Source of the DNA: Rhizobiales bacterium SYSU XM002
Lineage (GTDB): Bacteria > Pseudomonadota > Alphaproteobacteria > Rhizobiales > Beijerinckiaceae
Assembly: GCA_009846685.1 (NCBI GenBank)
Contig: VWVY01000001.1
Span: forward strand, 62,001-126,000
Direction of reading: 5' to 3'
DNA: 64,000 bases
Shown: one piece after another, positions 1-64,000 of the stretch
Numbering within the stretch: the first letter of the stretch is position 1
Layout of the letters: every line of letters starts with the position of its first letter
Translations under genes and position numbers: made by a program
The notes under the pieces: generated by a model
Seen by the model: only the letters and a program-made list of their open reading frames with translations
Databases searched by the model: none
What the model was told of the DNA's origin: nothing

Positions 1-1349
1 ACGCTCTGGTTCTGCGTGACATAGGAACGGCTGATGGCGTCGATGAGCGTCTGTGCGAAGGCGTCCACATTCTGCACTGCATCCAAAGGCACCAGTATGG
101 CGAATTCGTCGCCGCCCAGACGAGCCAGAATGCCTCTGTCCGAGAGGACCGATTGCATGCGACGTGTCACCGAACGCAGGATCAGGTCTCCGGCCGCGTG
201 GCCGAGCGTGTCATTGACGAGCTTGAACCCGTCCAGATCGAGGCAAAGAACGGCGAAGGGCCGGGAGGATGCGTGCGCGCGTTTGAGGAAAGTTGAGATT
301 TCCTCCATCAGGGTGCGCCGGTTGAGCAAGCCGGTCAGCGGGTCTTTTCTGGAGAGTTCGACCGTGCGCCTTTCAGCCCGGACACGCTCGGTCGCGTCGG
401 TGATCATTCCCTCGTAATAGATGATCTTGTCGTCATCATCCCGGACCAACCAGGCCGTTTCCGAAATCCAGATCTTGTCATGCCGGGGGTCGAACTGCAC
501 CTCGGAGAGAAAATCGTCCACCCGTCCGACCGTTGTCAGGGTGTTGAGAAAATCGACACGACGAGACGGGTCGACATACCAATCGGAGGCCTTGAGGCCG
601 GATTCACGCAGCAGGTCGTTTTCGTTCTCGAAGCCGTGCAGCTTCGCAAAGGCCGGGTTCGCCTTGATAAGCGTGCCATCGAGGCCGGCACGATAGATGC
701 CGAGGACGGCATTCTCGAATAGGGTGCGGAACTCGCGTTCGGCGGCGATGAGAGCCTTTTCCCGCTCGCAGGCTTCGGTGATGTCGACATATGTCCGGAC
801 ACAGGCGCCGTCCGGAAGCTGTACCGTCCGGACTTCGATCTGCGCGCCGTCCGGGCGCGACCGGGTATAAAGCGCCGGCTGTTCGTGGATTTCCATTCTC
901 AGCCACGCCTCGACCTGCTCTCTGGAGGCCGTCGAGAATTCGCCTGCGGCGTAAAGCCGCCCGATAAGGTCTCGGAACTTCAAGGAGCCGTCGAGATCGG
1001 CGGAACCAAGTCCGAGAAGGTCTCGCGCCATGCGGTTGGCGGTCTCGATGAAACCTTCCCGGCTGACGAGAAGGATGCCCTGGCTGATGCTGTCGAGTGC
1101 GTTGTCGAAGCGATGGCGAAGCGAGAGCGCCTCTTTCGTGCGTTCTTCGATTTTCCGCTCAAGACCGTCCGTCAGCTCCTCGACCTCTTCGGCCATGATG
1201 GCGAGCGCGCGTTGGGAGCGCAGGCGGTTCTGGTTCAGTTCATGATAGGTATCGCTGACCAAGGTGAGCAGATGGTCCGCATCCAGCGTGTCATCCGGAT
1301 TCCGGCATTGCTCGACCTGGCGAAGAAGCAGGGCGGCTCTCTCGTTCAT
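1..1349 (-). CDS. PAS-PAS-GGDEF diguanylate cyclase, partial (C-terminus beyond left edge)
   Basis: Predicted to make cyclic di-GMP from two GTP. The minus frame is open from ATG 1349 to the window edge (449 codons seen). An N-terminal helical stretch is followed by a PAS-like segment near residue 80 (RFDNALDSISQGILLVSREG), a second PAS near residue 220 (FRTLFENAVLGIYRAGLDG), then GGDEF at residues 412-416 preceded by DPLTGLLNRR. The inhibitory I-site RxxD expected just before GGDEF is absent (the stretch reads SDRGILARLGGDEF), so classical product inhibition is unlikely. The start overlaps the FIST gene stop by ATGA, implying translational coupling. Whether an EAL domain follows cannot be seen. 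Confidence 0.9.
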   Translation of the reverse strand, partial: MNERAALLLRQVEQCRNPDDTLDADHLLTLVSDTYHELNQNRLRSQRALAIMAEEVEELTDGLERKIEERTKEALSLRHRFDNALDSISQGILLVSREGFIETANRMARDLLGLGSADLDGSLKFRDLIGRLYAAGEFSTASREQVEAWLRMEIHEQPALYTRSRPDGAQIEVRTVQLPDGACVRTYVDITEACEREKALIAAEREFRTLFENAVLGIYRAGLDGTLIKANPAFAKLHGFENENDLLRESGLKASDWYVDPSRRVDFLNTLTTVGRVDDFLSEVQFDPRHDKIWISETAWLVRDDDDKIIYYEGMITDATERVRAERRTVELSRKDPLTGLLNRRTLMEEISTFLKRAHASSRPFAVLCLDLDGFKLVNDTLGHAAGDLILRSVTRRMQSVLSDRGILARLGGDEFAILVPLDAVQNVDAFAQTLIDAISRSYVTQNQS

Positions 1350-2491
1350 GGCACTTCGGCGAGGGTTGTCACGGTCATGGTCTGATTGTGGATATCGCAG
1401 CGTCCGGAAAAGGACTGCGGCGAGATCTCTCCGTAAGAATAGAAGCCGATGGTCGGCACGCGGGCACCCAGAATCTCCATCGCCGTGTCGATTTCAGAGC
1501 CGACGTTCTGTCCCAACAGCAGGCGTCGCCCGATGCAGCTCACAAGAATATTGACCTCGGGCAGAACGCCTTCCGGCAGCATAGCGCGTGCTGCCATGCC
1601 GGCCTTGCCGGCCCCGGCCTTCAATTCCTCCGCCATGCCATGCATCAGACGCGCGGACCAACCGACCGGGACGTCGCCCGCGAACGTCATCGAGCGCTTC
1701 TCCCGATCAATCGCAAGTACGGTTCGCACGACTTCGTGTTCGGGCTCGTTCGGATCGTTGATCTGCAAGGGATAGAAAAGACCGCTCGCCGGCAGCGCCT
1801 GCGCTTCCTCCTCGCCGAGATAGCGCTCGTAGAGATCAAGCGCCGGCTTTCCGTCGAGTTCGAACAGCACATTGTCGTGCGATTTGGTGATCGTCCGGCG
1901 CGGTCCGAAAAACTGCCATCCGCCAAAGCTGCCATGCCCGATACGGATCTTGTCGCCGTAGAATCCGATACCGGCTATCCTCCCATAGCCCGCTCCACCG
2001 GGGCCGAATACGAGGGTTGCCTTGAAGTCGGCGCCATCGCCAGCCAGGCCGCCTGTGACGGGGATATCGGGCCCGAGGCGTTCGGTCAGTCCCTCGACAA
2101 GGCGGGAGCCGTTGATCGAAACGCCGTCGGCAAGGATAAAGACACCCGCAAGATCGTCGGCCATCAGGCGCTGCGCTATCTGATGCCCGGCCTCGACGTC
2201 GGAGTGGACATCCGCGCGAGCAAGGCACACACCGCGAACGGTGGTGCCGGCGAAGCGAACAAGCATGGCGATGACCCTGTCGTCATCGAGGCGGCCGTCG
2301 AGAAAGTGTCCGCCCGTGCTGCACCCGATCAGGGGGATGTCGCCGCACAGAACCTGAAGTTCCTGCCGTACTTGCGTCTGCTCAAGCGAACTCCGGCTTC
2401 CGAAGGCAATGACAAGGTCGGCGGCGGCAATGGCGTCCGCGCCACGGCTCCAGTCGCCGGGTGCTGTCCATGACAACGTCGATGCCTTCAT
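1346..2491 (-). CDS. FIST N/FIST C domain sensory protein
   Basis: 381 residues. FIST proteins are small-ligand sensors commonly encoded beside, or fused to, kinases and cyclases. Visible features are an N-terminal FIST core (ADLVIAFGSRSS, PLIGCSTGGHF, VTGGLAGDGADF) and a C-terminal FIST_C part ending in ILVSCIGRRLLLGQ and VPTIGFYSYGEISP. ATG 2491 was chosen because AAAGGA lies about 10 bases upstream and the family-like sequence begins right there; the reading frame extends to 2614 but that extension looks unrelated. Its stop overlaps the diguanylate cyclase start, so it probably supplies the input for that enzyme. There is no signal peptide, so it should be cytoplasmic. The ligand is unknown. 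Confidence 0.88.
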   Translation of the reverse strand: MKASTLSWTAPGDWSRGADAIAAADLVIAFGSRSSLEQTQVRQELQVLCGDIPLIGCSTGGHFLDGRLDDDRVIAMLVRFAGTTVRGVCLARADVHSDVEAGHQIAQRLMADDLAGVFILADGVSINGSRLVEGLTERLGPDIPVTGGLAGDGADFKATLVFGPGGAGYGRIAGIGFYGDKIRIGHGSFGGWQFFGPRRTITKSHDNVLFELDGKPALDLYERYLGEEEAQALPASGLFYPLQINDPNEPEHEVVRTVLAIDREKRSMTFAGDVPVGWSARLMHGMAEELKAGAGKAGMAARAMLPEGVLPEVNILVSCIGRRLLLGQNVGSEIDTAMEILGARVPTIGFYSYGEISPQSFSGRCDIHNQTMTVTTLAEVP

Positions 2492-2613
2492 GAGCAAGTC
2501 CTTTACTTGAAGGAACACCTGCAAGCGTAGCTCTTCACCGATAATTTTCCGTGAAATCTCCGAAGAGGGCACTGCCGAATGAAAACCTGGTTGTGCGCAG
2601 AACAGAGGCTGCA

Positions 2614-2742
2614 ACCCTCAATGGCATGAACCAGCGCCGCTGGTTGACCGTCGGTTACGAGCATACGCTCGTCCGCCGGCAGGAAGATTAGAAACGACGT
2701 ACCGCCGCTCCCTATGAGTGACGCCTGCCTGATCTGGCCGAA
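2614..2742 (-). pseudogene. possible remnant of a hybrid histidine kinase
   Basis: In the 304-base gap between the FIST gene (start 2491) and the LysR gene (end 2796), one minus frame reads GGTSFLIFLPADERMLVTDG followed by QPAALVHAIEG. This resembles the end of a histidine kinase ATPase domain (GTTFTIYLP) running into the first strand of a receiver domain (ILVVDDEPAV), with the acidic pair degraded to DG. It has no start, and the flanks show no kinase sequence. It is offered as a decayed fragment only; chance resemblance is possible. Confidence 0.3.
2629..2672. other. two adjacent hairpins in the 2492-2795 gap
   Basis: A perfect 7-bp stem (AACCAGC-gcc-GCTGGTT, 2629-2645) is followed by a 6-bp stem (ACGAGC-atac-GCTCGT, 2657-2672). 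Neither has a T-run, so they are not typical intrinsic terminators. Apart from these and the kinase-like fragment nothing is recognisable in the gap. Confidence 0.4.
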
Positions 2743-2795
2743 GCTGGGGCAGGGCGCTTCCCGGGGGAATTTTGTCCGAGCGCGTCCTCGCGAGT

Positions 2796-3692
2796 TTATT
2801 TTCGGGATGGTATCGCCAGCCTGACGCACTCCGCGAACCAGTCCGCAGCCGGCGTCAGCGTCAGCCCCTGCCGCCGCATGATCACAATCGTTGGAGCCGG
2901 GAGGATTTCCTGCGGCGCGATCCGCATCAGCGTTCCCGTAGTGAGGGCGAACTCCGCGAACTGCACCGGCAGAACGCCGAGTGCGTCCGAATAGGCAATT
3001 GCCATGATCATGCTGAGCGCCGATTGCGTCTTGATACTCAGGCGTGGGGAAGGAAGGTTCCTCTCGCGGAACAGGGCGTTCAACTCGCCTGAATCGAGAT
3101 GGGTGATCGATGTCGTCACCCATTCTGCCTCGGTCAGATCGGCGAGCGTGGCCGCGCCCGACAGCGGATGACCGACGCGGGACACGACTACGCGCGTGTT
3201 GTCGAACAGCTTCTCTTCCACGAACCCTGCGGGCACGCTGACGTCCGGTCGTGGGCCGACGTAGAAATCGACGTAACCGTCTCGCAGTCCCGCCTCCAGT
3301 GTCGGGAAAACGCCTTCGATGAGATGGAGGTTGGCATGGGGGTAGCGGAGCCGGAAGCGCGGCAAGGCCTTTGGAATCAAAGCCATGTGCGAGGCGGCCG
3401 ACATGCCGACGACAACCGAGCCCGTGCCTGCGCCCTGTAGTTGCGCAGCCTCGTCACGCGCGCGCTGGACATCGCTGAGGATGGTGCGGGCGCGGCGCAC
3501 GAAAGCCGCGCCGAGTGGAGTGAGCGCCATGCCTCGCGCCCGGCGCTCGAACAGGGCACCGCCGAGTTCGTGCTCAAGTTCGTGGACGCTTCTGGTCAGT
3601 GCCGGTTGTGCAAGGCCAAGATGTCGCGCGGCGGCGCGCAGACTGCCGTGTTCGGCGATGGCGGCAATGTCGCGGAACTGGTTGAGTCTCAT
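2796..3692 (-). CDS. LysR-family transcriptional regulator
   Basis: 298 residues, the usual LysR length. The N-terminal winged helix-turn-helix is clear (MRLNQFRDIAAIAEHGS, then AAARHLGLAQPALTRSV), followed by a LysR substrate-binding domain (GSVVVGMSAAS onward). ATG 3692 is preferred over an upstream in-frame TTG at 3716 because the conserved domain starts at MRLNQ and the TTG lies inside a likely operator. The gene is divergent from the FAH/dioxygenase/monooxygenase/TRAP operon, 129 bp away, so it probably activates that operon in response to an aromatic compound or ring-cleavage product. The inducer cannot be read from the sequence. Confidence 0.92.
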   Translation of the reverse strand: MRLNQFRDIAAIAEHGSLRAAARHLGLAQPALTRSVHELEHELGGALFERRARGMALTPLGAAFVRRARTILSDVQRARDEAAQLQGAGTGSVVVGMSAASHMALIPKALPRFRLRYPHANLHLIEGVFPTLEAGLRDGYVDFYVGPRPDVSVPAGFVEEKLFDNTRVVVSRVGHPLSGAATLADLTEAEWVTTSITHLDSGELNALFRERNLPSPRLSIKTQSALSMIMAIAYSDALGVLPVQFAEFALTTGTLMRIAPQEILPAPTIVIMRRQGLTLTPAADWFAECVRLAIPSRK

Positions 3693-3708
3693 AAGGATCA
3701 GATAGAGC

Positions 3709-3725
3709 GATATCAAACAGGTATC
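3709..3725. promoter_or_regulatory. candidate LysR operator (GATA-N9-TATC)
   Basis: An inverted GATA/TATC pair containing the T-N11-A core typical of LysR sites lies between the divergent LysR gene and the aromatic operon. The motif is short and its assignment rests on position. Confidence 0.35.
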
Positions 3726-3821
3726 AATGAAATTAAACTGTTAGCTTTCAGAGATCGTTCAATCCCGTATTTGATGTAGATCAAAGACGGGCCACGTCGG
3801 GCCCCACGGGAGAAACGCACG

Positions 3822-4679
3822 ATGAGATTTACTGCCTTCCGCGATGCCGCGGGATCAGGCCTCGCTGTCAGCAGCAGCGGCGCTTTCCACGGTCTGCGCG
3901 AGACAGACCCTGGCTTTCCTGGCTTTCTGGAGAACATGCTGGGTCTCGGCACCGCCGCATTCAAGGCGGCTTGCGAGTCCTTGGCGAAGGGGCCTGCCGT
4001 CGATCTCGACAAGGTGACGCTGCTGCCCCCGATCCGCCGTCCCGGCAAGATCGTCTGCGTCGGCCTCAACTACGCCGACCATTCCGCCGAAAGCGGGTTC
4101 AAGCAGCCGGACTACCCGACGTTGTTTGCCCGCTTTTCATCGACGCTGATCGGGCACGGCGCGCCGTTGATCCGCCCCCGGGTTTCCGAGCAGTTCGACT
4201 ACGAGGGAGAGCTGGTCGCGATCATCGGCAAGGGCGGCCGCAAGATCCCGCGCGAGAAGGCGTTGGAGCATGTCTTCGGCTATTCGATCTTCAACGATGT
4301 CTCGGTGCGCGACTACCAGTTCAAGTCGCCGCAATGGACGATGGGCAAGAATTTCGACGATACCGGCGCCTTCGGCCCGGTGGTCGTCACGGCCGACGAG
4401 CTGCCGCCGGGCGCGAAAGGGCTGAAGCTCGAGACGCGCCTCAACGGCACGGTCGTCCAGAGCGCCTCGACGACCGACATGGTGTTCGACATCGCCAGCC
4501 AGATCGCGATCGTCAGCGAGGGCATCACGCTGGAGCCGGGCGATCTCTTCGTCACGGGCACGCCGAGCGGTGTCGGCGCTGCGCGCAAGCCGCCGCTCTG
4601 GATGAAGCACGGCGATATTTGCGAGGTCGAGATCGAGAAAATCGGCGTGCTGCGCAACCAGGTGCAGGACGAGGCATAA
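3822..4679 (+). CDS. fumarylacetoacetate hydrolase (FAH) family protein
   Basis: 285 residues. FAH-family enzymes hydrolyse, isomerise or decarboxylate beta-diketo or dienoate products late in aromatic degradation, using a divalent metal. Seen here: GKIVCVGLNYADH (75-87), metal-site acids in FDYEGE (126-130) and FNDVSVRD (158-164), the lysine of GKNFDDTGAFGP (175-185) and the GTPSGVGA loop (246-253). The N-terminal segment of about 65 residues is the usual variable part. It is first in a co-directional operon with an extradiol dioxygenase and a flavin hydroxylase, so it likely processes the ring-cleavage product. The exact reaction (hydratase, hydrolase or isomerase) is unresolved. Confidence 0.9.
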   Translation: MRFTAFRDAAGSGLAVSSSGAFHGLRETDPGFPGFLENMLGLGTAAFKAACESLAKGPAVDLDKVTLLPPIRRPGKIVCVGLNYADHSAESGFKQPDYPTLFARFSSTLIGHGAPLIRPRVSEQFDYEGELVAIIGKGGRKIPREKALEHVFGYSIFNDVSVRDYQFKSPQWTMGKNFDDTGAFGPVVVTADELPPGAKGLKLETRLNGTVVQSASTTDMVFDIASQIAIVSEGITLEPGDLFVTGTPSGVGAARKPPLWMKHGDICEVEIEKIGVLRNQVQDEA

Positions 4680-4722
4680 CCCGGCGGGGCCATACATCCA
4701 TCGCGCATGAACGGGAGGAAAA

Positions 4723-5682
4723 ATGACCCAGATCCGCTCTCACTTCACACCGATCAGGCGCCCCGGCGAGCTTGGGGTCCATTCGATCGACGGCTTCCAC
4801 ATGGTCGTTCCGGACCTGAAGGAGGCGCAGAAGTTCTACGACGCCTTCGGGCTCGACATGCGCGAACGCGGCCAAGTCCTCGACATGCATACCGTCGGGC
4901 ATCCCCATCGCTGGGGCACGATCGGTGAGGGGCGGCACAAGCAGTTCGCGCACATGTCCTTCGGCGTGTTCGAGGAGGACTTCGCGCCCTTCAAACTGCG
5001 CTTGCAGGTGATTGGCGTAAAGCAGCTTGATCCGCCGCCGGGTTTTGAATCGAACGGCATCTGGTTCCGCAACCCCGACGGGATGCTGCACGAGGTGAAG
5101 GTCGCGGAGAAATCCTCGCCGAACGAGAAATCGGTCTTCGATGTGCAAAGTGCGCCGCCCGGCGCACAAGGTTCGCATTCCCGGCGCGATTCAAAGCGGG
5201 TTCGGCCTCGGCGGCTGGCGCATATCCTCATTTTCGTCACCGATGTCTCGGCCGCGATCCGCTTCTACGAGCAGGTGCTCGGCATGCGCCTCTCGGATCG
5301 TTCGGGCGACGGCGTCGCCTTCATGCACGGCATCCACGGCTCGGATCACCACATGGTTGCGCTTGCGAAATCGAATGGGCCGGGCCTGCACCACCTCTCC
5401 TGGGACATGGGTTCGATCCACGAGGTCGGGCTTGGCGCAATGACGATGGCCGACAAGGGCTATTCGAAGGGATGGGGTCTCGGCCGGCATGTGCTCGGCT
5501 CGAACTATTTCCACTACATCCAGGACCCCTGGGGCAGCTACGCCGAGTATTCCGCCGACATCGATTTCATTCCCGCCAATTGCGATTGGGAAGCGGTCGA
5601 TCACCCGCCAGAGGACTCGTTCTACATCTGGGGTCCGGAACCGCCGGAAGGGTTCACGATCAACCACGAAGTCCGGTCGTAA
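4723..5682 (+). CDS. VOC-superfamily type I extradiol ring-cleavage dioxygenase
   Basis: 319 residues with two vicinal-oxygen-chelate modules, the architecture of catechol 2,3-dioxygenase/BphC enzymes, which open catechol rings meta to the hydroxyls using Fe(II). The C-terminal module carries the expected 2-His-1-Glu facial triad: H167 (RLAHILIF), H224 (GLHHLSWDM) and E275 (GSYAEYSADI); the HGSDHHMVAL segment holds candidate second-shell histidines. The N-terminal module (IDGFHMVVPDLKEAQKFYD) lacks a full triad, as is usual. A good GGAGG site precedes ATG 4723. It lies between the FAH-family enzyme and the flavin monooxygenase. The catechol substrate is not deducible. Confidence 0.88.
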   Translation: MTQIRSHFTPIRRPGELGVHSIDGFHMVVPDLKEAQKFYDAFGLDMRERGQVLDMHTVGHPHRWGTIGEGRHKQFAHMSFGVFEEDFAPFKLRLQVIGVKQLDPPPGFESNGIWFRNPDGMLHEVKVAEKSSPNEKSVFDVQSAPPGAQGSHSRRDSKRVRPRRLAHILIFVTDVSAAIRFYEQVLGMRLSDRSGDGVAFMHGIHGSDHHMVALAKSNGPGLHHLSWDMGSIHEVGLGAMTMADKGYSKGWGLGRHVLGSNYFHYIQDPWGSYAEYSADIDFIPANCDWEAVDHPPEDSFYIWGPEPPEGFTINHEVRS

Positions 5683-5700
5683 CGGTCAAGTTCAGGTGAG

Positions 5701-7389
5701 ATGATGATACCGGTCGAGAAAACAGCCGTCCTGATCGCCGGTGGCGGACCGTGCGGGCTGATGCTGGCGAATGAACTCGGGCGGCGCGGCGTTCCGGCGA
5801 TCCTCGTCGATCAAAAGCCCTCGACCGCGTACAACCCGCAGGCCAACGCGACGCAGGCCCGGACCATGGAGCACTTTCGCCGGCACGGCTTCGTCGAGGA
5901 GGTGCGTGCCGCTGGTCTGCCGCCGGATCACCCCACGGATGTGGCCTATTTCACCCGCTATGCAGGCCATGAACTCGCCCGGTTTCCGTTGCCCAGTTCA
6001 AGTGATGCAAAGCGGATGGCCCGCCACGGCAATCGCTCGTGGAGCGCCGCCGAGCCGGCCCATCGCGTCAGCCAGAAATACGTCGAGGCGATCATGCGCC
6101 GGCACGCCGAGGCCTTGCCCGGTATCTCGATCCGCTACGGCTGGGCGCTGACCGGCTTTCGCGAAACCGCGACCGGGATTGATGCCGAAATCGCGCCGAC
6201 CGCCGGGGGTGAGCCGAAGAAGATTGCCGCGCTTTATCTCGTCGGCGCGGATGGGCCGCGCAGCTTCGTGCGTCGCGAACTGGGCGTCACCTACGAGGGC
6301 GAGGCCCAGATCGACCGCGATTTTTTCGGTGGCAACATGCTCGCGCTCTATTTCCGAGCGCCATCTTTCTTTGAAACCTGCCCGCACGACCGCGCCTGGC
6401 AATACTGGACATTCAACAACGAGCGTCGTGCCGTGATGGGCAACGTGGACGGCAAGGGCGAGTTCGCGTTTCACACCCAGCTCCGTCCTGGCGAGACGGC
6501 AGAGGGCATGACGAACGCGGATGCTGTCGCGCTGTTCACGCAGGCGATGGGAAAGAACATTCCCGTCGAGGTGCTCTCCCGCGATGCCTGGATCGCGGGC
6601 CGGATGCTGGTCGCCGAGCGCTATCAGCGCGGCCGGGTATTCATGGCGGGAGATGCGGTGCATCTGTTCACGCCCACCGGCGGCATGGGCTACAACACCG
6701 CGATCGAGGATGCCGTCAATCTCGGCTGGAAGCTCGCGAGCGTCATCAACGGGCAATCGCCTGCCGCCTTGCTCGATACTTACGAGAGCGAGCGCAAGCC
6801 GATCGGCCATCGCAACACCGGTTTCGCGCGGCGTTTCGCGGATTCAATCGGGCTCTATCGTCCCAGCCCGGCGATCGAGGCGGAGGGTGCAGCCGGAGAT
6901 GCCGCCCGGCGGCGAGCGGGGGCCTATCTCAACGCCCATGCGCGGGCTGAATTCGATATTCCAGGCTTCACGCTTGGTGCGCGTTACGACGGATCGCCGA
7001 TCATCGTGGCGGATGAGAGTCCGCTGCCGCCGGATGCGCCGGTTGCCTATGCGCCGTCCGGCAAGCCCGGTGGCCGCGCCCCCCATGTCTGGCTCGACGA
7101 GAACACCTCGCTCTTCGACACGTTTGGTTTCGAATGGACCTTGCTGCGGCTTGGCGCCGACCCTGCTGCTTCGGCGCCGTTCGAGCAGGCCGCCCGCGAC
7201 ACGGGTCTTAAGCTGAAGGTGGTCGATTGTCCGGATCCCGAGGCCTATGACCTCTACGAAACCGATCTCGCGCTCATCCGCCCTGATCAGATCGTTGCCT
7301 GGCGCCGGCGGGGCAGGGAGGTCGCCAGTCCGGCCGATATTCTCGCACAGGCAACCGGACATCGGCTTGCGACGCGGCAGGCAGCCTGA
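5701..7389 (+). CDS. FAD-dependent aromatic hydroxylase (MhpA/PheA-like)
   Basis: 562 residues, class A flavoprotein monooxygenase size. It should add a hydroxyl to an aromatic ring with NAD(P)H and O2, giving the catechol used by the adjacent dioxygenase. The N-terminal Rossmann motif is IAGGGPCGLMLANELGRRG (G14xG16xxG19), and the second FAD motif GDAVHLFTPTGGMGYN starts near residue 316. A thioredoxin-like C-terminal extension from about residue 440 matches the long MhpA/PheA subgroup. It starts 18 bases after the dioxygenase stop and is followed directly by the TRAP transporter genes. The substrate, perhaps a hydroxylated phenyl acid, is inferred only from family and context. Confidence 0.9.
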   Translation: MMIPVEKTAVLIAGGGPCGLMLANELGRRGVPAILVDQKPSTAYNPQANATQARTMEHFRRHGFVEEVRAAGLPPDHPTDVAYFTRYAGHELARFPLPSSSDAKRMARHGNRSWSAAEPAHRVSQKYVEAIMRRHAEALPGISIRYGWALTGFRETATGIDAEIAPTAGGEPKKIAALYLVGADGPRSFVRRELGVTYEGEAQIDRDFFGGNMLALYFRAPSFFETCPHDRAWQYWTFNNERRAVMGNVDGKGEFAFHTQLRPGETAEGMTNADAVALFTQAMGKNIPVEVLSRDAWIAGRMLVAERYQRGRVFMAGDAVHLFTPTGGMGYNTAIEDAVNLGWKLASVINGQSPAALLDTYESERKPIGHRNTGFARRFADSIGLYRPSPAIEAEGAAGDAARRRAGAYLNAHARAEFDIPGFTLGARYDGSPIIVADESPLPPDAPVAYAPSGKPGGRAPHVWLDENTSLFDTFGFEWTLLRLGADPAASAPFEQAARDTGLKLKVVDCPDPEAYDLYETDLALIRPDQIVAWRRRGREVASPADILAQATGHRLATRQAA

Positions 7390-7402
7390 CTCAAAAAATG
7401 AC

Positions 7403-7410
7403 AAAGGAGG
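7403..7410 (+). promoter_or_regulatory. strong Shine-Dalgarno site deciding the DctP start
   Basis: AAGGAGG lies 8-9 bases before ATG 7419, which places the start there and not at the upstream in-frame ATG 7398 that precedes the site. Confidence 0.8.
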
Positions 7411-7418
7411 ATCGTTCA

Positions 7419-8474
7419 ATGGCATTTTCTTCGTCCCTTACCATGAAGCGCCTGTCGGGCGCGGTGCTGGGCCTCTCCCTGCTCGGCGCACTGCCGGCCC
7501 TTGCGCAGACGATCGAACTGAAGGTGTCGCACTATCTCCCGCCGGTCCACACGATCCATAAGGATCTCGAACGCTGGGCGGCGGAGGTTGGCGAGAAGTC
7601 CGGTGGCCGGCTCAAGCTCACGGTCTTCCCCTCGGGGCAGATGGGTCCTTTGCCACGGCAGTTCGATCTCGCGCGCACCGGCGTGGCGGATATCGCCTTC
7701 TTCATCCACGGCGCGCTGCCGGGGCGCTTCCCGGCAACCGAGGTCGCGCATCTGCCGTTCGTGTTCAACCGCGAGGTCAACGGCGAGAGCAAGGTGCTGA
7801 GCATTGCCGAAGCCTCGGCGATCGTCACCTCGCTCTCCGCCATTCTCGAACCGGAGCATGAGGGGACGAAGCTGCTCTATGTCGTCGCCTCGCCGACTGT
7901 GAGCCCCCATCTGCACAAGAAAACGGTGCGCGCGCCGAAGGATCTGGCCGGGTTGCGCATCCGCCACAACGGCTACATCACCTCGGCGATGGTGACGGCC
8001 TGGGGCGCGAGCCCCGTCGCCATGCCGCCCTCCGAACTCGCCGACGCGATGGACAAGGGAACGCTCGACGGGATGATGTTCAACTACGAGGCCGCGCTGG
8101 CCTTCCAGATGGCGAAGAGTATCGGCTCGGTGACGGAACTGAAGGCATCGGCCGCGACATTCGGCCTCGTCATGAACAAGGCGAAGTACGACTCGCTCCC
8201 GGCCGACCTGCGCAAGGTGATCGACGAGACCACCGGGGTGGAAGCGGCACGCCGTGTCGGCGCGATCTACGATGCGGCGGAAGTCGCGGGAAAGAAGTAT
8301 CTTGAGGACAACAAGGTTACGATCGTGACGCCGACCAAGGAGGAGGCGGATGAGTTCCGCAAGCTGGCAGCGCCGCTTGCGGAAACGCTCATCAACGCCT
8401 CGGGTGAGAAGGGCAAGGCCGTGACGGAGTTCCGGGCCAAGTTGAAGGCGCTCATTGCGAAGGGTTCGCCGTGA
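7419..8474 (+). CDS. TRAP transporter solute-binding protein (DctP family)
   Basis: 351 residues. This is the periplasmic receptor of a tripartite ATP-independent importer for organic acids. The signal peptide is clear (MKRLSGAVLGLSLLGALPAL, cleavage probably after ALAQ). The mature protein begins TIELKVSHYLPPVHTIHKDL, typical DctP, and contains the conserved LRIRHNGYITSAMVTAWGA segment whose arginine usually binds the ligand carboxylate. It sits directly behind the hydroxylase gene and overlaps the small permease gene by GTGA, so uptake and ring degradation are co-transcribed. The likely ligand is an aromatic or related carboxylate. Confidence 0.92.
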   Translation: MAFSSSLTMKRLSGAVLGLSLLGALPALAQTIELKVSHYLPPVHTIHKDLERWAAEVGEKSGGRLKLTVFPSGQMGPLPRQFDLARTGVADIAFFIHGALPGRFPATEVAHLPFVFNREVNGESKVLSIAEASAIVTSLSAILEPEHEGTKLLYVVASPTVSPHLHKKTVRAPKDLAGLRIRHNGYITSAMVTAWGASPVAMPPSELADAMDKGTLDGMMFNYEAALAFQMAKSIGSVTELKASAATFGLVMNKAKYDSLPADLRKVIDETTGVEAARRVGAIYDAAEVAGKKYLEDNKVTIVTPTKEEADEFRKLAAPLAETLINASGEKGKAVTEFRAKLKALIAKGSP

Positions 8475-8974
8475 CACCGGGCGATTCCCCGGTTCGTTCG
8501 CGACTGGCGCGGGCGCTGACCTGGCTTTCCGCTGCGGCGCTCGCTGTCATGATGTTCTGGACGATTGCCGATATCGTGCTACGAACGCTTTTCCGCCTGC
8601 CGCTGCGAGGATCAGTCGCCCTCGTCGAGACCATGCTGGTGCTGGTCGCTGTTCTCGCACTTGCTGAGTGTTTCGGGCGCGACGAGCAGATCAAGGTCGA
8701 CGTGTTCGATCACATGGTGAGCGGGCGCGGCCTGTCCTTCCTGAAGCTGCTCGGCGATGTCGCGACCCTGGTTTTCGTGCTGTTGCTCGCGGCAACGATG
8801 GTGCAGCCCCTCATGGATGCCTGGCGCTTCTGGGACATCAAGCCCGACATCCCGGTCCCGATCGCGGCGCTTCTGGGGGTGATGGAACTGGCGTTGGTTG
8901 CCTCGGCGTTCGTGCTCGTGGTCAAGATCGCGCGGGCATTGCGGCGCTCGACCTCCCCCGGGAGAGAGGCATGA
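8471..8974 (+). CDS. TRAP transporter small permease (DctQ family)
   Basis: 167 residues starting at GTG 8471, overlapping the DctP stop by four bases. Four hydrophobic segments are visible: ALTWLSAAALAVMMFWTIAD, SVALVETMLVLVAVLALAE, VATLVFVLLLAATMVQP and LLGVMELALVASAFVLVV. This is the usual DctQ topology for the subunit that pairs with DctM in the inner membrane. The gene ends in an ATGA overlap with the large permease gene, which implies coupled translation of the two membrane subunits. Confidence 0.9.
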   Translation: MTPGDSPVRSRLARALTWLSAAALAVMMFWTIADIVLRTLFRLPLRGSVALVETMLVLVAVLALAECFGRDEQIKVDVFDHMVSGRGLSFLKLLGDVATLVFVLLLAATMVQPLMDAWRFWDIKPDIPVPIAALLGVMELALVASAFVLVVKIARALRRSTSPGREA

Positions 8975-10269
8975 GCAACACGCTGATTGGCCTTTGTGGC
9001 ATGGCCGTTCTTGTCGGCCTGATCCTCGTGCGCATTCCGGTGGGTGTCGCGCTGGGGCTGGTTGGCTTTGCCGGCTATGCCGCGATCGAGGGCTGGACGA
9101 AGGCGCAGTTCGTTTTCGGCTCCGTGCCACTCGAACTCGCCTCTGCCTATACGCTCTCGGTGCTGCCGCTTTTCACCTTGATGGGCGCCCTGGCCACGAT
9201 GGCCGGGTTGTCCGGCGATCTCTTCCGAGCGAGCAATGCGGTTTTCGCCGGCACGCGCGGCTCACTCGCCATGGCCGCGATCGGCGCCTCGGCCGCCTTC
9301 GGCGCGGTGTGCGGTTCGTCCGTCGCGACGGCCGCGACGATGGGGCGCATCTCCATTCCCGAGATGCTGCGCGCGAACTACTCGCCCGCGCTCGCGGCCG
9401 GGGCGGTGGCAGCGGGTGGCACGCTCGGCATCCTCATCCCGCCGTCGCTCATCCTGATGATCTACGCGATCATCGCCCAACAGCCCGTTATCAAGCTGTT
9501 CGCCGCCGCGCTGGTGCCGGGGCTGATCCTGACCGGGCTTTACATCGTCACGGTCTTCATCTGGGCCCGGCTCGATCCCGTTGCCGCACCGCGCATCCCG
9601 ACAGGCGACAGGCACAACACCCTGCGCACGCTCGCGAGCGTCGCCGATGTCGGGGCGCTGTTTCTCGTGACGTTCGGCGGCATCTATCTCGGCTGGTTTT
9701 CGCCCACCGAAGCAGCTTCGGTTGGCGCGTTCGGCGCGCTGCTGCTCGGGTTGTGGCGGCGGACGATCGGCCGGCGCGCCATTCTGGAGGGTTTTACGGA
9801 GACGGCGAGGATCACCGCCAATATCGTGCTGATCGTCATCGGCTCGACGATCTTCTCCTATTTCGTCGTTCAGACCGGGATCGCGCAGAGCGGCGTTGCC
9901 TGGATCAAGACAGCTGGTGTGCCGCCGCTCGCCGTGATGATCCTGCTGGTGATTTTCTACATCGCGCTGGGGTGCTTTCTTGAAGGGATCGGCATGGTGC
10001 TCGTGACCGTTCCGGTATTCCTGCCGCTCGTGGTCGCGAATGGCTATGATCCGGTGTGGTTCGGCGTGCTGCTGGTCATCGTGGTGGAAATCGGGCTGAT
10101 CCATCCCCCGGTGGGTATGAATCTTTTCGTCATCCGCGCGCAGGCGCCGGAGATATCGCTCCGCGCGATGTATATCGGTGTCCTGCCGTTTCTCGTGGCG
10201 CCCTTGGTGTTGATCGTTCTGCTGCTGGCCTTTCCCGAAATCGCGCTCTGGCTTTCGAGAAAGATCTAA
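8971..10269 (+). CDS. TRAP transporter large permease (DctM family)
   Basis: 432 residues, the normal DctM length, with about 12 hydrophobic segments. It is the sodium-coupled translocation subunit. Family features include FTLMGALATMAGLSGDLFRA, the GSSVATAATMGRISIPEM block and AAGGTLGILIPPSLILMIYA; the C-terminal half repeats the pattern (FLEGIGMVLVTVPVFLPLV, EIGLIHPPVGMNLFVI). ATG 8971 overlaps the DctQ stop. It is the last gene of the operon starting at 3822 and converges with an SDR gene ending at 10325; no clear terminator is visible in the 55-base gap. Confidence 0.93.
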   Translation: MSNTLIGLCGMAVLVGLILVRIPVGVALGLVGFAGYAAIEGWTKAQFVFGSVPLELASAYTLSVLPLFTLMGALATMAGLSGDLFRASNAVFAGTRGSLAMAAIGASAAFGAVCGSSVATAATMGRISIPEMLRANYSPALAAGAVAAGGTLGILIPPSLILMIYAIIAQQPVIKLFAAALVPGLILTGLYIVTVFIWARLDPVAAPRIPTGDRHNTLRTLASVADVGALFLVTFGGIYLGWFSPTEAASVGAFGALLLGLWRRTIGRRAILEGFTETARITANIVLIVIGSTIFSYFVVQTGIAQSGVAWIKTAGVPPLAVMILLVIFYIALGCFLEGIGMVLVTVPVFLPLVVANGYDPVWFGVLLVIVVEIGLIHPPVGMNLFVIRAQAPEISLRAMYIGVLPFLVAPLVLIVLLLAFPEIALWLSRKI

Positions 10270-10324
10270 CGCCGTGCAAGCGAGCCGAAGAACCCGCGTG
10301 TTCATTCCGCTGGCAGGTCGCTGC

Positions 10325-11110
10325 TCAGCTCAACATGCGCGTGTCGCCGCATACGGAAATTTCCTGTCCGGAAATTGTCCGCGCATGCGGCGAGGCGAGA
10401 AAGACGATCTGTTTCGCGATATCGTCCGGGTTGACGAATTCCTTGATGGAAACGCCGGAGAACAGCCGCTCTGTCATGTCGTCGTGGCTGATGTTGAGGC
10501 TGCGGGCCTTGTTGGCGATAACGCTCTGGATGCGTGGCCCATCGACAAGACCGGGGCATATCGCGTTCACCCTGATGCCGAACTCACCGAGTTCCGCAGC
10601 GATGGCCTTGGTGAAGCCGATCACGCCCCATTTTGCCGCCGCGTACGGAGACCGAAGCGGAAAGCCATGCTTGCCGGCCTGACTGGACAGATTGATCATC
10701 GAGGGGTTGGGGGAGGCTTTCAGCAGCGGCACCGCGAGGCGGGCGCAATTGAACTGCCCCGTCAGGTCTACTGCGATGCAGCGGTCCCAGTCCTCCGGAG
10801 CGATTTCATCGACGCGGCCGGTCGGACCGGCGATCCCGGCATTGTTGACGAAGCAATCGAGCCCACCGAGCTCGGACATCGCCTCGTCGAAAAGGCGCGA
10901 CACCGCATCACGGTCCGAGACGTCGCAGATCGAGGCGGTGATCGTCGGGTTGGATTTCGCCAGCGCATCGAGCGCCGCCGCATCGACATCGCAGACATGG
11001 ACGCGTGCACCCTCGGCGACGAAGGCGCAGGCGATGGCGCGCCCGATGCCGTTGGCTCCCGCTGTCACGAGTACCCTTGCGCCAGCCAGTTGCATATCCA
11101 TGATCGCCAA
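10325..11110 (-). CDS. SDR-family NAD(P)-dependent oxidoreductase
   Basis: 261 residues of classical short-chain dehydrogenase fold: cofactor loop TAGANGIGRA (16-25), NNAGIAG (89-95), catalytic Ser in INLSSQAGKHG (S142/S143) and YAAAK (Y156, K160). The acidic residue after beta-2 (VHVCDVDAAAL) suggests NAD preference. It is transcribed from the same side as the GntR gene upstream (24-base gap), so the two probably form one unit divergent from the Liv-type importer. It may oxidise a hydroxyl on the same imported compound. An alternative start at ATG 11101 is equally possible. Confidence 0.9.
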   Translation of the reverse strand: MAIMDMQLAGARVLVTAGANGIGRAIACAFVAEGARVHVCDVDAAALDALAKSNPTITASICDVSDRDAVSRLFDEAMSELGGLDCFVNNAGIAGPTGRVDEIAPEDWDRCIAVDLTGQFNCARLAVPLLKASPNPSMINLSSQAGKHGFPLRSPYAAAKWGVIGFTKAIAAELGEFGIRVNAICPGLVDGPRIQSVIANKARSLNISHDDMTERLFSGVSIKEFVNPDDIAKQIVFLASPHARTISGQEISVCGDTRMLS

Positions 11111-11134
11111 TCCTTCTCGGGCAGTTTGCAGGGG

Positions 11135-11884
11135 TCAGTCGTCAGCCAGACCGCCCGTCCGGGCGATATGCGCGGCGGCGGCGGAAATGTCAGCTTCTAT
11201 CGCGCGGCGGGCGCCGGCGCCGTCCCGGACGCGCAGGGCCGCGAGGAGCGCGGCATGGGCCTGCACCGCGCTTCCGCCCTTGAGGCGTTCGACATCGTTG
11301 CGCATGTCGAGGTTGATCACAGGGCCGGCGCGAAGCCAGAGCCGCTCGATCATCTCGAACAACGTCGGCATGCCCGCCGCGCGGTAGAGCGTCGCATGCA
11401 GCTGGTGATTGGCGGTTACGGCTTCGGTGCTCTTCGGCGGATCGGCCTCGGCAGCCGCGCGGAAGACATGCTCAGCTTCGGCCATTGCGACGATGTCGGC
11501 TTCGCTGGCGTTTCGTGCCGCTTCTTCCGCGGCAAATCCCTCCAGAACGAGGCGAATCCGCGTCAACTCGTGAAACTGGCCCAGCGACATGATCGGCACG
11601 CGCACCGCGCGACCGGGAAGAACTTCCAGCGCGCCGTCCGCCGCGAGGCGATTGACCGCTTCCCGCACCGGCATCATCGATACGTCGATGGCCTCGGCCA
11701 CCTTGCGCAGGGACAGCTTTTCTCCCGGCGCCAGCTTGCCGGCCATCAGCAACGCCCGCAATTCGCCGTAGACACGATCGCCCAGCGTCTCTTTCGCAAG
11801 GGAGCCAATTCCGGCCAATGCACCGCCGGCTGAAAAGGCATCCTGCGCGAGGTGCTGCAAATCGGACTGGACATTAATTTTCAT
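11135..11884 (-). CDS. GntR-family regulator (FCD/FadR subgroup)
   Basis: 249 residues. A winged helix-turn-helix (KETLGDRVYGELRALLMAGK, then LSLRKVAEAIDVSMMPVREA) is followed by a helical FCD ligand domain with conserved acidic and histidine positions (NHQLHATLYRAAG). ATG 11884 is preferred to GTG 11908 because the latter lies within the palindromic operator. It is divergent from the Liv-type importer operon and upstream of an SDR gene, so it most likely represses both directions until an effector metabolite binds. Confidence 0.9.
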   Translation of the reverse strand: MKINVQSDLQHLAQDAFSAGGALAGIGSLAKETLGDRVYGELRALLMAGKLAPGEKLSLRKVAEAIDVSMMPVREAVNRLAADGALEVLPGRAVRVPIMSLGQFHELTRIRLVLEGFAAEEAARNASEADIVAMAEAEHVFRAAAEADPPKSTEAVTANHQLHATLYRAAGMPTLFEMIERLWLRAGPVINLDMRNDVERLKGGSAVQAHAALLAALRVRDGAGARRAIEADISAAAAHIARTGGLADD

Positions 11885-11900
11885 CTCGTGCACTCTAACT

Positions 11901-11915
11901 GTGATCACAGATCAC
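11901..11915. promoter_or_regulatory. candidate GntR operator GTGATCACAGATCAC
   Basis: A perfect inverted repeat, GTGATC-aca-GATCAC, lies between the GntR gene and the importer operon. FCD-type GntR sites are short palindromes of this size. Its position 16 bases upstream of the regulator start fits autoregulation. Confidence 0.6.
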
Positions 11916-11987
11916 GACAAGCGGAATTCATCCGCAGGTAATAACACAAGGCGCTGGCGGGCGGAGCCCAAAAGCCGGGAGGAAGAC

Positions 11988-13250
11988 ATGAAGGACATGA
12001 ACAGGTTGGCCTCGTCCATTTCGCGGCGTCAGGCCCTGGCCGGCATTGGCGTGGCAGCGGTGGGCGTTGTTGCCAGTCCGTCGATCATTCGCGCCCAGAG
12101 CGCGGATGTCATCCGCTTCGGACATCTCACGCCGCGGACGGGTTTTCTCGGACCGTTGGGCGAATTCGCGGTACAGGCGGTCGATCTTGCGGTCGAAGAG
12201 GTCAACGCGGCAGGTGGTATCATGGGCCGCAAGCTGGAAATCCTGAAGGAGGATTCGGTCAATCCGCAAACCGCCTCGACCAAGGCTGAACGCATGGTCG
12301 AACGCGACAAGGTCGCGTGCCTACTGGGTGAAATCTCGTCGGCCTCATGCCTGACGATCGCGCAGGTCGCCCAACGCACCAAAACGCTGTTCGTCAACAC
12401 CGGAGGCAATTCCGACGCGCTCCGCGGCGCGAACTGCAACAGGTACATGTTCCACATCGAGAGCCAGAACTCGATGTATGTGAAGACCTGCGGTCGCTCG
12501 CTGATGGCGCAGGGGCTGGTGAAGGGCAAGAAGTGGTTCTCGCTGACGGCGGACTATGCCTTCGGGCACGACCTCCTCAAGGTCGCGAAGCGCTTCATGG
12601 AAGCGAACGGCGGCCAGTTTGCCGCGGACAAGCTCGTCCCGACCGACGCGACCGACTTCTCCGCGCTGCTTCTGGAAATTCGCGCTGCCAAGCCGGATCT
12701 CGTGATCTCCAATCTCGCCGGCAACCAGATCACGAATTTCCTCAAGCAATACGCCGAGTTCGGACTGGATTTCCCCGTGGCCGGTTTCGGCTTCGATACC
12801 GCGCTCGCCTGGGCGGCAGGGAAGGGGAATTTCGGCGGCACCTGGCCTGTCGTCTGGCATCATCTCATCGACACGCCGGCGACCAAGGCTTTTGTCGCGG
12901 CCTTTACCAAGAAATACGGCAAGCCGCCGGAGAACCAGGCCTGGGGCGACTACAACATCGTCAAGATCATGGCCCAGTCGATGAACGAGCTGAAATCGAC
13001 CGATACCGCCAAGCTGATCGAGCATTGGGAAAAGGGCGCCAAGTTCGACGTGATGAAGACGCGCCCCGGCTATTTCCGCGCTTCCGACCACCAGTTCATG
13101 CACGAGATGTATACGATCCAGGCCCTGCCGGCGTCCGAGATCAAGAACCAGTGGGACATCTTCAAGTCGTCCGGACCGGTTCCGGGGCCCAGCGAGGATC
13201 TTGAGGTTATCGCTACGACCAAGGAAGAGGCCGAGTGCAAGATGACCTGA
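11988..13250 (+). CDS. branched-chain amino acid-type (Liv) ABC substrate-binding protein
   Basis: 420 residues. This is a periplasmic type I binding protein for a Liv/HAAT importer. The export signal has a twin-arginine look (SISRRQALAGIGVAAVGVVA), with cleavage probably after SIIRAQ. The mature part starts IRFGHLTPRTGFLGPLGE, with the expected NAAGGIMGRKLEIL and later DYAFGHDL segments. GGGAGGAAG places the start at ATG 11988. These receptors often bind compounds other than amino acids; the enzyme genes downstream suggest a beta-hydroxy acid or related ligand. The unusual cysteine pairs (ASCLT, GANCNRY) might form a disulfide. Confidence 0.9.
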   Translation: MKDMNRLASSISRRQALAGIGVAAVGVVASPSIIRAQSADVIRFGHLTPRTGFLGPLGEFAVQAVDLAVEEVNAAGGIMGRKLEILKEDSVNPQTASTKAERMVERDKVACLLGEISSASCLTIAQVAQRTKTLFVNTGGNSDALRGANCNRYMFHIESQNSMYVKTCGRSLMAQGLVKGKKWFSLTADYAFGHDLLKVAKRFMEANGGQFAADKLVPTDATDFSALLLEIRAAKPDLVISNLAGNQITNFLKQYAEFGLDFPVAGFGFDTALAWAAGKGNFGGTWPVVWHHLIDTPATKAFVAAFTKKYGKPPENQAWGDYNIVKIMAQSMNELKSTDTAKLIEHWEKGAKFDVMKTRPGYFRASDHQFMHEMYTIQALPASEIKNQWDIFKSSGPVPGPSEDLEVIATTKEEAECKMT

Positions 13251-13300
13251 GGTTTTCAGCGGCCTGACGTCTCCCTCAATTCGGTCAGGTTTCCGCGACT

Positions 13301-13331
13301 CCCATGCCCGACCTTCCCGGTCGGGCATGGG
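13301..13331 (+). terminator. stem-loop between binding protein and permease genes
   Basis: A perfect 13-bp stem (CCCATGCCCGACC / GGTCGGGCATGGG) with a 5-base loop is followed by TTTTCCC. It sits inside the importer operon, 50 bases after the receptor stop. Such partial terminators commonly lower permease expression relative to the binding protein, or protect the receptor mRNA 3' end. Confidence 0.75.
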
Positions 13332-13382
13332 TTTTCCCAAAAGCCACCGCGTGGTCGCGGGCAGGGCTGAAAGGCTTCTCGC

Positions 13383-14258
13383 ATGCTGACGCTCTTCATC
13401 CAGCAGATCCTCAACGGGCTGCTTGACGGTGTCTATTATCTTCTGATCGCGATCGGCCTTTCGCTGATCTTTTCCCTTGGCGGCATCGTCAATCTTGCGC
13501 ATGGCGCCTTCTACGCGATCGGAGCCTATCTCACCGTGGTGCTCGGGCCGCATATCGGTTTCGGCGGGGCCCTCGTGGTGTCTCCGGTCCTGGTGGCGAT
13601 CCTCGGCATTATTTTCGAGCGCGGACTCTTCCAACGCTTTTATCGCGCAGACCCGATCCTCTCGCTGCTTCTGACTTTCGGTCTGGCGATGGTGGCCGAG
13701 CAGACCCTGCGCATGATCTTCGGCGCGCCGCCGCTGTCGTATTCCATCCCCTCGTGGCTGCGGGGCCAGATCTTCCTTGGCGATTTCATCTACTCCAAGT
13801 ACCGCGCGATGTTGCTGCTCGTCGCCGCTCTCTGTGTCGTCGGGCTGTGGTTCCTGTTGCAGAAGACCGCGTTCGGGCGCGTGGTTCGTGCCGGCGTGCA
13901 GAACCCTGATATGGTCGGAGCACTCGGCATTTCGCTCAAGCCTTACATGATGAGCGTCGCGGCGCTCGGCATCGGTCTCGCGGGGCTCGCCGGGGTCCTC
14001 CTTGCGCCGATCTACTCGATCCATCCGGCGATGGGGCAGGAGATCATCACCCCTGCGTTCGTGGTGGTGGTCATCGGCGGACTTGGCTCATTCTGGGGCG
14101 TAGTTGTCGCCGCTTTGCTGGTCGGGCTCGTCAAGGGCACGACCATCGCACTGGGCTATCCGCAATGGTCGATCACGGTCATCTATTTCATGATGCTTCT
14201 CGTCCTCCTCTTCCGTCCGCGCGGCCTGTTCGGCGAGCGGATTCAGCGGTTCGAGTGA
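13383..14258 (+). CDS. Liv-type ABC transporter permease (LivH family)
   Basis: 291 residues and about eight hydrophobic segments, typical of LivH. Conserved family parts are LNGLLDGVYYLLIAIGLSLI, GGIVNLAHGAFYAIGAYLTV and the C-terminal GLGSFWGVVVAALLVGLVKG with FRPRGLFGE. It starts about 50 bases after the stem-loop and ends 7 bases before the fused LivM-LivG-LivF gene, with which it must pair to make a complete translocator. There is no second free LivM gene nearby. Confidence 0.93.
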   Translation: MLTLFIQQILNGLLDGVYYLLIAIGLSLIFSLGGIVNLAHGAFYAIGAYLTVVLGPHIGFGGALVVSPVLVAILGIIFERGLFQRFYRADPILSLLLTFGLAMVAEQTLRMIFGAPPLSYSIPSWLRGQIFLGDFIYSKYRAMLLLVAALCVVGLWFLLQKTAFGRVVRAGVQNPDMVGALGISLKPYMMSVAALGIGLAGLAGVLLAPIYSIHPAMGQEIITPAFVVVVIGGLGSFWGVVVAALLVGLVKGTTIALGYPQWSITVIYFMMLLVLLFRPRGLFGERIQRFE

Positions 14259-14265
14259 GGGCGCG

Positions 14266-16788
14266 ATGAAGCAGTTCCGCGAATATTCCTCCCTGATTGC
14301 CGGCGCGATTGCGCTCGTGATCCTCCCGGTGGCGATGAATGCCATCGGCCTCGGGACAACCTCCGCGACCGAGATCGTCATTTTCGCCATCGCCTGCATG
14401 GCGCTGAACATCCTCGTGGGAACGACCGGTCTTGTCTCGTTCGGCCACGGTGCGTGGTTCGGCCTCGCGGCTTATGCGGCAGGCCTTGTCCAGCGCAACT
14501 GGTTGCCGGGGCAGTTCGCGCTGCCGATCCTGTTGGCGGTTCTGATGGTGGCGGCGATCTCCCTTGTGTTCGGTGCGCTGATCCTGCGGCGGCGGGGCGT
14601 CTACTTCTCGCTCCTGACGCTCGCATTGACAGCGATGCTCTATTCCATCGCCTTCCGCTGGACGGCGGTGACCGGCGGCGAGGATGGCCTGGGCGGTATC
14701 CGCCGACCGGTTGCCGCAGGCATCGATTTCGATGCCTCGATGCCGTTCTATACCCTCGTCGCTTGTGTCGGATTTCTGGTCCTTGTCGGCCTCTGGCGTT
14801 TTCATCGCTCGCCTGTGGGGACCGTCCTGATCGCGATCCGCGAGAACGAACAGCGCGCGAAGTTTATCGGCATCCCGACCGAGCGTTACAAGCTGATCGC
14901 CTTTGTCCTGTCCTCGTCCCTGACGGGGCTGGCGGGCGCGCTGCTCCTCTTCAATAACCGCATGACGTCGGCGGAGCCGATCTCGGTAGCCTTTTCCGGC
15001 GAGTTGCTGGCGATGGTCGTGATCGGAGGTATGCGCAGCTTCATCGGTCCGGCGCTCGGCGCGCTCTTCTTCGTAATTTTCCGCGACTATCTGTCGAGCG
15101 TTACGGCGGATTGGTTGTTCTGGTTCGGCCTTCTCTTCGTCGGCTTCATCGTGTTCTCGCCGACCGGGCTCGTCGGCGTGGCGGAAAGGCTGATGCGACC
15201 GTTCCGCCGTGCCGTGATCGGAAATGCGGCGATGGCGGCCCGGGAAGCCGGTGCGGTGCATCTGCCGGATTTCCTCAAGCCGGAGAGCGCAGGGCAGGGG
15301 CCCGTCCTTCAGGCCAAAGGCATATCCAAGCAGTTCGGGGGTCTTCGCGCGGTCGAAGGCGTCGATCTCACGATCCGCGACCGCTCGCTCCATGCTCTGA
15401 TCGGCCCGAACGGCGCCGGCAAGACGACCGCCTTCAACCTGATTTCCGGACTGTTCCCGCCGGACCGGGGCTCCGTGACTCTGGAGAGCCGCGAGATCGC
15501 AGGTCTCGCGCCGGAGGAAATCACGCAGGCGGGCATCGGTCGGGCCTTCCAGATCACGAACCTCTTCCCGACCCTGAGCGTCGAGGAGAACGTTCGGCTG
15601 GCGGTTCAGGCCCGCGCGCCGCAGCGGTTCGATTTCTGGCGTGACGCCCGTGTTTTCACTGAAACCAATGCGCAAACCGAGACTATCATCCGCACGATGG
15701 GCCTCAAGGGGATCGAGACGGCCGAAGCCGGTTCGCTTTCCTACGGTGGCCAGCGTTTGCTCGATATGAGTCTTGCGCTGGCGACCCGCCCGCGTGCGCT
15801 GCTGCTCGATGAACCGCTCGCGGGGCTCGCCGCTGCCGAGCGCGAGCGCGTCGGCAACCTCATCAAGGCGATTTCCGCCGATCTTCCAGTGCTGCTCGTC
15901 GAACATGATATCGACCGCGTCTTCCAGATCGCGGATCGCGTCACGGTCATGAACGAGGGAGCCGTTCTGATCGACGGCTCGGTGGAGGATGCTCGAAATT
16001 CGCCACGTGTCCAGGAGGTCTATATCGGGTCGGGCGCGCATGCGCTTGCGGCAACCCAACGCGCGAGCGCGGCATCACCGGAAACGGTCCTGAGCCTTTC
16101 GGGCGTCAACACCTACTACGGAAAGAGCCACATCCTGCGCGATGTGAGCTTCAGCGTGCATCGAGGCGAGATTGTCGCGCTGCTGGGGCGCAACGGCGCC
16201 GGGAAATCCACACTGCTCAAGACGATCACCGGCATCGCACCGCCCGCAACTGGCGAGATAGAACTACTCGGCACGCCGATCGCACGGCGGAGCGCCGCCA
16301 GCATTGCCCGTGCCGGTGTGGCCTATGTGCCGCAAGGGCGTGGACTCTTCGCCGGCATGAGCGTGAAGGACAACATGGAACTCGGCCGCCTCCGTCGGCG
16401 CACGGGTAACGGCCGGCACTGGGATGACGAGAAGATCTTCACCTTTTTTCCGCGCATCCGCGAGCGTTGGCTTTCGCCTGCCGACTATCTTTCCGGCGGG
16501 GAACAGCAGATGGTCGCCGTCGCACGGGCATTGTCGGGCGATACGCGGATCCTTCTGCTGGACGAACCGTTCGAGGGCTTGGCACCGGCCGTCGTCGAGG
16601 AACTTTTCGAGGCCTTCGACAAGCTCCGGCACGATGTTTCGATCATTATCGTCGATCATCACCTCGATCTGGCGCTGGCGCTTTCCGATACAACCGTGGC
16701 TCTCGAACGCGGCGAGGTGATCCACAGGGGGCCGTCCCGTGTGCTGAGCGAGGACATCGACGAGCGCCGCAGGGTGCTTTGGCTTTAG
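14266..16788 (+). CDS. triple fusion LivM permease - LivG ATPase - LivF ATPase
   Basis: 840 residues in one uninterrupted frame. Residues 1-320 are a LivM permease (NILVGTTGLVSFGHGAWFGL, later FSPTGLVGVAERL). Residues about 345-585 are a LivG ATPase with Walker A GPNGAGKTT (380-388), signature LSYGGQRLLDMSLAL and Walker B ALLLDEPLAGL. Residues about 605-840 are a LivF ATPase with Walker A GRNGAGKST (641-649), signature LSGGEQQMVAVARAL and ILLLDEPFEGLAP. All three are normally separate; LivM-LivG fusions are known in proteobacteria, and the additional LivF is less usual. Both ATPases look intact, so one copy of this protein plus LivH would form a full transporter core. Linkers near residues 325-345 and 585-605 are short. 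Confidence 0.93.
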   Translation: MKQFREYSSLIAGAIALVILPVAMNAIGLGTTSATEIVIFAIACMALNILVGTTGLVSFGHGAWFGLAAYAAGLVQRNWLPGQFALPILLAVLMVAAISLVFGALILRRRGVYFSLLTLALTAMLYSIAFRWTAVTGGEDGLGGIRRPVAAGIDFDASMPFYTLVACVGFLVLVGLWRFHRSPVGTVLIAIRENEQRAKFIGIPTERYKLIAFVLSSSLTGLAGALLLFNNRMTSAEPISVAFSGELLAMVVIGGMRSFIGPALGALFFVIFRDYLSSVTADWLFWFGLLFVGFIVFSPTGLVGVAERLMRPFRRAVIGNAAMAAREAGAVHLPDFLKPESAGQGPVLQAKGISKQFGGLRAVEGVDLTIRDRSLHALIGPNGAGKTTAFNLISGLFPPDRGSVTLESREIAGLAPEEITQAGIGRAFQITNLFPTLSVEENVRLAVQARAPQRFDFWRDARVFTETNAQTETIIRTMGLKGIETAEAGSLSYGGQRLLDMSLALATRPRALLLDEPLAGLAAAERERVGNLIKAISADLPVLLVEHDIDRVFQIADRVTVMNEGAVLIDGSVEDARNSPRVQEVYIGSGAHALAATQRASAASPETVLSLSGVNTYYGKSHILRDVSFSVHRGEIVALLGRNGAGKSTLLKTITGIAPPATGEIELLGTPIARRSAASIARAGVAYVPQGRGLFAGMSVKDNMELGRLRRRTGNGRHWDDEKIFTFFPRIRERWLSPADYLSGGEQQMVAVARALSGDTRILLLDEPFEGLAPAVVEELFEAFDKLRHDVSIIIVDHHLDLALALSDTTVALERGEVIHRGPSRVLSEDIDERRRVLWL

Positions 16789-16819
16789 GGGAGGGAAATT
16801 TGAAAGGACCGGGATCGAA

Positions 16820-17764
16820 ATGACGAAAATCGCAATCGTCGGCTCTGGCCTGATCGGCAGGGCGTGGGCGACTGTTTTCGCCAGTCACGGGTTCGACGTG
16901 GCGATGTATGACATTGATCATGCCGCCGCAAAGGCCGCGCGTACCCATATTGGTCGCAACCTGCGCGAACTCGCGGGCTACGGCCTTGTCGATGATCCGA
17001 AAGAATCGCTGGCCCGCATCCGCGTCGCTGATCGCTTGCAGGACGCGCTCAAGAGCGTGGCGCTGGTTCAGGAAAATGGACCCGAGACCGTCGAGGCGAA
17101 GGCGGCGTTGTTCGCCGAAATGGATCGCCTTGCACCGAGATCGGCGATCCTTGCGTCCTCGACCTCCTTCATCGTCGCGTCGCGATTTTCGAAAAGCCTG
17201 AAAGGCCGGCATCGCTGCCTTGTCGCGCATCCGGTCAATCCGCCGCATCTGGTGCCGATCGTCGAGCTGGCACCGGCTCCCTGGACCGATCCAGAGGTCG
17301 TCGAGCGGGCCCGCAAGATTTACCTTCGGGCCGGACAGGTGCCGATCACGCTCCGGAAAGAGATGCCGGGCTTCGTGCTCAACCGGCTGCAGGCAGTGCT
17401 GCTCGCCGAGGCGTTCCGCATTGTCGGCGCTGGCGTCGCCAGCCCGCAGGACGTGGACAAGACGATCCGCGACGGGCTTGGCCTGCGCTGGTCTTTCATG
17501 GGACCGTTCGAAACGATCGAACTCAACGCGCCCGGCGGCATCCCGGATTACTGCGCGCGTTACGGCAAATCGCTGACGGATATGGTGGCGCAATCTGCCG
17601 CCGGCGATCCGTTCGGCGCGGAGAATGTCAGTCGGATCATGTCCGAATGGACCGGACAACAGGACGCGGCGCGTGTAGCAGCGCTCAGCAAATGGCGGGA
17701 TGGACGTCTCGCCGCCCTTCAGGCTCACAAACGCGCCGCTCGGCGCAAACCCAACGGACAATAA
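16820..17764 (+). CDS. 3-hydroxyacyl-CoA dehydrogenase-family enzyme (L-carnitine/L-gulonate dehydrogenase-like)
   Basis: 314 residues. The NAD-binding loop GSGLIGRAWATVFASHGFDV is followed by an acidic residue (MYDID). A central QENGPETVEAKAALFAEMD and SSTSFIVAS block, then HPVNPPHLVPIVELAP and the C-terminal EMPGFVLNRLQAVLLAEAFR, are the lambda-crystallin/carnitine dehydrogenase pattern, not that of fatty-acid FadB. Such enzymes oxidise free beta-hydroxy acids to beta-keto acids. The BKACE-type gene starts 3 bases after this gene's end, the same pairing as CdhA-CdhC in carnitine breakdown. No thioesterase (CdhB) is present here, so carnitine itself is only one option. Confidence 0.85.
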   Translation: MTKIAIVGSGLIGRAWATVFASHGFDVAMYDIDHAAAKAARTHIGRNLRELAGYGLVDDPKESLARIRVADRLQDALKSVALVQENGPETVEAKAALFAEMDRLAPRSAILASSTSFIVASRFSKSLKGRHRCLVAHPVNPPHLVPIVELAPAPWTDPEVVERARKIYLRAGQVPITLRKEMPGFVLNRLQAVLLAEAFRIVGAGVASPQDVDKTIRDGLGLRWSFMGPFETIELNAPGGIPDYCARYGKSLTDMVAQSAAGDPFGAENVSRIMSEWTGQQDAARVAALSKWRDGRLAALQAHKRAARRKPNGQ

Positions 17765-17766
17765 CG

Positions 17767-18699
17767 ATGGCCAAGAACCGGAAAGTCATGATCACCTGCG
17801 CCGTCACCGGTGCGATCCACACCCCGTCTATGTCGCCCTATCTACCGGTCACGGCCGAGGAGATCATCGAGGCGGCCGTCGGAGCGGCGGAAGCGGGAGC
17901 AGCCCTTGTCCACGTCCACGCGCGCGATCCCGTGACCGGAAAGCCAGATCAGTCGCCCGAGGCATTCGAGCCTTTCCTCAAGGTGATCAAGCAGCGCTCG
18001 AACTGCGTCATCAACATCACGACCGGCGGCGCGCCGACGATGAGTGTCGAGGAACGGCTCCAGCCCTGCGCGTACTTCAAGCCGGAGGTCGCCTCGCTCA
18101 ACATGGGTTCGATGAATTTCGGCCTCTATCCGATGCTCGCGCGCTTCAAGGACCTGAAGCATGACTGGGAGCGGCCATACCTTGAAGGCTCGAAGGATCG
18201 CATCTTCAAGAACACCTTTCAGGATATCGAGAACATCCTGACCACCTGTGCCGAGAACGGTACGCGCTTCGAGATCGAATGCTACGATATCGGCCACCTC
18301 TACACACTGGCGCATTTCGTCGATCGCGGGCTCGTCAAGCCGCCGTTCTTCGTCCAGAGCGTCTTCGGTATCCTCGGCGGCATCGGGCCACATCCGGAGG
18401 ATGTCATCCACATGAAGCGAACGGCTGATCGCCTGTTCGGCGATGCCTATGAATGGTCCGTGCTCGGCGCGGGCCGCCATCAGCTGTCCATCGCGGCAAT
18501 GGCAGTCTCGATGGGCGGCAACCTGCGCGTCGGGCTTGAGGATTCGCTCTGGCTCGGGCCGGGGCAGCTTGCGAAATCGAACGCCGATCAGGTCCGTGCG
18601 GCACGGCAGATTATCGAAGGGCTGGGGCTGGAAATCGCCACGCCCGACGAGGCACGTCAGATGCTGGCACTCAAGGGGGCGGACAAGGTAGCCTTCTGA
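17767..18699 (+). CDS. BKACE-family beta-keto acid cleavage enzyme
   Basis: 310 residues of the COG3246/Kce family, zinc enzymes that condense a beta-keto acid with acetyl-CoA and split it to acetoacetate plus a new acyl-CoA. The zinc site HVHARD (H49, H51) is present, along with TGGAPTMSVEERL, ASLNMGSMNFG, FEIECYDIGHL and the C-terminal GLEDSLWLGPGQLA. ATG 17767 directly follows the dehydrogenase. Together they predict import of a beta-hydroxy acid, oxidation, then cleavage. The substrate side chain is unknown; BKACE enzymes accept dehydrocarnitine, 3-keto-5-aminohexanoate, 3-oxoadipate and others. Confidence 0.9.
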   Translation: MAKNRKVMITCAVTGAIHTPSMSPYLPVTAEEIIEAAVGAAEAGAALVHVHARDPVTGKPDQSPEAFEPFLKVIKQRSNCVINITTGGAPTMSVEERLQPCAYFKPEVASLNMGSMNFGLYPMLARFKDLKHDWERPYLEGSKDRIFKNTFQDIENILTTCAENGTRFEIECYDIGHLYTLAHFVDRGLVKPPFFVQSVFGILGGIGPHPEDVIHMKRTADRLFGDAYEWSVLGAGRHQLSIAAMAVSMGGNLRVGLEDSLWLGPGQLAKSNADQVRAARQIIEGLGLEIATPDEARQMLALKGADKVAF

Positions 18700-18895
18700 C
18701 GGTCAGAAGCTTCTGCCGAGCAAGACGAACTAAGAAGCTCCGGAGCGGTCGGATCAGTTTCGGCCACTTCATGCCCCGCGCTTGTGCCGCACCGGGAATT
18801 GGGAGGCGACCGGGACGTCGGCGCCTCCTGCGCCGGACAGCTCTGCCAGAAAGCTGCGGACGCTGATCCGCGACAACGGGGGACAAAGTTCCTGT

Positions 18896-19786
18896 CTACG
18901 ACCGGGGTTTGAGCCCCTTCGCGCAATGCCGTGCGATGTCGGCATGGGTCGCGAACCAGCAATCGCCCTTTGCCTTCGCGGCGCGGATGAGTTCTTCGAG
19001 AATGAACAGCCGCGAGCGATAGCCGGTGACATGCGGATGCATGGTCAGCAGGAACAACCCGCCCTCGGCATGGGCGCCTTCGAACTCGCGCAGGAAGATA
19101 TCGAGCACGGCGGTCGGCGGTGTGTAGGGGCGGAGAGCCTGGAAGCGATTCATGTTGAAATAGGGCGCGTCGTCGCGGATCCACTCCACGGGCAGTTCGA
19201 CGATGCCGGTCGGTTCGCCGTCTTCGACGAGTTCGTAAGGATCATTGTCCGCCATCAGCGAGGAATCGTAAACGAGGCCCAGTTCGCGCTGGATTTTCAG
19301 CGTTGCTGCGGAGAAATCCCATGACGGCGTGCGCATCCCGACCGCGCGAACGCCGGTGATCTCTTCCAACGCGTCGGCAGCGCGGAAATGGAGATCGCGC
19401 TCGATGGCTTCCGGGAGCGTGGAATTGACCTCGTGAATCCAGCCGTGCAGGCCGATCTCGTGGCCTTCCGCGATCACCCGGCGCTGTTCGTCCGGGTAAA
19501 GTTTGGCAGCGACCGCCGGCACGAAGAACGAGGCCGGCACACCCTCGCGCTTGAGGATATCAAGGATACGCGGCACGCCGACGCGGTGGCCGTATTGCCC
19601 CCAGCTCATCCGGCCGATGGAATTGCCGCCGTCGCGCAATTCGTTCGTCTCGTGATCGGAATCGAACGAGAGCGCCACCGCGCAGCGCTTGCCGTCGGGC
19701 CAGCTCTCGGGCTTGAGCGAACGCCCGGCGCGGATATGACCGACCCGCCGCCGCCATTCCTCTTCCGGCCATTGCCACGGTTCCAT
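18896..19786 (-). CDS. polysaccharide deacetylase-family metal amidohydrolase (PgdA/allantoinase PuuE-like)
   Basis: 296 residues of NodB-type fold without a signal peptide. The metal and base motif is SFDSDHE (D42, D44), with H114 and H118 in GLHGWIHE, then RTPSWDFS and a late LLTMHPHVTGY. The cytosolic location and length match the PgdA/PuuE-type branch, whose members deacetylate sugars or open cyclic ureides, more than secreted chitin deacetylases. It is the last gene of a minus-strand operon with a peptide-type importer and a creatininase-family enzyme; its RBS GGAGGA lies at the end of the upstream ATPase gene. A small amide or ring-amide substrate is inferred. Confidence 0.85.
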   Translation of the reverse strand: MEPWQWPEEEWRRRVGHIRAGRSLKPESWPDGKRCAVALSFDSDHETNELRDGGNSIGRMSWGQYGHRVGVPRILDILKREGVPASFFVPAVAAKLYPDEQRRVIAEGHEIGLHGWIHEVNSTLPEAIERDLHFRAADALEEITGVRAVGMRTPSWDFSAATLKIQRELGLVYDSSLMADNDPYELVEDGEPTGIVELPVEWIRDDAPYFNMNRFQALRPYTPPTAVLDIFLREFEGAHAEGGLFLLTMHPHVTGYRSRLFILEELIRAAKAKGDCWFATHADIARHCAKGLKPRS

Positions 19787-20781
<995 letters not shown>

Positions 20782-20785
<4 letters not shown>

Positions 20786-21759
20786 GCGCGCCCCCGGATT
20801 TCGAGCGGGAAATGGCAGCGAACACCGCGCGCACCCTCACGGACAAGATCCGGCATGGTGCCACACTGCGGGCGGGCATGCGGGCAGCGCGGTGAGAAGG
20901 CGCAGCCGGGCGGCAGCGCGAACAGCGAGGGTGTGGAGCCAGGAATTTGCACCAGGTCCTGCCCCGGTTCGGCATTCGCGGGAAGGGAGGCGAGCAGCCC
21001 GGCGGTATAGGGGTGGTGCGGCGCGCGCAGCACATCCGCGACCGGTCCTTCCTCGATGATCCGCCCGGCATACATTACGAGCAGGCGGCTCGCGATGGAC
21101 GAGACGGTCGCGAGGTCATGGCTGATCCAGATCATCGCTGTGCCGAGATCACGCGCGAGCGCCTTCATCTCGGTGAGAATTTGCGCCTGAATGGAAACGT
21201 CGAGCGCGGTCGTCGGCTCGTCGCAGATGATGAGTGCGGGGCGATTGAGCAGCGCAATGGCGATGGCGACGCGCTGGCGCATCCCGCCCGAGAACTGGTG
21301 CGGATGCGCATCGAGCCGCCGCGCCGCATCGGGGATGCCGACGCGTAAAAGCGCCTCGGCGGCACGGTCGCGCGCGGCTTTCTCGCCGACCGTCTCGTGC
21401 GCCTCAATGGCGAGACGCATCTGGTGGCCGATCGTCAGCACGGGGTTGAGCGTTGCCGAAGGGTCCTGAAACACCATCGAAATGCGGCGGCCGCGGATGG
21501 CGCGAAGGGCGGAAGGCGGCAAGCCGACAAGTTCTTCTCCCGCCAGTTTCACCGAGCCGCCCGCAATCCGCCCCGGCGGATCGATGAGGCCGAGGATTGA
21601 AAACCCGGTCACGCTCTTGCCCGAACCGGATTCGCCGACGAGCCCGACGATCTCGCCGGGTTGAACCGAAAAGCTGACACCGTCCACCGCCTTCAGCGGG
21701 CCGGATCGCGTCATGAAATGCGTGGCGAGGTTCTCGACTTGAAGCAGCGGCGCGGTCAT
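20782..21759 (-). CDS. oligopeptide/dipeptide ABC transporter ATPase (DppD/OppD type)
   Basis: 325 residues. Walker A GESGSGKS, signature FSGGMRQRVAIAIAL, Walker B LIICDEPTTALDV and H-loop WISHDLATVSSIA are all present, with the C-terminal Cys-rich extension (PPGCAFSPRCPHARPQCG). ATG 21759 overlaps the DppC stop by ATGA; the reading frame continues further upstream but that part is the antisense-like tail of the permease gene. It pairs with the following DppF-type ATPase as a heterodimer. Confidence 0.93.
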
Positions 21760-22634
21760 CGGCGGAGCCTCGGGTTCAACTGGTCGCGGATCTGGTCCCC
21801 GACGAGGTTGATCGCGACGATCAGCACGATGAGCGCTACGCCGGGATAGATCGAGATCCAGTAGCGCCCCGAGAGCATGTACTGGAAGCCGTTGGCGATG
21901 AGCATGCCGAGCGAGGGTTCGCTCACCGGCAGGCCGAGGCCAAGGAAGGAGAGCGTTGCTTCCAGGGCGATGGAATTGGCGATCTGCACCGTTGCCACCA
22001 CGATCAGCGGCGGCAGGCAATTCGGCAGGATGTGCCGGAACACGACCCGGCGCGGCGGGAGCGGCGTCGAAAGCGCAGCCTCGACATACTCTTTCGAGCG
22101 TTCAGCGGAAGCCGCACCATGCGCGGTGCGGGCGAAATAGGCATATTGGGCGGTCACCAGCGCGGCGATCAGCGGCCCCTTGCCCTGCCCGAGCACGGCG
22201 GCGAGCACCAGCGCGAGGAGGATCGCCGGGAACGAGAGCTGGAGGTCGATCACGCGCATGATCAGCGCCTCGATCCGCCCGCCGAGATAGGCGGCAAAGG
22301 TGCCGAGCGTGACGCCGATGGCAAAAGCGAGCGCACCGGCGACGAGTCCGACCTGAATGGAGATCCGCAGCCCATAAAGAATGGCTGAGAACAGATCGCG
22401 CCCCTGCGCATCGGTTCCGAGCCAATGTGTGAAGCCCTTCGAGCCGATAAAGCCGGGCGGGCGGCGCGCGTCGGTGAGGACGAGGTTCGAAAGATCATAG
22501 GGGTTTTGCGGCGTGATCCACGGCGAGAGCACCGCAATCAGCACGATGAGCGCGACGACGATCAGCGCACCGAGCGCGATCCGGTTCTGCCGGAACTCCT
22601 GCCAGAAGCGGCCGAACGGGGAGGTCGGCTCCAT
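21756..22634 (-). CDS. peptide-type ABC transporter permease (DppC family)
   Basis: 292 residues. The N-terminal OppC-type helix (GALIVVALIVLIAVLSPWI) and TDAQGRDLFSAILYGLRISI are followed by the permease core with the EAA-like loop (AASAERSKEYVEAALSTPLPP, ILPNCLPPLIVVATVQIANS). ATG 22634 overlaps the DppB stop by one base. It forms the channel with DppB. Family members carry peptides, opines, nickel chelates and other amides; the local enzymes suggest an amide-containing solute. Confidence 0.92.
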   Translation of the reverse strand: MEPTSPFGRFWQEFRQNRIALGALIVVALIVLIAVLSPWITPQNPYDLSNLVLTDARRPPGFIGSKGFTHWLGTDAQGRDLFSAILYGLRISIQVGLVAGALAFAIGVTLGTFAAYLGGRIEALIMRVIDLQLSFPAILLALVLAAVLGQGKGPLIAALVTAQYAYFARTAHGAASAERSKEYVEAALSTPLPPRRVVFRHILPNCLPPLIVVATVQIANSIALEATLSFLGLGLPVSEPSLGMLIANGFQYMLSGRYWISIYPGVALIVLIVAINLVGDQIRDQLNPRLRR

Positions 22635-23605
22635 CACGCCCTCCTTGCCCGAAGGCGCGGGTCGAGCGCCGCATAGGAGAGATCGACCGCGAGATTGATC
22701 AGGATGAAGAAGAAGGCGACGAGCATCAGGTAGGCGACCATCACCGGCCGGTCGAGCGAGGATATCGAGTCGATGATGAGCTTGCCGACACCGGGCCACG
22801 AAAAGATCGTTTCCGTCACCACCGCGAAGGCGAGGGTCGATCCGAGTTCGAGCCCGAAAACCGTGACGATGGGAATGGCGATGAGCCGCAGCACATGGCG
22901 GGAGAGGATCGTCCATTCGCTCTCGCCGGCGGCGCGTGCGAATTTCACCGTGTCGGTCAGCATGGTCTCGCGCGTGCCGGCGCGGGCGAGACGCACCATC
23001 ATCGCGAACTTGAACAGCGAGAGGTTGAGCGCCGGTAAAAAGAGGTGCGTCAGCCCGTTGCGGGTGAGGAAACTCCACTCGATGCCGAAGAGCATCGCTG
23101 TATCGCCGCGCCCGCCAGCCGGCAGCCAGCCGAGCTGGACGGCGAAGGTGAAGATCAGCACGAGGCCGATCCAGAACGTGGGAACGGAAAAGCCAAGGAT
23201 CGAGATCGCCATGATCGCCTTGGCGAGGCCGCTCTCCGGCCGGTAGCCCGCATACATGCCGAGCGGCACGCCGAGCAGCGTCGCGCCCATCACCGCCGCG
23301 AGCGCAAGCTCGGTTGTCGCGGGCAGGCGCGAGCCGATCAGTTCGAGCACCGGCATGTTGTAGACGAAGGATCGACCGAAATCGCCGTGCAGGAGGCGGG
23401 TCACGAAGTCGAGATACTGCTTCCACAGCGGCTGATCGAGCCCGTAGGCACGGATCGCATCTTCCCGCATCTGCTGCGTCGCGTCCGGCGAGATCAGCAC
23501 GTCGATCGGGTTACCGATCGCATAGACGCCGATGAAGACGAGGAGAGAGATCACCGCCATCACGACGACGGCCTGCATCACGCGATGGATGACGAAGCCG
23601 ATCAT
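22634..23605 (-). CDS. peptide-type ABC transporter permease (DppB family)
   Basis: 323 residues with six predicted helices. The start MIGFVIHRVMQAVVVMAVIS is typical DppB, followed by GLDQPLWKQYLDFVTRLLHG and FGRSFVYNMPVLELI and the EAA loop region (ARAAGESEWTILSRHVLRLI). ATG 23605 was chosen because the family N-terminus begins there. It lies 22 bases after the creatininase-family gene and is translationally coupled to DppC. Confidence 0.92.
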   Translation of the reverse strand: MIGFVIHRVMQAVVVMAVISLLVFIGVYAIGNPIDVLISPDATQQMREDAIRAYGLDQPLWKQYLDFVTRLLHGDFGRSFVYNMPVLELIGSRLPATTELALAAVMGATLLGVPLGMYAGYRPESGLAKAIMAISILGFSVPTFWIGLVLIFTFAVQLGWLPAGGRGDTAMLFGIEWSFLTRNGLTHLFLPALNLSLFKFAMMVRLARAGTRETMLTDTVKFARAAGESEWTILSRHVLRLIAIPIVTVFGLELGSTLAFAVVTETIFSWPGVGKLIIDSISSLDRPVMVAYLMLVAFFFILINLAVDLSYAALDPRLRARRA

Positions 23606-23627
23606 CGGCGATGCTCCCGCGTCGCCG

Positions 23628-24329
23628 TCATGCCCAGTTCTCCGTGATGACCTGCCGTGTCTCCTCGGTGGCAACCTGCCAGATCGCCAGCATCTCCTCG
23701 TCGGAGCGCTGATAGAAGCCGCCGTAGTTGCCATCGCCCAGCATCGTCGCCTTTGCGCCCGGATCAAGCTGCGGGAAGCGGGCGAGATCGGCCATCGGCT
23801 TCTGCGTCTCGGGCATCGTCACGCCGGGAAGCCGCGTCCAGGGAAAATTCTCCATCCACGACGCGTGCGAGGCGACGGGATCTGTCGCCTGAACCTTGGC
23901 CCAGGTCTTTGGCGCGTTCCACCAGTTGTGCCATTTCACCTGGCAGCCGCGATGCCGATCAAGCCATTCGAACACCATGCCCTGCGCCGGGCCGTTGCCG
24001 CCGTGGCCGTTGACGATGGTGATCCGCCGGAACCCGGCACGGGCGATGCCGTCGAGGAGGTCGCTGACGAGTGCGATATAGGTCGAGAGTCTTAGCGTGA
24101 CCGAACCGGGAAAATCGACGAAATTCGGCGTGAAGCCATAGGCCTGCACCGGGAAAACCGGAATGTCGAGATTGCCCACCGCATCGAGCGCAATTTTTTC
24201 CGAAAGGATCGCGTCGACTGCGAGACTGAGATAGGCGTGCTGCTCCACCGAGCCCAGCGGGAGCACCGCGCGATCGTCCCGCGCCGCGCGCTCGCGAATC
24301 TGCATCCAGTTCATGTCCGCGACGCGCAT
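23628..24329 (-). CDS. creatininase-family amidohydrolase
   Basis: 233 residues. Metal-binding signature VLPLGSVEQHAYLSLAVDA (E29, H31, D39) and NGHGGNG (107-113) are the two hallmarks of the creatininase fold. Members hydrolyse cyclic or linear amides, for example creatinine, formamides and dehydro-scyllo-inosose. It starts four bases after the MarR gene with CAGGAG as its RBS, and precedes the importer genes, so it is controlled with uptake. The substrate may be the same amide handled by the downstream deacetylase and the divergent isoaspartyl peptidase-like enzyme. True creatininase activity is not implied. Confidence 0.88.
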   Translation of the reverse strand: MRVADMNWMQIRERAARDDRAVLPLGSVEQHAYLSLAVDAILSEKIALDAVGNLDIPVFPVQAYGFTPNFVDFPGSVTLRLSTYIALVSDLLDGIARAGFRRITIVNGHGGNGPAQGMVFEWLDRHRGCQVKWHNWWNAPKTWAKVQATDPVASHASWMENFPWTRLPGVTMPETQKPMADLARFPQLDPGAKATMLGDGNYGGFYQRSDEEMLAIWQVATEETRQVITENWA

Positions 24330-24333
24330 CGGG

Positions 24334-24924
24334 TTACTCCTGCGGTTCCTGTTCAGCCTGATCGGTGCCGAAGGTCGCCAGCACCACCTTCGCCAGCAGC
24401 ATCGACAACATCTCCCGCTCGACGAGGCTGAGCGGGGCAAGCATTTCCTGTTCCATGCCGGCGAAGCGGGGCAGGGCCTCGTCATAGATCGCCCGCCCGG
24501 CCGGCAGCAGCGTCAGGATCTGCATCCGCCGGTCGTCGCCGTCTGCCTTGCGGGCGATGTAGCCGAGCTTCAACAGCCGGTTGACGGCGCGGCTCAGCGT
24601 ATTTTTCGGAAAGGCGGTGGACGAGGCGATTTCCGAGGCCGTGACACCATCATGGATCGCGAGTGAATAGATCACGACGAACTCGACGCGGGAGAGCCCG
24701 AACCGCTCCTCGACCCAACCGTAGAGCGGGACGTTGTAGCGCAGGGCGATATAGTTGAAGCGCGCCGCAAAGCCGCAGGGATTCTTCCAGAGGCGTGCGT
24801 GGGTGAAAACGTCGAGGCGCTTGCGGTCGAGCCGCGCGGGTTCGCTTTCCGCCACCAACGCCGACGTGCCGCTTTCGGCGGCGTCCTGCTGTGTTTTGCG
24901 TCGGGCTGTTCCGGTGAGAGGCAT
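24334..24924 (-). CDS. MarR-family transcriptional regulator
   Basis: 196 residues. The winged helix region is clear: GLSRVEFVVIYSLAIHDGVT, then AFPKNTLSRAVNRLLKLGYI and the wing RKADGDDRRMQILTL. An extra 50-residue N-terminal part precedes the domain. It is the first gene of the minus operon and divergent from the dipeptide-type binding protein. A palindrome lies immediately upstream of its start codon, so it very likely represses itself and both operons until a pathway compound binds. Confidence 0.9.
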   Translation of the reverse strand: MPLTGTARRKTQQDAAESGTSALVAESEPARLDRKRLDVFTHARLWKNPCGFAARFNYIALRYNVPLYGWVEERFGLSRVEFVVIYSLAIHDGVTASEIASSTAFPKNTLSRAVNRLLKLGYIARKADGDDRRMQILTLLPAGRAIYDEALPRFAGMEQEMLAPLSLVEREMLSMLLAKVVLATFGTDQAEQEPQE

Positions 24925-24925
24925 T

Positions 24926-24941
24926 TATATGGTTCCATATA
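24926..24941. promoter_or_regulatory. candidate MarR operator TATATGGTTCCATATA
   Basis: Inverted arms TATATGG / CCATATA with a TT centre sit directly upstream of the MarR start codon in the 157-base divergent promoter. A second GTTCC-like element (GTTCCACAAGGAAT) occurs about 45 bases further toward the binding-protein gene. Size and position fit a MarR dimer site. Confidence 0.6.
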
Positions 24942-25081
24942 GAACGAATATCGTGATCAAGCCCACTATAACTCGTAAAATTAGTTCCACAAGGAATTGA
25001 CGGATCGAAATTCCTCGCATTCAATGGCTCCGGAACGCCCGGCCGTGGCGGCCGGGACGCCCCCATTTCCGGAGGTTCGCC

Positions 25082-26689
25082 ATGGCTGCGCATTTGAAGT
25101 TCTCTCCCAACAAAACAATTCGTTCCCTTGCTTTCGCCTTCCTCGCCGCGAGTGCGCTCGCGAGCCCGGCCTTCGCGCAGACGCTGACCATCGGTGTGCG
25201 CGGCGGGCCGGATTCGATCGATCCGCATTTCACCGCCACCGGCACCCATGCCGAAGCGCTCAAGCACATCTACGATACGCTCGTCTGGTCCGGCGACGGG
25301 CTGGAACTGGAGCCGCGCCTCGCCGAGAGCTGGAAGGCGATCGACACCTCGACCTGGGAATTCAAGCTGCGCAAGGGCGTGAAATTCCATGACGGTTCGG
25401 ATTTCACCGCTGAGGACGTGAAGTTCTCGATCGAGCGCATCCCGGTTGTTGCCGGCCCCAACCCGACGACGATCTACGTGCGCTCGGTCAAGGAGGCCAA
25501 GATCATCGACCCGCACACCATCCATATCGTGACGAACGGGCCCGCGCCGACGCTGCCGAATGACTTCATCCGCCTGTTTATCGTCTCGGCCAAGGCGGCC
25601 GCCGGGTTGACGAAGGAAAGCGCGAACGAGGCCTTCAATTCGGGCAAGGCCGCTGTCGGCACCGGCCCGTACAAATACGTCTCCTGGCAGCCGAAGGGCG
25701 ATCTCGTCCTCGACCGCAACGATGCCTATTGGGGCCCGAAGGAGCCTTGGGCGAAGCATATCCGAAAGGAAATCGCCAACGATGCCGCGCGCGTGGCGCA
25801 GTTGAAGGCGGGTCAGCTCGATCTCATCACGCGCGTTCCCGCGACCGATGTTGCCGCTCTGAAACGCGATCCGAAGCTCAACGTCCAGACCGTCGATACG
25901 GTCTATGTCTTCAACGTCGAGCTCGACCTGCGTGCCGAGGTGAAGGACACGACGGCGAAGGATGGTTCGCCTCTGGCGAAGAACCCCTTCCTCGACCTCC
26001 GCGTTCGCGAGGCGATCGACCTCGCCATCGACCGCAAGGCACTGGCGGAAGTGGCGATGGAGGGGCTCGGCAAGGAAGTGAACCAAATGGTCACGCCGTC
26101 GATCTTCGGCTTCAACAAGTCGCTGCCGCCGCGCGAATACAACCCGGCGAAGGCCAAGGAACTGCTTGCCGCCGCCGGTTACCCGAACGGTTTCAAGACC
26201 AAGCTCTCCTTCACCAAGGATCGTCTGCCGGGTGATACGCAGGTTGGCACGTCGATCGCCCAGATGCTGGCCGCGATCGGCATCGACGCGACGCCGAACG
26301 CCCAGCCAGCGGCGGTGTTCTTCCCGGCCCGCACGCGCGGTGAATTCTCGATGTCGATGTCCGGCTGGGGCACGCTGACGGGCGAGGCGAACTACACGCT
26401 CTCCTCGCTCGCCCACTCCAATGACAAGGACAAGAAGATGGGCGCGTTCAACGTGCTCAACTACAAGAACGAGGAGATGGACAAGCTGCTTGAGGCCGCC
26501 GCCGTGGAACTCGACGAGGCCAAGCGCCGCAAGTTCCTCGAAGATGCGAACGCACTCGTCCTCAAGGATCGCCAGCGCCTGCCGATCGTCGCGGTCGGCT
26601 CAGCCTGGGCGATGCAGAAAGCCAAGGTGACGATCACGCCGCGCGTGGACGAGGACACGCTGGCGATGAACATCAAGCCCGCGAAGTAA
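25082..26689 (+). CDS. dipeptide-type ABC substrate-binding protein (SBP family 5)
   Basis: 535 residues. A signal peptide (SLAFAFLAASALASPAFAQ) is followed by TLTIGVRGGPDSIDPHFTAT, the typical family 5 entry, and KFHDGSDFTAEDVKFSIERI, its best-known motif. GGAGG precedes ATG 25082. This is the receptor for the DppBCDF-type channel encoded on the opposite strand. It starts an operon with an isoaspartyl peptidase-like enzyme, a PanE-like reductase and an SDR. Family 5 receptors bind peptides, opines, amides and metals, so the ligand is open. Confidence 0.93.
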   Translation: MAAHLKFSPNKTIRSLAFAFLAASALASPAFAQTLTIGVRGGPDSIDPHFTATGTHAEALKHIYDTLVWSGDGLELEPRLAESWKAIDTSTWEFKLRKGVKFHDGSDFTAEDVKFSIERIPVVAGPNPTTIYVRSVKEAKIIDPHTIHIVTNGPAPTLPNDFIRLFIVSAKAAAGLTKESANEAFNSGKAAVGTGPYKYVSWQPKGDLVLDRNDAYWGPKEPWAKHIRKEIANDAARVAQLKAGQLDLITRVPATDVAALKRDPKLNVQTVDTVYVFNVELDLRAEVKDTTAKDGSPLAKNPFLDLRVREAIDLAIDRKALAEVAMEGLGKEVNQMVTPSIFGFNKSLPPREYNPAKAKELLAAAGYPNGFKTKLSFTKDRLPGDTQVGTSIAQMLAAIGIDATPNAQPAAVFFPARTRGEFSMSMSGWGTLTGEANYTLSSLAHSNDKDKKMGAFNVLNYKNEEMDKLLEAAAVELDEAKRRKFLEDANALVLKDRQRLPIVAVGSAWAMQKAKVTITPRVDEDTLAMNIKPAK

Positions 26690-26691
26690 GC

Positions 26692-27648
26692 ATGGCTGAC
26701 ATCGCGATTGGCCTGCACGGCGGCTGCGGCACCCTCGACCGCAGCCTCCAGTCCGAAGCCGAATGGACCGAGGCGCGCCAGCACATCGCTGACGCGCTTC
26801 GCGCCGGGTGGGCGATCCTCGCGAACGGCGGTTCCTCGCTTGATGCCGTAGAAGCCACGGTTGTCGTTCTGGAAAATTCGATCCACTTCAATGCCGGCTA
26901 TGGCGCAGCGCTCCACGCGGAGGGCGGACACGAACTCGACGCCTCGATCATGGACGGGCGCGACCTCAGGGCCGGCGCGATGGCGGCGATGACCCGCACC
27001 CGCAACCCGATCCGGGCCGCCCGCGCGTTGCTCGAAAGCGGGCGTGCGGTTATGCTCACGGGACCGGCAGGTGACGATTTCGCGGCCGCTGCCGGACTCG
27101 ATATGGTGGCGCCAGACTATTTCACGACCGAACGTCGGGTGAAGGCGCTGGCGAGCCTCAAGGCGCGGGCCGCTCAGGGCACCTTCGCCAAGGCGTCGGA
27201 GGCGGAGAAACACGGCACGGTCGGTGCTGTCGCGCGCGACCGGAACGGGCATCTTGCGGCCGCAACCTCCACGGGTGGGTTCAACAACAAGCCGATTGGT
27301 CGCGTCGGCGACAGCCCGATCATCGGCGCGGGCACCTATGCCGCCGACGGTGTCTGTGCTTTTTCAGGCACCGGACAAGGGGAAATCTTCATCCGCTGCG
27401 TCGCGGGGCATGAACTCGCGTCACGCATCCGCTACGGCGGGCAGAAGCTGGGCGAGGCGGCGCACGATCTCGTCCACAACACGCTCGGCAGCTTCGGCAT
27501 CGGTGCGGGGCTGGTCGCCATTGGGCCGGAGGGCGACCCTGTGACGCCCTACAACACGCTCGGCATGTATCGCGGCTGGATCACGACGCGCGGTGAGATG
27601 GTCGTCGCCACGCATGGCGAACTCCACGCACTCGGAGCCGTCGGGTGA
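26692..27648 (+). CDS. isoaspartyl peptidase/L-asparaginase (Ntn hydrolase)
   Basis: 318 residues of plant-type asparaginase fold. These enzymes self-cleave before a threonine that becomes the nucleophile; here it is T176 in KHGTVGAVARDRNGHLAAA. Other markers are GLHGGCGTLDR at the N-terminus, NAGYGAALHAEGGHELDASI and TSTGGFNNKPIGRVGDSPII. It acts on beta-aspartyl peptides or asparagine-like amides in the cytosol. It begins two bases after the binding-protein stop and overlaps the next gene by four bases. With the creatininase-family and deacetylase-family enzymes it suggests stepwise breakdown of an amide-rich compound. Confidence 0.92.
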   Translation: MADIAIGLHGGCGTLDRSLQSEAEWTEARQHIADALRAGWAILANGGSSLDAVEATVVVLENSIHFNAGYGAALHAEGGHELDASIMDGRDLRAGAMAAMTRTRNPIRAARALLESGRAVMLTGPAGDDFAAAAGLDMVAPDYFTTERRVKALASLKARAAQGTFAKASEAEKHGTVGAVARDRNGHLAAATSTGGFNNKPIGRVGDSPIIGAGTYAADGVCAFSGTGQGEIFIRCVAGHELASRIRYGGQKLGEAAHDLVHNTLGSFGIGAGLVAIGPEGDPVTPYNTLGMYRGWITTRGEMVVATHGELHALGAVG

Positions 27649-28667
27649 GCGCGCGCATCCTCATCTGGGGCGCGGGGGCGATTGGCGGCACGCTCGGCGC
27701 TTACTGGAAGCGCGCGGGGCTCGATGTCACGATGGTCGACGTTGTTCCTGAACACGCGCACGCCTGCTCCACCACCGGCCTCACGATTTCCGGCCCGGTC
27801 GAGGAATTCCGGCAGGTCGTGCCGACCGTGACGCCCGATCGGGTCGAAGGCCGCTGGCCGGTCGTCGTTCTTGCGGTGAAGGCACAGGCAACCGAGCCCG
27901 CCCTTGTCATGCTCGAACCGCATCTGGCCAAAGACGGCTATGTGCTCTCAGCGCAGAACGGGCTCAACGAGATCGCCATTTCGCGCATCGTCGGCACCGA
28001 GCGCACGATGGGCTGTTTCGTCAATTTCGGTGCGGACTGGCTCGGCCCGGGCGAAATTCTCTACGGCAATCGCGGCGCGGTCGTCGTCGGCGAGATCGAC
28101 GGCATGATCCGCGACCGAACGCGGCAAATGCACGAATGGCTGAGCTTCTTCGATCCCGCTTCCGTGCTGACGGACAACATCTGGGGTTATCTTTGGGGCA
28201 AGCTCGCCTATGGCGCTATGTTGTTCGGAACCGCGCTGACACCGGATTCCATGAGCGCGAATTTCGCCGATCCGACACGCACCCGCGCCTTCGTCGCGCT
28301 CGGTCGTGAGGTGCTCGCCGTTGCACAGGCGAGGGGTGTGAAGCCGGTCGGCTTTCCGGAGTTCGATGTCGAAGCATTCCTGCCGGAACAGTCGGATGTG
28401 CGCGCCATAGCCGCCATCGCCGCGCTGGCCGTCTATACCTCGAAAACGGCCAAGACCCATTCCGGCATCTACCGCGATCTCGCCGTCCGCAAGCGCCGGA
28501 CGGAGGTCGATCCGCAGATCGGTATCATCGCGACCTTGGGGCGCGAGGCCGGTATAGCCACGCCGGCCATCGAAACGTTGGTAGCCCTGATCCACGATAT
28601 CGAAGACGGGAGACTGCCGATGAGCACTGACACCTTCGCCGTGCTCTCCGGTATTTGCGAGGGCTGA
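27645..28667 (+). CDS. ketopantoate reductase-family (PanE/ApbA) oxidoreductase
   Basis: 340 residues. The NADP-binding GAGAIGG (9-15) opens the protein, with the central SAQNGLNEIAI and a C-terminal ApbA helical domain (IYRDLAVRKRRTEVDPQIGI). These enzymes reduce 2-oxo acids such as ketopantoate or act in reverse on hydroxy acids. Placement inside a catabolic operon, overlapping the isoaspartyl peptidase gene by GTGA, argues for a pathway-specific role and against pantothenate synthesis. It is followed after one base by an SDR gene. Confidence 0.88.
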   Translation: MSARILIWGAGAIGGTLGAYWKRAGLDVTMVDVVPEHAHACSTTGLTISGPVEEFRQVVPTVTPDRVEGRWPVVVLAVKAQATEPALVMLEPHLAKDGYVLSAQNGLNEIAISRIVGTERTMGCFVNFGADWLGPGEILYGNRGAVVVGEIDGMIRDRTRQMHEWLSFFDPASVLTDNIWGYLWGKLAYGAMLFGTALTPDSMSANFADPTRTRAFVALGREVLAVAQARGVKPVGFPEFDVEAFLPEQSDVRAIAAIAALAVYTSKTAKTHSGIYRDLAVRKRRTEVDPQIGIIATLGREAGIATPAIETLVALIHDIEDGRLPMSTDTFAVLSGICEG

Positions 28668-28668
28668 T

Positions 28669-29424
28669 ATGGATATACGCTTCGACGGTAAGGTCGCGCT
28701 GGTAACCGGCGCGGCGCAGGGCATCGGGCAGGCGATTGCGCGTGCTTTGGCTAGCTCCGGCGCGCGTGTTTTTGTGGCTGATATCGATCGTGAGAAACTT
28801 CAGGCTTTCGCTGCCGGCGACGGGATGACCCCGCTCGTCCTCGATCTCGCTGATCGCAAGACCTGCCATGATGCTGTTGGCGCGGTGAAGGCCGGAGCGG
28901 GGCGGCTCGATATTCTCGTCAATGCGGCGGGTGGCGTGCGCGGGCAGGTCGGCGGTGCGGTCGAGGATGTTACCGAAAGCGGCTGGCGGGCGATTTTCGA
29001 AGCGAATGTCGATGGCGCGATGTGGCTGTCACAGGCCGCCGCGCCGCTGATGCGACAGGGCGGGGGCGGGCGCATCGTCAATATCGCCTCAGGTGCCGGG
29101 CTGCGACCGAGCCTCACCGGCATTCAGGCTTACACGGCGGCGAAACACGCTCTCGTCGGCCTCACCAAGCAGCTCAGCCAGGACCTCGGGCCGTCGAGCA
29201 TCACCTGCAACGCGGTTGCGCCGGGCTTCGTCCGCTCGAACCCAGCGACGGAGCGGCAATGGCAAAGCTATGGGCCGGAAGGGCAGGCCCGGCTCATTTC
29301 CTCCATCCACACTCGACGGTTGGGCACGGCGGAGGATATCGCCCATGCGGTGCTGTTTTTCGCTTCCGACAAAGCCGGCTGGGTCAGCGGGCAGATCCTT
29401 TCGGTTGATGGCGGCCGTTCCTGA
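28669..29424 (+). CDS. SDR-family NAD(P)-dependent oxidoreductase
   Basis: 251 residues with TGAAQGIGQ (13-21), a D after beta-2 (FVADIDREKL) favouring NAD, NAAGG (85-89), catalytic S141 (NIASGAG), and YTAAK (Y155-K159). The C-terminus GQILSVDGGRS is the normal family end. It is the last gene of the plus-strand operon from 25082. It may interconvert a hydroxyl and a carbonyl in the same pathway as the PanE-like enzyme. It is not closely similar in sequence to the SDR at 10325-11110. Confidence 0.9.
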   Translation: MDIRFDGKVALVTGAAQGIGQAIARALASSGARVFVADIDREKLQAFAAGDGMTPLVLDLADRKTCHDAVGAVKAGAGRLDILVNAAGGVRGQVGGAVEDVTESGWRAIFEANVDGAMWLSQAAAPLMRQGGGGRIVNIASGAGLRPSLTGIQAYTAAKHALVGLTKQLSQDLGPSSITCNAVAPGFVRSNPATERQWQSYGPEGQARLISSIHTRRLGTAEDIAHAVLFFASDKAGWVSGQILSVDGGRS

Positions 29425-29598
29425 CGGCGGGACTCGATCAAAAGCACCTGCGACCTGTTCCCTGTGTAACTGCACGGCGCCATTCAACGTCCTAGCCTTG
29501 GCTCGGAAGTCATTTTTCCCTTGGCGATCGAGGGTGCGGTGGGGATACTCGCCGCAACGGGCTAAGACGGCGGCAACAAGAAAGTGGCGGGCGATTTG

Positions 29599-30225
29599 AT
29601 GAAGAAGGTGACATCCAAGCTTCGCGCGACGGCGAGATTTACTGGACTCTCGCTGCTTGTTCCGGGGTTCCTGGCTTTCACCTTTGGCGCGGCTGCCGCA
29701 GACAGGGCGGGTGCGGTCGATTCACTGTTCGGCGCTGCACAGGCAGAAATTGCAAAAACAGAACGGACGCTGGCGCAGGGCGATGCCGTTTTCGTCGGTG
29801 ACACCGTCATGACGGCCTTTCAAAGTCGCGTGTCCATGCAGGTGGGCGAGGCAACACGTATCAGGCTCGGAGAAAACGCTCGCCTTCGCATTGATCGCTA
29901 CCTGATGGGTGTCGGTGGCACGCTGACGTTAGGCTCGGGGCCGATGCTATTCGACCGCCCTTCCGGTGCCCGGCCCGAGGCGCTCCGGATTCGAGGCGCA
30001 TTTGGTGTCATTGCCGTGCGTGGGACGCGTTTTTTTGCCGGGCCAAGTCAAGGCAAGCTGGCGGTGTTTGTGGATCGCGGATCGGTGAGCGTGACCTCCG
30101 GCGGAAAAACCATCGCTCTCAAGGCGGGGGAGGGTACCGATATCGCCCACCCCGGCGCGCAGCCGACCATGCCGAAATCCTGGGGACATGCGCGCATCGT
30201 GGAAGCCTTTTCGACCGTCCGTTAG
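29599..30225 (+). CDS. FecR-domain exported protein
   Basis: 208 residues. A signal peptide (ATARFTGLSLLVPGFLAFTF, then GAAAADRA) leads to a FecR domain with LAQGDAVFVGDTVMTA, TRIRLGENARLRID and IRGAFGVIAVRGTRFFAGP. Classical FecR proteins are membrane anti-sigma regulators, but this form lacks the cytoplasmic N-terminal part and any partner sigma factor gene, and looks like a free periplasmic protein. ATG 29599 starts the signal peptide; GTG 29584 is an alternative. It is 9 bases upstream of a Crp/Fnr gene and opens the secretion/cyclase region. Confidence 0.85.
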   Translation: MKKVTSKLRATARFTGLSLLVPGFLAFTFGAAAADRAGAVDSLFGAAQAEIAKTERTLAQGDAVFVGDTVMTAFQSRVSMQVGEATRIRLGENARLRIDRYLMGVGGTLTLGSGPMLFDRPSGARPEALRIRGAFGVIAVRGTRFFAGPSQGKLAVFVDRGSVSVTSGGKTIALKAGEGTDIAHPGAQPTMPKSWGHARIVEAFSTVR

Positions 30226-30234
30226 GAGTTCCCG

Positions 30235-30951
30235 TTGCTGAGCGCCGCGCTGGATACCGAGAAGATCTCGACCGTTGACGAGCTGCGGGCGATCTTCGCC
30301 GATATCGCTCCGGAGGAAGCGCGCGCGCTGCTGGATGCATTCCGGCGGGTGACCTACAGTACAGGTGAAACGATTTTCACGCAGAACGAGCCAGGCGAGT
30401 TCATGCTGATCGTTTCGACGGGCCGGGTTCGTTTGTCCATTGTTTCGGAGGAGGGGCGGGAGCTGAACCTGCGCCACGCAACCGCCGGGCATGTGCTCGG
30501 CGAGATCGCGGCGCTGGACGGTGGACCGCGAAGCGCCACGGCAGTCGCGATCGAACCGGTTTCGGCCATGATGCTGACACGGGCCGACCTCAGGAGCCTG
30601 ATGCGTCGATATCCCGCCTTCGCGGAACGTTTCGTGATCTGGCTTTGCCAAAGGTTGCGCCAGACCACCGATCAGCTCGAAGCAATCGCGCTTTACCCGC
30701 TTGAAGTTCGCCTTGCGCGGTTCCTGCTCTTCACACTGAAGGGGCGCCGCGCGCCCGATGGGCGCAGAATTCCGCTTGAGCTGGGGTTTTCCCAAGGCGA
30801 GCTTGCCCAGTTCGTCGGCGGGAGTCGCTCGAAAGTGAATGTCGCGCTCGGCGTTCTGGAAAACGCGGGCGCCATCAAGAGGACGGCGGACCGGCTGTTT
30901 TGCTCGCCGGATTTGCTGGCCGAGATTGCCGGTGCCGACGTTGAGGGCTAG
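30235..30951 (+). CDS. Crp/Fnr-family transcriptional regulator
   Basis: 238 residues from TTG 30235, with AGGAG upstream. The cyclic-nucleotide-binding beta-roll is evident (GETIFTQNEPGEFMLIVSTG, HVLGEIAALDGGPRSATAVA), and the C-terminal HTH follows (LGFSQGELAQFVGGSRSKVN). The PRSATAVA segment, with R and S in the cAMP phosphate site position, suggests real nucleotide binding. No N-terminal Fnr cysteine cluster is present. It overlaps the CHASE2-cyclase gene, giving an obvious cAMP source and receptor pair. Confidence 0.9.
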   Translation: MLSAALDTEKISTVDELRAIFADIAPEEARALLDAFRRVTYSTGETIFTQNEPGEFMLIVSTGRVRLSIVSEEGRELNLRHATAGHVLGEIAALDGGPRSATAVAIEPVSAMMLTRADLRSLMRRYPAFAERFVIWLCQRLRQTTDQLEAIALYPLEVRLARFLLFTLKGRRAPDGRRIPLELGFSQGELAQFVGGSRSKVNVALGVLENAGAIKRTADRLFCSPDLLAEIAGADVEG

Positions 30952-32878
30952 CAGGCGGATTGGCTGGCTGACCCCGGTTTTCTGCGGCATCGCCGCGGCG
31001 ATCTGCGGCGTCGGTTTCCTGACGCTCGGACCTGCGCCCTGGCGCGAGGTCTCGAGAGCGGGTGTCGAGGACAGCATGATGCGCTGGGCCTATGGCCGCA
31101 GGTTTGAAGCGCAGTCCGCGTTTGAGGTCGCCGTGGTGGACATCGACAGCGCGACGCTGGAACGATTCGGGGCTTGGCCCTGGCCGCGCGAGCAGCTCGC
31201 TGGTCTCGTCAATCGCATCGCTGACGGACGCCCCTCGGCGTTGGGGCTCGATCTTGTTCTCACGGGCACCGACCCACGTTCGCCTGCAATGGAATTGCGA
31301 CGGCGCGGCCTGCCGGAGAATGACCCGCTTTTGAAAGCCATCGAATCGCGCCTCCCCCCCGGAGACGAAATGCTCAGGAAAGCTCTGGCGCGGGTGCCTT
31401 CGGTGCTGGGCATCGCACTGGACCTGAAGGCGACACCCGCGGCCCGTCCCGCACAATTCCTGACAACGGGTGACATTGCACTGGATCGCATCTGGCGCGC
31501 GCCGGGTGTTGTCGCGCCGGATGTCGTTTTGCCGGAACAAGCCGGACTGGGTCTGGTCGCTCTCCCGGCGGATTCGGATGGCATCGTCCGTCGTGTCCCG
31601 CTTGTTGCGGAGGTCGCCGGCGAGTTCCAGCCGGGTCTGAGCCTGGAGTTGCTTCGGATATCGTCGGGCGCCTCGGCTTTTATCCTTTCCGGGAATCCCA
31701 GGGTCATAACGGCGGGAGACGTCCGGATTGCCTTGCCCGGCGATGGCTTGTTGCGGCTTGTTCCCACGGTTTCTTCGCTTCCACGGCCCCAGCGCATCTC
31801 GGCAGCCGACATTTTTGAAGGGCCTGCAAGGGATTTGCGAGGCAAAATCGTCCTGATCGGCGCGAGCGCGCCTGAAATCGGCGGTCTGAGGTCGTCGATG
31901 GACGACAGTTTGACGCCAAGCGTGGTGATCCATGCACAGGCAGTCCTGCAGATGGCCGCAGGCATTTCCCCGCTGACGCCGAAGGGCGCAAAGGGGATGG
32001 AAATCGGCCTTTCAGCGTTGGCAGCAATGGCGGGGGCGGTTATGCCCGCCATCCTCCCGCCGCTCCTCGCGCTGGCCGGAGCGACCCTGATATTGGCAAT
32101 CCTCGTTTTTGGGTCAGTGTTTCTGCTGGTGCTGCACGCGAGCCTGTTGAGTCCACTGATGCCTGTTGTGGCGACCGTCCTGGCTTTTGCCGCGTCGGCG
32201 CTGACGACGTTCGCGATGCTGCGCCGGCAAGCTTCGATGATACGGCGCCGGTTCGAGCAGCATCTCTCGCCCGAGGTCGTCGCCAAGATTGCCCGGAACC
32301 CCCATCAGGCAAAGCTTGCCGGAGAGCGGCGCGAGATCACCGCACTTTTTACCGATATCGAGGGCTTCACGGCGTTCGCGGAACGGGCAGGGCCCGAGGC
32401 GATGATCACCTTGCTCGACCGCTATTTTGAAGAAGTCGTCGCGATCATCCTTCGGCATGGCGGAACCGTCGACAAGATCGTCGGCGACGCCGTGCATGCC
32501 TTTTTCAACGCGCCGCTCGATCTCGACGATCATGCCGGTTGCGCGGTTGCTTGCGCGATCGAGATTGTCGGGTGGACGGAAAAGTTCAGACACGACGACG
32601 AAGCCGCGAGGCTGGGCTTTGGCCGTACCCGGATCGGGATCGAGTCAGGCGAGGCGATCGTTGGCGATGTCGGCGTTCGGTCGAAACTCGATTATACCGC
32701 GCATGGCTACGCGGTGAATGCGGCAGCGCGTCTTGAGGGCGCCAACAAGGATTTCGGTACGGCGATCTGCATTGGACCCGGAGCCGCAGCGGCAGTTGCT
32801 CAGGACAAGCTGCGGCCGCTCGGGTCTCTCCAGTTGCGGGGGCATTCCCAGCCCGTCAACGTCTGGACGGTTGCCTGA
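30932..32878 (+). CDS. CHASE2-domain class III nucleotide cyclase
   Basis: About 648 residues from GTG 30932 (start uncertain; TTG 30941 also possible), overlapping the Crp gene. One N-terminal helix anchors an extracytoplasmic CHASE2 sensor (about 50-340; FEVAVVDIDSATLERFGAWP), then three helices (about 355-440) and the cyclase domain. Metal aspartates are present: D475 (LFTDIEGFT) and D519 (DKIVGDAVHAFF), as is the purine-recognition lysine K515. The partner substrate residue, normally Asp in HGDAVN, is Tyr593 (HGYAVN, codon TAC), which may weaken or alter ATP specificity. The SLQLRGHSQPVNVW end is typical. Confidence 0.9.
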   Translation: MPTLRASRRIGWLTPVFCGIAAAICGVGFLTLGPAPWREVSRAGVEDSMMRWAYGRRFEAQSAFEVAVVDIDSATLERFGAWPWPREQLAGLVNRIADGRPSALGLDLVLTGTDPRSPAMELRRRGLPENDPLLKAIESRLPPGDEMLRKALARVPSVLGIALDLKATPAARPAQFLTTGDIALDRIWRAPGVVAPDVVLPEQAGLGLVALPADSDGIVRRVPLVAEVAGEFQPGLSLELLRISSGASAFILSGNPRVITAGDVRIALPGDGLLRLVPTVSSLPRPQRISAADIFEGPARDLRGKIVLIGASAPEIGGLRSSMDDSLTPSVVIHAQAVLQMAAGISPLTPKGAKGMEIGLSALAAMAGAVMPAILPPLLALAGATLILAILVFGSVFLLVLHASLLSPLMPVVATVLAFAASALTTFAMLRRQASMIRRRFEQHLSPEVVAKIARNPHQAKLAGERREITALFTDIEGFTAFAERAGPEAMITLLDRYFEEVVAIILRHGGTVDKIVGDAVHAFFNAPLDLDDHAGCAVACAIEIVGWTEKFRHDDEAARLGFGRTRIGIESGEAIVGDVGVRSKLDYTAHGYAVNAAARLEGANKDFGTAICIGPGAAAAVAQDKLRPLGSLQLRGHSQPVNVWTVA

Positions 32879-32926
32879 CACGCCGGTTTCAGCGCATGCC
32901 GGTGCGCGAAAGGCGTCGCGTGTCCC

Positions 32927-34243
32927 TCATTCGTCGCGCATGGCGCGCGCGATCCTGTCGCGAAGCGGGCCGAGTAGATAGGCCAGCATCGTGCGTTCTC
33001 CGGTGATGATCAGAACGTCGGCCGGCATGCCGGGAACCAACTGCTTGGCAAGGGCGGGCGGAATGTTGGCCGGTTCGATGACCACCTTGGCCTGATAGAA
33101 GGTCTCGCGCGAACGGGGGTCTTCCACTGCATCTGCGGAAACTGTTTCGACCTTCCCGAAAATGGGATCGGGCTTGCGCGCCGCGAACGCGGGGAAGCGA
33201 ATCTCGGCCTTCTGGCCCGGGCTGATGCTCTGGATGTTCAATGGCGACACGCGCGCCGTCAGCGTAATGCGTTCGAGCGGAGGGACCACTTCGGCCAGCG
33301 TGGCGCCAGGGGGGACCACGGCGCCGGGCGTCTTGACGGCCACGTTGAGAACGATACCCGCGCGCGGCGCGCGTACTTCCACGCGGTTGAGAACCGCCTC
33401 GGCGACTTCCAGCCTTTCCCGGGCATCGTTCATCTTGGCGCGCACATCCGCGAGAAGCTGGGTCTGTTCCTCGAGCGCGCGTTGCCGGGTCTGGCGAATT
33501 TGCAGACGCGACTCCTCGATGACCTGGGAAAATCGCGCCAGTTCGCCCTCCAGCCCGCCGATGTCGCCTTCGAGGCGGGCTGCGTCGCGCTCCAGCGCTC
33601 TCATGCGGTTGCGGGGGAAAAAGCCCTTCTCGACAACCGGGCGGATGGCCTCGATTTCTGCGGCGAGGCTCGAATGCTGGGTTCGCAGCGAAGCCAGCCG
33701 GCGGTTGCGTCCTTCGATATCCTTTTCCGTCTGCTCGATCCGTGTTTCGAGGATGCCGATCTGGTTCTCCATGGAACGTCGACGTTCGTTCAGAAGCCGC
33801 TCCTGTTCCACCATGAGCTGTTGGAGTTCGGCCTGGGAGGCCTTTCCGGTGAGTGTCGCGGGGAAGGAGATGGTCGTCCGGCCGTCGCGTTCGGCGAGAA
33901 GGCGCGCCTCCTCGGCGCGAAGCCGATCCAGTTGTTTCGAGAGCAGATCGAAATTTGCACGCGCCCCGGTTGCGTCGATCCGGAACAATATCTGTCCTTC
34001 GCTGACCGTCTCGGCATCCTTCACCAGAATCTCCCTGACGATGCCGCCTTCGAGATGCTGAACCGGCTTTCGGTCTCCCTCCACGGCGATACGCGCCGGC
34101 GCGACAGCCGCGCTATCGAGCGGGGCAAACGCAGCCCAAGTTCCGAAACCGCCGAAGACCAGAACAATCGCCGCAAATGCCAGCCGGGTAAATCGCCGAT
34201 GATCGTGAAGCTGGTCATCGTGTTCAGGACTAGGGTTGGTCAT
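32927..34243 (-). CDS. HlyD-family type I secretion membrane fusion protein
   Basis: 438 residues. A short cytoplasmic N-terminus and one helix (LAFAAIVLVFGGFGTWAAF) are followed by a lipoyl half-motif (VQHLEGGIVREILVKDAETV), a long coiled coil (about 115-290; MENQIGILETRIEQTEKDIE), the second half (RVEVRAPRAGIVLNV) and a beta-barrel region. VQHLEGGIV is the hallmark of PrtE/HlyD adaptors of type I secretion. It bridges an inner-membrane ABC exporter and a TolC-like channel. It lies on the same strand behind the large repetitive gene and converges with the cyclase gene. No TolC gene is present in the window. Confidence 0.93.
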   Translation of the reverse strand: MTNPSPEHDDQLHDHRRFTRLAFAAIVLVFGGFGTWAAFAPLDSAAVAPARIAVEGDRKPVQHLEGGIVREILVKDAETVSEGQILFRIDATGARANFDLLSKQLDRLRAEEARLLAERDGRTTISFPATLTGKASQAELQQLMVEQERLLNERRRSMENQIGILETRIEQTEKDIEGRNRRLASLRTQHSSLAAEIEAIRPVVEKGFFPRNRMRALERDAARLEGDIGGLEGELARFSQVIEESRLQIRQTRQRALEEQTQLLADVRAKMNDARERLEVAEAVLNRVEVRAPRAGIVLNVAVKTPGAVVPPGATLAEVVPPLERITLTARVSPLNIQSISPGQKAEIRFPAFAARKPDPIFGKVETVSADAVEDPRSRETFYQAKVVIEPANIPPALAKQLVPGMPADVLIITGERTMLAYLLGPLRDRIARAMRDE

Positions 34244-34315
34244 TTCATCGGCCCCGCGTCAGTTTTCCATGCCCGCGCGCGGGTCAAAGTCAATGCGTTT
34301 CGTTCAAATGAGCAG

Positions 34316-34339
34316 TCGCCGGACGATTCCGCCCGGCGA
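34316..34339 (-). other. weak stem-loop after the repetitive gene
   Basis: TCGCCGG / CCGGCGA arms (7 bp) with a 10-base loop lie between the repetitive gene stop and the HlyD start. There is no T-run in either direction, so it may be an mRNA-processing or attenuation structure and not a true terminator. Confidence 0.3.
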
Positions 34340-34358
34340 CCGATTGGTTCGTGACGTA

Positions 34359-37300
34359 TCAACCGAAGAGGTTGAACGAAGGCGGCGGATTGTCGTCGTT
34401 GCCGCTGCCGTCGGTATCGCCCTTCGGGCCGACGACATCCGTCGCATTTTGCCGTTCCGTGCCAGCGGTTGCGCCGGAGGACTTTTTGCCACCCTTGCTG
34501 AACGACAAGCCGTCGAAGTCGGTGTCCCCCTTGGCGACAGGGAAGCGGTTGAGGAAATCCGCCGGGATTTCTTCTTTCAGCTCAAAGCCGGGTTTGTCGC
34601 CGAAGCCACCCTTCTCGCCGGCGAATGGAAGAACCTTGGCCTCGCCATCGCCACTCTTGATGAAATCCAGGGCCAAATTGCCAACCCCGGAGCCTTTCCC
34701 CTTGGCGGAGTCGATTGCAGCCTGGGCCTCGTCAAAGAAGGAAGAGAAGAAGCCCGAGTCGCCCTTGGCACCTTTGTCCTCCGTAAGAGCCTGCTCTTTG
34801 CTCTGATCGGCCTTGCTGATGACATCGAGGGCATCGTCGAGCTTCGACTTTTCGGCGAATCCTTCGCGGAAGGCATCGACGATATTGCCGCCGGCTTCGA
34901 CGGCTGCCTCGGCGGCCTTCGCCGCACCATTGGCGAGGCCATTGCCAACGTCACCGACGGCTTCGGCCGCATCGCCGAGGTCTTCGAGTGCCTGATTTCC
35001 GATTTCGGCAGCATCCTTAGCAAGTTCTTCACCGAACCGGATGGTATTGCTCACTCCGTCGATGATGGCCTGATCGGCCGCCTTGGCGGCACCCCCCACC
35101 GCTTCCACGACTGCGGCAGTCCCGGGGACAACCTCATCGGCGGCTTCGACGAGATCGCCAATGGCGTCCTTTGAAGCCTCAGTGGCACCGTCGATGGCAT
35201 CTCTTGTCTCGCCGACGACATCGATCTTGCCGGTGGCCACATCCTCGACGAATTGCACCGTGTTGGATACGCCATCGGTGATCGCATCGGCCGCAGCATC
35301 GGCGGCCTTTCCGGCTTCCTCTCCGAGATCGACCTTGCCCGTAACGACGTCCTCGGCGAACTGAACGGTGTTCCGGATGCCGTCAACGAGCGCCTTGTCG
35401 GCCGCCTTGAAACCGTCAACCGCCGTTTCGGCCGCCTGCTTTCCGGTCTCGAAAGCCGCATCTGCTGCCTCCCCAGCCAGCTTGGCGCCTTCGCGGGCGG
35501 CCTGCTCGCCAAACTGGATCGTGTTGCTCACGCCATCGATGATGGCCTGATCCGCAGCGCGCGCCGCGCCTTGGACGGCGTTAACGATCCCCTGAGTTGT
35601 TTCCACGGCCCCATCAAAGACCTGCTGACCGGTTTCCGCTGCCTGGCGGGCCACGTCCTCAGCGAACTGGATGGTGTTGGACGTGCCGTCCTGAACCGCC
35701 TTGGCGGCATCGCCGGCCGTATCGATGGCCGCCTCAATGACCTGCTGGCCAGTCTCGGCAGCCTCGCGGGCCACGTCCTCAGCGAACTGGATGGTGTTGG
35801 ACGTGCCGTCCTGAACCGCCTTGGCGGCATCGCCGGCCGTATCGATGGCCGCCTCAAGGACCTGCTGACCGGTTTCCGCTGCCTGGCGGGCCGCTTCCTC
35901 GGCAACGGCGATGGTGTTGGACGTGCCGTCCTTGAGTTCCCCTGCTGCCTCGCCGAGGGTTTTACCTGCGATCCCCGCAACGTCGGTGACTGTCTCGACG
36001 ACCGTCTCGACGTTCTTGCCTGCCGTTTCAAGCACCGCACCGGCGGCTCCTGCCGCGCCCTCGGCCACCTCCTTGGCAACGCCGATTGTCGTTTCGACAT
36101 TCGTGTTGAATTGACGGCCGGCGCTCTCGGCGGTGTTGCGGGCAATGTCACCGACCGTTTCGAGCGCGTTCTTTGCTGCATCGGCAGTTGCATCCGCGAC
36201 TGCTGTCGCCACGTCGACCGCCAGATCGCGGGCGTTATCGAACCCTTCCTTGGCTCCATCGAGCGCATCATTCACATTCTTGCCGACGGTTTCGGCGGTA
36301 TTGACGACAGTTTCCTTGACGCCTTCCGCTCCCTTGCGCGCGGCATCGATGGCAGCATTGCCGAGTTCGCCAACGACCTTGCCGGCCCCTTCGATGTTGT
36401 TCTTCGCGATCTCGCCGGCGCCCTCCGCAAGGCGACCGCCTGCCTGGAGTACGCCATCGGCGATGGTGCCGGCAGCCTTGCCGGCACCCTCGGCCGCCTG
36501 GCCAGCGGCCTTGCCGGCGCTCTCGGCCAGCTTGCCAGCCTCGCTTACAACGCCGGTGATCGCCTCGCCCGCCGCCTGACCGAGTTCATTCGCGGCCTTG
36601 CCGGCACCTTCCACGATTTTGCCAGCCTGTCCCACCGCATCCTTTGCGGCCTCGCGAGCGTCTGCGCCGGTCTCCTTGATTTCCCGTCCCAGGTCTTGAA
36701 GGGCATCTTTCGCCGCGTCAGCCCCGGCCTTTACCGTTTTGCCGACGGCCTTGGCAGCAGCCTCGCCGGTATCCTTGGCGGTCTCGGCGATATCGCGTAG
36801 GCCGCGCCCCACTCCCTTTGCCGCTTCGGTGGCATCCTCGCGGGCCTTGTCGAGCGCAGCATCCGCCGCCTTGCCGATGTTCCGTGCGGCGGTGTCGATC
36901 TTGTCGCTCACCGCATCGACGACCTTGCCCGCGCCCTTGGCGGCGTCTTCCGCTGTGTTCTTGATGGCGTTTGCGGCGTCGCCAGCAACCTTGGCACCGG
37001 CCTCGACCGTCTTGCCGATCGCGTTGGCAGCGTCCTGAGCGGTGTTCTTGATGGCGGAGGCGGTATCGCCTGCGGCTTTCCCGGTGCCACGAATGCCGTC
37101 GCTGATCGCATTGACGGCCGCCTTGCCGCCTTGCTGGAAGGCCGAAGCCGCAGCGCCTGCGGCGGATTCGATCGAGCCGCCGGGGTCGCGGACGAAGCCA
37201 GATGCAGCGCGTCCCGCGGAGTTGATGGCCTGGCCGGCGGCATTGGCCGCTGCCTGACCTGCGCCCGTAACCGTGTCCACCACGGCTTCGGCCGTTTCCG

Positions 37301-37406
37301 TCACAGTTTCGACAGCAGCTTCCCCGGCGTTCCGCGCCGCTTCTGCCGTATCCTCGGCTGCGTTGCCGAGCCAGTTCAGGAAATCATTGACCGCGTTATT
37401 GCTCAT
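34359..37406 (-). CDS. very large Ala-rich repetitive protein, candidate type I secretion substrate
   Basis: 1015 residues from ATG 37406 (GGAGC eight bases upstream). No catalytic domain is recognised. Most of it is amphipathic LEA/apolipoprotein-like helix built from A, G, K, E, D, T and V (for example AGDAANAIKNTAEDAAKGAG). I see no Cys, His or Tyr and only one Trp (NDFLNWLG). From residue 493 a DG(T/V/I)(S/R)NT(I/V) motif recurs at D493, D533, D573, D624, D675, D711 and D783. The last ~100 residues are Gly/Asp/Ser-rich and end PPPSFNLFG. There is no signal peptide and no RTX nonapeptide repeat. It sits between HlyD (same strand) and the PrtD-type ATPase (divergent), the usual place of a dedicated substrate. 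Function unknown; a surface, matrix or protective protein is a guess. Confidence 0.8.
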   Translation of the reverse strand: MSNNAVNDFLNWLGNAAEDTAEAARNAGEAAVETVTETAEAVVDTVTGAGQAAANAAGQAINSAGRAASGFVRDPGGSIESAAGAAASAFQQGGKAAVNAISDGIRGTGKAAGDTASAIKNTAQDAANAIGKTVEAGAKVAGDAANAIKNTAEDAAKGAGKVVDAVSDKIDTAARNIGKAADAALDKAREDATEAAKGVGRGLRDIAETAKDTGEAAAKAVGKTVKAGADAAKDALQDLGREIKETGADAREAAKDAVGQAGKIVEGAGKAANELGQAAGEAITGVVSEAGKLAESAGKAAGQAAEGAGKAAGTIADGVLQAGGRLAEGAGEIAKNNIEGAGKVVGELGNAAIDAARKGAEGVKETVVNTAETVGKNVNDALDGAKEGFDNARDLAVDVATAVADATADAAKNALETVGDIARNTAESAGRQFNTNVETTIGVAKEVAEGAAGAAGAVLETAGKNVETVVETVTDVAGIAGKTLGEAAGELKDGTSNTIAVAEEAARQAAETGQQVLEAAIDTAGDAAKAVQDGTSNTIQFAEDVAREAAETGQQVIEAAIDTAGDAAKAVQDGTSNTIQFAEDVARQAAETGQQVFDGAVETTQGIVNAVQGAARAADQAIIDGVSNTIQFGEQAAREGAKLAGEAADAAFETGKQAAETAVDGFKAADKALVDGIRNTVQFAEDVVTGKVDLGEEAGKAADAAADAITDGVSNTVQFVEDVATGKIDVVGETRDAIDGATEASKDAIGDLVEAADEVVPGTAAVVEAVGGAAKAADQAIIDGVSNTIRFGEELAKDAAEIGNQALEDLGDAAEAVGDVGNGLANGAAKAAEAAVEAGGNIVDAFREGFAEKSKLDDALDVISKADQSKEQALTEDKGAKGDSGFFSSFFDEAQAAIDSAKGKGSGVGNLALDFIKSGDGEAKVLPFAGEKGGFGDKPGFELKEEIPADFLNRFPVAKGDTDFDGLSFSKGGKKSSGATAGTERQNATDVVGPKGDTDGSGNDDNPPPSFNLFG
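35641..35940 (-). repeat. tandem 120-bp coding repeats (40 residues each)
   Basis: Units begin at 35641, 35761 and (partial) 35881. The first two are identical over 92 consecutive bases (35646-35737 versus 35766-35857). The third keeps the DGTSNTI-coding core and then diverges. The exact identity implies recent duplication or gene conversion inside the repetitive gene. Confidence 0.9.
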
Positions 37407-37520
37407 CGTTTGCTCCATCAGGTTCAAACAGCGCTTCCGTTTGCGCGCCGCCGATATCTCGTTAACGGCTCGGACTGTTCCGTAACCGACATCTTCACCT
37501 TGGCAGACGGGTTGCCGACT

Positions 37521-37542
37521 GGCTGTTACGCATGGAACAGCC
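37521..37542. promoter_or_regulatory. 22-base inverted repeat in the divergent secretion promoter
   Basis: Arms GGCTGTT and AACAGCC are separated by 8 bases, within the 236-base region between the repetitive protein gene and the ABC ATPase gene. The size equals a Crp/Fnr-type dimer site, though the half-site is not the classical TGTGA. Its position could allow control of both directions by the Crp-like protein encoded at 30235. Confidence 0.4.
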
Positions 37543-37642
37543 TCGGCTTTGTGCCTCGACTAGAAGCATGTTAATCGATGATTTACGACGCTGACAATGC
37601 ACGGGTTTTTGGGCTCGTATTGTTCAAACGGAGTATGAGAAT

Positions 37643-39373
37643 ATGAGTGGGTCCGATAAGAATAAACAAAATGATCCGCTTCGAATTGCCATTAAAGCGG
37701 CGGTTCCTGGTACTATCGCGGCAGTTGTCATCAGCATGTTTATCAATGCGACGATGCTGGCGCTTCCCGTTTATTCGATGCAGATCTATGATCGGGTTCT
37801 CTCAAGCCGCAACGAGACGACTCTCATCCTTCTAACGATGATCGTCCTGGTATTCCTGGTTCTGTATGGAATCCTCGAGTATGCGCGCTCCGGGGTCCTC
37901 GTCCGTTCCAGTGTGGCGTTTGAAAGGATCCTGCGTCGACCGCTCTTCGACACCATGATGCGGGCAGAACTCGATCCGGAAAGACGGCAAGGACAGCAGG
38001 TCATCCGGGATGCGGAGATCATCCGGGACTCTCTCGCCAGCGGCACGGTTGCGGTCATTTGCGACCTGCCCTGGACGCCGCTGTTCGTTCTGCTTTGCTT
38101 CTTCATGCACCCTGTGTTGGGTGCAATCGCGATGACCGGCGCGGTCGTGCTTTTCGGGCTGGCGGTTTTGACCGAAATCCTGACAAAAAAGGGTGTCGAC
38201 CATTTCTCGCGCCTATCCAACGACGCCTCGACTTTTGCCGCTGCCGCCTTGCGGAATGGCGAGGTTGTCCGCGGGCTTGGCATGGGCGATACCATTCTGG
38301 AGCGCTGGAGCGGCCAGCAACACGCCGCGGTAGCCGCGAATGCCGCGTCTGCCGAATTGACGGCCGCGCTCGTGGCGATGTCCAAGTTTGCACGCATCGC
38401 CGTTCAGACCGGTGTTCTTGCTGCCGGTGCTTGGCTGGCGATCGAGAAACAGATCTCGCCGGGATCGATGATGGCCGCATCGATTATCATCGGGCGCGCG
38501 CTGGCGCCGGTCGAGCAGATCGTCGGTCAATGGAAGCGTATCGTGGCCTGCCGCAGCGCCTATCGCCGGCTACGAAACCTGATGGACGAATTCCCGCAAC
38601 AGGCCGCGCCGGTTAGCCTGCCTGCACCCCAAGGCCATATCGAAGTTGAAAATGTCTACATTATCCCGCCTTCCGCATCGCGCCCTTCCGTCCGCGGCGT
38701 GTCGTTCAGCGTGGCGCCAGGCAACAGCGTCGCCATCGTCGGCGCATCGGGCAGCGGCAAGTCATCGCTGGCGCGCGCGCTCGCCGGGGTGTGGGAACTG
38801 CGCGCGGGCGAAATCCGGATTGATGGCGCCTCTCTGGAACAATGGGATCGCAACAAGCTGGGAAAGAGTGTCGGCTATCTGCCTCAGGATATCGAGCTTT
38901 TTGCCGGAACCGTAGCAGACAACATTGCGCGGCTCGAAAACGTCGACAGTCGGGCAGTTGTCGCTGCAGCCAAGGCTGCGGGGGCGCATGATGTCATTCT
39001 GCGGCTTCCGCAGGGTTATGATACGCCGATCGGCGAGGGGGGGCTGGCGCTCTCCGGCGGCATGCGCCAGCGTGTCGGGCTCGCCAGGGCGTTGTACGGC
39101 GACCCGCGCCTGATCGTTCTGGATGAGCCCAATTCTAACCTCGACGAGGATGGCGAGCGCGCGCTTGGGCTGGCTATGGCACAGATGAAACTGTCCGGCC
39201 GTACCGTCATGGTCGTGACGCATCGCCCTCAGTTATTGGCTTACGTGGACAAGGTGCTGGTCATGTCTTTCGGGACGGCGCTCGCCTTCGGGGATCGCGA
39301 CGAGGTCATTGCCCGCATGCGGGGGAACCGCGTGGCCGCGGTGGAATCCTCGCGCGAAACTAGCGCGGCCTGA
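37643..39373 (+). CDS. type I secretion ABC transporter ATPase/permease (PrtD family)
   Basis: 576 residues: an ABC exporter membrane domain (helices in about 20-300; FINATMLALPVYSMQIYDRV is the PrtD/AprD hallmark) fused to an ATPase with Walker A GASGSGKSS (367-375), Q-loop VGYLPQDIELFAGTVADNI, signature LALSGGMRQRVGLARALYG and Walker B RLIVLDEPNSNLDEDG. There is no N-terminal C39 peptidase, so its substrate should carry an uncleaved C-terminal signal. It pairs with the HlyD-type adaptor at 32927. It is divergent from the repetitive gene and is followed by the OmpA-domain and kinase-FGE genes on the same strand. Confidence 0.95.
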   Translation: MSGSDKNKQNDPLRIAIKAAVPGTIAAVVISMFINATMLALPVYSMQIYDRVLSSRNETTLILLTMIVLVFLVLYGILEYARSGVLVRSSVAFERILRRPLFDTMMRAELDPERRQGQQVIRDAEIIRDSLASGTVAVICDLPWTPLFVLLCFFMHPVLGAIAMTGAVVLFGLAVLTEILTKKGVDHFSRLSNDASTFAAAALRNGEVVRGLGMGDTILERWSGQQHAAVAANAASAELTAALVAMSKFARIAVQTGVLAAGAWLAIEKQISPGSMMAASIIIGRALAPVEQIVGQWKRIVACRSAYRRLRNLMDEFPQQAAPVSLPAPQGHIEVENVYIIPPSASRPSVRGVSFSVAPGNSVAIVGASGSGKSSLARALAGVWELRAGEIRIDGASLEQWDRNKLGKSVGYLPQDIELFAGTVADNIARLENVDSRAVVAAAKAAGAHDVILRLPQGYDTPIGEGGLALSGGMRQRVGLARALYGDPRLIVLDEPNSNLDEDGERALGLAMAQMKLSGRTVMVVTHRPQLLAYVDKVLVMSFGTALAFGDRDEVIARMRGNRVAAVESSRETSAA

Positions 39374-39404
39374 CAATCATAGTGCATCACGAGGAGAACC
39401 GAAC

Positions 39405-40673
39405 ATGTCCGTTACCAGCGACCTTCGGGATTTTGGGCCAGTCCGTGCGTTGCGCCGCTTCGCTCGGGCCGGTTCCCAAGCTTTTGCCTGGGTGGCGGCG
39501 GCCGGTCTGGCCACCATTGTCCTGAGTAGCCCTCTCGCGGTGGCTGCTCCACTGGGCATGCCAGCCGCCGCTCCCAAGGGACAGGCTCCTGCTCCCCTCG
39601 ACAAGGCTTTCGTTTCGGCGGCGACGGAGCTTTTCGACAAGGTCAAGGCCGGGACGGGCAAGACGATCGTCGTGATCGACCCCTTGCTGGACGGGGTGAC
39701 TGGCATGCAATCGCGGGCAACGCGGGACTTTGACAAGCGGATCGCCGCATTCTTGGGCGAAAAATATCCGCACATCGAGGTGCGGCCGATGACGGTCGAA
39801 AACCTCGCGCAGGCCAAGTATGTCTTTATCGGCACCTTCAACACGATCAACAACGCCGGCCAACCTTCAGGACCGCGCGATGCCTTCTGGATCTGCTTCG
39901 CTCTGGTCGATCAGGGTGAGAAAAACGTCTTCGCCCGGAGCGTTGCGCGTGCAGCGTTGTCAAATGTCGACATCGCGCCTGCGCGCTTCTATGCCGACAC
40001 CCCTGTCTGGGGCCTTGATGCGGCGACGACGGGCTATATCGAAACATGCCAGCGCAAGGAGCCGGGCGAGCCCGTGCCCCCGGCCTATCTGGCACAACTC
40101 CCGGCCGCAGCGCGCATCCGTGAGGCAACGATGGCCTACGAAAGCGGCGATACTCCGAAAGCGCTCGCCTTGTACAAGGAAGCCCAGACAATGCCGGGAG
40201 GTGAGCAAATTCGCACGCTGAATGGTCTCTATCTGACGTTGACGGCGATGGGGCAGCGCGAGGAAGCCGGCAAGGCGTTCGGCGAACTTGTCGGTTCGGG
40301 GCTCAAGCGTGGACAGCTTGGCGTGATGTTTCTTTTTGAGGCCGGGTCGACCAATTTCAATGCCGACGTGGGCACCTCCAGCAGGTACGGGAACTGGCTC
40401 GACGAGATCGCAGCGCAGGCGGGCAAGTCCAGCGACTGCCTCGAAGTTGTCGGGCATGCCAGCCGGACTGGCGTGGAAAGTTACAACGTCGGCTTGTCGC
40501 GCGAGCGTGCCGAGCGCATCATAGCCTTGCTTGGGGAGCGCAGCCCTGCCATCAAGGCAAGGCTGAAGCCCGCCGGGCTTGGCTCGAGCGAGGTGCTGGT
40601 GGGACTTCCGCAAGACGATGCGAGCACTGCAATCGACCGACGCGTGGAATTCAAGCCAGGCCAGTGCACATGA
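39405..40673 (+). CDS. OmpA-domain envelope protein with TPR-like region
   Basis: 422 residues with GAGGAG before ATG 39405. A long signal region (FAWVAAAGLATIVLSSPLAV) is followed by an N-terminal domain of unknown type (TIVVIDPLLDGVTGMQSRAT, YVFIGTFNTINN), helical repeats resembling TPR (about 235-315; AYESGDTPKALALYKEAQTM), and a C-terminal OmpA-like peptidoglycan-binding domain (CLEVVGHASRTGVESYNVGL, ERAERIIALL). It probably sits in the periplasm tied to the cell wall. It lies 31 bases after the exporter ATPase and overlaps the kinase-FGE gene by ATGA. The first domain somewhat resembles curli CsgG-like nucleotide folds, but I cannot assign it. Confidence 0.82.
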   Translation: MSVTSDLRDFGPVRALRRFARAGSQAFAWVAAAGLATIVLSSPLAVAAPLGMPAAAPKGQAPAPLDKAFVSAATELFDKVKAGTGKTIVVIDPLLDGVTGMQSRATRDFDKRIAAFLGEKYPHIEVRPMTVENLAQAKYVFIGTFNTINNAGQPSGPRDAFWICFALVDQGEKNVFARSVARAALSNVDIAPARFYADTPVWGLDAATTGYIETCQRKEPGEPVPPAYLAQLPAAARIREATMAYESGDTPKALALYKEAQTMPGGEQIRTLNGLYLTLTAMGQREEAGKAFGELVGSGLKRGQLGVMFLFEAGSTNFNADVGTSSRYGNWLDEIAAQAGKSSDCLEVVGHASRTGVESYNVGLSRERAERIIALLGERSPAIKARLKPAGLGSSEVLVGLPQDDASTAIDRRVEFKPGQCT

Positions 40674-42943
40674 GTGGAGAAGACGGCCGCCCTGTCGCGG
40701 CGGAAGATCGTCTGGCGCTGACGCCGGGCACGCGTATCGGCAATGCCTATCTGGTCCTCAAGACCGCAGAGTTCGGCTCTGCGGCCTTGTGCTATGAGGG
40801 GCTCCGCCTTGCGGATCAGGTTGCGGTGACGCTTTTCGAATTTTTTCCGCGTGGCATCGCTCTTCGTGCCCAAGGCGGCTCTGTTGCAGCTGTCCGCGGT
40901 TGGGAGCAGGAGTTTGAGACGGCCCGTGTTCGCTTCTCCGACCGAGCCGAAACGCTCGGGCGGGTCGATATCGCTTCAATTGCGAAGCCGATAGGCCAAC
41001 TGGAAGACCACGGCACGCTGTACGTGGTGTGCCAGGCCGCTGCGGGGCCAATACTATCGGCTTGGGCCAGTGATTTGCTGCGCCGCCCGTCCGACGTGGA
41101 CATGGCGCGGATGGCCTTGCGTCTCGGTCAGGCTCTTCAAACTTTTCATCGGGCAGGAGAGGGGCACGGCAGGGTTGGGGATGCCCAGATCCATGTTTCC
41201 GCACCGGAGCAAACAATCTTGTCCGGCGCTCTGCTGGAGACCACGCCAGCTGCCAACGGTGCTCACCCCGATGTCCGGGCGTTGGCCTCTGCCCTCTATT
41301 CCGTCATCATCGGTCGCCTGCCGCCGCCGGAGAATCGCGACCGGTCGCTCGATGCCCGGTTCTCGGCGCTGCACATGGCGTCAGGAGACTATTCGGACCG
41401 GTTGTTGGAACTGATCGACGCCGCGCTCGAATTTGGCGAGGGCGCGCCGCGTGTCGATGCCGATGTCTGGCTCGATCGGTTGATTTCAGTGGCGCAAGAA
41501 ATACTCGCTGAGACAACCCCTGCGCCAAAGCCGGAAGGCGTCTCACCCAAGGTTTCGCCCAGTGTGGCGGTCGAATCCAAAGGCGAAGACCGGGGCAGCT
41601 CTGTAAATCCGGACCGCAACCGGAGCGAGCCGAATCCCGCACCGGCCCCTGCGCAACGCAAGAATCCAATCGTGGTCGCTGCGGGTATCGCGATCGTGCT
41701 TGTCGGTGTTGCGGCCTGGCTCGGCTATCTCCTGCTCGGTCAGACACCAAACACGGCTTCGGAGCCGAAGGTTGCTGTTCGGTCTGACGCGTCGGTCAAG
41801 CCTGCACCCGCCCCCGAACGGAAGCCCGAACCGGTTGCCAGGACCTTGGCTCCGCCGCCGGAAGCAAAGCCGGCTCCTGTATCGCCTTCGCCATCCCAGC
41901 CAGCGCCTGCGGCGGCACCCGCGGCTTCTCCGCCGCAGGTGAGCGTCGTGTTGCCCGAGTTGCCAGCCATCCCGCCGCCGCCGAGCCGACCGGCGGTAAC
42001 GGATGACGACATCAAGAAGGCAGGCTCCCGCGAGGAGGCATTCGCTCTGCTTGAGCGCGGCGCTGACAGGGTTGCGATCACGGCGAGACTGGCCGAACTC
42101 GGGTTCACCCCGGTTTCCGCTGCCGGGGAAATAGTCTACCGGAAAGCGGCCGCAGGCGAAACATGGCGCGATTGTTCGACATGCCCGGAACTGGTGCTGG
42201 TTCCGCCGGGTGCGACAACCATGCAGATAAGCATTGCCGACAAGACCCAATCTCTGGATTTTCGCTTCGATCGCCCGCTTGCCGTGGCGCGTTACGAGGT
42301 GACGCGCGGCCAGTATGCGGCCTTCGCACGCGAAACGGGGCGGGTGACCGGCGGCGGATGCCATGCCCGTTCTCCATCCTGGGGCCTCAATCCGGCCCTC
42401 AACTGGGAGAACGCCGGCTTTGCGCAGACGGATGATCATCCCGTCGTATGCGTCAGTTTCGGCGATGCTGTTGCCTATGTTGAATGGCTTTCCGCGAGGA
42501 CCGGGCAACGTTATCGGCTGCCGACGGACGCCGAATGGCACTACCTTGCAGCCGCAGAAAAGTGGAGCGAACGGCAACCGGATCAGCTCTGTGCGATTGG
42601 GAACGGGGCGGATCGCTCTGCCCGTGCAGGCAATCCGGAATGGCAGCACGCGGATTGCGATGACGGTGCTGCCGCGACCGCTCCGGTCGGAACATATGCT
42701 GCCGGGCCGTGGGGGCTTCACGACCTGAACGGAAATGTCTGGGAGTGGGTGGCCACCTGTGCGCCGGAACCTAGGCCCGACGCTGAATTCCCGCCGCGCA
42801 CCTGCCTGCCAGGAGCGCCGCGATTGCTGAGAGGGGGCTCATGGGCCGATGCGCCGCGTCTGCGGCAGCTCGATTCGCGTGTCATCAGCGCACCGACGGT
42901 TCGCGATCAGGTCGCCGGGTTCAGGGTGGTCCGTGATCCCTGA
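40670..42943 (+). CDS. degenerate Ser/Thr kinase - TM - FGE/SUMF1-like fusion
   Basis: 757 residues. Residues about 15-265 resemble the bacterial kinase group with VAIKEYFP, but the lysine is lost (VAVTLFEFFPRGIALR) and the catalytic loop is replaced (HGRVGDAQI), so it looks like a pseudokinase. A helix (333-357; IVVAAGIAIVLVGVAAWLGY) and a Pro/Ala-rich linker lead to an FGE-sulfatase-fold domain (about 505-755: YEVTRGQYAAFARETGR, YRLPTDAEWHYLAAA, DLNGNVWEW, LRGGSWADAPRLRQLDSR). The two active-site cysteines of true FGE are missing after RGGSW. A cytoplasmic kinase-like half and a periplasmic FGE-like half suggest signal transfer across the membrane. It is coupled to the OmpA-domain gene. Confidence 0.82.
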   Translation: MSGEDGRPVAAEDRLALTPGTRIGNAYLVLKTAEFGSAALCYEGLRLADQVAVTLFEFFPRGIALRAQGGSVAAVRGWEQEFETARVRFSDRAETLGRVDIASIAKPIGQLEDHGTLYVVCQAAAGPILSAWASDLLRRPSDVDMARMALRLGQALQTFHRAGEGHGRVGDAQIHVSAPEQTILSGALLETTPAANGAHPDVRALASALYSVIIGRLPPPENRDRSLDARFSALHMASGDYSDRLLELIDAALEFGEGAPRVDADVWLDRLISVAQEILAETTPAPKPEGVSPKVSPSVAVESKGEDRGSSVNPDRNRSEPNPAPAPAQRKNPIVVAAGIAIVLVGVAAWLGYLLLGQTPNTASEPKVAVRSDASVKPAPAPERKPEPVARTLAPPPEAKPAPVSPSPSQPAPAAAPAASPPQVSVVLPELPAIPPPPSRPAVTDDDIKKAGSREEAFALLERGADRVAITARLAELGFTPVSAAGEIVYRKAAAGETWRDCSTCPELVLVPPGATTMQISIADKTQSLDFRFDRPLAVARYEVTRGQYAAFARETGRVTGGGCHARSPSWGLNPALNWENAGFAQTDDHPVVCVSFGDAVAYVEWLSARTGQRYRLPTDAEWHYLAAAEKWSERQPDQLCAIGNGADRSARAGNPEWQHADCDDGAAATAPVGTYAAGPWGLHDLNGNVWEWVATCAPEPRPDAEFPPRTCLPGAPRLLRGGSWADAPRLRQLDSRVISAPTVRDQVAGFRVVRDP

Positions 42944-42972
42944 CCGTTAACGCTCCGCCGGGCCCGTCCCGC

Positions 42973-43488
42973 TCAGCGTCTGGAACGGCAGCCGTCGACC
43001 TTGAGTTCGTGGAAGGCGATCGCGCTCCGAACGGCGGCGATCGTCTGCGTCCGGCACCAGGACAGATGTTCGTCCTCGCTGTTCCGGATGCCGAGGTAGT
43101 TGACGCAACCTCCCGCGGCGCCTTCGGCCACGATATGGGTCATGGTTTTCGCGTAATCCTGGCAGGTCTTCTCGTCGGCAGGCCCGGAAGGGTCGGCACC
43201 GGAAGGAAATGCCTTGTGGGTCGAGAGACAGAGACCGAAGGCTTGATGCCAGCCCTTCAATGCCTCGGCCGCGCGATCGGGGTTTTTGATGCACCATTCG
43301 AAATGGCGGCTGAAGTCGGAATGCCCCTTCCATCCCTCGCAACGCCGCTGTTGCACGAGCCTGTCCATCCTCACCATGTCGTTGGTGTAGTCCATGCAGC
43401 TGGTTTGCGCCGAAGCCGGCGATGCGACCGCAAGGCCAATCACGGTGGAAACAAGCAGGGCGGTGAGGTTTCGCGTCGGAGCACTCAT
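42973..43488 (-). CDS. Cys-rich exported protein of unknown function
   Basis: 171 residues. A signal peptide (TALLVSTVIGLAVASPASAQ) is followed by a small mature domain with eight cysteines, in SCMDY, RRCEGW, EWCIKN, GLCLST, KTCQDY, GGCVNY, SWCRT and DGCRS. They could make four disulfides. I recognise no family. It converges with the kinase-FGE gene (30-base gap) and is divergent from the TAXI binding-protein gene across 172 bases. Membership in the secretion module is only positional. Confidence 0.75.
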   Translation of the reverse strand: MSAPTRNLTALLVSTVIGLAVASPASAQTSCMDYTNDMVRMDRLVQQRRCEGWKGHSDFSRHFEWCIKNPDRAAEALKGWHQAFGLCLSTHKAFPSGADPSGPADEKTCQDYAKTMTHIVAEGAAGGCVNYLGIRNSEDEHLSWCRTQTIAAVRSAIAFHELKVDGCRSRR

Positions 43489-43660
43489 CGGTCAGCAGAA
43501 GAATTGACTTCCCGAACCGTGTCAATCGGCGTTGCTGGCGGCACGGCGCAAGAATGTGGAGGCAAATAGGGCTTGCGACTTTCGTCGGGGATTGCGAACA
43601 TCCGCCCAGTAAATGAACGCCGGGCGATGTTGAGATTCGGCGTAGGAACGGGAGTTTTCC

Positions 43661-44629
43661 ATGATTTTTTCACGTCGTGACGCCCTCAAGGGCGCCGCAG
43701 CCCTTGCCGCTCTTTCCACCGCTGGCGGTTCCGCGCTGGCACAGGCCAAGTTCTTTCGCATCGGCACCGGCGGCACGGGCGGCACTTATTACCCGATTGG
43801 CGGCATCATCGCCAACGCGATCTCGAGCGACAAGGTCAATGCCTCCGCTGTCGCCTCGAACGGCTCGGTCGCCAATGTGAACGCCATCGTCGGCGGGGCA
43901 TCGGAATCGGGATTCAGCCAGGCCGACGTTGCGACATGGGCCTACACCGGCACCGGCATCTATGAAGGCAAGGGCAAGGTCGAGGAGTTGCGCGCCATCG
44001 CCAACCTGTACCCGGAAACGGTGCATATCGTCGTCAAGAAGGGTCTCGGCGTAAAGTCGCCGGCCGATATCAAGGGCAAGCGCTTTTCGGTCGATGAGCC
44101 GGGCTCGGGCTCGCTCGTCAATGCCCGCGCGATCCTCGCGGCCTATGGCGTGACGGACAAGGACTACAAGCCGGAATTCATCAAGCCGGGCCCCGCGATC
44201 GAGAAGATGAAGGATGGCTCGCTCGACGGTTTCTTCTTCACTGGTGGCTATCCCTTCGGCGCGTTGACCGAGCTTGGCGCGACGCACGGCTTCGAACTCG
44301 TGCCGGTCGATGGTCCGCAGGCCGAAGAGCTGAAGAAGAAGTTCACCTTCTTCGCCGACGACACGATTCCCGATACGGCCTACAAGGACACCAAGGGCGT
44401 GAAATCGCTTGCGGTCGGCGCGCAATGGGTGACGAGCGCGAAGATCGACGCCGATCTCGTCTACGAAGTGACGAAGGGCCTCTGGTCCGACAAGGCGCGC
44501 GCCGCGCTCGACACTGGCCACGCCAAGGGCAAGGCTGTCGTCAAGGCGAACGCGCTCGCGGGGCTCGGCATTCCGCTGCATCCCGGCGCCGAGCGCTTCT
44601 ACAAGGAAGCCGGACTTCTGAAGAAATAA
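43661..44629 (+). CDS. TAXI-family TRAP solute-binding protein
   Basis: 322 residues. A twin-arginine-like signal (SRRDALKGAAALAALSTAGG) precedes FFRIGTGGTGGTYYPIGGII, the defining TAXI opening, then NGSVANVNAIVGGASESGFS and QADVATWAYTGTG. TAXI receptors deliver dicarboxylates, glutamate-like or other acids to a fused TRAP permease, here encoded 102 bases downstream. The gene is divergent from the Cys-rich exported gene. The ligand is unknown. Confidence 0.93.
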   Translation: MIFSRRDALKGAAALAALSTAGGSALAQAKFFRIGTGGTGGTYYPIGGIIANAISSDKVNASAVASNGSVANVNAIVGGASESGFSQADVATWAYTGTGIYEGKGKVEELRAIANLYPETVHIVVKKGLGVKSPADIKGKRFSVDEPGSGSLVNARAILAAYGVTDKDYKPEFIKPGPAIEKMKDGSLDGFFFTGGYPFGALTELGATHGFELVPVDGPQAEELKKKFTFFADDTIPDTAYKDTKGVKSLAVGAQWVTSAKIDADLVYEVTKGLWSDKARAALDTGHAKGKAVVKANALAGLGIPLHPGAERFYKEAGLLKK

Positions 44630-44731
44630 GTCCCCGAACGGGAAAACAATCGGCCTGCGCGGCACGCGCCGCGCGGGCCTTGATGCTTTGCGGGGCGCGC
44701 CGAAGGGCAGGGGCCGGACGAGGGGGCTGGG

Positions 44732-46912
44732 ATGACGGATGCGAAATCGCCGATCGGTGATCTCGATCTCAAGAAGGCGCAGGAGCTGGAGGAGAGCCTC
44801 GATCACGAGATCCGGTTCCGGCCCTTGCTGCCGCGCACCGCCTGGCTGGTTGCGGGGCTGCTGCTGGCGCTCTCGCTTTTCCACTATTACACTGCCGGCT
44901 TCGGCCTTCTGCCGGAAGTGACGCATCGCGGCATCCATCTCGCCTTCGTCATCGGTCTGATTTTCCTCGTCTTCCCGGCCTTCAAATCGAAGGTTCCGCA
45001 AGTGCCGCAGGCTTCACTTTTGCGGCCGATGGGCATCCATGTCATCGATTGGGCGCTGTTTTTCGCCGCCGTTGTATCGAGCCTCTATGTGCCGTGGATC
45101 TTCCACGATCTCGTCTTCCGCGTCGGCAATCCCGGCACGGTGGATGTCATCATGGGATCGCTCACGATCCTCGTTTTGATCGAGGCGACGCGCCGCGCGA
45201 TCGGCTGGCCGCTGCCGATCATCGCCATCCTGCTGATGCTCTACGCGATGGCCGGTCCCTCGCTGCCGGGCATTTTCGCGCATCCCGGCAACAGCTGGAA
45301 GTCGATCGTCAACCACCTCTACCTGACCTCGCAGGGCGTCTACGGCATCGCGCTTGGCGTGGTCGCGACCTATGTGTTCCATTATGTCCTGTTCGGCGTG
45401 CTGGCGACGCGCGTCGGCCTCGGCAAGCTCTTCATCGACCTCGCGATGGCGCTGGCGGGACGCTTCTCGGGCGGACCAGCCAAGGTCTCGATCTTCGCCT
45501 CCGGCCTGTTCGGCATGATTTCCGGCTCGTCGATCGCCAATACCGTGACGGTCGGCTCGCTGACGATCCCGATGATGATCCGCATCGGCTATCCGCGCCA
45601 TTTCGCCGGGGCGGTCGAATCCACCGCCGCGACCGGCGGGCAGATCACGCCGCCAATCATGGGCGCGGCGGCCTTCCTGATGGTCGAATTTCTCAACCTG
45701 CCGTATCAGACGATCATCATCGCTGCGATCGTACCAGCGGCGATGCACTTCTTCGGCGTGTTCTGTCAGGTGCATTTCGAGGCGAAGAAGCTTGGCCTGA
45801 AAGGTGTCGCACAGGCCGACTTGCCGCGCGCCTGGGACGTGATCCGCGAGGGTTGGCCGGCGGTGACGCCGCTCGTCGTCCTCCTCGCAGTGCTGCTCTC
45901 GGGCTACACGCCGTATCTCGCGGCCTTCTGGGGCATCACCGCCTGCATGGTCGTGGGGCTGACCGACCGCAACAAGCTCGTTTCGGTGGCGCTGCTCCTG
46001 ATCATGGTCACGCTGATATCGACCGGCTCGATTGTGACGGCTTGGGGCACGGCAGTCGGTTTCGGATTCTCGCTGCTGGCCTCGGCCTGGTTCGTGCTCA
46101 AGGACGGCAAGGCGAACGGCGTCGTGCGCATTGCCGGCTTGACGGATGCTTTCGTCACCGGCGCGAAATACGCCATCGGCGTCGGCGCGGCGGCGGCGAC
46201 GGTGGGCATCATCATCGGCGTCGTGACGCTCACCGGCGTCGGCTTCAAGCTCTCGGATATCGTGGTTGGCTTTGCGCGCGACCTGACCACCTTCACCACA
46301 GCGCTTGTGCCGGCGGACTGGTTCACCCCCGCCAAGCTGACGTTGTTCTTCACGCTGGTGATGACCGGGATCGTCTGCATCCTGCTCGGTTGCGGCATCC
46401 CGACCACGGCGAGCTACATCATCATGGTGACGATCGCTCAGCCGGCGCTTGGCAAGCTCGGCGTCGAGCCGATCGTCTCGCACTTCTTCGTCTTCTATTA
46501 TGGTCTTCTGGCGGATATCACGCCGCCCGTCGCGCTTGCAGCTTATGCGGGAGCAAGCATGGCCGGGGCAGACCCGTTCAAGACCGGGAATACCGCGTTC
46601 CGGCTCGGGCTCGCGAAGGTGATGGTGCCGTTCGTCTTCACCTTTTCGCCGGCGATGCTGATCGTGACCAAGGGTTTCACCTGGAGCGAATTCGCGCTCA
46701 CGGTTTCCGGCTGCGTCGTCGGCATCGTCATGCTCGCGGCGGCCGTGACCGGGTTCGGGCTCACGCGGATGCGGCGCTGGGAGCAGTTGCTGCTCTTCGC
46801 CGGCTCGGTTCTGGTGATATCGCCGAACACGACCGCCACCCTCGTCGGGCTCGCGGCTGCGGTGCCGGTGATCCTGCGGCAGGTCGCAGCCTCGCGGACG
46901 GCGACGATCTGA
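44732..46912 (+). CDS. fused 4TM-12TM TRAP transporter permease (TAXI type)
   Basis: 726 residues. The N-terminal small-permease-like helices (about 30-175) are joined to the large DctM-like unit, as is normal for TAXI systems. Markers are GMISGSSIANTVTVGSLTIP, TAATGGQITPPIMGAAAFLM, LLGCGIPTTASYIIMV and YYGLLADITPPVALAAYAGA. It forms a sodium- or proton-coupled importer with the receptor encoded just upstream. It converges with the SMP-30 gene across 49 bases. Confidence 0.94.
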   Translation: MTDAKSPIGDLDLKKAQELEESLDHEIRFRPLLPRTAWLVAGLLLALSLFHYYTAGFGLLPEVTHRGIHLAFVIGLIFLVFPAFKSKVPQVPQASLLRPMGIHVIDWALFFAAVVSSLYVPWIFHDLVFRVGNPGTVDVIMGSLTILVLIEATRRAIGWPLPIIAILLMLYAMAGPSLPGIFAHPGNSWKSIVNHLYLTSQGVYGIALGVVATYVFHYVLFGVLATRVGLGKLFIDLAMALAGRFSGGPAKVSIFASGLFGMISGSSIANTVTVGSLTIPMMIRIGYPRHFAGAVESTAATGGQITPPIMGAAAFLMVEFLNLPYQTIIIAAIVPAAMHFFGVFCQVHFEAKKLGLKGVAQADLPRAWDVIREGWPAVTPLVVLLAVLLSGYTPYLAAFWGITACMVVGLTDRNKLVSVALLLIMVTLISTGSIVTAWGTAVGFGFSLLASAWFVLKDGKANGVVRIAGLTDAFVTGAKYAIGVGAAAATVGIIIGVVTLTGVGFKLSDIVVGFARDLTTFTTALVPADWFTPAKLTLFFTLVMTGIVCILLGCGIPTTASYIIMVTIAQPALGKLGVEPIVSHFFVFYYGLLADITPPVALAAYAGASMAGADPFKTGNTAFRLGLAKVMVPFVFTFSPAMLIVTKGFTWSEFALTVSGCVVGIVMLAAAVTGFGLTRMRRWEQLLLFAGSVLVISPNTTATLVGLAAAVPVILRQVAASRTATI

Positions 46913-46927
46913 GGCGTGGGGGCAGGC

Positions 46928-46944
46928 CGGCGCACGTGGCGCCG
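46928..46944. terminator. GC-rich hairpin between convergent genes
   Basis: CGGCGC-acgtg-GCGCCG lies in the 49-base space between the TRAP permease and SMP-30 genes. It has no T-tail, so bidirectional termination is plausible but weakly supported. Confidence 0.35.
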
Positions 46945-46961
46945 ACCGACCGTACTATGTC

Positions 46962-48053
46962 TCAGGTTGCCCCGTGGCTTTCGACATAGAGCGCGTAGAG
47001 CGAGTGGCTGCTGGCCATGTAGAGGCGGTTGTTCTTGAGGCCGCCGAAGGTCAGGTTGGCACAGCGCTCCGGTAGTCTGATGAAGCCGATGGCCTTGCCC
47101 TCCTTGTTGAAGACCTTGACCCCGTCAAGGTCTTCCGGCTTGCCTTTGAGGGCGAAAAACCGGCGCCCGTTGACTTCCGAAGGCTCGGCGTTGAGCGCGC
47201 CGTTCGAGCCCCAGCCACACCAGAGATTGCCATCGCGATCAACGCGGATGCCGTCAAGCGAGCCGTGATCGGCGGCATCGATGAGCTTGGTCTTGTTTGA
47301 TAAGGTGCCATCCGCCCCGACCTCGTAACGCCAGACGGAGCGGTTCGGCGTTCCCTTCCACTCGACAACATAAAGGAACTTCTCGTCCGGCGAGAAGGCA
47401 AGGCCGTTCGGATTGACAAGATCGGTCAGCATAGCCTTGAGCTTTCCATCCGGGCTCAGGCGATAGACGTTGGTGGTCGCCTGCTCGGGTTTGGCCTTCG
47501 AGCCTTCCCATTCACCGTTGATGCCGAAGGTGGGGTCGGTGAACCAGATCGTATCGTCGGATTTGACGACAAGATCGTTCGGGGCGTTGAGGCGTTTGCC
47601 CTCGAACTTGTCCGCAAGCACGGTTATCTTGCCGTTCTTCTCAGTGCGGGTGACGCGCCGCGTCACCGAGTGTTCACAGGTGACAAGCCGGCCCTGCCGG
47701 TCGCGGGTGTTGCCGTTGGCGTAATTGGCATTCTCTCGGAAGACGGTGAAAGTGCCCTTCACCTCGTCGTATTTCATGATCCGGTTGTTGGGGATGTCGG
47801 AGACGAGGACGTAACGGCCTTCAGGAAAATAAACCGGCCCCTCCGCCCAGCGCATGCCGCTGCCGACTTGCTCGATGGTGCTGGAATAGATCCGGTATCT
47901 GGCAAAACTCGGATCAAGGATCTCGACGGCCGGGTCAGGATAGCGCTGGTTGGGCTTGAATGGGAAAGCTTGCGCCAAAGCCTTGCCACCGCCGAGAGCG
48001 GCAGCTGCTGTGGCGCCGAGACAGGACAACATATTTCTACGGGATATCTTCAT
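46962..48053 (-). CDS. SMP-30/gluconolactonase-family lactonase, exported
   Basis: 363 residues. The twin-arginine signal (SRRNMLSCLGATAAAALGGG, then KALAQAF) predicts a folded periplasmic enzyme. The six-bladed propeller holds the usual metal ligands: E71 (MRWAEGPVYF), N159 (LNAPNDLVV), N216 (NPNGLAFS) and D267 (GSLDGIRVDRDG). SMP-30 enzymes open sugar lactones with a divalent metal. It is downstream of the RraA-like and IlvD/Edd-type genes on the same strand (153-base gap), consistent with aldonolactone hydrolysis followed by dehydration. Confidence 0.9.
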   Translation of the reverse strand: MKISRRNMLSCLGATAAAALGGGKALAQAFPFKPNQRYPDPAVEILDPSFARYRIYSSTIEQVGSGMRWAEGPVYFPEGRYVLVSDIPNNRIMKYDEVKGTFTVFRENANYANGNTRDRQGRLVTCEHSVTRRVTRTEKNGKITVLADKFEGKRLNAPNDLVVKSDDTIWFTDPTFGINGEWEGSKAKPEQATTNVYRLSPDGKLKAMLTDLVNPNGLAFSPDEKFLYVVEWKGTPNRSVWRYEVGADGTLSNKTKLIDAADHGSLDGIRVDRDGNLWCGWGSNGALNAEPSEVNGRRFFALKGKPEDLDGVKVFNKEGKAIGFIRLPERCANLTFGGLKNNRLYMASSHSLYALYVESHGAT

Positions 48054-48206
48054 CGAATTTCCTCCTTGAGGGGTTCCCGGAGGTGATGCGGCGCGCGCCT
48101 CCGCATTCGGAAACGTTGCCTTGCAACTCCGTTATGCTTGAACTGCGATCGGGTAAGGACCCTGCGGTCCCTGCGTAGCGGGCCTTTCGCGGGTAGGCTG
48201 GGCGGT

Positions 48207-48923
48207 TTACCGCCCCTTTTTCTTGCGCCAGACCTCGAAGTCATTCTTCGCTTGAGGGTCCGTTGGCGGGTAGAGACCGAGGATCGAACGACCCTTCTGC
48301 ACTTCCTCCGTCACGAAATCCTCGAAAGCCGTCATCTCGACGGCTTCGTCGGCAACCTCGTCCGCGATTCCGGCGGGGATGACGAACACGCCCTCGCCGT
48401 CGCCGACCATGACATCGCCGGGGAACACGGCGACATCGCCGCAACCGATCGGGCCGTTGATTTCGATCGCCTGATGCAGGGTCAGGTTGGTCGGTGCGGA
48501 GGGGCGGTTGTGATAGGCGCCGATCTCAAGCTCGGCGATTTCGGGGCTGTCGCGGAAGCCGCCGTCGGTGACGATGCCGGCGACGCCGCGCACCATCAGC
48601 CGCGTCACGAGGATCGATCCGGCAGAGGCCGCGCGCGCGTCCTTGCGGCTGTCGATCACCATTACCGCGCCGGGCGGGCAGTCTTCCACCGCCTTGCGCT
48701 GCGGATGCGCCCGGTCTTGAAAAACAGTGATCGGGTTGAGGTCCTCGCGCGCCGGAATGTAGCGGAGCGTAAAGGCCTCGCCGACCATGTTCCGGCCTTT
48801 GAACTTCAGCGGTCGGACATCCTGGATGAACTGGTTGCGCAAGCCGCGCTTGAATAGAGCGGTGCAGAGCGTCGCGGTGGAAACGCCCATCAGCTTGTCG
48901 CGGGTTTCGGGTTTGAGGCTCAT
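48207..48923 (-). CDS. RraA-like/HMG aldolase-family protein
   Basis: 238 residues. Family features are VSTATLCTALFKRG at the N-terminus, the metal/substrate motif VTDGGFRD (119-126 including R124 and D125) and GDVMVGDGEGVFVIPAG. Relatives include 4-carboxy-4-hydroxy-2-oxoadipate/HMG aldolase and the RNase E inhibitor RraA. The catalytic RD pair and the operon context favour an aldolase or decarboxylase acting after the dehydratase. It lies 9 bases after the dehydratase gene; the RKKKGR tail is unusual but not diagnostic. Confidence 0.88.
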   Translation of the reverse strand: MSLKPETRDKLMGVSTATLCTALFKRGLRNQFIQDVRPLKFKGRNMVGEAFTLRYIPAREDLNPITVFQDRAHPQRKAVEDCPPGAVMVIDSRKDARAASAGSILVTRLMVRGVAGIVTDGGFRDSPEIAELEIGAYHNRPSAPTNLTLHQAIEINGPIGCGDVAVFPGDVMVGDGEGVFVIPAGIADEVADEAVEMTAFEDFVTEEVQKGRSILGLYPPTDPQAKNDFEVWRKKKGR

Positions 48924-48932
48924 GGCATGGTC

Positions 48933-50666
48933 CTAGTTGATCGAGGGCTCGCCGACAGGCGCACCGAAATCGGTTTCCAGAAAGTCGAAATCGCAACCGT
49001 CCTCGGCCTGTTTGATATGACGCGAGAACATAAAGCCGTAGCCGCGCTCGTAGCGCGGGGCAGGGGCCTTCCATGCCGCGCGGCGGGCAGCGAGTTCAGC
49101 CTCCGGCACGTCGAGCGTCAGCGTCCGGGCGGGAATGTCGAGGCGGATGATGTCGCCGGTCTTCACCAGTGCCAGCGGGCCGCCGATATAGCTCTCAGGC
49201 GAGACGTGAAGGATGCAGGCACCATAGGAGGTGCCGCTCATGCGCGCATCCGATATGCGCACCATGTCGCGCACGCCCTGCTTCACCAGCTTTTTCGGGA
49301 CCGGCAGCATGCCCCATTCCGGCATGCCCGGCCCGCCGAGCGGACCGGCGTTGCGCAGCACCAGAACAGTATCCTCGGTAACGTCGAGATCGTCACGGTC
49401 GATGTTCTTTTTGAGATCTGCGTAGTCGTCGAAGACGAGCGCCGGACCCGCATGCTTCTGGAACTTCGCGCCAGCCGCGGATGGCTTGATGACGCAGCCG
49501 TTCGGCGCAAGATTGCCGCGCAGCACCGCCAGCGCGCCTTCGTCGTAGATCGCGTTGTCGAGCGCCCGGATCACGTCGTCGTTGTAGATCGCAGCGTCCT
49601 TGAGGCTCTCGCCCCAGGTTTCGCCGGAGGCGTTGATCTGGTTGAGGTCCAGCAGGCTCTCGAGCCGCTTCATCAGCGCGAGCAGGCCGCCGGCATAATA
49701 GAAATCCTCCATCAGGTATTTCTCGCCGGAAGGCCGAATGTTCGCGATGACTGGCACCTTGCGGCTGGCGGCGTCGAAGTCGTCGAGCGTGATCGCATGG
49801 CCCGCACGCCGCGCCATCGCGAGGATATGGATCACGGCATTCGTCGAACAGCCCATCGCCATCGCAACCGTGATGGCATTGTGGAACGCGCCGGCGGTCA
49901 TGATGCGCGTCGGCGTAAGGTCATCCCAAACCATCTCGACGATCCGCCGCCCGCAGGCCGAGGCCATGCGGATATGGTTCGCATCCGCTGCCGGGATCGA
50001 GGAGGTGCCTGGCAGGCACATGCCGAGCACATCGGCGAGGGCCGTCATGGTCGCGGCGGTGCCCATCGTCATGCAGACGCCGTAGGAACGGGCGATGCCG
50101 GTCTGCATCTCGTTCCACTGCTTTTCGGAGATATTGCCGGCGCGGCGTTCGTCCCAGAACTTCCAGGCATCCGAGCCAGAGCCGAGCGCCTTGCCCTGGA
50201 AATTGCCGCGCAGCATCGGCCCGGCCGGCATGAAGATCGCGGGCACGCCGGCTGAGGTTGCGCCGAGAATAAGGCCCGGAGTCGTCTTGTCGCAGCCGCC
50301 CATGAGGACCACCCCGTCCACCGGCTGCGAGCGGATCAGCTCTTCGGTCTCCATCGCGAGGAAGTTGCGGTAGAGCATCGTCGTCGGCTTGACGGTGCTC
50401 TCGGAGAGCGAGATCGCCGGGAGTTCGACCGGAAAGCCGCCCGCCATCAGCACGCCGCGCTTCACATCCTCGACGCGGGATTTGAAATGCGCGTGGCATT
50501 GGGCGAAATCCGACCAGGTGTTGATGATGCCGATAACCGGCTTGCCGCGATATTCAGCGTCCTCGTAGCCCATCTGGTTCATGCGGCTGCGGTGGCCGAA
50601 GGAGCGCAGGTCATCGGGTGCGAACCAGCGCGCGGATCGGAGGTCTTCGGGCTTCTTGCGGGTCAT
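48933..50666 (-). CDS. IlvD/Edd-family sugar-acid dehydratase (L-arabinonate dehydratase-like)
   Basis: 577 residues. It would convert an aldonate to a 2-keto-3-deoxy acid using a 2Fe-2S cluster. Cluster cysteines are visible at C57 (SDFAQCHAHF), C125 (MGGCDKTTPG) and C198 (SYGVCMTMGTAATM), with NHIRMASACGRRIVEM and SDARMSGTSYGACILHVSPE downstream. The length and opening (LRSARWFAPDDLRSFGHRSR) match the ArabD/XylD sugar-acid branch, not IlvD. The gene follows a Ssu-type importer and precedes the RraA-like gene. Which aldonate it uses is not determinable. Confidence 0.92.
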   Translation of the reverse strand: MTRKKPEDLRSARWFAPDDLRSFGHRSRMNQMGYEDAEYRGKPVIGIINTWSDFAQCHAHFKSRVEDVKRGVLMAGGFPVELPAISLSESTVKPTTMLYRNFLAMETEELIRSQPVDGVVLMGGCDKTTPGLILGATSAGVPAIFMPAGPMLRGNFQGKALGSGSDAWKFWDERRAGNISEKQWNEMQTGIARSYGVCMTMGTAATMTALADVLGMCLPGTSSIPAADANHIRMASACGRRIVEMVWDDLTPTRIMTAGAFHNAITVAMAMGCSTNAVIHILAMARRAGHAITLDDFDAASRKVPVIANIRPSGEKYLMEDFYYAGGLLALMKRLESLLDLNQINASGETWGESLKDAAIYNDDVIRALDNAIYDEGALAVLRGNLAPNGCVIKPSAAGAKFQKHAGPALVFDDYADLKKNIDRDDLDVTEDTVLVLRNAGPLGGPGMPEWGMLPVPKKLVKQGVRDMVRISDARMSGTSYGACILHVSPESYIGGPLALVKTGDIIRLDIPARTLTLDVPEAELAARRAAWKAPAPRYERGYGFMFSRHIKQAEDGCDFDFLETDFGAPVGEPSIN

Positions 50667-50682
50667 GACGACACTCTGGTTG

Positions 50683-51543
50683 TTAGCTTTGCAGCCCCCA
50701 GCGCAGCACGGTACGGCGCTCGATGGTGCGGAAGATGAGATTCTCGACGATCAACCCAATCAGGATCACGGTGAGAAGACCAGCGAAGACCGAGGGAATT
50801 TCGAGCAGGTTGCGGTTTTCGAAGATGAACCAACCGAGCCCGCCTTGCCCCGAGGAGACGCCGAACACGAGTTCCGCCGCGACCAGCGTGCGCCAGGCGA
50901 AAGCCCAGCCGATCTTCAACCCTGCGAGGATCGACGGGAAAGCTGCAGGAATGAGAATCTTGCGGATGAACGCAAAGCCCTTGAGGCCGTAGTTACGCCC
51001 CACCATGCGCAGTGTGGTTGAAACCGCGCGGAAGCCGGAGTGGGTATTGAGCGCGACCGGCCAGAGCACGGAATGGATCAGGATGAAGACGAGGCTGCCG
51101 TTGCCGAGCCCGAACCAGAGCAGGGCCAGCGGTAGCAGCGCGATGGCAGGCAGCGGCGAGAGCATCGCCGTCATCGTCTCGAGGAAATCCGAGCCGAGAC
51201 GGGTGTTGATTGCGGCGATCGTGAGGATGCCGGCCATGACGATGCCGGCGGCATAGCCCATCAGCAGGATCTTGAGCGAAGTCCATGCGCGCGCCGGCAG
51301 CACGCCGGAACGAATGTTGTCGATCAGCGCGGCGAAGGTATCGGAGAGTGGCGGGAAAAGAAGCGCATTGTCCGTCCAGCGGCCGTACAGTTCCCAGATC
51401 AGCGCGAGCGCGAGGATGATCGCCACCTTGCGCACGCCGCTGTTGTCCCACGCCTTTTCGAGGAAGGAGAGTTCGCGTTCGACTTCCCCCGAGCCGGCGT
51501 CTTCCAGCGGACGCATGACGATGCGGGCTTTGCTGCTCATCAA
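50683..51543 (-). CDS. ABC transporter permease (SsuC/TauC family)
   Basis: 286 residues. About six helices, with the nitrate/sulfonate/taurine permease core (ALALIWELYGRWTDNALLFP, FLETMTAMLSPLPAIALLPL, GRNYGLKGFAFIRKILIPAA as EAA loop, RTLVAAELVFGVSSGQGGLG). It overlaps the ATPase gene by four bases. The importer class usually carries sulfonates, nitrate, pyrimidine precursors or aromatics. The sugar-acid enzymes downstream make a sugar-acid or sulfo-sugar-acid cargo possible. Confidence 0.92.
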   Translation of the reverse strand: MMSSKARIVMRPLEDAGSGEVERELSFLEKAWDNSGVRKVAIILALALIWELYGRWTDNALLFPPLSDTFAALIDNIRSGVLPARAWTSLKILLMGYAAGIVMAGILTIAAINTRLGSDFLETMTAMLSPLPAIALLPLALLWFGLGNGSLVFILIHSVLWPVALNTHSGFRAVSTTLRMVGRNYGLKGFAFIRKILIPAAFPSILAGLKIGWAFAWRTLVAAELVFGVSSGQGGLGWFIFENRNLLEIPSVFAGLLTVILIGLIVENLIFRTIERRTVLRWGLQS

Positions 51544-52316
51544 TGCGCCTCCTCTTGCGAAAACAGCATGTCGTGGATTTCCTTCTCCAGCTGACCGGCC
51601 GAGCCGTCTGTGGGGCTTGCGGTGTCAACATCGACGACCTCAGCCTTCACCCGTCCCGGATGCGGTGAGAGCAAAAGGATACGATTGCCGATCTTGATCG
51701 CCTCGTTGATCGAATGCGTCACGAACATGACGGTGAAACGCGTCTCCTCCCAGAGCTGGAGAAGTTCGTCTTGGCAGGTGCGGCGCGTGAGCGCATCAAG
51801 CGCGGCAAAAGGCTCGTCCATCAGCAGGATGTCCGGTTCCATTGCCATGCCGCGCGCAATGGCGACACGCTGCTTCATGCCGCCCGATAGCGTGTGCGGA
51901 TAGCTGTGCAAGGCCCGCGTGAGGCTCACCTTGTCGATGTAGTGCCGCGCCTTCTCCTCCGCTTCCTTGCGGGAAAGGTTGCGCGCGTCGAGCAAGGGAA
52001 ACATCACGTTCTCGAGCACCGTCTTCCACGGCAGGAGCTGGTCGAACTCCTGAAAGACCATCATCCGGTCAGGCCCCGGCTCCATGACCTTGCGGCCAAG
52101 AATGGTGATCGAGCCTTCCGACGGCTTGAGATAGCCGCCGACCGCCTTGAGCAGGGTCGATTTGCCGCAGCCGGAAGGCCCCAGCAGCACAAACCGGTCC
52201 GAACGGTTGACAGCGAAGCTTACCCGTTCGGTCGCGGTGATGAGGGCGCCCGGCGTCTTGTAGCGCAGGGTCACGCCGCTCACATCGAGGAGCGGCGCAC
52301 CGGTTTCGTTGGTCAT
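51540..52316 (-). CDS. ABC transporter ATPase (SsuB/TauB family)
   Basis: 258 residues. Walker A GPSGCGKST, Q-loop MVFQEFDQLLPWKTVLENVM, signature LSGGMKQRVAIARGMAME, Walker B ILLMDEPFAALDALTR and H-loop VTHSINEAIKIG are all intact. The LLPWKTVLEN segment is characteristic of nitrate/taurine-type ATPases. It starts 2 bases after the receptor gene and couples to the permease by ATGA overlap. Confidence 0.94.
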   Translation of the reverse strand: MTNETGAPLLDVSGVTLRYKTPGALITATERVSFAVNRSDRFVLLGPSGCGKSTLLKAVGGYLKPSEGSITILGRKVMEPGPDRMMVFQEFDQLLPWKTVLENVMFPLLDARNLSRKEAEEKARHYIDKVSLTRALHSYPHTLSGGMKQRVAIARGMAMEPDILLMDEPFAALDALTRRTCQDELLQLWEETRFTVMFVTHSINEAIKIGNRILLLSPHPGRVKAEVVDVDTASPTDGSAGQLEKEIHDMLFSQEEAH

Positions 52317-52317
52317 C

Positions 52318-53340
52318 TCAGCTTCCGGGCATGTCGTGGGCGATCGGAAGGTAGTAGTCCTTCCATGAGCCGGGCTTGGTCTTCAGGGTGCCGATCGTAT
52401 TGAGATGGCTTGCGAATTTCATCGTCCCTTGCGGGAAGGTATTCCACTCCATCATGCCCGGTTCCTTGAGCAGCGCGAGGATCGCATCCGTCTCGGTCTT
52501 GTCGCCGGTGACCGCGCGATACATCTCGACAGCCTCGCGGGTGTTGCTCTCGATGAAGGCCTTGGCCTCCTCTGCCGCCGCGCGCACCGCCTTGATGAAG
52601 AGCGGGTTCGCATCGGCGAACTTTGTCGTCACCATGAACTGGCCCTGGCTCAACGGGCTGCCGATGATGTCGGGCGAATTGAGGATCACATGCGCGCCCT
52701 CGACCTGCTTCAGTTCGTAGAACTGGAACGGCGGTGCCGCGAAATGGCTCTTCACCTCATGCGTCGGGTTCTTGAGGGCGATGAAGGCGTCGGGATGGCC
52801 CATCTGTACGGTGTTGGCATCGAGCTTGCCATAATTCGCGGCACCGAACAGCTTGGCGGCCGCCATCTGCAACAGGATCGCTTGCGTCGAGACCTTGACG
52901 GTGGGTACCGCGATCTTGTCGCCAGCTCCGAAATCCGACAGCGATTTGATGCGCGGGTCGCGCGAAACCAGCGTCAGCGGCTGCGCGGAGGACGCAACGA
53001 CGCCCTTCACACCGCCCTTGGTCCGATCCCACAGAAGGAGCAGGGGCCCTGTGCCGGTGTTGATCATGTCGACCCCGCCTGAGAGCAGCGCATCCTGCTG
53101 TGCGGAGGAGGAAGAGAAGCTCATCCATTTGACGCTCACGCCCTTGATGCCAAGTTTTTCGGCGTGTTTTTCGAACAGCTTGAGTTTCTCCATCACATGC
53201 GTCGGCATGTAGAGGATGCCCAACTGTCGCGAGATCGAGAATTCGGTCTTCTGCTGGGCAAGTGCGGATTGGGTCAGTGCGGGTCCGGCGAGAAATGTCG
53301 CGAGAGCCGCACCGGCCATCAGGCTCCGGCGCGTGTGCAT
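52318..53340 (-). CDS. ABC substrate-binding protein (SsuA/TauA/NMT1 class)
   Basis: 340 residues. A signal peptide (LMAGAALATFLAGPALTQSA, then LAQQKTEF) leads to a type II binding fold with YMPTHVMEKLKLFEKHAEKL, LLSGGVDMINTGTGPLLLLW and FAAPPFQFYELKQV. The NMT1-like class binds sulfonates, pyrimidine precursors, nitrate or aromatic acids. It is first in the operon to the lactonase, divergent from a GntR regulator, with a palindrome in the shared promoter. Confidence 0.92.
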   Translation of the reverse strand: MHTRRSLMAGAALATFLAGPALTQSALAQQKTEFSISRQLGILYMPTHVMEKLKLFEKHAEKLGIKGVSVKWMSFSSSSAQQDALLSGGVDMINTGTGPLLLLWDRTKGGVKGVVASSAQPLTLVSRDPRIKSLSDFGAGDKIAVPTVKVSTQAILLQMAAAKLFGAANYGKLDANTVQMGHPDAFIALKNPTHEVKSHFAAPPFQFYELKQVEGAHVILNSPDIIGSPLSQGQFMVTTKFADANPLFIKAVRAAAEEAKAFIESNTREAVEMYRAVTGDKTETDAILALLKEPGMMEWNTFPQGTMKFASHLNTIGTLKTKPGSWKDYYLPIAHDMPGS

Positions 53341-53415
53341 CAGTTTCCTCCCATTCTTCTTTGGCCGGCAAAGGCCAGCGTGATCGCTTCGGATGCGATT
53401 GATTCCAACTAAAAC

Positions 53416-53429
53416 ACTAATATATTAGT
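53416..53429. promoter_or_regulatory. 14-bp perfect palindrome ACTAATATATTAGT
   Basis: It lies in the 145-base divergent promoter between the binding-protein gene and the GntR gene. FCD-type GntR proteins bind short AT-rich palindromes of this form, so it is the likely operator for both directions. It may overlap a -10 region. Confidence 0.6.
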
Positions 53430-53485
53430 CTGTCAAGCATCGGTTTTCATGCTAAGGTTTGAGGAGAATTTCGGGGGGACTGCGA

Positions 53486-54175
53486 ATGGCAACACCGATC
53501 GCACAACAAAGATTGCCCCGCGGTCGTGGGGCGCCGACAATCTTCGAAACCCTTCGCGCGGAAATCATCGGTCTCGTGCTGCCGCCCGGGACCGTGCTCT
53601 CGCGTCTTGAGCTGCAAGAGCGTTTCGGCCTATCCGCGACGCCGATCCGCGATGCGCTGCTGCGGCTTCAACTCGAAGGGCTGGTCGATGTGTTTCCCCA
53701 GCACGCAACCATCGTCAGCCCGATCGATCTTGAGCGCGCACGGGCGGCGCAGTTCCTGCGGCGCTCACTCGAACTCGAACTGGTGCGCACGCTTGCCCTC
53801 GAACCCGCCAGGGCGCCCATCGCCAAGCTCCGCAGCCTGATCCGGCAGATGGGAGCGCTGGCGGATCTTCAGGAATACGAGGCTTTCAATCTCGCAGACC
53901 AGTTGTTCCACCGGACGATGTATGAGGCCGCGGGCGTTGTTGATCTCAACGATCTCGTGAAGCAACAGGGCGCGCACATCGACCGCCTGCGCCGGCTTCA
54001 CCTGCCAGTCGCCGGCAAAATGGATGAAATCCTCTCCGAGCACGCGGCCATCGTCGATGCCATCGAAGCTGGCGATCCGGATGCGGCGCAGAAGGCCTTG
54101 CGTGCCCATCTGTCGCGTTCGCTGCAGTTCGTCGACACGTTGAAAGAGCGGTTCCCGCAGTATTTCACGCGCTGA
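53486..54175 (+). CDS. GntR-family regulator (FCD subgroup)
   Basis: 229 residues from ATG 53486 (GGGGGGA upstream). The winged helix is FETLRAEIIGLVLPPGTVLS then LQERFGLSATPIRDALLRLQ, and the FCD effector domain includes NLADQLFHRTMYEAAGVVDL and the C-terminal EHAAIVDAIEAGDPDAAQKA. It is divergent from the Ssu-type importer and sugar-acid operon, which it most likely controls. It converges with the phosphonate-type permease gene at 54210. Confidence 0.92.
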   Translation: MATPIAQQRLPRGRGAPTIFETLRAEIIGLVLPPGTVLSRLELQERFGLSATPIRDALLRLQLEGLVDVFPQHATIVSPIDLERARAAQFLRRSLELELVRTLALEPARAPIAKLRSLIRQMGALADLQEYEAFNLADQLFHRTMYEAAGVVDLNDLVKQQGAHIDRLRRLHLPVAGKMDEILSEHAAIVDAIEAGDPDAAQKALRAHLSRSLQFVDTLKERFPQYFTR

Positions 54176-54209
54176 GACGTACAGCCTCTGCCCTTCGGTT
54201 GTGCCTTGG

Positions 54210-55022
54210 TCAGATGATGCGCTTCCGGATCGCGCTCGTGAAGATCTCGACGACGATCACGACCGCGAAAATCACGGCGAGGATGAGGCCGACCTGATCC
54301 CAGTAGAGATTGGAGAGGGCCGCTTCGAGCGCGACGCCGATGCCGCCCGCGCCGACGAGCCCCAGCACCGCGCTTTCGCGGATGTTGATATCCCAGCGGA
54401 ACAGCGCGACCGCCCAGAAGCTCGGCTCGATCTGCGGCCAGTAACCCTTGATCAGCAGGCTCGCCGGCGAGGCGCCGGTCGCCTTCAGAGCCTCGATCGG
54501 CCCCTCGCGCGCTTCCTCGATCGCCTCGGCCAGCAGCTTGCCGACGAAGCCGATCGAGCGGAAGGCAATGGCGAGCACGCCCGCCAGCGCGCCGGGGCCG
54601 AAGATAGCCACGAAAAGCAGCGCCCAGATCAACGAGTTTACCGACCGCGACGAGACGAGAATGAAGGTCGCGAAAAGGTTGAGCGCACGCGAACGGGTGA
54701 TGTTGCGCGCCGCCATCAGCGCCACCGGCGCGGCGAGCACCAGGGCGAGCAAGGTGCCGAGCGTGGCGATATGGAAGGTCTCGATCAGCGCCGCGTGGAC
54801 CGCCTTGGGATAATGCGACCAATCGAACGGCCACATCCGGCGGAAGAGGTCCACGGTCTGCTGGGGGGCGTCATAGAGGAATTCCGGGATGATCTCGACG
54901 AAGCGCGCCGACCAGATGACCGCCGCCACGGTGACGAGGTAGACTGCGAAACGCGCGAGACGTTCGCCTCGACTATGGGCCTCCCAAGTCCTCGGTGCCA
55001 CAGCGTTTTCCCCGGTGCTCAT
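54210..55022 (-). CDS. phnE: phosphonate/phosphite-type ABC permease (PhnE family, second copy)
   Basis: 270 residues. The PhnE core is clear: HIATLGTLLALVLAAPVALM, SVNSLIWALLFVAIFGPGAL, EAIEEAREGPIEALKATGAS (EAA loop) and LGLVGAGGIGVALEAALSNL. ATG 55022 overlaps the first PhnE gene stop. Tandem PhnE genes are common in these systems and would form a heterodimeric channel. No C-P lyase (phnGHIJKLM) gene is present in the window, so phosphonate, phosphite or another P-compound is possible. Confidence 0.9.
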   Translation of the reverse strand: MSTGENAVAPRTWEAHSRGERLARFAVYLVTVAAVIWSARFVEIIPEFLYDAPQQTVDLFRRMWPFDWSHYPKAVHAALIETFHIATLGTLLALVLAAPVALMAARNITRSRALNLFATFILVSSRSVNSLIWALLFVAIFGPGALAGVLAIAFRSIGFVGKLLAEAIEEAREGPIEALKATGASPASLLIKGYWPQIEPSFWAVALFRWDINIRESAVLGLVGAGGIGVALEAALSNLYWDQVGLILAVIFAVVIVVEIFTSAIRKRII

Positions 55023-55819
55023 TGGAACACCTTCCTCAGCCAGCCCGAGGCGATTTCGCTCACCATGATGATGGCGACGATTGCCATCAGGATCGTCAGC
55101 ACGAAATCGTAGTCGAAGCGCTGGTAGGCGGTGAACAGCGTCGCGCCGATGCCACCGCCGCCGACGATCCCCACCATCGTCGAGTTCCGGAGGTTGGAAT
55201 CGAGTTGGTAGGCCGCGAACCCGATGAAGCGCGCCATTACCTGCGGCAGGACGCCCATGACGAGGACACCCCAGAACGAGGCCCCGGTCGCGCGCACGGC
55301 CTCGACCTGCTTCAGGCTCATCTCCTCGATCGCCTCCGCGAAGAGCTTCGAGATGAAGCCCATCGAGGCGACGATCAGCGCGAGAATGCCCGCCAGCGCT
55401 CCGAAGCCCACCGCTTTCACGAACAAGATGGCGACCACGATCGGGTGAAACGAGCGGCAGAGGGCGATCGTGCCGCGCGCGGTCCAGGAGACCCATTCCG
55501 GCATCAGGTTGCGCGCGGCGAGCAGACCCAGGGGGAGGGAGAGCAGCACGCCGACGAAGGTCGCGAGGATCGCGATCTGGATCGACTCGATCATGCCGGT
55601 CTTCAGCAGATCGAGTTTCGTCGCTTCGAAGTTCGGCGGCCACATTCGCCCGAAAAACTCGTCGGCATGACCGAGACCGGTGACGAAACGTTCCCAGGTG
55701 ATCTCCAGCGTGGACATCGCGTAGAGCACGTAGAGGAACAGCAGCGCGAAGCCGATGCGCTTGAGCCAGTTCGCCGGGAAGGCCTCGGCCCGGCTGTGGG
55801 AGAGCGCGGCCGGGGTCAT
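55019..55819 (-). CDS. phnE: phosphonate/phosphite-type ABC permease (PhnE family, first copy)
   Basis: 266 residues. Conserved blocks are [60 protein letters not shown] (EAA loop), and [20 protein letters not shown]. It overlaps both the PhnC gene upstream and the second PhnE gene downstream by four bases, so the whole set is translationally coupled. The two PhnE proteins are paralogous but diverged. Confidence 0.9.
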
Positions 55820-56592
55820 GCGGCGAGCCAGCTTTCGCCGCCGTAGATGGTGGCGAGGTCCTGATCGGTGAGGTTCTCCGGCGGGCCGTCGAACACCACG
55901 GAACCCTGCGACATGCCGATCACGCGGCTTGCGAAACGTTTGCCGAGTTCAACATCGTGGATGTTGATGATGACCGGAATGCCACGCTCGGCGGCGAGCC
56001 TCTGCATCAGCTCGACGATTTCAACCGAGGTCTTGGGGTCGAGCGAGGAGGTCGGCTCGTCCGCGAGCAGCAGTTCGGGGGCCTGCATCAGCGCGCGGGC
56101 GATGCCGACACGCTGGCGCTGACCGCCGGAAAGCTGATCGGCCCGCCGGGTCGCGAAATCCGCGAGCCCGACGGCATCGAGCAGGCCGAACGCCCGGTCG
56201 ATATCATCCTGCGGAAAGCGTCGCAGGAAAGCCCGCCAGGCGGATACGTAACCGAGCCGCCCGCTCAGGACATTCTCCATCACCGAGAGACGTTCGACGA
56301 GGTTGTACTCCTGATGCACCATGCCGATCCGCCGCCGCGCCATGCGCAGCGCCTTGCCGGAGAGTTGCGTCAGGTCGAGCCCCTTGAACAGGATCGCGCC
56401 CGAGGTTGGTGTCACGAGCCTGTTGATGCAGCGAACGAGCGTCGATTTGCCGGTCCCTGAAGGGCCGATGATCGCCGTGATCCCGTTCGCCGGGATCGTC
56501 AGTGAAATATCCTTCAGGACGGGCTTGCCCGGAACATAGGATTTCGACAGCGCGCGGATTTCCAGCGCGCTGTTTTCGTTACTGGCCGCCAT
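55816..56592 (-). CDS. phnC: phosphonate/phosphite-type ABC ATPase (PhnC family)
   Basis: 258 residues from ATG 56592, overlapping the PhnD stop by one base. Walker [11 protein letters not shown]-loop [20 protein letters not shown], signature [17 protein letters not shown], Walker [17 protein letters not shown] and H-loop [17 protein letters not shown] are present. MVHQEYNLV with [12 protein letters not shown] is specific to PhnC. It energises the tandem PhnE channel. Confidence 0.93.
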
Positions 56593-57644
56593 CACGGCGC
56601 TTTCTTCTTCTCGGCAGCCTTCTTGGCGGCGGCTTCCGCCTCGCGCTTGGATTCGCGCTCGTAGGCGTTCTTGTTGTAGGGCGTGCCGGATTTCTCCGCG
56701 ACGTCGCGCACAACGGCCCAATCCTTCTGGTAGGTGATGGGCAGGAAGCGGTCGTCACCGTTGAATTCCTTCTGCATCGCCGCCGGGAAACGGAAGGCGA
56801 AGAAGCAATCCCTGAGCTTCTTGGCGAGCTCCGGCTTCAGGTCATGCGCATGGGCGAAGGAGGAGGTCGGGAACACCGGGCTCTTGTAGATGATGCGGAA
56901 GTCGTCCTTCTTCACCGTTCCGCGGGTCGCCATGCGCTCGAACACGTCCGAAGCCACCGCCGCCATGTCGTAATCGCCCGAGTTGACGCCGAGGACGCTC
57001 TTGTCGTGACCGCCGGACATCAGCGGCTTGTAATCGTCATCGGGCTTCAGGCCCTGATCGGGGAACAGCACGCGCGGCGCGAGATTGCCCGAGTTCGACG
57101 AGGGTGAGGTATGCGCGACCTTCTTGTCCTTGAGATCGGCGAGCTTCTGATAGGGGCTCGACGTCTTGACGATGGCGAGCAACTGGTAGCCGCGCACTTC
57201 CGTGCCAAGGCCCTTGGCGGCGAAGGGGACCGCGCCGGCGAGGTTCACGGCGAAGCCGGTCGGTCCGGTCGAGAAGCCCGCGAAATGCAGGCGTCCGGAC
57301 CGCATGGCCTCGATCTCGGCCGAGTTGGACTGGACCGGGTAATAGACGATGCGCTTGCCTGTGCACTGCGCGAGGTGATCGGTGAACGGCTTGAAGATAT
57401 TCGCATAGACGGCCGGGTCCTCGACCGGGGTATAGGCCCAGACGAGCGTCGATGGATCGCGCTGCTTGGCTGCATCGGGCGTGTCGGCCACGAGATCCTT
57501 GTCGCGATCGCAGTAGAGATCGTCGAGCTGGCCCCGGTTGGGGCAGGCATCTTGTGCAGCCGCCGGCTGGAGCGAGATGGCCGCGCCAAAGGCGGCGAAT
57601 GCGAGCACAATTATCTTTTGAGCCAGGATTATCCTTTGAGCCAT
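56592..57644 (-). CDS. phnD: phosphonate/phosphite-type ABC binding protein (PhnD family)
   Basis: 350 residues. The signal peptide is preceded by a duplicated AQ(R/K)II unit ([12 protein letters not shown]). The mature part has an extra N-terminal Cys-containing stretch ([19 protein letters not shown]) before the family core: [56 protein letters not shown] and [19 protein letters not shown]. The basic, Ala-rich tail ([19 protein letters not shown]) is unusual. It heads the Phn operon and is divergent from a second, unrelated ABC importer. Confidence 0.88.
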
Positions 57645-57645
57645 G
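57610..57645 (-). repeat. 18-bp tandem duplication at the PhnD start
   Basis: Bases 57610-57627 and 57628-57645 match at 16 of 18 positions and encode two AQ(R/K)II units over the first codons of phnD. Such duplications can shift translation starts or lengthen a signal peptide. Confidence 0.7.
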
Positions 57646-57824
57646 AGCGATTCTCCCCTTATGCTGGCGTTCGTTCGCCGCTTCGCTGGGCCGGCGGAGG
57701 ATTAACCCTTGCCTGCCCTGTTTGATTAGGTGACTATCTTTCAAACCTTTACCGCTTCGGTCAACCCCGATTGGTGGAAAGCAAACAAGGGTATGAAAAA
57801 CAAAGGAATTTTGGAGGGAAAAGT

Positions 57825-59147
57825 ATGTTGAATCGCCGTTCTTCAATCGCCGTAACCGCACTTCTCGCCATCATGGGCCCCGCTTTTTCGCAGGCGCCAA
57901 CCGGCAAGGTCACCGTCATCACCTCGTTTTCCAAGGACGTGACGGACCCGATCAAGAAGGCGTTCGAGGCCGCCAATCCGGGCCTCACGCTGGAGGTTCA
58001 GAACCGAAACACCAATGCGGGCGTGAAGTTCGTCGAGGAGACGAAATCGAACAACCAGTCCGATCTCTTCTGGGCTTCCGCGCCGGATGCTTTCGAGGTC
58101 CTCAAGGACAAGAAGCTGCTTCAGGCCTACAAGCTCAAGGCGCAGGGCATTCCGGAAAAAGTCGGCGCCTACCCGATCAACGACAAGGACGGCTACTATT
58201 TCGGCTTCGCGGCCTCCGGCTACGGCATCATGTGGAACGAGCGCTATGCCAAGGCCAACAAGCTGCCCGAGCCGAAGGAATGGCAGGACCTCGCCAAGCC
58301 CGCGTTCCACGATCATGTCTCGATCGCATCGCCGGGGCGCTCGGGCACGACGCATCTGACGATCGAGACGATCCTTCAGGGCGAGGGGTGGGATAAAGGC
58401 TGGGCCACGATCAAGGCGATGGCCGGCAACTTCAACCACGTCGCCGAACGATCCTTCGGCGTCCCAGACGCGGTGAATTCCGGGCAGGTCGGCGTCGGTA
58501 TCGTCATCGACTTCTTCGCCTTCTCGGCGCAGGGGGCCGGCTTCCCGGTGAAGTTCAACTATCCGAGCGTGACGACCGTGGTCCCGGCCAACGTCGCCAT
58601 CGTCGCCAATGCACCGAACAAGGCCGGGGCCGAAGCCTTCGTCGAATTCCTGATCTCCCCGAAGGGGCAGGAAGTGCTGCTCGATCCGAAGATACGGCGG
58701 CTGCCAGTCAACCCCGCGATCTACGCCAAGGCGCCGAAAGACTTCCCCAACCCGTTCACCGACAAGCGCTTTCAGGGCATGATGGTGTTCAACGTCGACA
58801 AGTCCGGCGACCGCACGGCCATCGTCGATACGCTGTTCGACCAGACGATCTCGTTCCAGCTTGCCGATCTCAAGGCGATCACCAAACAGCTCCACGAACT
58901 CGACGGCAAGCTGGCGAAGAAAGCCAACCCGAAGGCCAAGGCGCTCGGTGACGAGGCGCGGGCGCTGATCGGCGCAATGCCGGTGAGCGAGGCACAGGCG
59001 GCCGAGAAGGATCTCGCTTCCGCCTTCACGGGCAAGGACGCCAAGACCCGCCGCGCGGAATACGAGCAGAAATGGGCTGCTTTCGCCAAGGAGAACTACG
59101 CCAAGGCAAAAGCCAAGGTCGAGGAAGCGCTCAAAGCTGCGAACTGA
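57825..59147 (+). CDS. ABC substrate-binding protein (iron/2-AEP-like family 1)
   Basis: 440 residues from ATG 57825, with GGAGGGA six bases upstream. A short signal peptide (SSIAVTALLAIMGPAFSQ) precedes KVTVITSFSKDVTDPIKKAF, QSDLFWASAPDAFEVLKDKK and SGTTHLTIETILQGEGWDKG, which resemble FbpA/FutA or phosphonate PhnS-like receptors. A Lys/Ala-rich helical C-terminal extension of about 90 residues (residues 350-440) is longer than usual. No clear iron-binding tyrosine pair can be assigned, so organic phosphonates or other ligands remain possible. It is divergent from PhnD and followed by its permease. Confidence 0.85.
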   Translation: MLNRRSSIAVTALLAIMGPAFSQAPTGKVTVITSFSKDVTDPIKKAFEAANPGLTLEVQNRNTNAGVKFVEETKSNNQSDLFWASAPDAFEVLKDKKLLQAYKLKAQGIPEKVGAYPINDKDGYYFGFAASGYGIMWNERYAKANKLPEPKEWQDLAKPAFHDHVSIASPGRSGTTHLTIETILQGEGWDKGWATIKAMAGNFNHVAERSFGVPDAVNSGQVGVGIVIDFFAFSAQGAGFPVKFNYPSVTTVVPANVAIVANAPNKAGAEAFVEFLISPKGQEVLLDPKIRRLPVNPAIYAKAPKDFPNPFTDKRFQGMMVFNVDKSGDRTAIVDTLFDQTISFQLADLKAITKQLHELDGKLAKKANPKAKALGDEARALIGAMPVSEAQAAEKDLASAFTGKDAKTRRAEYEQKWAAFAKENYAKAKAKVEEALKAAN

Positions 59148-59158
59148 GCGGATCGGTC

Positions 59159-60889
59159 ATGGCGGAGGCAACGGGGATAGCGGCTCCGGTCGCGCGTTCG
59201 GCGCAGCCGGGCTCGGCGATGATGGGCCATTGGCTGGCGATTGCCGGTATCACGGGCTTCCTCGGCCTGTTTCTTGTGATCCCCGTGGCGATGGTGATCC
59301 TGGTTGCGTTCCAGGACCCGTCGAGCGGCGCATTCACGCTGGTGAATTTCGCCGATTTCCTGCGCAATGACCTGTTCCTGCGCGCCTTCGGGAATTCGTT
59401 CTATGTCTCGATCATGTCGGTGGTCTGGGCGAGCCTCTTCGCCCTTCCGCTCGCCTATTTCACGACGCGGTTCGAGTTCCGCGGGGCCGCCATTGTCCAG
59501 ACGCTTGGCGTGATCCCGCTCATCATGCCGCCCTTCGCCGGGGCGGTGGCGATGCAACTGATCTTCGGCCGCAATGGCTCGATCAACCTGCTGCTGGGCG
59601 ATTGGTTCGATATCAACGTGCCCTTCATGGAGGGGCTGAACGGGGTGATCTTCGTGCAGTCCGTGCATTATTTCCCCTTCATTCTCATCAACCTGACGGC
59701 CTCGCTCCGCAATATCGACCGGGCGATGGAGGAGGCCGCGCAGAACCTCGGCTGTTCCGGCTTCCGGTTGTTCCGGCGCATTGTCTTTCCGCTGGCGATG
59801 CCCGGCTTCATCGCCGGGGCGAGCCTCGTCTTCATCAAGGTGTTCGACGATCTCGCGACCCCGCTGCTGCTGAACGTCAAGGATATGCTCGCGCCACAAG
59901 CCTATCTCCGCATCACTTCCGTCGGCCTCAAGGACCCGACCGGTTACGTGATCTCGGTCGTGTTGATCGTCTTCTCGGTCCTCTCGCTTTTCGTGGCCTC
60001 GCTCGCGACGCGCGGACAGGACTACGCGACCGTCCAGCGCGGTGGTGGCGGTTTGTCGAAACGGCGAATGAACCCGGCGCAGGCCGTGCTGGCCTATGGC
60101 GTCATCGGGCTGATCCTTCTGCTGGTGCTGGCGCCGCACCTTGGGCTGGGGCTTCTTTCGCTCGCCACCATCTGGTCGTATTCGCCGCTGCCGGACGGCT
60201 ACACGCTCGATCATTACGCCCGTGTCCTCGGCGAATCCTGGCAGTTCATCTCGAATACGTTGCTCTATGCCTCGCTCGCCGGGTTGATCGACGTGGTGCT
60301 CGGAACCGCCATCGCTTATCTCGTCTTGCGGACAAAGATCGCCGGGCGACACTGGCTCGATTATATGGCAAGCGCGGCGCTCGCTGTCCCCGGCGTTGTG
60401 CTCGGTATCGGCTATCTCAGGGCCTATTACGGCGTTTCGTTGCCGAGCGGGCAATCGGTCACAAGTTTCTGGTTCATCATCGTCATCGCGCTCGCCGTGC
60501 GGCGTCTCCCCTATGCGCTGCGTGCCTGCATGGCGGCGATGCAGCAGGTGAGTGTGTCGCTGGAGGAAGCGGCCGAAAACCTCGGCGCGACCAAGGCGCG
60601 CACCATCCGCCGTATTGTCGTGCCGCTGATGACCGGCGGCATCGTCGCCGGTTTCGTCACCAGCTTCGCGACCGCCGCCGTCGAACTCTCCGCGACGATG
60701 ATGCTCGTCCAGAACACCTCGGACGCGCCGCTGGCCTACGGGCTCTACGTCTTCATGCAATCGCCGGCCGGGCGTGGCGCCGGCGCGGCGCTCGGCATGA
60801 TCGCGGTGCTGATCGTCGGGCTTTCAACCTATCTCTCGACCGTTCTTGCCGAGCGTGATCGCGCGGCCAAGGCCGGTTCGACGAGCTGA
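59159..60889 (+). CDS. double-domain ABC permease (FbpB/PhnV-type)
   Basis: 576 residues with two fused permease domains (about 30-305 and 330-570), the normal form for Fbp-type iron and AEP importers. Each half has an EAA loop: AMEEAAQNLGCSGFRLFRRI and SLEEAAENLGATKARTIRRI. About 12 helices are expected. ATG 59159 follows the receptor stop by 11 bases. It pairs with the following ATPase. Confidence 0.92.
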   Translation: MAEATGIAAPVARSAQPGSAMMGHWLAIAGITGFLGLFLVIPVAMVILVAFQDPSSGAFTLVNFADFLRNDLFLRAFGNSFYVSIMSVVWASLFALPLAYFTTRFEFRGAAIVQTLGVIPLIMPPFAGAVAMQLIFGRNGSINLLLGDWFDINVPFMEGLNGVIFVQSVHYFPFILINLTASLRNIDRAMEEAAQNLGCSGFRLFRRIVFPLAMPGFIAGASLVFIKVFDDLATPLLLNVKDMLAPQAYLRITSVGLKDPTGYVISVVLIVFSVLSLFVASLATRGQDYATVQRGGGGLSKRRMNPAQAVLAYGVIGLILLLVLAPHLGLGLLSLATIWSYSPLPDGYTLDHYARVLGESWQFISNTLLYASLAGLIDVVLGTAIAYLVLRTKIAGRHWLDYMASAALAVPGVVLGIGYLRAYYGVSLPSGQSVTSFWFIIVIALAVRRLPYALRACMAAMQQVSVSLEEAAENLGATKARTIRRIVVPLMTGGIVAGFVTSFATAAVELSATMMLVQNTSDAPLAYGLYVFMQSPAGRGAGAALGMIAVLIVGLSTYLSTVLAERDRAAKAGSTS

Positions 60890-60901
60890 TCTGGAGGAGC
60901 G

Positions 60902-61981
60902 ATGTCCGCCAACGACAACCAAAACCGCGCCGAGGCTGCCGACATCCGGATCGAGGGTGTGAACCTTTCCTACGGCAAGACGCATGTATTGAAGGATGTC
61001 TCACTGGCGATTGAGCCGGGCGAATTCTTCGCGTTTCTGGGGCCTTCCGGCTGCGGAAAGACGACACTGCTGCGCCTCATTGCTGGGTTCAACGTCGCTC
61101 AGACCGGCTCGGTGCGCATCGGCGGAGCGGAGGTCGCGGATCTGCCGCCCTGGAAGCGCGATGTCGGCATGGTGTTCCAGTCCTACGCGCTCTGGCCACA
61201 TATGAGCGTCGCGCGCAATGTCGCCTTCGGCCTGGAGGAGCGCCATCTGCCGCGTGACGAAATCACCCTTCGCGTGGATGAGGCGCTTGATCTCGTCGAG
61301 CTGAAACATCTCAAGGATCGCAAGCCCGCACAGCTTTCCGGCGGACAGCAGCAACGCGTCGCGCTCGCACGCACCATCGCGGTCCGACCGAAAGTGCTGC
61401 TCCTCGACGAGCCGCTTTCCAACCTCGACGCCAAAATGCGCGTGCAGGTCCGCAGCGAATTGCGTGAGCTGCAATCGCGCCTCGGCATTACGACAATCTT
61501 CGTCACGCACGATCAGGAAGAGGCGAATTCGATCTGTGATCGGGTGGCGGTCTTCCATGACGGCGCCATCCAGCAGGTCGGGACCCCGATCGAGCTCTAC
61601 GACAGGCCGGCGAACCTCTTTGTGGCGAATTTCCTCGGCACCGCCAATATTCTCGCCGGCAAGGCGGCAGGCGAGGGCGCTGTATTCGAGGTTGAAGGGG
61701 GCGGTTGCTTCGCAATTCCCGCCAGCACACGCGTCGAAGAAGGGGCCCGACTCGTGTTCCGTCCGCAGGATGTGTTCATCGGGGATCCTGCGGCGGACGG
61801 CCCTGCCGGCATCGTCATCGCCCGTGAATTCCTCGGCGCAACGATGCGTTATGTCGTCCGCATCGGCAACGGCGATGTCATGGTCGATTTGCCGCATCGC
61901 GCCGGCGCGACACCATACCAGCCGGGTGACCGCGTTGGCGTGACGCTCGATCCCGCACGGGCGATGTTTCTCGCCCGTTGA
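60902..61981 (+). CDS. ABC transporter ATPase (FbpC/PotA/PhnT-type)
   Basis: 359 residues, starting 12 bases after the permease with GGAGGAG as RBS. Walker A GPSGCGKTT, Q-loop MVFQSYALWPHMSVARNVAF, signature LSGGQQQRVALARTIAV, Walker B VLLLDEPLSNLDAKMR and H-loop VTHDQEEANSICDRV are intact. A C-terminal TOBE domain (about 285-355; RLVFRPQDVFIGDP) completes the carbohydrate/iron/polyamine-type ATPase. It converges with malate synthase G across a 114-base structured gap. Confidence 0.93.
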   Translation: MSANDNQNRAEAADIRIEGVNLSYGKTHVLKDVSLAIEPGEFFAFLGPSGCGKTTLLRLIAGFNVAQTGSVRIGGAEVADLPPWKRDVGMVFQSYALWPHMSVARNVAFGLEERHLPRDEITLRVDEALDLVELKHLKDRKPAQLSGGQQQRVALARTIAVRPKVLLLDEPLSNLDAKMRVQVRSELRELQSRLGITTIFVTHDQEEANSICDRVAVFHDGAIQQVGTPIELYDRPANLFVANFLGTANILAGKAAGEGAVFEVEGGGCFAIPASTRVEEGARLVFRPQDVFIGDPAADGPAGIVIAREFLGATMRYVVRIGNGDVMVDLPHRAGATPYQPGDRVGVTLDPARAMFLAR

Positions 61982-62006
61982 ACACCGGAACGCCCTCGTT
62001 GGAAGC

Positions 62007-62082
62007 GAAGGCGCCGCCGAGCAGGGTTGGGAAAACCCGTTGCGAGGGATTGGCCCGAGGATGACCGGTCCGGTCGCCTTCG
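62007..62082. other. folded intergenic element between convergent genes
   Basis: An outer 8-bp stem (CGAAGGCG 62007-62014 with CGCCTTCG 62075-62082) encloses a hairpin GGGTT-gggaa-AACCC (62025-62039) and a palindrome GACCGG-t-CCGGTC (62063-62075). It lacks T-runs. It could be a bidirectional terminator, an unknown small RNA or a mobile palindromic unit. Confidence 0.45.
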
Positions 62083-62095
62083 GAGGTAGTTCACC

Positions 62096-64000
62096 TCACC
62101 CCTGCGCCTTTACCTTCTGGCGATAGGCGTGCAGCAGCGGTTCAGTGTAGCCGTTCGGCTGCGAAACACCCTCGAAGACCAGCGCGCGCGCAGCCTGATA
62201 CGCGAGAGAGGTGGCCTCGTTCCCGGACATTGGCTTGTAGAGCGGATCGCCCGCGTTCTGGCCATCGACCTTCTTCGCCATGCGGGCGAAAGCGGCATCG
62301 ACCTGCTCTTTCGCGCAGATGCCGTGCAGCAGCCAGTTCGCCATGTGCTGCGAGGAGATGCGCAGCGTCGCGCGGTCTTCCATCAGGCCGATATCGTGGA
62401 TATCCGGCACCTTGGAGCAGCCGACGCCCTGATCCACCCAGCGCACAACATAACCGAGGATACCCTGTGCGTTGTTGTCGAGTTCGGCGGTGATTTCCTC
62501 ACTCGACCAGTTCTTGCCCAGTGCCAGCGGGATTGTCAGGAGGGCGGAAAGCGGGGCGACCGCCTCGGCGGCGCGCTCCTTCTGGCGGGCATAGACATCG
62601 ACCTGGTGATAATGCGTCGCGTGCAGGGTCGCGGCGGTAGGCGAGGGTACCCACGCAGTTGTTGCGCCGGTTTTCGGATGGCCGATCTTCTGGGCTAGCA
62701 TGTCGTTCATGCGGTCCGGCGCGGCCCACATGCCCTTGCCGATCTGGGCCTTGCCCGAGAGCCCGCACGCAAGCCCGATCTGGACGTTCCGATCCTCGTA
62801 GGAGGTGATCCACGACGAGGTTTTCATGTCACCCTTGCGGATCATCGGGCCGGCCTGCATCGAGGTGTGCATCTCATCGCCGGTGCGATCGAGGAAGCCG
62901 GTGTTGATGAAGACGATCCGGTCCTTCACCGAATGGATGCAGGCGGCGAGGTTGGCGGACGTGCGGCGTTCCTCGTCCATCACGCCGACCTTCAGCGAGT
63001 GGCGCGGGAGGCCGATGAGATCCTCGATCGCGTCGAAAAGGTCGTTGGTGAAGGCCGCTTCCGCTGGGCCGTGCATCTTCGGCTTGACGATATAGACATT
63101 GCCGTTGCGCGAGTTGCCGCGCTTGCCCTTGATATCGTGCAGGGCGATCAGCGAGGTCACGATGCCATCGAGAATGCCCTCGGGGGCTTCCGATCCGTCG
63201 GCGAGCAGCACGGCGGGGTTGGTCATCAGGTGACCGACGTTGCGCACGAAGAGGAGAGAGCGGCCCGGCAAGCTGATGGTCTTGCCCTCGGGCGTCGTGT
63301 AAGTGCGATCCGCGTTGAGCTTGCGGGTCATCATCTTGCCGCCCTTCTCGAAGGTATCTTCGAGGGAGCCGTCCATCAGGCCGAGCCAGTTCGAATAGGC
63401 CGCGACCTTGTCCTCTGCATCGACGGCGGCGACTGAGTCTTCAAGATCGACGATGGTCGTCAGCGCGCTTTCGAGGATGACATCCGCCAGGCCAGCCGGA
63501 TCGTCCTTGCCGATGCGGTGGGTCTTGTCGATCACGAGCTCGATGTGCAGACCGTTGTTCCTGAATACGAAGTTCGCGCCGTTCATGCCGACGAAGCGCT
63601 CGGGGTTCGCAAGCTGCGGCTGTCCGCCGGTCCAGTTGGTCCAGGAGCCGGTGGCGAGCGGGAGCGCCTTGTCGAGGAAGGCTTTCGCCCAGGCGATCAC
63701 CTTCGCGCCGCGCTCCACGCTGTAGGGGCCGGCAACCGGCGGCTCGATGGCATCGGTGCCATAGAGCGCGTCGTAAAGGCTGCCCCAGCGCGCGTTGGCG
63801 GCGTTGAGCACGAAGCGGGCGTTGAGCACCGGCACCACGAGCTGCGGACCGGCGGAGGAGGCGATTTCCGCGTCGACGTTCGAGGTGCCGACCTTGAACG
63901 GCGCCGGCTCCGGCACGAGGTAGCCGATCCCGCGTAGAAAGGCCTCGTATTCCGCGCCATCGACCGGCTTGCCGGCGCGCGCCTTGTGCCACGCGTCGAT
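62096..64000 (-). CDS. glcB: malate synthase G, partial (N-terminus beyond right edge)
   Basis: 634 residues plus stop are visible, of the usual ~720; the frame stays open to the window edge ([20 protein letters not shown] near the edge). It condenses glyoxylate with acetyl-CoA to malate. Family features include [40 protein letters not shown], the catalytic [45 protein letters not shown] and the C-terminal [19 protein letters not shown]. It is housekeeping glyoxylate metabolism; an apparent internal start near 63916 is not the true N-terminus. Confidence 0.96.

Follow-up and report, generated by a model that had tools for sequence, protein, structure and literature searches.

A pseudokinase–FGE-fold fusion next to a type I exporter: a probable scaffold or sensor of the export machinery

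The window, a 64,000-nt stretch of contig VWVY01000001.1 (62,001–126,000), holds a type I secretion locus of the PrtD/HlyD type, in which the ABC exporter and the HlyD adaptor both score above their family cut-offs (Table 1). The repeat protein encoded in the same locus is the likely exported substrate, as judged from its place and its conserved C-terminus; it contains no cysteine, and no RTX family was found among its Pfam matches. Such C-terminal ends were recognised among the ORFs of four related loci (L119, L120, L122, L123); when a strict FNLF(G) pattern was applied to eight sequences, the window protein alone matched. The N-terminal domain of the OmpA-like partner is of unsure fold (LpoB, Z 8.1 over 108 aligned residues, which is near background). 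The fusion gene runs from an ATG at 40670 to a stop at 42941–42943, and its ATG overlaps the TGA of the OmpA-like gene as ATGA. This overlap was present in all eight loci compared, and because it recurs we favour the ATG over a GTG at 40664, which is a possible alternative start. An earlier reading of this DNA from the sequence only had concerned the fusion protein; the OmpA partner, the CHASE2-cyclase and FecR genes, and the relatives that lack a kinase half (see below) go beyond it. TRAP/TAXI genes adjoin OmpA-FGE both in the window and in genomes of the Bosea type, but were set aside as a part of the module owing to low identity and different orientation.

Table 1. Features of the locus; coordinates are positions within the 64,000-nt window.
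Feature	Coordinates	Strand	Basis
FecR-domain protein, N-terminus of secreted appearance	29584..30225	+	
CHASE2 sensor with class III adenylate/guanylate cyclase domain	30839..32878	+	
HlyD-type periplasmic adaptor	32927..34243	-	TIGR01843, 358.1 bits, cut-off 208.65
Ala/Gly-rich amphipathic-repeat protein ending SFNLFG, likely exported substrate	34359..37427	-	
PrtD-type type I secretion permease/ATPase	37643..39373	+	TIGR01842, 676.8 bits, cut-off 510.15
OmpA-like partner: peptidoglycan-binding C-terminus, own N-terminal domain, ATGA overlap with fusion gene	39405..40673	+	
Pseudokinase-TM-FGE fusion, 757 aa	40670..42943	+	ORF, Pfam
Pseudokinase half (aa 1-290), presumed cytoplasmic	40670..41539	+	alignment, model
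Predicted membrane helix, aa 334-356	41669..41737	+	hydropathy
Pro/Ala-rich linker, then short region similar to kinase-less Bosea proteins	41738..42166	+	
FGE/PvdO-like domain lacking the FGE cysteine pair that follows RGGSW	42167..42940	+	Pfam, alignment

The sole strong hydrophobic stretch of the fusion protein is the predicted helix (Kyte-Doolittle 2.58). Eight cysteines occupy corresponding places in the FGE half of all six full-length proteins listed, each C-terminal of this stretch, and the kinase half has no cysteine common to those six. Such a distribution fits a topology with the kinase half in the cytoplasm and the FGE half in the periplasm. Estimates of dN/dS were 0.16–0.25 for the kinase half, 0.33–0.41 for the linker and 0.04–0.10 for the FGE half, which is conserved more strongly than the rest; judged by these ratios, purifying selection acts on the kinase half.

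In an alignment with six live kinases, the window sequence reads VTLFEFFP for VAIKEYFP and GHGRVGDAQI for LHRDIAPDNI, and the DFG motif and activation segment are absent. F56 stands at the place of the VAIK lysine, R168 at the HRD aspartate and Q173 at the catalytic-loop asparagine; at the VAIK Lys, HRD Asp and DFG Asp places the residues scored were F, R and G. The sequence-only reading had held that the VAIK lysine and the HRD loop are missing, and this was borne out both in the window and beyond it: the beta-3 lysine, HRD aspartate and catalytic-loop asparagine are lost in 9/9 distinct genomes with the fusion protein. The DFG aspartate and the activation segment are each lost in eight of the nine, and a structural histidine (H166 in the window) and the alpha-F aspartate (D201) are kept in all. 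These residue counts leave out L108 and L109, which repeat the contigs of L123 and L128, and six kinase-WD40 rows that served as alignment reference. By comparison, all 31 other kinases detected in loci of the partner OmpA-like family keep the catalytic residues, although their selection by a live-kinase profile favours live kinases; their frames overlap the OmpA frame or lie within 500 bp of it in 18 of the 31 (script count, all rows included). Displacement of the missing residues was also considered. Across eight aligned homologues no lysine is invariant, and of the invariant acids (for example D49, E57 and D201) none falls within the catalytic loop or takes the DFG position; on our reading of the alignment, no displaced catalytic residue is visible.

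Pfam recognised no family in the kinase half of the window protein and Pkinase in one of eight homologues (E=0.0099); in G228 the Pkinase match (E=0.0079) lies under the Pfam cut-off. The missing match was rejected as proof that a kinase fold is absent, since Pfam does not recognise this half. A profile of the eight homologues matched PpkA (E=3.7e-14), and structure prediction, proposed as a check in the sequence-only reading, returned a kinase fold (pLDDT 90.2) whose best structural match is again PpkA (Z 22.6, rmsd 4.3, 252 aligned residues). PpkA is a live kinase serving a different secretion system (type VI), in keeping with the type VI relatives that had been suggested. Mycobacterial Rv3910 (MviN) also matched (Z 20.8, rmsd 3.5, 239 aligned); the 50 structural matches listed include neither EssB/YukC nor its relatives. 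With kinase fold and homology and with loss of the VAIK Lys, HRD Asp and DFG Asp, this half classifies as a bacterial Ser/Thr pseudokinase.

The formylglycine-generating enzyme carries two copper-binding cysteines after RGGS. The FGE half matches PF03781 (E=2.1e-41, 142.7 bits against a cut-off of 23.3), so that both halves do keep their fold signatures as earlier proposed. After LLRGGSW the window aligns to the LCHEsyC stretch of true FGE (6s07/5nxl), whose cysteines we take to be the copper-binding pair, with no cysteine and a three-residue gap, confirming that the RGGSW block lacks them; they are likewise absent from the other ten FGE-type domains aligned. The nearest solved relative is the pyoverdine maturation protein PvdO (E=4.3e-28), with which the domain shares an N-terminal DC..CPE motif, and sequence similarity to PorK is detectable (E=2.7e-10). 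The domain scores under the cut-offs of both the PvdO equivalog NF051459 (123.9 bits, cut-off 500) and the GldK/PorK model TIGR03525 (58.9 bits, cut-off 350). Because PvdO and PorK also lack the cysteines, their loss does not exclude an enzyme. The use of the missing cysteines as a sign of a non-enzyme is therefore not supported: PvdO, the best match, is periplasmic and needed for dihydropyoverdine oxidation, as described in an excerpt of PMC6206403.

A scan with an OmpA-family alignment gave 170 relatives, of which the best 80 were taken, and a scan with the single fusion protein as query found no relative, despite the presence of L119 (G012) in the searched set. Loci held under two labels were merged (G012=L119, G183=L128, G314=L123, G290=L125, G438=L127), and the Phreatobacter genomes G665, G495 and G575 correspond to L121, L122 and L120. 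A PrtD-type ABC exporter and then the OmpA-like gene precede the fusion in eight of nine genomes (the window and seven further), so the same fusion does lie near other type I loci, as the sequence-only reading had suggested be searched for. An ABC protein of PrtD type above 700 bits was found in none of 73 other named OmpA-family loci, 50 of which have at least 5 kb on both sides of OmpA. The 4.2-kb metagenome contig L124 encodes pseudokinase and OmpA; its 1.9 kb of upstream sequence contain an ORF for an FAD-binding oxidoreductase and lack an exporter. For L037 (G057), no kinase-half BLAST match to window proteins was obtained. Caspase, WD40 and oxidoreductase assignments were checked by Pfam on samples.

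Six Bosea-type genomes keep OmpA-FGE, the CHASE2-cyclase and FecR; the kinase half and such an exporter are absent in the 20 kb read, and the FGE proteins have a short N-terminus resembling a signal peptide. This count leaves out L126, whose contig stops inside OmpA. That kinase half and exporter are missing together probably goes back to one event in a single clade; in a tree of 39 chosen rows, the branch that decides the number of events has support 90/82 and is not starred. FecR and CHASE2-cyclase genes lie near OmpA-FGE in 6/9 fusion loci and in 6/6 kinase-less genomes. In G314, neither gene appears in the 3.7 kb past HlyD (L123) or the 8.9 kb past the end of FGE (L107); the 7.8 kb downstream in L128 likewise show neither, and L124 is too short to judge. 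The CHASE2/FecR module is thus not obligatory for the fusion.

The best reading of a pseudokinase, a helix and an FGE fold within a type I secretion locus is a transmembrane signalling or scaffolding role, as the sequence-only reading had proposed, and the fusion is probably a scaffold or sensor for the adjoining export machinery. By analogy, we favour a double-pseudoenzyme scaffold that would work like EssB/YukC and PorK, and we give a probability of about one half to an inner-membrane adaptor of two catalytically silent modules tying the exporter to the cell wall. The cytoplasmic pseudokinase would dock to the cytoplasmic side of the exporter (the ABC protein or the substrate). In the periplasm, the FGE fold would dock to the OmpA-like partner, which is anchored in peptidoglycan. 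Export of the amphipathic-repeat protein would in this way be coupled to the cell wall and, in loci with FecR and CHASE2-cyclase genes, also to a module that senses the envelope. Sequence and model directly show the gene order, the residue losses, the kept folds, the predicted topology, the purifying selection and the joint absence in one clade; from these data we infer both protein contacts, a non-enzymatic FGE half and export as a regulated process. In favour of the scaffold are exporter adjacency (8/9, against none of the 73 other OmpA-family loci at the above threshold), ATGA coupling, residue loss in 9/9 against retention in 31/31, the modelled kinase fold, the dN/dS values and the contrast with Bosea-type genomes. 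Against it stand the probable single joint-absence event, the pseudokinase of L124 and the fusion loci in which CHASE2/FecR were not seen; moreover, OmpA-FGE also occurs where the exporter is missing, and the CHASE2/FecR module may therefore be its principal partner.

Precedents exist for each half as a secretion-machine hub. In the sections of PMC12599244 used here, EssB/YukC of type VIIb is a membrane protein with a cytoplasmic pseudokinase serving a secretion system, and has all three motifs degraded and the activation loop reduced. By description the fusion resembles it, with a presumably cytoplasmic pseudokinase and a probable role in secretion. The fusion differs in its type I exporter context (ABC exporter and HlyD neighbours, no type VIIb locus) and in its outer half, an FGE fold. 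PorK/GldK of type IX shares an FGE fold without the two catalytic cysteines, which in PorK is described as a docking hub in the secretion machine (extract of PMC12421860). According to the same extract, PorK belongs to a ring at the outer membrane and has insertion domains; in the fusion, the FGE fold is joined through the inner membrane to a pseudokinase. The fusion is thus best read as resembling both in working, without assigned membership in either.

In MviN/Rv3910 (ActPs3), the pseudokinase is linked to a multi-helix MviN membrane domain. The fusion has one strong hydrophobic stretch and gave no such Pfam match. As presented in parts of PMC12599244, it is a membrane-linked bacterial pseudokinase that recruits a partner protein, and MviN is a transmembrane protein of peptidoglycan synthesis. 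Its fold is very similar to that of our kinase half, but the fusion combines a single helix with an FGE fold. The fusion is also unlike the CP1 and DLHK pseudokinases, for which the same parts give no transmembrane region (PMC12599244), in its predicted helix at 334–356.

A transmembrane sensor is possible, if distinctly less probable than the scaffold: the periplasmic FGE (C-type-lectin-like) fold would bind a ligand and the pseudokinase relay inward, perhaps to the CHASE2-cyclase, with the exporter as output and not as docking partner. The frequent CHASE2-cyclase and FecR neighbours are consistent with this, as is the proposal, in an excerpt of PMC10907252, that FGE-type CLec domains are sensors in conflict systems. 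A diversifying sensor, however, would not be expected to have its FGE half as the most conserved part, and CHASE2/FecR were not seen in the flanks of G314 (3.7 and 8.9 kb) or in 7.8 kb downstream in L128; the absence in G314 weakens the CHASE2/FecR link for scaffold and sensor alike.

The strong conservation of the FGE domain and its kinship with PvdO would also suit an enzyme of non-FGE type (as PvdO or EgtB) with the secreted protein or some other envelope molecule as its substrate; the pseudokinase would then serve to localise it. We consider this improbable: the domain falls far short of the PvdO-equivalog cut-off, no catalytic site was identified in the FGE half, and PvdO itself was inactive as purified, with no detectable cofactor according to the excerpt of PMC6206403. 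Nucleotide binding or a gained activity of the kinase half (AMPylation or glutamylation, as SelO or SidJ) has parallels among bacterial pseudokinases (PMC12599244, in part), but is very unlikely given the residue losses above and a glycine loop that is degraded with, on our reading, no conserved replacement residues among homologues. Ordinary decay of a kinase gene towards a pseudogene, for which two genomes of the same genus (G013, G015) with just shortened or fragmentary FGE matches might speak, is least credible of all, given no internal stop in the stretches seen from nine genomes (the gene runs off the contig in L123/G314 and L124), the same losses in two families, and purifying selection.

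Type I secretion systems are usually described as three-part machines. Returning to the scaffold, we tentatively extend it to a type I system with a dedicated trans-envelope regulator, with an EssB-like pseudokinase facing inward and an FGE hub like that of PorK facing outward. This regulator would be clamped to an OmpA partner anchored in peptidoglycan and, in most genomes, would lie beside a CHASE2-cyclase sensor. If true, the type I system of one clade would have gained a fourth, controlled part, through convergent reuse of the two folds that type VII and type IX systems recruited. A pseudokinase (EssB) and a cysteine-less FGE fold (PorK) are each known separately in secretion, and a word search of open-access text found no work joining type I secretion, formylglycine-generating and kinase; their union in a single protein next to a type I exporter suggests that these dead enzymes serve as general-purpose docking parts. 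The related loci offer natural contrasts, some having live kinases next to members of the same OmpA family and others lacking kinase half and exporter together, which make the role of the dead kinase testable through half of one gene.

The window gene that carries the fusion lies in a genome of 3.46 Mb (15 contigs) and encodes 757 residues. Its ATG start and the stop codon of the OmpA-like gene just upstream overlap as ATGA. This overlap was found again in 8/8 loci inspected; in a second set of eight starts it was visible in seven, the exception being the divergent genome G228.

Features of the fusion protein and of the neighbouring genes in the window
Feature	Position	Strand	Remark
FecR-domain gene	29584-30225	+	
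CHASE2-cyclase	30839-32878	+	
HlyD adaptor	32927-34243	-	above NCBIfam cut-off for type I secretion
Ala/Gly-rich repeat protein, 1022 residues	34359-37427	-	
PrtD-type ABC exporter	37643-39373	+	above NCBIfam cut-off for type I secretion
OmpA-like gene	39405-40673	+	fusion gene next
Fusion gene	40670-42943	+	
Kinase-like region	~1-290 aa		fusion protein
Predicted membrane helix, single	334-356 aa		fusion protein
Pro/Ala-rich linker	between predicted helix and PF03781 domain		fusion protein
PF03781 domain	runs to C-terminal end		fusion protein

The kinase half was compared with six live kinases that other genomes in the order encode, the majority of them with WD40-like repeats by eye (one of the six confirmed by Pfam; the L039 kinase is cut off by its contig end). 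These align along the whole kinase half, and all carry LHRD, DFG and the motif VAIKE[YF]FP (VTIK in one). The window protein keeps the flanking pattern of the motifs but not the catalytic residues, and DFG and the activation segment are missing. The sequence-only reading had claimed loss of the VAIK lysine and of the HRD loop, and this loss was borne out across the nine fusion proteins, none of which keeps the beta-3 lysine, the HRD aspartate or the catalytic asparagine. Aspartate stands at the DFG place in one (L123), the structural histidine and the alpha-F aspartate are kept in 9/9, and the activation segment is present in the divergent G228 protein and absent from the other eight. All six scored residues are kept in 31/31 other kinases of the analysed loci, a set chosen by a live-kinase profile and thus biased toward live ones; by scripted count, 18 of them overlap OmpA or lie at most 500 bp from it. 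The tally comprises the kinase-like rows of the analysed loci, minus duplicates and reference rows. These residues mark the kinase half as a genuine pseudokinase.

Pfam detected no kinase family in the window kinase half, and a kinase match in only one of eight homologues (E=0.0099). A profile of the eight homologues matched PpkA (E=3.7e-14), PknE (6e-6) and mycobacterial Rv3910 (1.7e-4). Structure prediction, proposed earlier as a check, returned a kinase fold: the AlphaFold model, built from a 19-row alignment that included live kinases, had a pLDDT of 90.2, and its best Foldseek match was PpkA (E=1.5e-14, TM 0.63). VIA-align ranked PpkA at Z 22.6; Rv3910, at Z 20.8, was level with live kinases such as PknB. 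Among three Phreatobacter genomes, which form three non-independent pairs, dN/dS was 0.16-0.25 for the kinase half, 0.04-0.06 for the FGE half and 0.33-0.41 for the linker; the ABC gene gave dN 0.0008 and dS 0.18 in the single pair L120-L122. Between the window and L119 (genome G012, Beijerinckiaceae bacterium isolate LE19-388.1C, placed in one genus with the window genome by computed genome grouping) the ratios were 0.25 and 0.10 for the kinase and FGE halves, at dS >1.5. On codon evidence, the kinase half is maintained by selection.

Among solved structures the FGE half matched PvdO best (E=4.3e-28), followed by CalU17, by true FGEs and by PorK (2.7e-10). Opposite LCHEsyC of true FGEs the window domain has no cysteine and a three-residue gap, and the FGE-type cysteines are missing in the other 10 aligned homologous domains too. 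Eight other cysteines occupy matching places in 6/6 full-length proteins, all C-terminal to the predicted helix, and the kinase halves of these six share none; this distribution fits an FGE half located in the oxidising periplasm.

Scanning genome contigs with an alignment of the OmpA family found 170 relatives, and the 80 best were analysed. By profile labels, seven of these 80 loci have the pseudokinase and 31 a live-kinase-type ORF; a caspase-like ORF occurs in 26, nine of them among the 31, and 22 have no sought family except OmpA. The caspase-like profile was built from three proteins, and two L153 ORFs were confirmed as Peptidase_C14. The exporter (>700 bits) is labelled in 5/7 pseudokinase loci; at the contig edge of L121 (Phreatobacter) lies a terminal fragment of it that scores 209 bits. 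L124, a short metagenome contig, has the pseudokinase and OmpA; the 1.9 kb preceding OmpA contain an FAD-binding oxidoreductase ORF but no exporter. At the same threshold the exporter is found in 0/73 other loci, of which 50 extend 5 kb or more to each side of OmpA; L160 and L168, both among the 73, carry weaker type I-like ABC genes at a distance of 2 to 8 kb. With the window and G228 added, the exporter adjoins the fusion in eight of nine genomes, so the earlier proposal to seek the same fusion near other type I loci found its answer. Among 397 genomes drawn evenly across the order, the pseudokinase profile exceeded 450 bits in four (the window and three Phreatobacter), the next-best score being 89 bits. 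A family sample of 397 genomes yielded full or split fusions in the window genome, G012, G183 and G314, and in G228 by inspection. In two genomes of the window's genus (L033, L044) the only FGE relatives of this type are truncated or fragmentary and may be decaying copies. The OmpA-like partner family (L119-L198) is widespread in Proteobacteria and its neighbours vary: a live kinase ORF, a caspase-like ORF, a caspase-FGE fusion or the exporter module. Caspase-FGE and caspase-OmpA associations had been seen before: an older survey counts 33 sequences with metacaspase-FGE fusions and 14 metacaspase operons with OmpA domains (PMC3501461).

Both kinds of module, membrane-helix pseudokinases and cysteine-less FGE folds, are already known; word searches of the open-access literature returned no pseudokinase-FGE fusion in a type I locus. 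EssB/YukC is described as a membrane-bound pseudokinase, its motifs degraded and its activation loop reduced, that acts as a structural hub in type VIIb secretion (PMC12599244). The same review gives the CP1 and DLHK pseudokinase families no transmembrane regions, which places the fusion, with its predicted helix, outside both. PorK has neither of the two cysteines, and its FGE fold works as a docking hub (PMC12421860). The likeness in each case is to a module of a secretion system, type VIIb for EssB/YukC and type IX for PorK, whereas here the locus encodes a type I exporter. By predicted topology, the window protein joins an EssB-sort and a PorK-sort module on opposite membrane sides, next to a type I exporter and coupled to the OmpA-like partner; on these grounds a scaffold is favoured. 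We put at roughly one in two the probability that the fusion is a scaffold, which would link the exporter to the cell wall via the peptidoglycan-binding OmpA-like partner; in most genomes a cyclase-type sensor lies close by. The contact partners and regulated output are what we infer. That the fusion is a ligand sensor seems rather unlikely. An enzyme of non-FGE type in the FGE half is more doubtful still; PvdO, according to a pyoverdine review, is needed for the last oxidation, yet the purified protein was inactive and cofactor-free (PMC6206403). The claimed absence of active cysteines stands (11 domains aligned), but that absence alone does not prove a non-enzyme, as PvdO is required for an oxidation.

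Six genomes (G320, G290, G438, G409, G340, G280; the two that were matched to named records are Bosea) have OmpA (59-62% identity) and the FGE domain (54-56%) without the kinase half; their FGE proteins begin with a signal-peptide-like N-terminus, and the 20 kb read contained no PrtD-type exporter. These kinase-less genomes form one clade (100/99) in a tree of 39 author-selected OmpA rows, closest to Bosea sp. AAP35 (90/82, not starred), which has both kinase half and exporter; the branch leading to G228 is very long and flagged by the tree tool. The simplest account is one joint loss of kinase half and exporter, a single event that is suggestive but no proof.

A CHASE2-cyclase and FecR lie nearby in 6/9 fusion loci and in all six kinase-less genomes. 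Neither occurs in the 7.8 kb downstream at L128, whose contig is cut off upstream, nor in G314 within 3.7 kb beyond HlyD (L123) or 8.9 kb beyond the FGE end (L107); the third locus, L124, is too short to show them. Given the G314 and L128 flanks, the module is common beside the fusion, not obligatory. The class III catalytic residues of the window cyclase appear kept, by eye against the motifs of that class. A Burkholderia biofilm operon is reported to encode both a FecR protein and a histidine kinase of CHASE2 type (PMC5192318).

The repeat protein is cysteine-free, with amphipathic and DGTSNTI repeats, and its Pfam matches include no RTX family. Its terminal sequence SFNLF(G) is conserved in 5/5 loci whose end was readable: the window, L119 and L123 have SFNLFG, and L120 and L122 have SFNLF. 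From this C-terminus and its position in the locus, it is possibly an exported substrate, perhaps of a non-RTX type I kind. The gene at 42973-43488 (-) encodes a small cysteine-containing protein with a secretion-like N-terminus and no family match above cut-off. TAXI/TRAP transporter genes (43661-46912) adjoin OmpA-FGE in the window. The kinase-less genomes (L110-L115) have such genes beside OmpA-FGE too, oriented differently and of low identity, and the shared placement may be coincidence.
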